Positions 1 through 26,478 of a stretch of DNA of 26,478 nucleotides are shown here, one piece after another. The stretch is from the IMG/VR virus record IMGVR_UViG_3300020580_000049, positions 1 through 26,478 of that record; one strand, 5' to 3'. The notes below the pieces were generated by a model. It saw only the letters and a list, made by a program, of their open reading frames with translations. It was not told the origin of the DNA and made no database searches. Position numbers and translations under genes: made by a program. The stretch comes from a virus. How positions within the stretch are numbered: the first letter of the stretch is position 1; each line of letters opens with the position of its first letter.

Positions 1-1
1 A

Positions 2-856
2 GATATTATGCAAAATTTTACCAGTATCTGGAACGTAGTAGGAACGCCTGGTGTTACGCCGGCGGCATATTCAAGTGTTGCTGCAGTCGGTCAGCGCATG
101 GATGAAGGCGCTGTACCTCAAGACGGGCGTTGCTTGGTTCTTGGGCCCAAAGCTTATTGGTCCATAGATAATGCTCTAATTACCCTTTACGTTCGTTCTG
201 TTGCTGAGCCGGCTCTTAAAGGTTTTTTGGCTAATATTGCCAATTTTGAAATCTATGGTGATCAGAACGCACCGAGCCAAACTGTTGGCACCCTTGGTGG
301 AACTCCAATTGTTAATGGTTCGAATCAAACTGGTTCTAATCTTGTAACTAATGGTTGGACTGCTAATGTAACTGGAGTCCTTAACGTTGGCGATGTATTC
401 ACACTTGCTGGCGTTTTTGCAATTAATCCACAATCGCGGCAATCCACGGGAGCCTTAGCGCAGTTTGTTGTTACTGCTCCAGTTAATTCCGATGGTAGTG
501 GTAATGCAACGATTCCAATCTCGCCCGCAATTACTCTAGCAGGTCCGCCGCCGGGGAATCCGTATCAGACTGTGACTGTTGCGCCGGCTAACCTAGCTCC
601 TATTACAGTTGTAGGTCTTTCTGCGACTAATTATCCACAAAGTCTCGGCTTCGTTAAAGATACCTTTGGTCTCGTTACAGTTCCAATGGAGATTCCGGAA
701 GGGGTGGATTTTGCAGCAAGGGAGACTTATAAGGGAATTAGTATGAGGATAATTAGAGCTTACGATATTAATAATGACGTTTTCCCTGCTCGTCTAGATA
801 TACTTTACGGCACTGCTACTTACTATCCTGAAATGGGTGTGAGATTGACGGGTTAA
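2..856 (+). CDS. Major capsid (coat) protein, P22 gp5-like, C-terminal part
   Basis: The reading frame is open to the left edge, so this is the C-terminal part (about 284 residues) of a longer protein. P22-family coat proteins are typically around 400 residues. The ATG at position 8 is probably internal, because the sequence there already resembles the middle of the family (GxPxDGRCLVLGP-like, then a Gly/Thr-rich beta region with NPQSRQSTG and FVVTAPV). The protein ends with an ILYG segment followed by a strand-rich tail. The product would form the icosahedral shell. Its place directly upstream of gp4- and gp10-like genes matches the P22 order portal, scaffold, coat, gp4, gp10. Assignment is by recognised family pattern and context, not by a search. 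Confidence 0.8.
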   Translation, partial: DIMQNFTSIWNVVGTPGVTPAAYSSVAAVGQRMDEGAVPQDGRCLVLGPKAYWSIDNALITLYVRSVAEPALKGFLANIANFEIYGDQNAPSQTVGTLGGTPIVNGSNQTGSNLVTNGWTANVTGVLNVGDVFTLAGVFAINPQSRQSTGALAQFVVTAPVNSDGSGNATIPISPAITLAGPPPGNPYQTVTVAPANLAPITVVGLSATNYPQSLGFVKDTFGLVTVPMEIPEGVDFAARETYKGISMRIIRAYDINNDVFPARLDILYGTATYYPEMGVRLTG

Positions 857-864
857 TTAAGTCT

Positions 865-1164
865 ATGTCAAGTTCAACCCCACTCAAACCCTCTGCTCGC
901 GTCAGTGGAGGCCAGCCAAATGGCTTCCCTGATTTTAAGCCTATCAATAAACTACCTGATCATGAGATTAGAGAACTTTTAAAGAAAACTCTAAAACCTG
1001 CTCTATATCAGGTGCGTGTTGATGATAGAAAGAAAGGTAATATTGCTGTAGGGCCTAAAGGCCCTGTGCATATTATTGAACCTTTTGCTAATGCTATATC
1101 AACACAGATCCAATTAGGCCGCGAGAAAGATTGGGCGAACCCGATAGTTACTTTAGTTATTTAG
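865..1164 (+). CDS. Small phage protein of unknown function
   Basis: This 99-residue protein is not recognised. It starts with a Ser/Pro/Gly-rich, probably disordered stretch of about 30 residues, followed by a charged helical segment (about 33-50, LPDHEIRELLKKTL) and a short beta-like region (VGPKGPVHIIEP). It has no signal peptide, membrane segment or cysteine. It begins 8 nt after the coat stop and is followed after 9 nt by the next small gene, so it is probably co-transcribed and co-translated with the capsid gene. Its place next to the coat protein makes a head-associated role possible, for example decoration or head completion, but this rests on position only. Confidence 0.65.
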   Translation: MSSSTPLKPSARVSGGQPNGFPDFKPINKLPDHEIRELLKKTLKPALYQVRVDDRKKGNIAVGPKGPVHIIEPFANAISTQIQLGREKDWANPIVTLVI

Positions 1165-1173
1165 GAGATTTTT

Positions 1174-1398
1174 ATGCCTGTTGCAATTCCAGTTGAAACG
1201 AAAGCGGTAAGGCAATTAAGTGATGGGAATAGTGTAGGAACGGTTATGGGTAACGGCCCAAGTGATCACCTTGGGTTTTTCGGGCTTGGCACTCCTATAA
1301 TCCAACCTACTGGAGATGGAGGTACGCCGGGTGCTTATACTTATTCTGCAGGGGCTGTAGTAACGGCGCTAAAGGCATTGGGTTTAATTGCTACCTAA
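1174..1398 (+). CDS. Small head-associated protein with SDGN-GTxxG motif
   Basis: This 74-residue protein has a strong ribosome binding site (AGGAG at 1163-1167) that itself covers the stop codon of the preceding gene. The core pattern LSDGNSVGTVMG followed by GFFGLGTPIIQPTGDGG resembles a recurrent small phage motif (LSDGN..GT.LG..ATDKIGFFG.TPVVQP) seen near coat genes and in some head-fibre proteins. I know this pattern from general familiarity and did not search for it. The C-terminus is alanine-rich (AVVTALKALGLIAT) and may be a short helix. Likely a minor virion or capsid-decorating protein; the molecular role is unknown. Confidence 0.65.
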   Translation: MPVAIPVETKAVRQLSDGNSVGTVMGNGPSDHLGFFGLGTPIIQPTGDGGTPGAYTYSAGAVVTALKALGLIAT

Positions 1399-1413
1399 GT
1401 TCGCCACTTAACT

Positions 1414-2769
1414 ATGTCTGTCTCACATTCGGTAGTCACTTCTTGGCTCTATAGAGGACGCCATCAACAGATAGAGTCTTGCTTTAGAGCCAAGCTGCCG
1501 AATGTTAATGCTTGGCAAGGTTTGGCATCTCTTAGTGCAGGAAAAGGAAAATTTCTAGCTGCAGAATTTCTTTGTCGTAAAGCTTTAAGTATTGATCCGA
1601 CTCATGAAGAATCTTTGATTGCATTAAGTGGTGTTCTTATTTATTTTAAGCAATATGATGAAGCAGAGGAAATTTTAACAAAGCTTATTGAAAGAGACTT
1701 GGAATCTAGATATCAAGTCGAGCAAAATCTTGGTTTTCTTATGCTTGAAATAGGGCAGACAAGCAAAGCTTTAGATTTACTTATTCCAGCATACGAGCAT
1801 GCTCCTGAAGAAGCCAAAGCAGGTATAAAATATGGTATTGGGTATGCAAGACTAAAGAATGGTGATCTTCGCGCAGGATTTACAATAGTTCAAGAGCAAT
1901 GGAATACCCCTAATAGTCATATTTGGGGCCTTGGAATACCAGAATGGAATGGTGATATAAGTGCTCTTAAGGGCGCACGTATCTTAGTACATCATTATCA
2001 GGGATATGGGGATACTATCCAGTTCAGCCGCTTCATGAAACGGCTGTGTGACTATGGTGCTTATGTTATTGCAGCAGTCCCTAAACCTTTGCTTCGCATA
2101 TTAGATTCGCCTGATCTTACTAATATTGTAGTCGATATAAACGAACCTTTGCCGCCCGTAGACTATCATGTATCAGTTTCATCTTTACCGGCGCTGCTTA
2201 AGATTGAATTAAATGATCTTCCTAATATAGAATTTCCTTATCTACATAGCACTTATATTCCTGGTAATAAAGAGTCTTTCCCGTTACCACATAGAAATGG
2301 GAATCAAAATGTAGGTATAATTTGGAAAGCTGATAAATACGGCAGTGGCCCAAGGCGCTCAATTCCTTTAGAATGTTTTCTTCCTTTGACGTTAATACCT
2401 CATGCTACAATTTATAGCCTACAATTTGAAGGGATTGAAGATATAGCTCGACTTGGAGTTTCGGATCTCATAACTGATTTGTCTTATTCCATCCGCGATT
2501 TTGCAGATCTTGCTGAGCGTATAGAAGAAATGGACATTATGGTGTGCGCCGATACCGGTCCGCTCCATCTTGTTGGCGCGTTAAATCGGCCTTGTATTGC
2601 ACTATTATCTTTTGCCGCTGCGGATTGGCGTTGGTTGGAACATGATCGAAAAGATAATCCTTGGTATCCCTCTATGCAAGTAATTCGCCAATCGAAGTCC
2701 TGTAGTTGGGATGAGGTAATAGAACAAGTGATTCCTATTATTTCGAATTATTCCTATGATGCATATTGA
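1414..2769 (+). CDS. TPR protein with heptosyltransferase (GT9)-like C-terminal domain
   Basis: The 451-residue protein has two parts. Residues about 30-155 form degenerate tetratricopeptide repeats (WQGLASLSAGKGKFLAAE, then ALSIDP and related helices). Residues about 180-440 resemble the glycosyltransferase family 9-like domain often fused to TPRs in alphaproteobacteria: PEWNG, LVHHYQGYGDTIQFSRF (191-207), VGIIWKA (about 300-306), and CADTGPLHLVGALNRPC (378-394) followed by an ADWRWL segment. The D-T-G-P-x-H motif matches the nucleotide-sugar-binding region of GT9 enzymes. No signal peptide is present. The start at 1414 has no clear Shine-Dalgarno sequence. The gene overlaps the downstream methyltransferase gene by 14 nt, so the two are probably translated together. 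A glycosylation role is inferred; substrate and acceptor are unknown. Confidence 0.8.
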   Translation: MSVSHSVVTSWLYRGRHQQIESCFRAKLPNVNAWQGLASLSAGKGKFLAAEFLCRKALSIDPTHEESLIALSGVLIYFKQYDEAEEILTKLIERDLESRYQVEQNLGFLMLEIGQTSKALDLLIPAYEHAPEEAKAGIKYGIGYARLKNGDLRAGFTIVQEQWNTPNSHIWGLGIPEWNGDISALKGARILVHHYQGYGDTIQFSRFMKRLCDYGAYVIAAVPKPLLRILDSPDLTNIVVDINEPLPPVDYHVSVSSLPALLKIELNDLPNIEFPYLHSTYIPGNKESFPLPHRNGNQNVGIIWKADKYGSGPRRSIPLECFLPLTLIPHATIYSLQFEGIEDIARLGVSDLITDLSYSIRDFADLAERIEEMDIMVCADTGPLHLVGALNRPCIALLSFAAADWRWLEHDRKDNPWYPSMQVIRQSKSCSWDEVIEQVIPIISNYSYDAY

Positions 2770-3457
2770 TCCTATAAGTGGGTTACCTAGCCAATGTAGG
2801 TATGGAAATATAAGTTTTTCCCAGACTGGGGCTGATTTTTTGCTCTTGAATCTTTTTGAGCTGCTTGGAATAACAAATCCTTCTTACCTTGATGTTGGCG
2901 CATTCCATCCTACGGTTATAAGCAATACGGCTCTGCTTTACTCTCGCGGCTCACGTGGAGTTAATATAGAAGCAAACCCGGCGCTTATAGAGAATTTTTA
3001 TAAAGCTCGGCCTGAAGATTTAAATATTAATATCGGTATAACACCGTGTGGTGGTGAGGTTGAATTTTATAGGATTGATTCATTTTCTGGCCGGAATACA
3101 TTTGATCCCGAAGCGGCTCATGGATTTGTTCATGAGAACCCTAGCTTTCAAATTTCAGATACCTTGGTGCTTGAAACTATAACTTTAAATAAAGCTGTTG
3201 ATACTTATTGTAATGGGATTTTTCCGGATTTGCTTTTGATAGATATTGAAGGGCTAGATTTGAATGTATTAGAGTCAACTGATTTTAGCTCAAGCCATCC
3301 TAAGGTTATTTGTGTAGAAACAGTTGATTTTAAAGGCGAGAGTCGTTACAGAGATTTTGCTTATCTACTGCTTCTCAAAGGCTTCGTACCATATTGTCGC
3401 CTTATTGCTGATGCAATTTTTGTCTGGAACGAGAACGCAAAGGAGCTAAATAAATGA
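2756..3457 (+). CDS. FkbM family SAM-dependent methyltransferase
   Basis: This 233-residue protein shows the FkbM pattern. Motif I is YLDVGAFHP (44-52), an acidic residue ends the next strand (IEANP, 71-75), and the late motif DLLLIDIEGLDLNVLES (158-174) is followed by PKVICVETV. FkbM-type enzymes usually O-methylate sugars or small molecules using S-adenosylmethionine. There are two in-frame ATGs (2756 and 2759), and either gives essentially the same product. It overlaps the upstream TPR/glycosyltransferase-like gene by 14 nt and the downstream gene by 4 nt (ATGA), so it belongs to a tightly coupled series. The natural inference is methylation of the sugar added by its neighbour, but the sequence does not show the substrate. 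Confidence 0.88.
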   Translation: MMHIDPISGLPSQCRYGNISFSQTGADFLLLNLFELLGITNPSYLDVGAFHPTVISNTALLYSRGSRGVNIEANPALIENFYKARPEDLNINIGITPCGGEVEFYRIDSFSGRNTFDPEAAHGFVHENPSFQISDTLVLETITLNKAVDTYCNGIFPDLLLIDIEGLDLNVLESTDFSSSHPKVICVETVDFKGESRYRDFAYLLLLKGFVPYCRLIADAIFVWNENAKELNK

Positions 3458-4266
3458 CAGTCGAACCAGGTTATCCTGTGACTTTAGTTCATCCAAGACA
3501 TGTTCCAGCTAAAATTGCAACTGGAAATGAAATCGGTGTACCGGAGAGATTTCCAGCTATAACTGTCAATGGCGCTTTACACGAGGCGCAGTATCGCTCG
3601 CAAGGCTATCTTCGTTATGGCGAACCTATGCAACAAGAAGATTACCATGAATTTCCCAAAATCCTCCGGCACCCGGAATATAGGGAAGCAATTCCGTCTC
3701 GTGTAGAAGCTAAGATTGAAGATGGGCGAATCACAGGAACATTTACAATTCCTGCAACGCCAGCTGAGTATCCAGATGTAACTGTTAATAATGAGGACGA
3801 AGAAACCTCTTGGCGAGATAAGGGATATTTGCCCGCTGGAGATTATAATAAAGATGCATTGGATTCTGTTCTTACAGGAACAATACATAAAGAAGCGTAT
3901 GTAGCTACACAATACCCAATGTGGGTTGATGGGAAATTAATTGCGCATGATCCAGATGGCCTAGATTCAAGTCCTGATCCAAATTATCCTAAATTTGAAA
4001 ATGGGACTATTGTTCCCGATCCTCGGTTTCCTCCTGTGCCTGATCCGAATAAATATCCAATGTGGGTACATAAAGATGGAATTCCAAGCGAAGAATCTGA
4101 ATTAGCAGAAACACCCGAAAAAGAATTTAAAATAAGACAAAAGTGGGTAATTAAAGCTGAACAAGATTTGGAAGAGATAAATTTAGCATCTGATACTTCA
4201 GATCAAAATCCAGTACCGATTTCTACCTCTTCTTCTAAATCAAAAACAAAACAAATCTCTATTTAG
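3454..4266 (+). CDS. Phage protein with several YPxW / EExxWxxxGY-type repeats
   Basis: The 270-residue protein is built from divergent copies of a short module: an aromatic-Pro start (FPAITVNG at 33, EFPKILRHP at 66, EYPDVTVNN at 105, QYPMWVDG at 153, NYPKFENG at 177, KYPMWVHKDG at 200). In places this is followed by an acidic segment ending in W/Y-R-x-x-GY (AQYRSQGYL at 45-53; ETSWRDKGYL at 117-126). Short modules of this type (YPKWL-like followed by EEE...W) are common in small proteins from phage structural regions. The last 40 residues are Ser/Thr/Lys-rich and probably disordered. There is no signal peptide or cysteine. The start is translationally coupled to the preceding stop (ATGA). 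Probably a structural or decorating protein; the function is not known. Confidence 0.65.
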   Translation: MTVEPGYPVTLVHPRHVPAKIATGNEIGVPERFPAITVNGALHEAQYRSQGYLRYGEPMQQEDYHEFPKILRHPEYREAIPSRVEAKIEDGRITGTFTIPATPAEYPDVTVNNEDEETSWRDKGYLPAGDYNKDALDSVLTGTIHKEAYVATQYPMWVDGKLIAHDPDGLDSSPDPNYPKFENGTIVPDPRFPPVPDPNKYPMWVHKDGIPSEESELAETPEKEFKIRQKWVIKAEQDLEEINLASDTSDQNPVPISTSSSKSKTKQISI

Positions 4267-4278
4267 GATTAATAATTT

Positions 4279-4995
4279 ATGACTGTTCCTTTAGATATTA
4301 TAACTGATGCTTTAGAAAAGCTCGGGGTTTATTCTCCTGGCGAACCATTATCTGCTGCTGATGCTTCCCGAAGCTTACAGATGCTTAGCGATCTTATGGA
4401 TCAATGGGCCAATGATTCTATCCAACTATACTTTCTTCAAGCTATCGAAGCCAGTTTAATGGCGGGTACAAGTATTTATACTGTTGGCCAAGGCGGAAGT
4501 ATAAGTGCAGGTGCGCGGCCCGTCAAGGTAGTTATGGGCCCTGGTGTAGCTTCAGTTACAGTTGTAAGCACAACTACACCAGTGGATTCTGTTAGCTCTA
4601 TTGAATGGAATGCTATTTATAACACCCAAGATCCTCCACCTGTCGGGATACCGACAGCTATGTTTTATCAATCTTCGTTTCCTTTAGGGCTATTATCTTT
4701 GGTTCCAGTTCCAAGTACTGGTATGACGCTGACGTTTAGTGGTTATTATGGTTTAGTTAATTATGCGGCGAATTTAACAAGTCCAAATGTAACCTTGGCT
4801 CCAGGGCAGCAAGTGGGATTGGCTTCTAATCTTGCTATTCTTTTACATTCCTATTTTAGTATAGGAACTATTACGCAAGATTTAATAGCAGAGGCACAAC
4901 AATCTAAGACGACCCTTACGTTGACTAACAGACTCTCGCGTGCTATGTCGGCACGTAATGTTCAGCCGCAGACTCCAGCGGCTCCGAGACCCTAA
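4279..4995 (+). CDS. Tail accessory factor / head-tail adaptor, P22 gp4-like (copy 1)
   Basis: The 238-residue protein has the family pattern at its N-terminus: IITDALEKLGVYSPGEPLSAAD (7-28), then a helix ending in LMDQWANDSI (39-48), then a beta region with YTVGQGG. In P22, gp4 binds the portal as a ring and seals the packaged head. The C-terminal half (LVPVPSTGMTLTFSGYY, then a long helix and a NRLSR segment) fits the same fold. AGGA at 4265-4268 sits 10 nt before the ATG. The next gene encodes a second protein of the same family. There is no cysteine. The assignment is well supported by pattern and by the order coat, gp4, gp10. Confidence 0.87.
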   Translation: MTVPLDIITDALEKLGVYSPGEPLSAADASRSLQMLSDLMDQWANDSIQLYFLQAIEASLMAGTSIYTVGQGGSISAGARPVKVVMGPGVASVTVVSTTTPVDSVSSIEWNAIYNTQDPPPVGIPTAMFYQSSFPLGLLSLVPVPSTGMTLTFSGYYGLVNYAANLTSPNVTLAPGQQVGLASNLAILLHSYFSIGTITQDLIAEAQQSKTTLTLTNRLSRAMSARNVQPQTPAAPRP

Positions 4996-4997
4996 TT

Positions 4998-5004
4998 AAA
5001 GGAG
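4998..5004 (+). promoter_or_regulatory. Ribosome binding site that fixes a TTG start
   Basis: AAAGGAG, 9 nt upstream of the TTG at 5014, is one of the strongest Shine-Dalgarno matches in the window. It supports TTG initiation of the second gp4-like gene. Confidence 0.7.
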
Positions 5005-5013
5005 TAATTTTCC

Positions 5014-5739
5014 TTGGCTAATGCCCGCGAGGTTATCCAGGACGCGTTTGAATCTTTAAGGATTTATTCTCCTGGAGAATCTGTTCTTGACGCCGATATG
5101 AGTCGCGGGTTTGCTGTTCTTAATGATATGTTGGGCTCGTGGAGCAATGAATCATTAACTACTTTTGCAACTTTAGAACAATCATTAATTTTTACTCCAG
5201 GCAAATTTCAATATACAATTGGTGTCGGCGGCGATTTAGATACAACACGGCCATTGCGTATTAGGCACGGTTTTGGCGCGGCTTATATCCTTGATACCTC
5301 GGGAAACCGATACCCGCTGACGGTTATACAACAAGATTGGTGGAATTTAATAGGAAACATACTGCAGGTTAATGCTAATATTCCGCAATATCTTTATTAT
5401 GATCCTCAAAATCCCTGGGGGATTTTGAATTTTTATCCTATTCCTAACGTCGGTTATACAGCGTTTTGGGATAGTTATTTGCAATTTGAGCGCTTTGGGT
5501 CGCTTGAGGTTCATGTTTCGCTCCCACTTGGCTATGTTATGGCAATCAAGCGTAACTTGGCGCTTGAATTAGAGCCGTATTATCCCAACGCCGTGGTATC
5601 ACCTAAGCTTCAAAAAGCCGCTGAAACGTCGAAAGGAAATGTGAAGAGAACTAACTTTAGAGAAACTATAGCAAAATATGATGCTGAGCTTGTAAGTAAA
5701 AGTAGAGCTACCTATAATGTTTATAGAGACGGGGCTTAA
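5014..5739 (+). CDS. Tail accessory factor / head-tail adaptor, P22 gp4-like (copy 2), TTG start
   Basis: This 241-residue protein is a diverged paralogue of the preceding gene. EVIQDAFESLRIYSPGESVLDAD (6-28) and LNDMLGSWSNESL (37-49) align with VYSPGEPLSAAD and LSDLMDQWANDSI of copy 1, and YTIGVGG aligns with YTVGQGG. The start is taken as TTG at 5014 because a strong Shine-Dalgarno sequence (AAAGGAG, 4998-5004) lies 9 nt upstream and the conserved N-terminal motif begins at once; no ATG fits. The C-terminal half is helical and charged (KLQKAAETSKGNVKRTNF). Two gp4-type proteins in tandem could build two stacked rings or a mixed ring between portal and tail. Confidence 0.85.
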   Translation: MANAREVIQDAFESLRIYSPGESVLDADMSRGFAVLNDMLGSWSNESLTTFATLEQSLIFTPGKFQYTIGVGGDLDTTRPLRIRHGFGAAYILDTSGNRYPLTVIQQDWWNLIGNILQVNANIPQYLYYDPQNPWGILNFYPIPNVGYTAFWDSYLQFERFGSLEVHVSLPLGYVMAIKRNLALELEPYYPNAVVSPKLQKAAETSKGNVKRTNFRETIAKYDAELVSKSRATYNVYRDGA

Positions 5740-5742
5740 TTC

Positions 5743-7530
5743 TTGAAGACCCCTATCTTCGGTCCTTTTGCACAATCGTCATCAACTAATTTGGTTGATG
5801 CGCAGTGTATGAATCTGATTCCTCGTGTAGAAGAAACTAAGCAAGGGAAAGAAATAGGAGCTTTGTTTTTATCGCCCGGATTGGAGCTTTTTACAACTGT
5901 TGGTAATGGTCCTATTTGGGGAGAACATATTTTCTATCAAAGCGTAACAGGTCCAGCTTTGATTCATTTCTTTTTATATGTTGCTTCTGGTAATGATATT
6001 TATGCAATAGATAACGATGGTAGTTCTACATTTTTAGGATCTGTAACAGGGGTTACTGGAGAAGTAAATTTTAAAGATAACGGAGGTCAATTAGGTATTT
6101 TCACTACCACAGGTGCTTGGTTAATAGGCCATGATGGAATGGGAGTTCCTCTAACGGGAGGAACAATTGGTGTAGCTGGAATTGATTATACCGATGGAGA
6201 TATAATTTACTTGTCTCCAACTACCGGAAATGCAGCGGCTACAGCAGCTGTTGAAGTAACTTCAGTAGATGGTAGTGGCGGAGTAACTGGATTTAGTATA
6301 TCTATACTTAATGGATTGCCTTTGAGCGGCCTTTTTAATTTAACACCAAGCATACCTACTGGATTTGTGCAAGCGTTTACTACAGGCTCTGGAAGTGGTT
6401 TTGAACTTAGCGCGCCTACTTTCGGCGCTCCAACTTGGCTGTATCAAATCCCGCTTCCATTTGATCCTGTTGCAGGGCAGATTTCAGCCGTACAACAAGA
6501 TGGATTTATCATAATATCTCAACCTTTATTTTATATAATGTGGCAATCAGAACTTCTCGATATGTCACTATTTTTGCCACTCAAGTTTGCTTCGGCTTCT
6601 GGTAATCCAACAGCTATTACCTCTATGCAACAAATCCATAGAGAGATTTTCGTTATAGAGACGTATAATACTGAGGTTTGGATAAATGCTGGAACGTCAC
6701 CGTTTACATTTGCAAGGCTTGATGGAGTTTATATTGAGAAAGGGACTTTAAGTCCGGCCTCGGTTGTTCAAATTGGCGAAGAGCTTATGTGGCTCTCACA
6801 GGATACTGATGGGATTTGTAGCATTGTCCGTTTACGTGGCTATGAACCAAGAATAGTTTCAGATACTGCAGTTACAACTATTTGGCAAACATATTCTGAT
6901 GTAACCAATGCTATAGCTTACGCGTATCAATTAGGCGGTAGGAGATATTATATTATATCATTCCCATCTGGAAACTCTACTTGGGGATATAATATAACTG
7001 ATAGTGATTTGCTCGGAGTTCCAGTCTGGTTTCAACTCGGGCAATTTGATTCAGGAAGGTTTAATAGGCACATTGCCCAAATTAGCACCGGCAGTGGAAC
7101 TCAAGGAGGGTTATTATCAGGGAAGACGATCCTAGGTGATTATAGAAATGGAAATTTATATACATATAAACCTAATGGTTTAACTGATAACGGGGCGCAA
7201 AGGAAATGGTTGCGCTCGTGGCGGGCAAGACAGCCAGGACAAGCTTCGTTTGATCCAATTAGGTTTAATGCCTTACAGATTGATATGCAAACTGGGATTG
7301 ATGTTCCAATTGATACCGATCCTCAAGTTGAATTACGTTGGTCTGACGATGGCGGACATAGCTGGTCTATGGAGCATTTTATTCCAGCCGGAAAGTTAGG
7401 CGAAACTGCTCGGCGAGTTAAAATTAATCGCCTTGGTTCTACTAAAAGAAATGCAGGATTGGATAGAATATTTGAATTGTCCAGCTCTGATATGTTTCCT
7501 GTAACTATAATTGGTGCGGATTTGATATAA
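5743..7530 (+). CDS. Packaged DNA stabilization protein, P22 gp10-like, TTG start
   Basis: The 595-residue beta-rich protein begins KTPIFGPFAQSSSTNLVDAQ followed by MNLIPR and a LSPGLELF segment. This is the usual opening of the gp10 hub family (a residue-poor leader, then an N-x-(Y/I)P pattern, then SPG). Later segments such as FVIETYNTEVWINAGTSPF (about 302-320), IEKGTLSPASVVQIG, and the C-terminal WSDDGGHSWS are typical. In P22, gp10 sits below gp4 and supports the needle and tailspikes. The best start is the TTG at 5743, because the next in-frame ATG would remove the conserved N-terminus. The last base of its TAA is shared with the next gene's ATG (TAATG). Position after two gp4-like genes agrees with the family's order. 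Confidence 0.83.
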   Translation: MKTPIFGPFAQSSSTNLVDAQCMNLIPRVEETKQGKEIGALFLSPGLELFTTVGNGPIWGEHIFYQSVTGPALIHFFLYVASGNDIYAIDNDGSSTFLGSVTGVTGEVNFKDNGGQLGIFTTTGAWLIGHDGMGVPLTGGTIGVAGIDYTDGDIIYLSPTTGNAAATAAVEVTSVDGSGGVTGFSISILNGLPLSGLFNLTPSIPTGFVQAFTTGSGSGFELSAPTFGAPTWLYQIPLPFDPVAGQISAVQQDGFIIISQPLFYIMWQSELLDMSLFLPLKFASASGNPTAITSMQQIHREIFVIETYNTEVWINAGTSPFTFARLDGVYIEKGTLSPASVVQIGEELMWLSQDTDGICSIVRLRGYEPRIVSDTAVTTIWQTYSDVTNAIAYAYQLGGRRYYIISFPSGNSTWGYNITDSDLLGVPVWFQLGQFDSGRFNRHIAQISTGSGTQGGLLSGKTILGDYRNGNLYTYKPNGLTDNGAQRKWLRSWRARQPGQASFDPIRFNALQIDMQTGIDVPIDTDPQVELRWSDDGGHSWSMEHFIPAGKLGETARRVKINRLGSTKRNAGLDRIFELSSSDMFPVTIIGADLI

Positions 7531-7862
7531 TGGGAACAAATATCCCACCACCTAGAGAACCTCCAATAGAAGGACAGACGTTTTGGTTTACACGCCCCTG
7601 GTGGAGGTTTTTTAACCAGATTGAAACAGCTTCAGATGGGGCTATAGGTATTGCTAATAATGCGTTAAGTGTTGCAAATGCGGCCGATCTGGCAGCAGCG
7701 ACAGCGCAGACGGCTGCGGTAGCAGCACAAGCGACAGCAACGACAGCTCAACTCGAAGCGTCTAGTGCATTAGATATTGGCACCGAAGCTCTGCTTAAGC
7801 CGGACCCAGTAATTCCTGACTTAAACCAAGCAGTTTTTCTTAGCTTAATGTTAGGGGCGTGA
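7530..7862 (+). CDS. Small tail protein with proline-rich N-terminus and alanine-rich coiled coil
   Basis: The 110-residue protein starts with a Pro-rich stretch (IPPPREPPIEG, 5-15) and an aromatic patch (WFTRPWWRFFNQ, 19-30). An Ala/Thr/Gln-rich segment with heptad-like spacing follows (about 35-85, including ATAQTAAVAAQATATTAQ), probably a trimeric coiled coil or helical bundle. It is translationally coupled to the gp10-like gene by TAATG. In P22 the gene after gp10 encodes the tail needle gp26, a trimeric coiled coil. This protein is much shorter and shows no clear homology, so a needle or plug role is only a positional idea. The Pro-rich plus W-x-x-FF opening is common in small phage tail proteins. 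Confidence 0.65.
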   Translation: MGTNIPPPREPPIEGQTFWFTRPWWRFFNQIETASDGAIGIANNALSVANAADLAAATAQTAAVAAQATATTAQLEASSALDIGTEALLKPDPVIPDLNQAVFLSLMLGA

Positions 7863-7865
7863 TAA

Positions 7866-8210
7866 GTGACAATTACGCCAGTAGTTCTTTTTGGGCCGAT
7901 ACAGATAGGTAATGTGCCGGTAACGCTTTACACTCAACCAGCTGGAATTGGGTTTGTTAAAGAAGTCGTGTTTACGAATGTGACAGCGGGAACAGTAGCA
8001 CTAACTGTTTGGATTGTTAGATCAGGCCACGCTGCAGGCGCGACTAATATTGTTATTGGTGCCGCAGCGGCAGGATTTGCATTGACTTCTGGGCAAGCCT
8101 ATATCGCGCAAGAGTTAGCTAATCTTGTTCTTGTAGTCGGAGACGCAATTGTGGCAGAGTCAAATACAGCTACTAGTATCAATTGCGTCGGCAGCGGGTG
8201 GACGCAATGA
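7866..8210 (+). CDS. Small beta-sandwich phage protein, GTG start
   Basis: The 114-residue product is almost entirely beta-strand-like, with segments VTLYTQPAGIGFVKEVVFTN, VALTVWIVRSG and LVLVVGDAIVAESN. The pattern YT.PAG...V..V.FTN.T...V.V.V..V..G resembles small virion proteins frequently found beside tail genes; this is familiarity, not a search. The GTG at 7866 is favoured by AGGGG at 7853-7857. Its stop overlaps the following cupin gene by ATGA. There is no signal peptide; a single cysteine lies near the C-terminus. Possibly a tail or fibre-attachment component; the function is unknown. Confidence 0.65.
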   Translation: MTITPVVLFGPIQIGNVPVTLYTQPAGIGFVKEVVFTNVTAGTVALTVWIVRSGHAAGATNIVIGAAAAGFALTSGQAYIAQELANLVLVVGDAIVAESNTATSINCVGSGWTQ

Positions 8211-8578
8211 TACAGTTAGAGTTACCATTGCCAAAAGATGTAAGGGTAAATATTACTCAGCCTCGCGAAATTGAATTTAAAACGGTTGATGGGCTTTTTA
8301 TAAAGCAGATATTTATCCGTAATGCGGGTTCGTTTGTTCCACAACATGCACATGTCTGGAATCATACAAGTCTACTTGCTAGGGGTAGCATATTTTGTTG
8401 GAAAGATGGTAAATTAGATCAGCGCTATATTGCGCCAACTACAATTTATATTATGGCAGGAATTAAGCATTTATTTCAGTCTCTTGAGGATGATACAATT
8501 ATTTATTGTATTCATAATCTTCATGGAGAAGAGCAAGTACGAGTGCTTAAAGAGCACCAATTAACTGATTACGAATGA
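8207..8578 (+). CDS. Phage cupin-fold protein
   Basis: With the start at ATG 8207 (ATGA overlap with the preceding stop), the protein has 123 residues. An upstream TTG at 8183 is possible but has no advantage. Cupin motif 1 is visible as FVPQHAHVWNHTSLLARGS (three His spaced H-x-H-x4-H), followed by a strand with a W-K-D-G-K turn, then PTTIYIMAGIKHLFQSL as motif 2 and IIYCIHNLHGEEQ. The two motifs supply the His residues that would bind a metal. Proteins with this HAH...H / GxxHxF / CIHN pattern are common in podovirus structural regions but have no known reaction. It may be a structural metal-stabilised protein rather than an enzyme. Confidence 0.75.
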   Translation: MIQLELPLPKDVRVNITQPREIEFKTVDGLFIKQIFIRNAGSFVPQHAHVWNHTSLLARGSIFCWKDGKLDQRYIAPTTIYIMAGIKHLFQSLEDDTIIYCIHNLHGEEQVRVLKEHQLTDYE

Positions 8579-8589
8579 GAGTAATTTAA

Positions 8590-9633
8590 ATGCCTTTTGG
8601 TTTTATTGGTGGGCTTCTTGGTGGTGTAGGATCTATAGTTGGGGCTGGAATCAGTTCTAATGCTGCTACTAGTGCTGCAAATACACAAGCTCAAGCTGCT
8701 ACAAACGCTGCTCAACTCCAGCAGCAAACTGCACTGCAAGCTTTAAGTCAACAACAATTACAATATCAAAATACACAAAATAATTTATCACCTTATCTTA
8801 ATGCAGGCGGGAATGCACTTAATGATTTAAATAATTATGCTAACCCGAATGGGTTGTTGTTTCAGAATCCAGTTGCGCTTACAGGTCAGAATCCGCAAAT
8901 AAATAACTTAAGCAACGCGCCGGGTTTAAATCTTCCACAGTTTAATATGCCCCAGTTCGGGCTACAACAGTTTCAGGCAAGTCCGGATTATCAATATTTA
9001 CTTAATCAAGGCCGAGATGCAGTGCAAAACTCGGCCGCAGGGAGAACCGGAGCGCTTTCTGGGAATATGCTCCAGGGCTTACAGCAAAATGCTACAGGCT
9101 TAGCTACTCAAGATTTTAACCAAGCTTATAGTGATTACGTCCAGAATTATCTAAATCAATATAATGCTACAAATCAAAATGCGATTAATACTTATGGTGC
9201 ACAGAATAATCAATTCCTTAATGCACAGAATGTCCTTGGTAATTATTATAATCAGCAGTTAGGCGGTGTTGGGCAACAGCAAAGTAATATTTATAATATT
9301 CTTGCAGCAAGGACAGGATCTGGACAAAATGCTGCAGCATCACTAGGCGCATTTGGTCAAGCCGGGGTTAATAATGCCAGTAATATCTTGCAGAATCAAG
9401 GTAATGCGCTTGCATCGGGCCAGATTGGGGCCGCGAATGCCCTAAGTGCCGGACAAATTGGTTCTGCCAATGCAATAACAGGAGGCATAAATAATCTAAG
9501 TACTAATCTACTTTCAGCACCAAATCCAAATTTTAATAATAACGCTAATAGTGCTTTCCAATTTCTCTTTGGTGGCGGATTGGGTGGTACAGGGGCGCTG
9601 AGTGGCAATACCAATGCGGATTTTAGTGGTTAA
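8590..9633 (+). CDS. Putative DNA ejection / internal virion protein, Gln/Asn-rich
   Basis: The 347-residue protein opens with a Gly-rich hydrophobic segment (FGFIGGLLGGVGSIVGAGIS, 3-22). Next come an Ala/Gln-rich helical region (about 23-65) and long stretches rich in Asn, Gln, Gly and Ala. The segment SPDYQYLLNQGRDAVQNSAAG (about 131-151) followed by a GNMLQGLQQ segment is a pattern often seen in phage ejection and DNA-transfer proteins. The hydrophobic N-terminal segment could insert into a membrane. No cysteine is present. It is the first of three consecutive large genes between the tail hub and fibres, matching the P22 arrangement gp7, gp20, gp16. GAGAG upstream serves as a weak ribosome binding site. 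Confidence 0.72.
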   Translation: MPFGFIGGLLGGVGSIVGAGISSNAATSAANTQAQAATNAAQLQQQTALQALSQQQLQYQNTQNNLSPYLNAGGNALNDLNNYANPNGLLFQNPVALTGQNPQINNLSNAPGLNLPQFNMPQFGLQQFQASPDYQYLLNQGRDAVQNSAAGRTGALSGNMLQGLQQNATGLATQDFNQAYSDYVQNYLNQYNATNQNAINTYGAQNNQFLNAQNVLGNYYNQQLGGVGQQQSNIYNILAARTGSGQNAAASLGAFGQAGVNNASNILQNQGNALASGQIGAANALSAGQIGSANAITGGINNLSTNLLSAPNPNFNNNANSAFQFLFGGGLGGTGALSGNTNADFSG

Positions 9634-9640
9634 TTAGTTT

Positions 9641-11542
9641 ATGCCTTACGATACCCAGTTAGATCCTAGAATTATACTTGGGGCTGGTAAGCCTTCAGGG
9701 CCTTTTGGTCCTGATATGAGCCAAATTTATCAGTCTCAAAACCAGGCTTATAGAAATGTGTTGCAGCAGCAAGATTTGGCTGGACAAAACGCGCTCCGTG
9801 GTGCATTTCAAAATCAAAATATGTTAAATCCAAACACAGGCTTACCAAATACTCAAGCTCTTGGAATGGTGGGTCAGGTAGATCCTAAGCTCGCACTTGA
9901 ATATATGGCTGCCACACAAAAAATTAATGAAGAACAACAGCGTGCGCAAGTTACAGGTTTAATGGCAAATCAGAAGATTGGGAGTATATTCGATAAGCAA
10001 GTTGTGACGCCATTGGTGACTTACGCTAAAGACTTACAAACACAAAATATACCACAAGATCAACAAGATGTAATGATAGAACAAAAACGCCAAGAGTTTA
10101 TGAAGGACATGCAGAAAAGTCAAGGCTTTTCTGATTCTACTATGAATAAGCTTGATACGAAATATGATCCTGTACGTTGGCCTTTAGGATCGGAAGGTTT
10201 TAAGAAACGCGAAGAGGATATAGCTAAAGGCTGGAAAGGGCCGTATACAGATAGTAAAGGCGCTGTGTATTGGTTGAACGAATTTTTAGGTCCAGGAGCT
10301 TTTAATCAGGATCGTACAGCGCCCTATAATCCGGTTGGGGCCGCGCGTACTGCTGGTCAAGAACCTAAACCTATGGTTGATGTAAAACCAGATGGAACTA
10401 AGGTCCCAATTCAATTTGATCCGTTAAATAATACTTATCTGAAAGATAATGAACCTTATAAACCTACAAATCCACAGAGAATTGGAGTAGAGGGTGGTAA
10501 GGGCGCCGGACCTAAAAATTTACCTGCTCCATTAGAAGCCGATATAAAAAATCCTGATACTGGTAAGTCAGAGCGGCGAGGAATACGCCAAGAACAATTG
10601 CCAGATGGAACCGTAAGGACTGTATTTGCAGGTGGACCCGATGCGGGCAAAGAAGTTCCAAAAGAACAGTTAGGAGAAGTCAGAACTAAAGGCGAACAGG
10701 CCGGACAAGAAGCAATTGATGCCACTGCAGAGTCCATAGCAGATTATAGAACACCACCATTGAGCCCTTATGCTCAGGTCCGTGGAAATGGGCCGGAAAT
10801 AATGGAGGCTATTAAGAAAGCCAATCCTGAATATAATGCACAAAAATATTACCAAGCAAACTCTGTAAGACAAGACTTTGCTCGTGGGGCAGCATCGAAA
10901 CGGATCGATGCTTTAAATACCGTAACACAGCATCTTGAGGTATTTGATGATTTAGGCAAAGCTCTAAAAAATGGAGATGTTAATGCAGTTAATAGTGTTG
11001 TCAATTATGCTAAGACACAGCTTGGACATCCAGAAGTTACGAGTTTTAATGCCGCTAAAGATGTAGTTGCAGATGAAGTGATCAAGGCTGTAATAGGTTC
11101 AGGCGCAGTTTTTGATAGAGAAGGAATGACAAAGAATTTATCCGGCTCCAGATCACCTGAACAATTGCATGATGTTGAAGTTACGATAAAAAGATTAATG
11201 GCCGGCCAAGTGGGCAGTTTAGAGAAACGATGGACTTCTGTAGGGCTTAAGAAGGATGAATTCGGAGAAAAGTTATTGCCGGATACTCTGGCAGCGGTAG
11301 ATGAATATTTGCCTAAAGAGAAGAAAGGCGAAGGAAGCGGTTCGAGTCAAACTCAACCTTCAAGCCCTTCCGGCTCAGCTTTTGCACCGTTGCCTGGTAA
11401 AGAACATTTCGATACTTTAGATCAAACTATGAAATCTCTTCCGCGAGATGGAAGAACATATCCGGTTCAAGATAAATCTACCGGACAAGTTCATTATTAT
11501 AAAAATGGCGCTGAAGTACCAAAACCACCTGGAGTGCCTTAA
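9641..11542 (+). CDS. Putative DNA ejection protein, gp20-like in position
   Basis: The 633-residue protein starts MPYDTQLDPRIILGAGKP, a short leader frequently followed in such proteins by Gln/Asn-rich helices (SQIYQSQNQAYRNVLQQQ). The next 60 residues continue helical and lead to a charged region (about 100-200) with repeated Lys/Gln. Middle and C-terminal parts include an Ala-rich helical segment (KAANP-like, about 385-480: ARGAASKRIDALNTVTQHL) and VVADEVIKAVIGSG. A disordered Ser/Pro-rich linker and a short basic C-terminal tail follow. I see no catalytic motif or cysteine. Role as an internal virion or ejection protein rests on position, composition and the leader; no specific family is claimed. 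Confidence 0.68.
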   Translation: MPYDTQLDPRIILGAGKPSGPFGPDMSQIYQSQNQAYRNVLQQQDLAGQNALRGAFQNQNMLNPNTGLPNTQALGMVGQVDPKLALEYMAATQKINEEQQRAQVTGLMANQKIGSIFDKQVVTPLVTYAKDLQTQNIPQDQQDVMIEQKRQEFMKDMQKSQGFSDSTMNKLDTKYDPVRWPLGSEGFKKREEDIAKGWKGPYTDSKGAVYWLNEFLGPGAFNQDRTAPYNPVGAARTAGQEPKPMVDVKPDGTKVPIQFDPLNNTYLKDNEPYKPTNPQRIGVEGGKGAGPKNLPAPLEADIKNPDTGKSERRGIRQEQLPDGTVRTVFAGGPDAGKEVPKEQLGEVRTKGEQAGQEAIDATAESIADYRTPPLSPYAQVRGNGPEIMEAIKKANPEYNAQKYYQANSVRQDFARGAASKRIDALNTVTQHLEVFDDLGKALKNGDVNAVNSVVNYAKTQLGHPEVTSFNAAKDVVADEVIKAVIGSGAVFDREGMTKNLSGSRSPEQLHDVEVTIKRLMAGQVGSLEKRWTSVGLKKDEFGEKLLPDTLAAVDEYLPKEKKGEGSGSSQTQPSSPSGSAFAPLPGKEHFDTLDQTMKSLPRDGRTYPVQDKSTGQVHYYKNGAEVPKPPGVP

Positions 11543-14500
11543 ATGGCTTATGCTGTAGGCGCTCCGATTGATGATCCTAGCACATTAGGGGTTAGTGCAA
11601 GCGCGCCTAGAGCTGATGTGTCTTTGCCATCTAGACGTGAGCGTGATGCGCCAATATTAGTTCAATATATCCCAAGCGACGATTTATTAAAAACTACGGG
11701 CCTAAGTCCAGAACAGTATGACACTTATCGACATCATATGGCAAAACGTGAGGCCCCTAGTTATAGTAAACCTTTTGAAAAAACAGGAAGCAAAACTACT
11801 CTTGAAGTTGGCGGTCAATATCAGATGGGGCCGGAAGAAATTGCTTCAGCAGCTAAGCATTTAGGTATTGATGCCCCTTCTAAAGAAGAATTCTTGAAAA
11901 ATCCCCATCTTCAAGAGCGTTTGTTTGATGCTTATACAGTGCAGCATGCTCAAGAGTTAATGAAAAATGAGACCTTTAAAGAAGCAGATCCAGCAAAACG
12001 AGCGGCAATCTTAGCTGGGGCACATTTAGGTGGGGTGCAGGGAGTCGAAGATTATTTAGCTGGCAAAAGTGATCCGAGCGACAAAAATAAAACTACCATA
12101 AGTAATTATGTTAATAGTACTGCTCGTGTAATGGGGGCGCCACTAATAGGTGTCTCTGATTGGACACCAAGCAATAATGCGATTGCGTCAGAACAAAGAA
12201 GATCTAATACTGATGTAGTTGATATGAGCCCAGAGCAGTTTCTTTCACTTCTCCCTCCTATACCTAAAGATGAACCTAGTTTAGCAAAACGAGATAATTT
12301 ACAAAGGTCGCTAGCTTCAGGAGATCAAATTGAACAAATTCCTTCGCTTGAAGTAAAATCTAAAGGGGATGATCTTAAAGTCGTTGATCATGATGGGAGA
12401 CATAGGGCACAAGCAGCTATTGAAGCCGGATTGGATACAATTCCTGTTTCAATTCGTGGTGCGGATGACGTTGCAGGTTTTAAAAATCTAGTTGGAAAAA
12501 CAACTGTTCCAATTGATTTTACTAAGGTTGCTTCAAAACTGGAGCAAGCACCAGTACAAGCACCGGTCCAGTTACAAGCAAGGCCAATCGGGCCGCAACA
12601 AGTTACACAAGCTCCACAACAACCCTCTTCTCCAACTGTAGCTACTGCTCCTATTCCACCGGCCCCACAGACTCCATCTAAGCCTGATTTTTATCCACAA
12701 ATCGTAGCAGGAATTAATAAAGACATAATTAATCCTGCCTCTCAAGGCTATCGTGGGGTTGCTGTTCCGAATCCAACGACCGATATAACTGCCGGACAGC
12801 GAATTGCAAATGCTAATGCGTCAAGTGCGGGTCAAGTAGGCTTACCGTCAAGAAATGTATTGGCTTCGGCTTTATCAGCAATTAACCCTATCGGTTCCGC
12901 TCAAGCTGCTGAAGGTAGTGTAGGTTTAAGTCCAAATCAACCATCGGCTTCTGCACCAATTCCTCCCGTTTCATCGCCACAAACATCTCCTTCTTCTGGC
13001 TTTGCTATTGGCGCCCCTATTGAATCTGGAAACTTTGCAGTTGGTGCTCCAGTCGGACCAAATCCGCGCCAATCTTATGTTCCAACTCCTGAAGATGTAA
13101 TTCCGCCTATTGTAAATGCTTTAAGTCCGATGTTAGGTACTGGAGTCATGGCAGGTATAGCTGGGCTCCGTAATCGCCCGATGAGTTTTGATGAATGGAA
13201 AGCTGCGCGAGACAAGGCTTTAGCTGAGACACAATTACCGGAGACTGAGACCGGGAGGAAGATTTCTAAATTCTTTGGCGCTCCGGGGCAGTTGTTAGGT
13301 TGGGCGGCTGAACAAGTTTTAGGAGATAAAACTAAATATCTAACTCCAGTTATGGATGTCTTAGCTCCAGCTTCCATTTTAGCTCCTGGAATTGGTAGTG
13401 TAGCTACGGCGCCTATTAGACCTATACTTAATCGAGCTTTACAGACGCCTGAAATGGGTGCCGTCCGGGCCGCCAATGCAGCTTACAGAAGTGAGCTTCC
13501 GGCCGGTGGTGTAGCTAATACTGAAATTGCTAACCGTATGGCACAAGCACAAGGGGCTGGAATCCCACTAACTCCTAAAGATATGTTCTTGCCAGGTGAG
13601 GCGCAAAATGTACGGTTAGCTCATGCGTTAGAAAACTCTCCTGAAGCTCGTAAACAAATACGAGATGTATCAGAAGCTAGAACACGAGGTACAGAAGTTT
13701 CGCCGGCGCAAGAACGTGTAGGTGGAAGTCTAGAACGTGGCGATGCCCATGTTACTAATGCTTTCGGGTCAGGCTCAGCTAGAGATATAAGTGAAGCTTT
13801 AAATAAAAATCTTACTAAAAATACTAGCTTATTAGGACAAGCTAGGACATTATTAGATGAATCTAAAACTCAACTACAAGATCGTATAGATACATTAAAG
13901 AATATTAAAGTACCTTCAAAGCAAATCAAAGCTGATCCTGATGTAGCTAGATTGCGTACAATGCGTAATAGGCGTGAAGCTGAGGTTAAAGACCTTAATA
14001 AAAAGATTGATAATGACAACGCTTCACTTGATGCAGTTAAAGAGGGACAAAAAATCTTTTCTCCAAATGTCCGTTCGGAGGATGTTGACAAATTTGTAGC
14101 TAAAGCGAAACCCGAACAATTAGATGCGTATCGAATTAGCGTTGGTGATGCAGTTCGAGATCAGTTTAGGCGTGTACGAGAGCTTGGCACAGAAACCAGT
14201 AAGGTTAGTATTCCACAAAATATGAAAAATAAACTTTCCTCAGCACTTGGTTCAATGCAAGTCGCTGAGGGTTTTATGCGTAAGATGGCACTAGAGGATC
14301 AGGTAACTGCCGGGGCTGAAAATGTGCTTACTGCTTTGGGAAATGAACCTGGGGCAGTAAGAAGAGCTGGGGCGCCATTCCGACGGGCGCTTGAATCTCT
14401 TGGTCATATCGGTATGAGCACTGCTATGGGACATGGTATTCATGGAGCTGGATATCAAGCTATTAGATTTGGCAGAAATGTTTTAGACTATATGGCCTAT

Positions 14501-14701
14501 GGTGGTGGATTTATGGGCCGTAAGCGAGGAACCGAGATTAGTAAGCTTTATACAGATCCTAATGCAAATATTGCAACGTCAGGAAAGAATTTATTTCAAT
14601 CGCCAGCCTTACCTGCGCGCCGCCAAAATATCTTAAACACGCTTCCGTATGGTCCAGCTGCTACTTATTCCGCCACGCAAAACTATGCGCCAAATCAATG
14701 A
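11543..14701 (+). CDS. Large ejection protein with lysozyme-like and ParB-like domains
   Basis: This 1052-residue protein starts right after the preceding stop. Residues about 60-190 resemble a phage lysozyme/transglycosylase fold: KREAPSY with Glu70 in the likely catalytic position, GGQYQMGPEEI (90-100), EEFLKNPHLQERLFDAYT (115-132), and AILAGAHLGGVQGVEDYL (155-172). Residues about 224-305 resemble a ParB/sulfiredoxin-like module: VVDMSPEQFLSLLPP (225-239), then VVDHDGRHRAQAA (280-292) and TIPVSIRGA. A long Pro/Ala/Gln-rich linker follows, then Ala-rich and charged helical regions towards the C-terminus. An AxGAP(I/V) motif appears at residues 4-8 and again twice in the linker (about 490-505). 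No cysteine is visible. Likely digests peptidoglycan during DNA entry; activity of the second domain is unknown. Confidence 0.75.
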   Translation: MAYAVGAPIDDPSTLGVSASAPRADVSLPSRRERDAPILVQYIPSDDLLKTTGLSPEQYDTYRHHMAKREAPSYSKPFEKTGSKTTLEVGGQYQMGPEEIASAAKHLGIDAPSKEEFLKNPHLQERLFDAYTVQHAQELMKNETFKEADPAKRAAILAGAHLGGVQGVEDYLAGKSDPSDKNKTTISNYVNSTARVMGAPLIGVSDWTPSNNAIASEQRRSNTDVVDMSPEQFLSLLPPIPKDEPSLAKRDNLQRSLASGDQIEQIPSLEVKSKGDDLKVVDHDGRHRAQAAIEAGLDTIPVSIRGADDVAGFKNLVGKTTVPIDFTKVASKLEQAPVQAPVQLQARPIGPQQVTQAPQQPSSPTVATAPIPPAPQTPSKPDFYPQIVAGINKDIINPASQGYRGVAVPNPTTDITAGQRIANANASSAGQVGLPSRNVLASALSAINPIGSAQAAEGSVGLSPNQPSASAPIPPVSSPQTSPSSGFAIGAPIESGNFAVGAPVGPNPRQSYVPTPEDVIPPIVNALSPMLGTGVMAGIAGLRNRPMSFDEWKAARDKALAETQLPETETGRKISKFFGAPGQLLGWAAEQVLGDKTKYLTPVMDVLAPASILAPGIGSVATAPIRPILNRALQTPEMGAVRAANAAYRSELPAGGVANTEIANRMAQAQGAGIPLTPKDMFLPGEAQNVRLAHALENSPEARKQIRDVSEARTRGTEVSPAQERVGGSLERGDAHVTNAFGSGSARDISEALNKNLTKNTSLLGQARTLLDESKTQLQDRIDTLKNIKVPSKQIKADPDVARLRTMRNRREAEVKDLNKKIDNDNASLDAVKEGQKIFSPNVRSEDVDKFVAKAKPEQLDAYRISVGDAVRDQFRRVRELGTETSKVSIPQNMKNKLSSALGSMQVAEGFMRKMALEDQVTAGAENVLTALGNEPGAVRRAGAPFRRALESLGHIGMSTAMGHGIHGAGYQAIRFGRNVLDYMAYGGGFMGRKRGTEISKLYTDPNANIATSGKNLFQSPALPARRQNILNTLPYGPAATYSATQNYAPNQ

Positions 14702-15132
14702 TACCAAAAATAATTATCGTCCCTATCGAATATCAACGATTCACCACTATTGGTGATTGGTATGAAGATAAATATGGGAATTTTACAATTTCAATCTCCT
14801 ATTTATATGATTGGAAATATGAATTTTTGGTCTTGATTCACGAATTAACTGAATGGGCTATTTGTCAATCAATGGGAGTTAAAACTCAAGCTTGCGATGA
14901 TTTTGACGGGCTTTGGGAAAGTGAGATTAAGAAAGGTATTCAAGATATTAATACCGAAGCAGGTTTTGATCGCCGGTGTCCGTACCGACGTGGGCACGTT
15001 TGGGGGGCACGAATGGAACGTTTATTCTGTTTCCTGCTCCGCGCCTCTTGGAAAGACTATTGTGAGTCGTGCGAACGTGCTATAAAGAATTATTCTAATT
15101 CTAAACAGAGTTCAAGTAATGCCTCTGTTTAA
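14698..15132 (+). CDS. Putative metal-binding protein with HELTE motif
   Basis: The 144-residue protein shows a helix with HELTEWAICQSMG (48-60), an acidic segment (DDFDGLWESE, 67-76) and a later conserved-looking motif CPYRRGHVWGARMERL (94-109). The pattern HEL.E...C...G, then D..FE, then PY..H..A...E is familiar from small phage and bacterial proteins of unknown function. The HE plus later His/Glu residues could form a zinc site, but the canonical HExxH is absent, so calling it a protease would go too far. The start ATG overlaps the end of the large ejection gene by 4 nt (ATGA), and it overlaps the racemase gene by 14 nt. It contains several cysteines. Confidence 0.65.
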   Translation: MIPKIIIVPIEYQRFTTIGDWYEDKYGNFTISISYLYDWKYEFLVLIHELTEWAICQSMGVKTQACDDFDGLWESEIKKGIQDINTEAGFDRRCPYRRGHVWGARMERLFCFLLRASWKDYCESCERAIKNYSNSKQSSSNASV

Positions 15133-15757
15133 AGCTACTCTAGGCATACTAGGCGGTATGGGCCTTAGAGCAACAAGTAATTTTCTTGATTGTCTGGTTA
15201 AAGAAATTACTGAAGTTGGCGTTACGGAAGATAGTGCGTTTCCTACCATAATTATGCTAAGTATTCCTTTACAAGAATGGGGAATTTTGGGATCGACAAA
15301 TAAAGATCATGTTAGCGCACAAGTTAATAATGGCTTGAAATGGCTACGTGAAGCCGGCGCAGATTATATAGCTGTTCCTTGCAACACAGTTCACGAGTTT
15401 ATAACCGATAAGCATGTGATTAACATTATTGATGAGACTTTAAAAGAATGTCGAGATAAAAATCTTGGCGTTCTTTGCTCCAATCAGACCAGAGAGTCAG
15501 GGTTATATGAAAGGAGTGGGTATAATATACAATATTACCCAAACCAATCTACAATCGATGGATTGATTGAAGCTGTTCAGCATGGGAAAAACCCTGATAT
15601 TAGTTTGATGCTAAATGCTGAGTTCTCTAATTGCTCTACTATCATCCTTGGTTGTACTGAGCTTTCGCTTTGTTCAAATATGAATCGTTGGGGGAATAGG
15701 ACTATTTTAGATTCAACTAAAATCTTGGCGAAGGCTTCTATAAAAGCCCTAATGTAA
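15119..15757 (+). CDS. Aspartate/glutamate racemase family protein
   Basis: The 212-residue protein has the family's N-terminal LGILGGMGLRATSNFL (8-23) and both catalytic cysteines in context: VPCNTVH (86-92, Cys88) and IILGCTELSL (175-184, Cys179). GVLCSNQTRESGLYE (117-131) matches the central region where the family has G-x-L-(A/G)-T-x-x-T-x-x-(S/G)-x-L-Y. These enzymes interconvert L- and D-Asp or Glu without cofactor using the two cysteines. Length is close to the usual 220-240. The gene overlaps its upstream neighbour by 14 nt and couples to the next gene by TAATG. An amino-acid racemase inside a phage morphogenesis operon is unusual; substrate preference cannot be read from the sequence. 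Maleate isomerase or hydantoin racemase relatives are possible alternatives. Confidence 0.88.
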   Translation: MPLFKATLGILGGMGLRATSNFLDCLVKEITEVGVTEDSAFPTIIMLSIPLQEWGILGSTNKDHVSAQVNNGLKWLREAGADYIAVPCNTVHEFITDKHVINIIDETLKECRDKNLGVLCSNQTRESGLYERSGYNIQYYPNQSTIDGLIEAVQHGKNPDISLMLNAEFSNCSTIILGCTELSLCSNMNRWGNRTILDSTKILAKASIKALM

Positions 15758-17166
15758 TGAAATATATCTTCTTTACATTCTCTGGGCATTCATTACCGAT
15801 AGCCAAGCGGTTGATTGATGAGGGCAATGAAGTCGAGGTCGGTCAAGTTTCAAGGCCCGAAAAGCTTAATGTCAAAGGCTGGCAGGCCCATAAAGAGACT
15901 CCAGAGGAACAACGCCGCCGGCTTTCACTTTATGATGGAATTATTGAAAAACAAGACGCCGATAAATTACTAAATAATCTTCGTTTTAACAAGGACAAAG
16001 AGGATATCTTTGTTGTTCTTGATCATAATAACCTTTGCGAATACGGTGAAAAATTAAATTCGATGGGATATATCGGTTTAATCCCGCTTCGTGAAGATTA
16101 TACAATGGAAAAAGAAAGAACGGCGGCGAAGAATTTTGTTGAAAAAAATTATTCTTTACTTCAAGTGCCTGAATCAAAAGAATTTAAGAAAGCCCAAGAT
16201 GGAATTGATTTAGTCGAAGATTCTGATGAGCTCTGGGTTCTTAAGAGTAATGGAAATATCGGTGATACCATAGTTCCACGAACTACTGATACCCAACTTA
16301 ATCATATGGTAATTATAGGCGCACTCAAGTGCGACTCAAAGGATTATGAAAAGGAGGGATATATACTTGAAAGGAAACTTAGATCGCCTATCGAATTTAC
16401 TCCACAGCTTGCATTTTGGAACGGTGAGCCGATTTACTCACATGTGGAAATAGAATGCAAGCCAATTGGGGCCGGAGACACTGGCCCCGACGGTGGAGGA
16501 GCTTTAAATCTAGTCGTCAAAACCAACCTAGACGACGAAATAAACGCTATGTTTTTCCCCCCAATTATCTTCGAGATGGCAAAGAAACGCTCGGGCTTAT
16601 TTATTTTCGACGCTGGGATACTTTATGACGAAGATGATTCAAGATTTTATTTTACTGAGTTCGCAGGGAATAGATGGGGTTGGGGTGGAATCTATTCGGA
16701 ACTATCTATGGCAACTAATAAGAATAGAAATGCGACCGAATATTTTGAGCGCGTAAGTGCTGGAAAGAGTCCTCTTCATTATAAATATGGTGCTACGGTT
16801 AGTTTATATAATATCCTCCCTGATAAGAAATTTGCGTCGTTGGAGTGTGACTGTTTGCCGATTTATTGGCGAAGAGCGGCAGATGAATATTTATGGTTGT
16901 ATCAGATAAGGAAAAATGAAGAAGGGGTTATTGTAAATACAGGATGTTTTAAAGATTCAATTCTTGGTTACGCTAGTGGATGTGGAGATTCATTATCGAA
17001 ATGTATCAGTTTAGCTTATAAAGTAATTGATAATTTTGCATTTAAAGAATTCCTTTTTAGACCTAAAGGTGATTTTTTATCTAAAGATTATCCAAGCTCA
17101 ATTTTAAATCGTTTAGAGGCGATTAAAGAAATATTAGATAATATAGAAAAGAAAGAAGCCGCATAA
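15757..17166 (+). CDS. ATP-grasp ligase, phosphoribosylamine-glycine ligase-like
   Basis: The 469-residue protein follows the layout of the PurD-like ATP-grasp enzymes. FFTFSGHSLPIAKRLIDEGNEV (5-26) is the Rossmann-like N-terminal part; KEDIFVVLDHNNL and GYIGLIP follow. ELWVLKSNG (158-166) holds the ATP-binding lysine, and YILERKLRSPIEFTPQLAFW (202-221) the hinge and start of the second lobe. DTGPDGGGALNL (241-252) corresponds to the LGPNTGGMG region, and FYFTEFAGNRWGWGG (297-311) to the metal-binding E-x-x-x-R segment. Such enzymes form amide bonds using ATP. Its TAATG coupling to the racemase gene suggests that the racemised amino acid may be its substrate. A role in purine synthesis seems less likely in this context. 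Substrate and acceptor are unknown. Confidence 0.8.
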   Translation: MKYIFFTFSGHSLPIAKRLIDEGNEVEVGQVSRPEKLNVKGWQAHKETPEEQRRRLSLYDGIIEKQDADKLLNNLRFNKDKEDIFVVLDHNNLCEYGEKLNSMGYIGLIPLREDYTMEKERTAAKNFVEKNYSLLQVPESKEFKKAQDGIDLVEDSDELWVLKSNGNIGDTIVPRTTDTQLNHMVIIGALKCDSKDYEKEGYILERKLRSPIEFTPQLAFWNGEPIYSHVEIECKPIGAGDTGPDGGGALNLVVKTNLDDEINAMFFPPIIFEMAKKRSGLFIFDAGILYDEDDSRFYFTEFAGNRWGWGGIYSELSMATNKNRNATEYFERVSAGKSPLHYKYGATVSLYNILPDKKFASLECDCLPIYWRRAADEYLWLYQIRKNEEGVIVNTGCFKDSILGYASGCGDSLSKCISLAYKVIDNFAFKEFLFRPKGDFLSKDYPSSILNRLEAIKEILDNIEKKEAA

Positions 17167-17673
17167 ATGAAATTAAAAATAATTCTATTTCTTGTCTTTA
17201 TGATATCGCTTTCTGCTCATGCTCAAGTTCCAGTATTTGTTGCGCCGGAGTTTATACAACATTTTTTTCTTACCAATGGTTCTGTTTGTGCTGGGTGTCA
17301 ATTGTTTGTTTATCAAGCTGGAACAACTACAAAAACTCCGACTTATATTGATAGTACAGGGACTACAACTAATACAAATCCGGTTATTATGAATTCTCGC
17401 GGGGAGCCACAAGCAGGAGCACCGAATGGATCTATTGGTATTTGGCTTGCTGCAGGGCTTTATAAAGTCGTACTTGCTCCAGCTAATGATTCTGATCCTC
17501 CTACTAATCCCATTTGGACAATTGATGGTGTCTCAAGTTCGCTTATTCAACCTACCGCGCCAGTAAGCTCGGTATCGCCTTGTGTTCCGGGTGAATTTGC
17601 TCAGGACACAAGTTTCTTTTATAGCTGTGTAGCTATAAATACTTGGAAACGTGTCGCGTTAAATTCGTTTTAA
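17167..17673 (+). CDS. Exported phage fibre-like protein with Sec signal peptide
   Basis: The 168-residue protein has a textbook Sec signal peptide: two Lys, a hydrophobic core (IILFLVFMISL), and a likely cleavage after AHA (residues 17-19). The mature part begins VPVFVAPEFIQHFF and then matches the common phage fibre module C-x-G-(C/G)-x-L-x-x-Y-x-AGTTT...YxDSTG...NPVxxxSxGEPxxGxxxxxIWLxxGxYKxxL (about 40-105), ending with WTIDGV. The C-terminal 40 residues carry a second common module, GEFAQDTSFFYSCVAINTWKRVAL. Cysteines come as close pairs. An export signal on a fibre module is surprising. The ATG directly follows the preceding stop. Likely displayed outside the cytoplasm or in the envelope if the signal works. 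Confidence 0.75.
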   Translation: MKLKIILFLVFMISLSAHAQVPVFVAPEFIQHFFLTNGSVCAGCQLFVYQAGTTTKTPTYIDSTGTTTNTNPVIMNSRGEPQAGAPNGSIGIWLAAGLYKVVLAPANDSDPPTNPIWTIDGVSSSLIQPTAPVSSVSPCVPGEFAQDTSFFYSCVAINTWKRVALNSF

Positions 17674-17677
17674 TCAT

Positions 17678-17681
17678 GGAG
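17678..17681 (+). promoter_or_regulatory. Ribosome binding site favouring ATG 17692 over GTG 17686
   Basis: GGAG lies 10 nt before ATG 17692 but only 4 nt before GTG 17686, so the ATG is the better-spaced start. Confidence 0.5.
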
Positions 17682-17691
17682 TGTAGTGGCT

Positions 17692-17943
17692 ATGAAAACA
17701 ATATTCGGAGTTATATTTACAGTTTCGCTAGGCTTCAGTCAGGTTGCTCTTTCTCAAGATGTTCCACAAACTCCTCCTAGTGATACAGAATATGATTCGC
17801 AACGTTTTACGTTGCTTAATGAACAGAATAAGTTCCTTACTATGACAATTCTTCGTGATCGGGCGCAAGCTAAAGAAACTGCAGCTTGGTGGGCCGAAGT
17901 TTGGAAAGCATTGCCTGATCCTAATAAAGTTGGAGTTAAATGA
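17692..17943 (+). CDS. Small exported protein of unknown function
   Basis: The preferred start is ATG 17692 (83 residues), because GGAG at 17678-17681 lies 10 nt upstream; a GTG at 17686 would only add Met-Ala and is too close to that site. The N-terminus (MKTIFGVIFTVSLGFSQVALS) is a probable signal peptide with cleavage near ALS/Q (21/22). The 60-residue remainder is polar and helical (EYDSQRFTLLNEQNKFLTM, then RDRAQAKETAAWWAEVWKAL). No cysteine is present, so no lipoprotein. It has the size of a spanin-like protein, but no lipobox or second partner is visible, so that idea is not supported. The stop overlaps the next start (ATGA). Confidence 0.65.
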   Translation: MKTIFGVIFTVSLGFSQVALSQDVPQTPPSDTEYDSQRFTLLNEQNKFLTMTILRDRAQAKETAAWWAEVWKALPDPNKVGVK

Positions 17944-18419
17944 AACTAATCTTTAAGACTCTTGTCTTAGCTTGTTTGGTAGCGTTAGTTTCAACTTCAG
18001 CTAACGCTACCTGTGAGCGCGTGGTTCAGAATGGAACTGTAATAAATGGTGCTCCGGTAGTTTTTATTACTGAATGCTTGATTGCTCGTGCTGGCGGCAG
18101 TGCTGGGAGTACAATTGCTAATGGCCTCCCTATGATTACCGACCTTGGTGTTATGGGGCCGTTTGGGATTATCGACGCTCCAATTACAGGGGCGTATCAT
18201 AAAGGCGTATTTAGCTGGCAAGGTAATAATCTTGTTTTAGCTCTTAATGGTCTTGGCGGCGCTGGCGTTCCAGGGCTTTGTTTATCAATTAATGGCGGGC
18301 AATTAATATCGCTTGGCGGCTCAAGTTGTGGTGGCGGAGGCGGGGGCGGCGACGCATTATTAATTCAAACTGGAAGCAAATTATTAATTCAAACTGGCAG
18401 TGTATTATTGATTCAGTGA
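17940..18419 (+). CDS. Exported glycine-rich protein with octapeptide C-terminal repeats
   Basis: The 159-residue protein starts with a Sec signal peptide (MKLIFKTLVLACLVALVSTSANA, probable cleavage after residue 23). The mature part has four cysteines (CERVV, ECLI, LCLS, SSCGG). Its beta-like segments (GVFSWQGNNLVLALNGLGGAG) resemble fibre or pilus-like modules. A glycine tract (SSCGGGGGGGD) leads to a C-terminal tandem repeat LLIQTGSK / LLIQTGSV / LLIQ. Short L-L-x-x-(T/E)-G-(S/D) repeats near the ends of phage virion proteins are familiar to me; the role is unknown. Its start overlaps the upstream stop by 4 nt. Confidence 0.65.
   Translation: MKLIFKTLVLACLVALVSTSANATCERVVQNGTVINGAPVVFITECLIARAGGSAGSTIANGLPMITDLGVMGPFGIIDAPITGAYHKGVFSWQGNNLVLALNGLGGAGVPGLCLSINGGQLISLGGSSCGGGGGGGDALLIQTGSKLLIQTGSVLLIQ
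18357..18416 (+). repeat. 24-bp direct repeat encoding LLIQTGSx (2.5 copies)
   Basis: Units at 18357-18380 and 18381-18404 are near-identical 24-mers, followed by a half unit at 18405-18416 that ends at the stop codon. They encode two and a half octapeptides. A likely slipped-strand or selected structural repeat. Confidence 0.8.
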
Positions 18420-18433
18420 GGAAATTTAATAGT

Positions 18434-21400
18434 ATGAAGAAATTAATCTCTTTCGTATTTGCTTCACTGGGTTTTATAAGTCCAGCGTTAGCTGATGGTA
18501 CAATTAACACATTAAATCCTGGTAATTCCCTGACTGGATCAGAGTTGATTCCAATGTTTCAGGGTAACAACCCTATGACGACAACAAACCCAGTAGCACT
18601 TGGAACTTATCTTAATGGGACCTTTCTTGTAAAAGGAAGCAATTTCATTCCAGGGGGAATGACAATATTAAATTATAATGCGTCTAATTTGACACTTCCT
18701 CCGGCTGCTGGATCTGTTCTACAAGTAATCGGTACTGATGGTGTTTCCGCAAGAATTGAAGTAGATTCTTTTAATACACCAGCGAAGCATGATGTGGTAT
18801 GTTACGGGGGAACTTTTGCTTCTAGGACTGGTGTATTAGGCGGAACCAATTGCGGTGGTTATGATGTCTTTGCTTACAATGGTACTTCTGCTATTGGTCC
18901 TTTGGCTGGCATAGGATTTTTCACATCTGAAAATCAATCATCCGGCCACGGAGGCATGGAGACGGTTTTAACTACAACTCCAAATGGAACCACTACAAGG
19001 ATTAATAGAGTTAAAATTACTAACGATGGAGCAATATTGGTTCCAGATACAGTTACTGGAGGAAGTCAAGGCCCAGGGACCATTAATATGGCAGGGTGTT
19101 TTGTTAATGGTGCTCCTTGCGGTGGTGGGGGCGGTGGATCTCCAGGAGGAATTACTAATAGTTTTCAATTTAATAACTCTGGCGCCTTTGGCGGTTCATC
19201 AAATCTACTCAATGGGGCTGGCGAGGTAGTTGTTAATTATAATTCCTCAACTTTACCGGCGCCTCTTGGTGGAACAGTTTTACAGATTGCCTCGCCGAAT
19301 TCTACCCTTACAAGGGCCGAGGTAGACGCATGGGGCGCCGGATTTGGACCTAATTGGACCACCAGATTTGCTCGGGGGACTGCTGCTGCACCGTCGGCGG
19401 TTCAAAGTGGAGATAACATTGGCGGATTTAATTCTTTCGGATACGGCGCAAGTGGATACTCAGTTAGCAATCGCGGTGGTTTTCGTGTAGTCGCAATTGA
19501 AAATTGGAACGATAGCGCTCAAGGAACCGAAGTCGATATTGATACTATAAATCTAGGATCGCTGAATTTAATTCAAGCCGCTAGGTTTTCCAGTGCTAAT
19601 GCTATCTTCAATCATAGCGGAGCAACACTGCCGACTCCGCTTCCTGGAACAGTTCACCAAATTGCTGGGCCTACTGGAAACAATGTCAGGGCTGAGCTAG
19701 ATTCTTGGGGAGTAGGATTTGGGCCTAACTGGACAACACGTTACGCTCGCGGAACTCCCGGTGCGCCATCGGCAGTGCAATTAGGGGATAATATCGGCGG
19801 ATTTAATTCCTTTGGTTATGGTGCAACCGGGTATTCCTTCAGCAACCGTGGTGGTATGAGAGTCCTCGCTACTGAAAATTGGACCGATACTGCACAAGGC
19901 ACCGAGACTGATATTGATATTACAAATACAGGAACTCAAACGTTAGCACAAGCAGCCAGATTTTCTAGTAATGGGTCTGTGATAGGCACACCTACTGGTA
20001 GTTTTCAAGGCCCTGGAACACTTAATATGGCAGGGTGCTTTATTAACGGCGTTGCTTGCGCGACATCTGGCGGCGGTGGTATAACTTGGCCAGCAACAAA
20101 TGATATTGTTATTTCTAATGGAACTAGTTCGCCTGCAGGACTTGCACCTGTTAATGGGTCCTTAGTTATTGGTGCTGGCGGAGTCTGGGGAACATTAGGA
20201 ATTGGGTTGAATACTTATGTTCTTACATCGAATGGTACTACTGCATCTTGGCAGCCTGCAAGTGGCGGCGGCAGTGGTACAGTTTCAAGCTGCTCGACTA
20301 TCTATGCGCTAGGTTATTACGCCTCGACTGGCACCACAATTTCATGCCTTCCGAGTTCTGGAACGCCAACAACTATATTGCATGGTAATACGGCAGGCCC
20401 AGCAACATACGGCCCGGTCAATCTTAGCACTGATGTATCCAGTCTATTGCCAGACGCGAATCTTAATCCAGCAGGGTTCGGGCCGGCTGGGAGTTATACC
20501 AGCGCGAATATTACGGTGAGCGCAACAGGGCGCATAACGGCGGCTGCCAATGGTGGCGTCGCAGGCAATTTCTTTACCACCAACGCGGCGACGACGGGCG
20601 GCCCAACTGTCTATGCCTTAGCACTGACAGGGTATGCAACCAATGCTGGGAATTATATCTGCACTGCATCATTTACCCCAACGAATGGCGCAAATCCCAC
20701 GCTTAATCCAAATACGACCGGGCCGAAACCAATTCAGCTTCTAACTTCGACAGGGCTTGTCTCATTAGCTGGCGGCGAGATCCCAAACGCTAAACCTGCG
20801 TGTTTTATTTATGATGGTACGAATTATATCTACCAATCTATACAGGTAGCTGCACCGCCATTATTTGCTACTGATACGGTAACTCTACCAAAGTGGGTTG
20901 GATGCCAGTCGTATGTTATCACGACTGCAGCGCAGACGATTACGCTTCCAACTTCAACCGGGCTCCCGACAGGTGGCTGTGTCAATATCACGACGATTGG
21001 TGTAACGGCGCAACTTGCACCAACCGGCGCTTCAGGTGACGCGATTGATAACGGTCAAGTTGGCGGCGGCGCTGCAAATGCGGCAATCACGCTACCGGCT
21101 GATTTTTCAGGGCAAGTGACTTATAGCGGAACCCCAGGCGTAACGGCGTTTTCAATTCCTCTTGGGCCGGTACAATACGCACCGTTATCTTGGGGAGTTG
21201 GAGCAGATCTATCGCTTAACACGGGTGGAATTGATTTCGTAAGATTTGCGACGCCACGTGTGGTTTACGGTGTCAAGTGTAAGAATAATACGCTAGCTGG
21301 CACTGCACAAACTATGACGTTTAAGTATCAGACTGATGCAGGCGGAACGATGGCTACGGGAACTACTATCTCTTCTGCGCCATTTGATATGAATGCAAAT

Positions 21401-21529
21401 CTTGGATTGGAACAAACGATTACCTTGACATCAAGCCCACTTCCCGTACCTGCCGCTTACTCTGTTGGAAGTACTATTAGCGGTAGTTCTACAGCAGGTT
21501 CCGGCCGCTGTCAGTACACATATAGATAA
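18434..21529 (+). CDS. Large tail-fibre-like protein with Sec signal peptide and repeated modules
   Basis: The start is ATG 18434 (1031 residues); the frame remains open upstream, but that stretch is the overlapping C-terminus of the previous gene. AGGA at 18419-18422 is a possible ribosome site. Residues 1-20 (MKKLISFVFASLGFISPALA) are a Sec signal peptide with cleavage before DG. Next comes the fibre leader TINTLNPGNSLTGSELIPM, then a diverged module (about 95-185) and two close copies of a 125-residue module (FGPNWTTR, GDNIGGFNSFGYGA, ENW-D-AQGTE). A motif QGPGTxNMAGCFxNGxxC occurs twice (19069-19120 and 20008-20060). The C-terminal half changes to GC-richer sequence and beta-rich content (TLPKWVGCQSYVITTAAQTI). 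I count 14 cysteines. A receptor-binding or surface fibre is likely; the export signal is unexplained. Confidence 0.75.
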   Translation: MKKLISFVFASLGFISPALADGTINTLNPGNSLTGSELIPMFQGNNPMTTTNPVALGTYLNGTFLVKGSNFIPGGMTILNYNASNLTLPPAAGSVLQVIGTDGVSARIEVDSFNTPAKHDVVCYGGTFASRTGVLGGTNCGGYDVFAYNGTSAIGPLAGIGFFTSENQSSGHGGMETVLTTTPNGTTTRINRVKITNDGAILVPDTVTGGSQGPGTINMAGCFVNGAPCGGGGGGSPGGITNSFQFNNSGAFGGSSNLLNGAGEVVVNYNSSTLPAPLGGTVLQIASPNSTLTRAEVDAWGAGFGPNWTTRFARGTAAAPSAVQSGDNIGGFNSFGYGASGYSVSNRGGFRVVAIENWNDSAQGTEVDIDTINLGSLNLIQAARFSSANAIFNHSGATLPTPLPGTVHQIAGPTGNNVRAELDSWGVGFGPNWTTRYARGTPGAPSAVQLGDNIGGFNSFGYGATGYSFSNRGGMRVLATENWTDTAQGTETDIDITNTGTQTLAQAARFSSNGSVIGTPTGSFQGPGTLNMAGCFINGVACATSGGGGITWPATNDIVISNGTSSPAGLAPVNGSLVIGAGGVWGTLGIGLNTYVLTSNGTTASWQPASGGGSGTVSSCSTIYALGYYASTGTTISCLPSSGTPTTILHGNTAGPATYGPVNLSTDVSSLLPDANLNPAGFGPAGSYTSANITVSATGRITAAANGGVAGNFFTTNAATTGGPTVYALALTGYATNAGNYICTASFTPTNGANPTLNPNTTGPKPIQLLTSTGLVSLAGGEIPNAKPACFIYDGTNYIYQSIQVAAPPLFATDTVTLPKWVGCQSYVITTAAQTITLPTSTGLPTGGCVNITTIGVTAQLAPTGASGDAIDNGQVGGGAANAAITLPADFSGQVTYSGTPGVTAFSIPLGPVQYAPLSWGVGADLSLNTGGIDFVRFATPRVVYGVKCKNNTLAGTAQTMTFKYQTDAGGTMATGTTISSAPFDMNANLGLEQTITLTSSPLPVPAAYSVGSTISGSSTAGSGRCQYTYR
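19250..19594 (+). repeat. Fibre module copy A of a 375-bp-period repeat
   Basis: In-frame partner of 19625-19969. The two 115-residue translations align without gaps and differ at about 31 positions in my hand alignment. Key shared motifs are WG-x-GFGPNWTTR and GDNIGGFNSFGYGA. A duplication within the fibre gene. Confidence 0.85.
19625..19969 (+). repeat. Fibre module copy B of a 375-bp-period repeat
   Basis: Second copy, exactly 375 bp downstream of copy A. It keeps the same length, frame and motif spacing, which fits duplication and divergence under protein-level constraint. A more diverged relative lies about 450 bp upstream of copy A, where the translation reads TLPPAAGSVLQVIG and RIEVDSF. 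Confidence 0.85.
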
Positions 21530-21544
21530 GAGCCGTTTAAAAGC

Positions 21545-22138
21545 GTGATTACACGACGTAGGCTTATCGCAAGTGCGCTCGCCGCTCCGGCTATTATTCG
21601 TCCGGCTTCAGCTAACTTATTGATGATGCCTGCTGCGGGTGGTGGTAGCTCCACAAATTTTATCACAGGTGAAACGTTAGGCGTGTTGAATAATAATGTC
21701 ACCGATCTTCTCGGCTTTATTATGACGACAGGAGCAACGCCCATTACGATTACGGATCTTGGTCGCTGGAAAATATCTGGTAATAGTCTAACGCATACGA
21801 TTTATATAATTGACATCGGCTCTGCTGGAATGACTAACCCCGGCACATCTCTAGGCTCTGCAGTTGTTAATTTATCTGGCGGGACAATAGGTGCGTTTAA
21901 TTATACAACATTGGGCTCGCCTGTAACGCTAGCAGGTAGTCATCAATATCTTGTTGTTTCATCAGAGACCGCTAGCGGAGATCAATGGTATGATCAGACG
22001 ACAGTCGTCACAACAACTACTGTCGCGTCTATTACGCAGTCTGCGATAATATCAGGTTCTAGTCCTACAGGAACATGGACAACAACCAGTATTGCTAATA
22101 CTGATTATGGTCCATGTGATTTTAAATATCATCTGTGA
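21545..22138 (+). CDS. Small Tat-signal protein with fibre-associated beta domain
   Basis: The 197-residue protein starts with GTG at 21545. Its N-terminus MITRRRLIASALAAPAIIRPASA has the twin-arginine pattern T-R-R-R-L-I, a mildly hydrophobic core and an ASA cleavage site near residue 23. Residues 38-197 form one beta-rich domain, with segments NFITGETLG, ITITDLGRWKISGN, LTHTIYIIDI and GSHQYLVVSSETASGDQWYD. The same domain recurs at residues about 241-402 of the next protein. The Tat signal implies export of a protein that folds before transport, which fits a compact beta domain. Function unknown; it may be a fibre accessory or a carbohydrate-binding module. Confidence 0.68.
   Translation: MITRRRLIASALAAPAIIRPASANLLMMPAAGGGSSTNFITGETLGVLNNNVTDLLGFIMTTGATPITITDLGRWKISGNSLTHTIYIIDIGSAGMTNPGTSLGSAVVNLSGGTIGAFNYTTLGSPVTLAGSHQYLVVSSETASGDQWYDQTTVVTTTTVASITQSAIISGSSPTGTWTTTSIANTDYGPCDFKYHL
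21656..22135 (+). repeat. Beta domain, first member of a pair shared with the next gene
   Basis: Encodes residues 38-197 of the Tat-signal protein. Segments NFIT, LG(R)W/YK, THxIYI and HQYLVVSSETASGDQWYD align with residues 241-402 of the downstream giant protein, so the domain is duplicated across the gene boundary. Confidence 0.7.
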
Positions 22139-22146
22139 GCTTTTAG

Positions 22147-25100
22147 ATGCGCCGCCGTGATCTATTAAAGATTAGTCCGGGGTTGCTGGTCCCGAAGATC
22201 GCTTTGGCGCGGCCTAAACATGGCGGCGGCGGTGCGGGGGCTCCTCCACCAACGCAGACTATTACAGCCGTTACGTTATCGAGTAATACCGTTGTGGGTG
22301 GCGCCGGATCAGCCAATACGGTAATTGGGACCGCAACCGTTGTGCTCTCACCATCGAGCCCAAGTGCAAGTGGTATTGTTTGGAGCCTAGCGGGAACTGA
22401 TGCAAGCCATTTTGTAATCAATTCATCGACGGGCGTTTATAGCGTAAGTGGCTCTGATATTACGCCAGGGGTTTATAATGATGTGGAATTTGTGCCGACA
22501 AATGTGGCTTACACAGGATCAGGAACACATTTTACAAAAACTATAACAGCAACTGCTGTTGCGACGCCAGTAGCTATAACATTCAATCCAGCATCGCCAG
22601 CTACGGTTTATGACACAGCGTTGTCCGGCGCGACAGTGAATATGCCTACTGTCACGATGTCAGATTCATCCACATTCACCGGAACGTGGGGGATACCGAC
22701 AAATCCGGGCGGATTGCTGGTATTTTCTGGAAGTAATCTTAACCTAACACGAAATCTATCGCCCGCTGATATTGGCACGCCGCTTTTTACTATTAGTGCC
22801 CTAGAACACTCGACCACGATTACAAATAATCTGACACTGAACATCACGGCGCCACCTGCAGGTGTTAATTTTATTACGTCGGTCACTGCCAGCACGAGTA
22901 TGAACACGTATGGGTTCCCACTCGGGTTTGCGTTCACAGTTGGCAGCTCACCCATTACCGTCTCTGCTCTTGGTCGCTATAAGGTCAATTCGGGCGATAA
23001 CCAAACACATTCATTATATCTGCTAGATCCTACAATTGTAGATCCAGGTGGGAAATATCGCGTTGTGGCCGGCGGTTCAGCATCGGTCAATATCGGCAGT
23101 GCAACAGTCAATACGTTCACATATGGCAGCGTAGTGAGTCCAACTACGCTCCTCACGGGACATCAATATATTCTGATCAGTACTGAAACTAATGGCGGCG
23201 ATCATTGGTTCGATCAAGGATGCGCTGTTACATCAACGGCTGATGCAGTGGTAAATTATCCCGTCTTCGTAAACGGCCCTGCGTTTAATCAGAACGTAAC
23301 GCCGAATGGTGGCGGGAATCATGCCTACGTGCCGCTTGATTTTATCTATTCGGTTGGCGCCACGGCGGTTGCTACAATACAGGGTGGCCCTGGCTCGGTG
23401 GCCGGGCCAATAGTTAACAATGCGCAGGCGCTATTCTATCCGACATTAACCTCCGGCGGGATCGGCACTGTAATCAGCGGATCAGCCGTTATTATGAACG
23501 CGACTTGGGTCAATGGAGGGCCTGAGCTGTCTTTCCCCGGCGTATCCGTCACTGGACAGTGGATGCGAGATAACGAGATCCCGATAAGTCCCGCCATTAC
23601 ATCGACTGGGGCGATAATCTCTGGTGGACATTTCAACGGACAACCAGGTTGGTTTACTTATACTTTAGATACAACTACGATTCCAGATGGGGCTCATACG
23701 GTTTACTGTCGGATTATTGATAGCGGGACCAGTCCTGCTCTTTCGTGCTATCAATGGGGATCGTGGGGGAAACCCTTTATTGTATCGAATGGGAGCCTTA
23801 ATATTGGCAATCAGACCATTTGGACATCGCAGTATTCAATAGGGCCGCGCTCACAGGTGCCAAAGCCTGATAGTGTCGCTTATAATAGCATTCCCAATCC
23901 AGTGAATGCTACGTATCCATATCCCTATGCGGTTTCGGCGACAGCTACGGCTCGGGGCGGCGATCTGACGCGGTTTAGAGATGTAACGACAATTTGCGCC
24001 GAGGCCATTAATGCCCCAAGAGGCGGGGAATATCTTGGGCCGCCACAGTTTTGCACGACGCTACCAAGTAGCGGCAGCGGCGGAGTGTTTGTTGGGCATC
24101 AAGATCCGCTAGTTGACGCTGGAAGTAATGCGGGCGCGTATCCCTATGTAATTCGGCAGAATTATCCAGATGGCACGAGACTAAATAATCAAACGGCGAA
24201 TATTAGTACTTTCGTTGAGGCGCCAACGTGGTTGACTGGTGCTGGCGCGTGGCTCGGGTGCAGTGTTGAGGGTCGATTTTTCATCACCGACCAGTTTGGT
24301 AATACGACTACTCTAGCGGGATATACGCGCGATCGCACAGTATTAACGGTAGATCCAACTAATAGCACCGATAGTGAGTCCGATCTTACGCGGGTTTTAA
24401 TTGGCACGTTTCCAACGGACGTTGATCTTGGCGGCGCGACTGATCTGGTTGTTGATCCGCGAAATGATCATATTGTTTATGTGCTATGTCAGAATGCTGC
24501 CAATTGGCTTGCTAAGATCACGCTGACGGGGACTAGTCTGGCGGGCGGTGTGACAGCGGCAGTAACTGTTTATGCTGGCTTGCCGGGAGCGCCCGATGCA
24601 TATGTCGAGGCGCCCGGAACAGGCGCGACGAACGCACGGTTTTCTCAACCCATTAGCTTAGTAATCGTTGGCACAGTAAGCAATACGGCGGCGCCTAACG
24701 GCGATCCGGTCGGTACGATCTACATTGCGGATCAGGGCAGCGCTGATCCGGCGCTCCCAAATAATAGTGCCATCCGCCGAATATCAGCTAACGGTTTAAC
24801 TGTTGATACGCTATATGGCGGTACTGTAGGCCCAACGCTGCCAACTGGAGCGCAAGTCAACGATTATACGGTAATCACCATTACGTCGATGAGTTGGAGC
24901 GCGACGGGCGGCGGGACGGGGACTATCGTATCAGCTACGCCGATAACCTATGTTTCCGCGATTGGGTGTTCCGTAGCTTTTCTAGGTGTGGTGAATTCAG
25001 GATCGGCTCCCGTAAACTCTAGCGATGGCGGACCAGCGGGATCGCCAAAGTTTTATGTAAATGGGTTTACTAATAATACCCATTTTACTATTGCTATGCC

Positions 25101-26430
25101 GGGGACTTCTGGTGTTGACTTCAATCCGGGGCTCTTTGGCGGGACCATTCAAATCTTTAGCTATGCTTCTGATAAGTACAGTCCGCCCGGCACCGTATCG
25201 CTAACCGGGCCAGCCGGCTGGACTGCTTTCCCCGGTTTTATTCGATGGAGTTCAGCACAGCATTTAGTTTTGTCAGAGTTTTGGACAGATAATGTACGGG
25301 ACATCAATCTGGCGGCGAATACAATCAGGCGTATAGGAACGTTTGATAATCGCATTCAGGCGTTAGATCCGGCGCCGGGTAGCTGGCTGGGGATGGACTG
25401 TGATTATGCTGGAGTGCTTGGCCCAGTTGATGATATTATCTTAGCTAAGTTCCAATCCAACGCGAGCGCCGCTCATTACGTCTGGCGCGTAGGGTTTGAT
25501 AGTACTGGTTTCAATGGCGGAAGTGCCTATACTCAAGGGAGCTTCAGTGACTTTGGCTCCTTTCCAACTATTGGCCAATCATCGACACTTTTAGCGGGAG
25601 CGGGACATTACCCCTGGGCATGGTCATTCTCGCGCACACAAGGCCGCGCAATCTCGACCGGTACAGCAAATGCGGCGCCCGCATTTCACCGCATTATGGA
25701 ACCTGGCGATGTAGTAGTTAATATCGGCACCAGTCAGAACATTGATTTCGCGAAATGGACGAATGGTAATAATATATGGAATCAGGGCACCGTAACGGCG
25801 TTTCCCTGGACTGCGCGACCGGCGTTTAGCGCACTTTGGGGTTTTTGGGGTGACGGGCAAATCCTGGGACACACTTGGGATGACTTAATGCACAACACGG
25901 CATTAGGAAGCTTTGCGTCAAGCTCCCCAGGCGACGCAGGCGATATTGCACTTGCGAATTATATCCGCGCCGGCATGGGCGGATCAGTTCCGCGCCCTGA
26001 GATCACCGGCAATGATATGCGGGATCTGATTTATTTTATTAGGCGAAATACTCTGCTTGGTAGTGGATTAGTTGGTGGGCCGGCTTTGGTTGTTCCGGGT
26101 GCGGATGATGCTAACGTTACGCCGCCGTTGATCCTGACGTTAAGCGCGGTGCATAATGCGCCCGTAGGCGGGTTTGAATCCCTCACCGTAACGTGGACAA
26201 CTGATACCTCTTGTATCGGATGCGCAATGGCAGGAACAAGCTCGCAGCTTGGTCAGCCGTGGCCGACAAATATTCCCTCAGAGATTGAAAGTAGCTACGG
26301 CACGAGCCATAGTGTTACCATTGCGGCGCCTAATGGTATCAAGCTGGGCGCGTCGCCGATATATTACCGCGTGATTGCTAAGGACATGGCAGGAAATTGT
26401 GTCTATTCAAACACCCTATCGGTGGCATGA
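22147..26430 (+). CDS. Giant Tat-signal surface/fibre protein with beta-propeller-like region
   Basis: The 1427-residue protein begins MRRRDLLKISPGLLVPKIALA, a close match to the Tat consensus (R-R-x-L-L-K), with possible cleavage after ALA (residue 21). A Gly-rich linker is followed by a cadherin/Ig-like domain (about 38-140: VWSLAGTDASHFVINSSTGVYS) and another beta domain. Residues about 241-402 repeat the single domain of the preceding protein. The middle is Ig-like. Residues about 760-1065 resemble NHL or SMP-type beta-propeller blades (ATDLVVDPRNDHIVYVL; GTIYIADQGS; NSAIRRIS). The C-terminal 100 residues look fibronectin-like (TLSAVHNAP, LTVTWTTDTS, YYRVIAKD). I count 12 cysteines. Codons are GC-richer than the left of the window. 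Perhaps a large receptor-binding fibre or an adhesin-type surface protein; no enzymatic motif was seen. Confidence 0.72.
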   Translation: MRRRDLLKISPGLLVPKIALARPKHGGGGAGAPPPTQTITAVTLSSNTVVGGAGSANTVIGTATVVLSPSSPSASGIVWSLAGTDASHFVINSSTGVYSVSGSDITPGVYNDVEFVPTNVAYTGSGTHFTKTITATAVATPVAITFNPASPATVYDTALSGATVNMPTVTMSDSSTFTGTWGIPTNPGGLLVFSGSNLNLTRNLSPADIGTPLFTISALEHSTTITNNLTLNITAPPAGVNFITSVTASTSMNTYGFPLGFAFTVGSSPITVSALGRYKVNSGDNQTHSLYLLDPTIVDPGGKYRVVAGGSASVNIGSATVNTFTYGSVVSPTTLLTGHQYILISTETNGGDHWFDQGCAVTSTADAVVNYPVFVNGPAFNQNVTPNGGGNHAYVPLDFIYSVGATAVATIQGGPGSVAGPIVNNAQALFYPTLTSGGIGTVISGSAVIMNATWVNGGPELSFPGVSVTGQWMRDNEIPISPAITSTGAIISGGHFNGQPGWFTYTLDTTTIPDGAHTVYCRIIDSGTSPALSCYQWGSWGKPFIVSNGSLNIGNQTIWTSQYSIGPRSQVPKPDSVAYNSIPNPVNATYPYPYAVSATATARGGDLTRFRDVTTICAEAINAPRGGEYLGPPQFCTTLPSSGSGGVFVGHQDPLVDAGSNAGAYPYVIRQNYPDGTRLNNQTANISTFVEAPTWLTGAGAWLGCSVEGRFFITDQFGNTTTLAGYTRDRTVLTVDPTNSTDSESDLTRVLIGTFPTDVDLGGATDLVVDPRNDHIVYVLCQNAANWLAKITLTGTSLAGGVTAAVTVYAGLPGAPDAYVEAPGTGATNARFSQPISLVIVGTVSNTAAPNGDPVGTIYIADQGSADPALPNNSAIRRISANGLTVDTLYGGTVGPTLPTGAQVNDYTVITITSMSWSATGGGTGTIVSATPITYVSAIGCSVAFLGVVNSGSAPVNSSDGGPAGSPKFYVNGFTNNTHFTIAMPGTSGVDFNPGLFGGTIQIFSYASDKYSPPGTVSLTGPAGWTAFPGFIRWSSAQHLVLSEFWTDNVRDINLAANTIRRIGTFDNRIQALDPAPGSWLGMDCDYAGVLGPVDDIILAKFQSNASAAHYVWRVGFDSTGFNGGSAYTQGSFSDFGSFPTIGQSSTLLAGAGHYPWAWSFSRTQGRAISTGTANAAPAFHRIMEPGDVVVNIGTSQNIDFAKWTNGNNIWNQGTVTAFPWTARPAFSALWGFWGDGQILGHTWDDLMHNTALGSFASSSPGDAGDIALANYIRAGMGGSVPRPEITGNDMRDLIYFIRRNTLLGSGLVGGPALVVPGADDANVTPPLILTLSAVHNAPVGGFESLTVTWTTDTSCIGCAMAGTSSQLGQPWPTNIPSEIESSYGTSHSVTIAAPNGIKLGASPIYYRVIAKDMAGNCVYSNTLSVA
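22867..23352 (+). repeat. Beta domain, second member of the pair
   Basis: Encodes residues 241-402 of the giant protein. NFITSVT, SALGRYKVN, QTHSLYLLD and GHQYILISTETNGGDHWFDQ match the smaller upstream protein segment by segment. The two copies are diverged, so the duplication is not recent. Confidence 0.7.
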
Positions 26431-26440
26431 AGAGAGGTCA

Positions 26441-26478
26441 GTGAACAATGCGCAGGATGAGTACCAGAAGCTAGAAGA
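26441..26478 (+). CDS. Possible start of a further gene, cut by the window edge
   Basis: GTG at 26441 opens a frame that stays open to the end (translation V-N-N-A-Q-D-E-Y-Q-K-L-E). An AGAGG stretch (26433-26437) sits 3 nt upstream, closer than ideal. The ATGs at 26427 and 26448 give frames that stop after only a few codons. The fragment is too short for any functional call. Confidence 0.35.
   Translation, partial: MNNAQDEYQKLE

What the first reader, a model, noticed from the sequence alone, without database searches (positions are those of the whole stretch)
17167..26430. Six consecutive phage genes carry export signals, four Sec-type then two Tat-type
All six genes from 17167 to 26430 begin with a plausible signal peptide. 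Four have Sec-like leaders (AHA/Q, ALS/Q, ANA/T, ALA/D cleavage patterns), and the last two have twin-arginine leaders (TRRRLI and RRRDLLK). The mature parts look like ordinary phage fibre modules, which are normally assembled in the cytoplasm. The regular run rules out a chance hydrophobic start in one gene. Possible explanations: the proteins are displayed on the infected cell as decoys or for superinfection exclusion; fibre parts are assembled in the periplasm; or the leaders serve as membrane anchors for virion morphogenesis. The use of both export routes in neighbouring fibre genes is, to my knowledge, not a described phage strategy.
Basis: partly seen in the sequence, partly recalled or inferred. 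Interest (0 to 1): 0.85.

Follow-up and report, generated by a model that had tools for sequence, protein, structure and literature searches.

The report
Phage tail proteins with export signals
An uncultured bacterial virus appears to send its tail spike and fibre-like proteins out of the host cytoplasm through the cell's two export gates before they could join the virus particle, a route not found described for tailed phages in the papers searched.

Summary
The six leaders are real and belong to a larger pattern. A near-identical record (G001, 91 kb, 99.99%) extends the run to ten leadered genes and has a second cluster of five before the terminase. A second phage (G002) repeats it, with the Tat-type leader conserved on the homologue of gene 6. 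Two more phages (L090, L100) have runs of Sec-type leaders.

Gene 1 is a Sec leader joined to a tailspike head-binding domain (profile match to cyanophage Pam1, E 1.6e-18). 25 of 28 related modules lack a leader, and cleavage would restore about the N-terminus that leaderless homologues start with. Mature leadered proteins have twice the cysteine of controls from the same records and an even number in 24 of 27, against 51 of 124: a disulfide signature.

Independently, a query without the leader found 26 copies of a BcepC6B-gp19-type fibre family in Burkholderiaceae; 24 follow an in-frame Sec leader.

Export is therefore very likely. What follows is inferred: oxidative folding in the periplasm, then docking on virions at lysis (0.5); soluble decoys or surface proteins are the main rivals. 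SignalP was unavailable and no virion proteomics was found.

The parts
17167..17223 (+). Gene 1 Sec leader (19 aa)
   Evidence: scorer 5.64; absent from 25 of 28 homologous modules
17236..17550 (+). Gene 1 tailspike head-binding domain, with a C-x-x-C pair (VCAGC)
   Evidence: profile of 15 homologues vs PDB: Pam1 tailspike head-binding domain E 1.6e-18; AF2 model (mean pLDDT 69.6) vs Pan3, P22 and Pam1 tailspike head-binding domains
17551..17673 (+). Gene 1 C-terminal 40 aa
   Evidence: phrog_17312 tail protein, profile 753-792 of 792, E 2.6e-7
17692..17943 (+). Gene 2, Sec leader 17692-17754 and a small charged mature part, no family
   Evidence: scorer 3.64, no Cys in mature part; no PHROG hit
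17940..18419 (+). Gene 3, Sec leader 17940-18008, mature part with 4 Cys
   Evidence: scorer 5.34; Cys count
18434..21529 (+). Gene 4, Sec leader 18434-18493, large fibre-like protein (by eye), 14 Cys
   Evidence: scorer 4.44; Cys count; C-terminal part (20504-21526) 58% identical to a leadered protein of G002; no Pfam or PHROG hit
21545..22138 (+). Gene 5, Tat-type leader 21545-21613, mature domain weakly like choice-of-anchor R
   Evidence: TRRRLI, Arg in c-region; NF041539 E 0.0018, below cutoff
22147..26430 (+). Gene 6, Tat-type leader 22147-22209, large mature protein
   Evidence: RRRDLLK, Lys in c-region; homologue L007:9766 also Tat-type (RRSILG), 37% identity over a 1008-aa part
22840..23352 (+). 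Gene-5-like domain inside gene 6
   Evidence: 36% identity, E 1.2e-26 (coordinates converted from G001)
15757..17166 (+). Ligase-like gene abutting gene 1; the block is continuous
   Evidence: gaps 0, 18, -4, 14, 15 and 8 bases; the window gene itself has no Pfam or NCBIfam hit, counterparts in L028, L039, L041 match GARS/PurD ATP-grasp models

Best explanation
This phage, with P22-like head and tail genes, makes its tail spike and fibre-like proteins as precursors with cleavable leaders. They are expressed with the late head and tail genes, cross the inner membrane by Sec (most) or Tat (genes 5 and 6), lose the leader, and fold in the oxidising periplasm, where disulfides form. Cleavage exposes about the natural N-terminus of the docking module. 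When holin and endolysin open the envelope, the folded spikes meet the DNA-filled particles and dock, as the last step of assembly. Supported here by sequence: leaders, their recurrence, the docking domain, the cysteine signature, the gene order. Inferred: actual cleavage, disulfides, late expression, timing and docking at lysis.
For: Leader runs in G001, G002, L090 and L100. At threshold 3.9, G002 block 6 of 6 leadered against 10 of 105 outside, G001 block 6 of 9 against 15 of 110. Of ten G001 genes of 200 aa or more that are rich in G, S, T and N, seven are leadered by the scorer and gene 6 is Tat-type; the other two are the ejection protein and an unknown 221-aa gene. Gene 1, L090 and L100 carry a leader directly before a tailspike head-binding domain. 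The invariant Pro is at mature residue 8, 7 and 8 (window, L090/L098, L100), and at residue 7 in 7 of 14 leaderless proteins typed in (range 6-11; L028 misread). Cysteine 1.78% pooled in 29 leadered proteins against 0.83% in 74 controls. Even counts 24 of 27, inclusive set 27 of 31, against 51 of 124 leaderless controls (Fisher 3.7e-6 and 2.6e-6) and 9 of 23 leaderless fibres. BcepC6B-gp19-type family: 24 of 26 places found with a query without the leader follow an in-frame leader; mature Cys even in 18 of 23. 10 of 10 such proteins tested, of 29 held, match tail-fibre PHROGs.
Against: No experiment. No SignalP or TatP; gene 6 fails my scorer; no Tat-signal HMM hit. 25 of 28 head-binding modules do without a leader. 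Most leadered proteins of these runs have no family: of ten scanned from L098, L100, L007, L084 and G001 only two hit a PHROG (phrog_26190, unknown function), and none of five more from G001 did, so 'fibre' is by eye for them. G001 exports other genes too (15 of 110 outside the block) and has a small leaderless tail-like gene (79504, phrog_9648 E 0.00047). In Burkholderiaceae prophages the main spike is leaderless and only the accessory fibre is exported, sometimes beyond the lysis genes. The parity set was hand-chosen and cleavage sites were set by eye.
Confidence: 0.5

Rival explanations
1. Decoy or receptor-capping: exported receptor-binding domains fill the periplasm or outer surface, or are released at lysis, and block receptors so that progeny or rivals do not adsorb to the dying cell or debris.
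For: In BcepC6B gp19-type proteins the leader and a conserved stretch of about 33 aa stand where tail fibres have their N-terminal part; several match only the C-terminal part of fibre profiles. The same C-terminal domain ends real tail fibres of Klebsiella and Dickeya phages.
Against: Gene 1 and two counterparts keep a virion-docking domain, useless for a decoy. G001 shows no large leaderless fibre gene to serve the virion, judged by N-termini and composition. No lipobox Cys at +1 in the six leaders, unlike known exclusion lipoproteins (comparison recalled).
Confidence: 0.22
2. Accessory or lysogenic-conversion proteins: the phage exports adhesin-like proteins that change the host surface; the fibre resemblance is only module sharing.
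For: Gene 5 weakly resembles an extracellular anchor-type domain and gene 6 holds a related one; in some prophages the leadered gene lies beyond the lysis genes (L135, L137, genes named by eye); Lom of lambda is a known exported gene between spike and fibre genes (PMC12309495, passage).
Against: In the window the genes follow the structural genes with gaps of -4 to 18 bases; nearly the whole block is leadered in two phages.
Confidence: 0.17
3. The leaders are uncleaved signal anchors that tether fibres to the inner membrane for assembly of virions there.
For: Hydrophobic N-termini; L009:13052 has a longer hydrophobic stretch and an uncertain site.
Against: A-x-A type sites in most; the predicted mature N-terminus about coincides with that of leaderless homologues.
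Confidence: 0.06
4. Chance or artefact: hydrophobic starts without export.
For: Background of leader-like starts in this phage is 14-16%; 9% of shuffled leaders pass.
Against: Recurrence in several phages, 24 of 26 in an independent family, cysteine parity.
Confidence: 0.03

Closest known systems
P22 / Sf6 / Pam1 / Pan3 tailspike head-binding domain
   Same: Gene 1 mature domain matches in sequence (Pam1 1.6e-18) and in predicted fold
   Different: 25 of 28 related modules seen here are leaderless; here a Sec leader precedes the domain, the rest of the spike is missing, and the domain bears a C-x-x-C pair
Burkholderia phage BcepC6B gp19 and Xanthomonas phage PBR31 orf035 (annotated tail fibre / structural protein)
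   Same: Fibre-type protein behind a Sec leader, between the spike and lysis genes
   Different: One accessory gene per phage, no docking domain, no Tat; the PBR31 paper passages seen name a signal peptide only on another gene
Exported phage proteins of known role: SAR or signal-peptide endolysins, spanins, Lom, exclusion lipoproteins
   Same: Phage use of the host export pathways (PMC6116005 passages; PMC12309495 passage; exclusion lipoproteins recalled)
   Different: Those are lysis or surface proteins, mostly single genes; these are runs of spike and fibre-like genes, with no lipobox
Filamentous phage coat proteins
   Same: Virion proteins sent through Sec (recalled, no call)
   Different: Membrane-embedded coat of extruded phages; here apparently soluble spikes of a tailed phage

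Membership tests
Sec signal peptides | Basic n-region, hydrophobic core, A-x-A type site | tested here: met
   Genes 1-4, scorer 3.64-5.64; not SignalP
Tat signal peptides | S/T-R-R-x-F/L-L/K motif, weak h-region, basic residue in c-region | tested here: met
   Genes 5 and 6 and two in G002: 4 of 1404 genes with RR motif plus hydrophobic core, cut set post hoc; gene 6 has R at the S/T position
Tat signal peptides | Hit to curated Tat-signal HMMs | tested here: not met
   No hit at E <= 1 in Pfam or NCBIfam for genes 5 and 6; HMMER filters may drop short leaders
Tat signal peptides | Export depends on TatC | not testable with these tools
   needs reporter fusions
Tailspike head-binding domain (P22/Pam1 type) | Sequence and fold of the domain | tested here: met
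   (gene 1 only; model mean pLDDT 69.6)
Tailspike head-binding domain (P22/Pam1 type) | Attached to virion | not testable with these tools
   no proteomics
BcepC6B gp19 family | Mature N-terminal LLNPAGSTSGQAI motif | tested here: not met
   Not seen by eye in the window genes; gene 4 has only a loose LNPGNSLTG likeness
Superinfection-exclusion lipoproteins | Lipobox Cys at +1 | tested here: not met
   +1 residues are Q, Q, T, D, N, R
Endolysins / spanins | Lysis domains | tested here: not met
   No such Pfam or PHROG hit in the six; a GH25 lysozyme lies downstream in G001

The most novel reading that the evidence does not exclude
Some tailed phages divide virion assembly between two compartments: heads and tail tubes in the cytoplasm, and the complete set of receptor-binding spikes in the periplasm through Sec and Tat, disulfide-bonded and processed, with the two halves joining at lysis.
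Probability: 0.4. Interest if true: 0.93.

Novelty: new variant of a known kind. Interest (0 to 1): 0.8.

Why it matters
Tail fibres and spikes of tailed phages are taken to fold and assemble in the cytoplasm. If whole sets are exported first, phage assembly has a periplasmic stage, host Sec, Tat and Dsb factors become determinants of virion infectivity, and receptor-binding proteins can use disulfides. It also offers a cheap way to find unnoticed fibre genes: a leader in front of fibre modules, present in public cultured phages such as BcepC6B.

Tried and rejected
Uninformative: AF2 of the gene 6 C-terminal 1008 aa (pLDDT 29); PDB sequence search with it (0 hits); genome-contig scan with the gene 4 C-terminal profile (no relative); cultured phages for the gene 4 C-terminus and the L007 Tat protein (no match); 385 Alphaproteobacteria for the L007 Tat protein (0, no positive control); PHROG and Pfam scans of ten leadered proteins of the runs (two hits to phrog_26190, unknown function; in Pfam one repeat of unknown function above its cutoff); 398 genomes sampled across the phylum for the gp19 motif (2, both also in the Burkholderiaceae search), so that family looks narrow. 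Host of the window phage: not found.

Rejected: lipoproteins (no Cys at +1); the TTG 18326 start of gene 4 (puts the leader inside the protein). Scorer calls judged weak or false and not used as leadered fibres: L039, L054, L066, L086, L106. L101 and L103 have an in-frame upstream extension with a broken hydrophobic stretch, which the scorer rejects; they are counted as leaderless.

Literature: searches (plus 50, 53, 94) showed no report of exported tail fibres in their listings; the library lacks most subscription journals and preprints.

Rows dropped: 80017 and 29102 (G001), 102106 (G002), two L090 genes, and L084 and L085 were left out of the first parity set (27 with Cys of 29); the inclusive set is 27 of 31 with Cys of 38. 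L004 (leaderless, cut by contig end) is not among the 28 modules. In one search gene 6 was cut one residue late; no Cys is affected; the site of 27555 is uncertain. Controls are called ORFs and may include spurious ones.
Full report
What is in the window. The record is a 26,478-base virus contig. Its left part matches P22-like head and tail genes: major head protein, two tandem adaptor-like genes, head closure and an ejection protein. The six genes in question follow, with gaps of 0, 18, -4, 14, 15 and 8 bases, so they look like part of the late operon. The true start of gene 4 is ATG 18434, and gene 2 most likely starts at ATG 17692.

Are the leaders real? A scorer written here (basic n-region, 8-residue hydrophobic core, A-x-A type site) accepts genes 1 to 5 (5.64, 3.64, 5.34, 4.44, 4.61) and rejects gene 6. 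At 3.9 it accepts 15 of 110 genes outside the block in the same phage (which include the second cluster below) and 13 of 560 genes in related loci. It accepts 1662 of 18000 shuffles at 3.6. Five or more of six has a chance of 6e-4 at the first background and 2e-7 at the second, both at 3.5. Genes 5 and 6 carry a twin-arginine motif, a weak hydrophobic core and a basic residue near the site (IIRPASA, VPKIALA), the usual marks of Tat signals (recalled). Of 1404 genes of at least 100 aa, 13 have the RR motif near the start and four also have a hydrophobic core of 1.6 or more (a cut set after seeing the values): these two and two in the equivalent run of another phage. Curated Tat-signal models did not hit. 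SignalP was not available.

The run is longer, and recurs. A public contig (G001, 91,468 bases) is 99.99% identical over 19.3 kb. It continues the run with genes at 27555, 29102, 29275 and 30225 (two small leaderless ORFs lie between, 27332 and 28799), then a GH25 lysozyme gene. It has a second cluster of five leadered genes (80017 to 83907) before the terminase and portal genes. Of ten G001 genes of 200 aa or more that are rich in G, S, T and N, seven score as leadered and gene 6 is Tat-type; the other two are the ejection protein and an unknown 221-aa gene. A small leaderless tail-like gene exists at 79504 (phrog_9648, E 0.00047). A second phage, G002 (105,196 bases), has leaders on 6 of 6 genes of its block (94873 to 103580), against 10 of 105 outside. 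Two of them are Tat-type. One of these (L007:9766) is the homologue of gene 6: 37% identity over a 1008-residue part, and both Tat-type. The gene 4 C-terminal domain is shared at 58%. Two further phages have Sec-type runs: L090/L091 (one phage, two contigs) and L100.

What the mature parts are. Gene 1 is a tailspike head-binding domain. A profile of 15 homologues matches the Pam1 tailspike head-binding domain at 1.6e-18 and Pan3 tail spikes, and the AF2 model (mean pLDDT 69.6) matches Pan3, P22 and Pam1. Its last 40 residues match the very end of a tail-protein PHROG. Gene 4 looks fibre-like by eye but has no family hit. Gene 5 is weakly like an extracellular 'choice-of-anchor R' domain (E 0.0018, below cutoff), and gene 6 holds a related domain. 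Genes 2 and 3 are unassigned. Most leadered proteins of the other runs also lack a family. So 'ordinary fibre modules' is right for gene 1 and only plausible for some others.

Leader gain on a docking domain. Among 28 distinct head-binding modules in the fetched loci, three have a leader directly in front: the window, L090 and L100 (L090 scores 3.69, below my usual threshold, and is accepted by eye). 25 have none. Predicted cleavage leaves 7 or 8 residues up to the invariant proline, where 7 of 14 leaderless proteins typed have 7 (the rest 6 to 11, L028 misread). Cleavage would thus about restore the natural N-terminus. All three leadered modules have two cysteines; 2 of 25 leaderless ones do. 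In the window and L090 the pair is C-x-x-C (VCAGC, ACSGC) where several others read LAGG; L100 differs. Whole mature proteins with this module have 2.1 to 2.7% cysteine in the three leadered cases and 0 to 1.4% in the 25 leaderless ones (p 0.003).

Cysteine signature. Exported proteins of Gram-negative bacteria tend to carry even numbers of cysteines, strongly in E. coli and less so in B. pseudomallei (PMC7678975, passages seen). For 29 mature leadered proteins from four phages, cysteine is 1.78% pooled against 0.83% in 74 other genes (p 1.9e-4). Even counts: 24 of 27 with any cysteine, against 51 of 124 leaderless controls and 9 of 23 leaderless fibres. Adding the leadered genes first left out gives 27 of 31. 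Other leadered genes of G001 outside the runs give 6 of 8, not significant. The set was hand-chosen and sites set by eye. Six of the 29 have cysteines in the leader, so the count depends on cleavage.

An independent family with named hosts. Some relatives have a leaderless spike followed by a leadered fibre gene. These include cultured phages BcepC6B (gp19, annotated tail fibre) and Xanthomonas phage PBR31 (orf035, annotated structural), and a Paraburkholderia silviterrae prophage. I searched 398 sampled Burkholderiaceae genomes with the mature N-terminal stretch only, the leader left out but for its last residue: 23 genomes, 26 places, one of them a row of the query. 24 of 26 are directly preceded by an in-frame Sec-type leader (23 by the scorer, 3.47 or more; one by eye). 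The other two, both in one genome, have the hydrophobic stretch but the ATG is out of frame. A sample across the phylum gave 2 of 398, both already in the first set. Of 351 pairs among 27 proteins, 186 align only near the N-terminus and 81 nearly in full: a conserved N-terminal peptide with swapped C-terminal domains, as in fibres. Ten of these proteins (of 29 held) were scanned and all ten match at least one tail-fibre PHROG, several of them only through the C-terminal end of the profile. The same C-terminal domain ends tail fibres of Klebsiella and Dickeya phages. So in this family the leader and a short peptide stand where the usual N-terminal part would be. Mature cysteine counts are even in 18 of 23.

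How it most likely works. Export is well supported by sequence. Beyond that I infer. The exported gene 1 keeps a virion-docking domain, G001 shows no large leaderless fibre gene, and the genes follow the structural genes closely. That favours spikes that fold and form disulfides in the periplasm and dock on particles at lysis. In P22, tailspikes are known to be added last and in vitro (recalled, no call). Decoy or surface roles remain possible, above all for the accessory gp19-type genes, and the two roles may coexist.

Prior knowledge. No paper describing exported tail fibres or spikes was seen in the listings of searches. Passages read: PBR31 (PMC10975493) notes a signal peptide only on an esterase. 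PMC3426561 treats BcepC6B gp15 and names gp18 and gp16 as structural. PMC12309495 mentions lambda Lom as an exported gene between spike and fibres. PMC6116005 covers exported endolysins. PMC13412088 reports partial dsbA effects on Klebsiella phages and explains them by receptors. In PMC3556154 and PMC8951688 the passages concern lysis proteins. PMC12860723 has no mention of signal peptides.

Noticed in passing
window 15119-17166: An Asp/Glu-type racemase (PF01177, 4.6e-13) is followed directly by a ligase-like gene that abuts gene 1; counterparts of that gene match PurD/GARS ATP-grasp models and sit right before the tailspike in L003, L028 and L039, and 217 bases before it in L005. The window gene itself has no hit. 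Role unknown.
   Followed up: partly
G001:80017-83907 (L018:17-3907): Second cluster of five leadered genes just upstream of the terminase, one with mature start near ANLFMTVTSGGGG.
   Followed up: partly
window 21614-21650; L009:13052; L018:2774; L007:8992, 9766: The motif (N/R/G)x?L(L/F)M occurs at seven places (eight hits, one counted twice) in the called genes of G001 and G002; five of the seven lie at the predicted cleavage sites of leadered proteins, Sec or Tat. Possibly a docking peptide.
   Followed up: partly
L108 and L131 (one unnamed Burkholderiaceae genome): Two prophage copies of the gp19-type gene have the start out of frame with the leader at an A-tract; phase variation or decay.
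   Followed up: no
window 4279-5739: Two tandem paralogues of an adaptor-like gene (both phrog_12985, weaker hits to head-tail adaptor Ad3).
   Followed up: no
window 1414-3457: TPR/glycosyltransferase-9 protein and FkbM methyltransferase between head and connector genes; G002 seems to have similar genes after its head protein (by eye).
   Followed up: no
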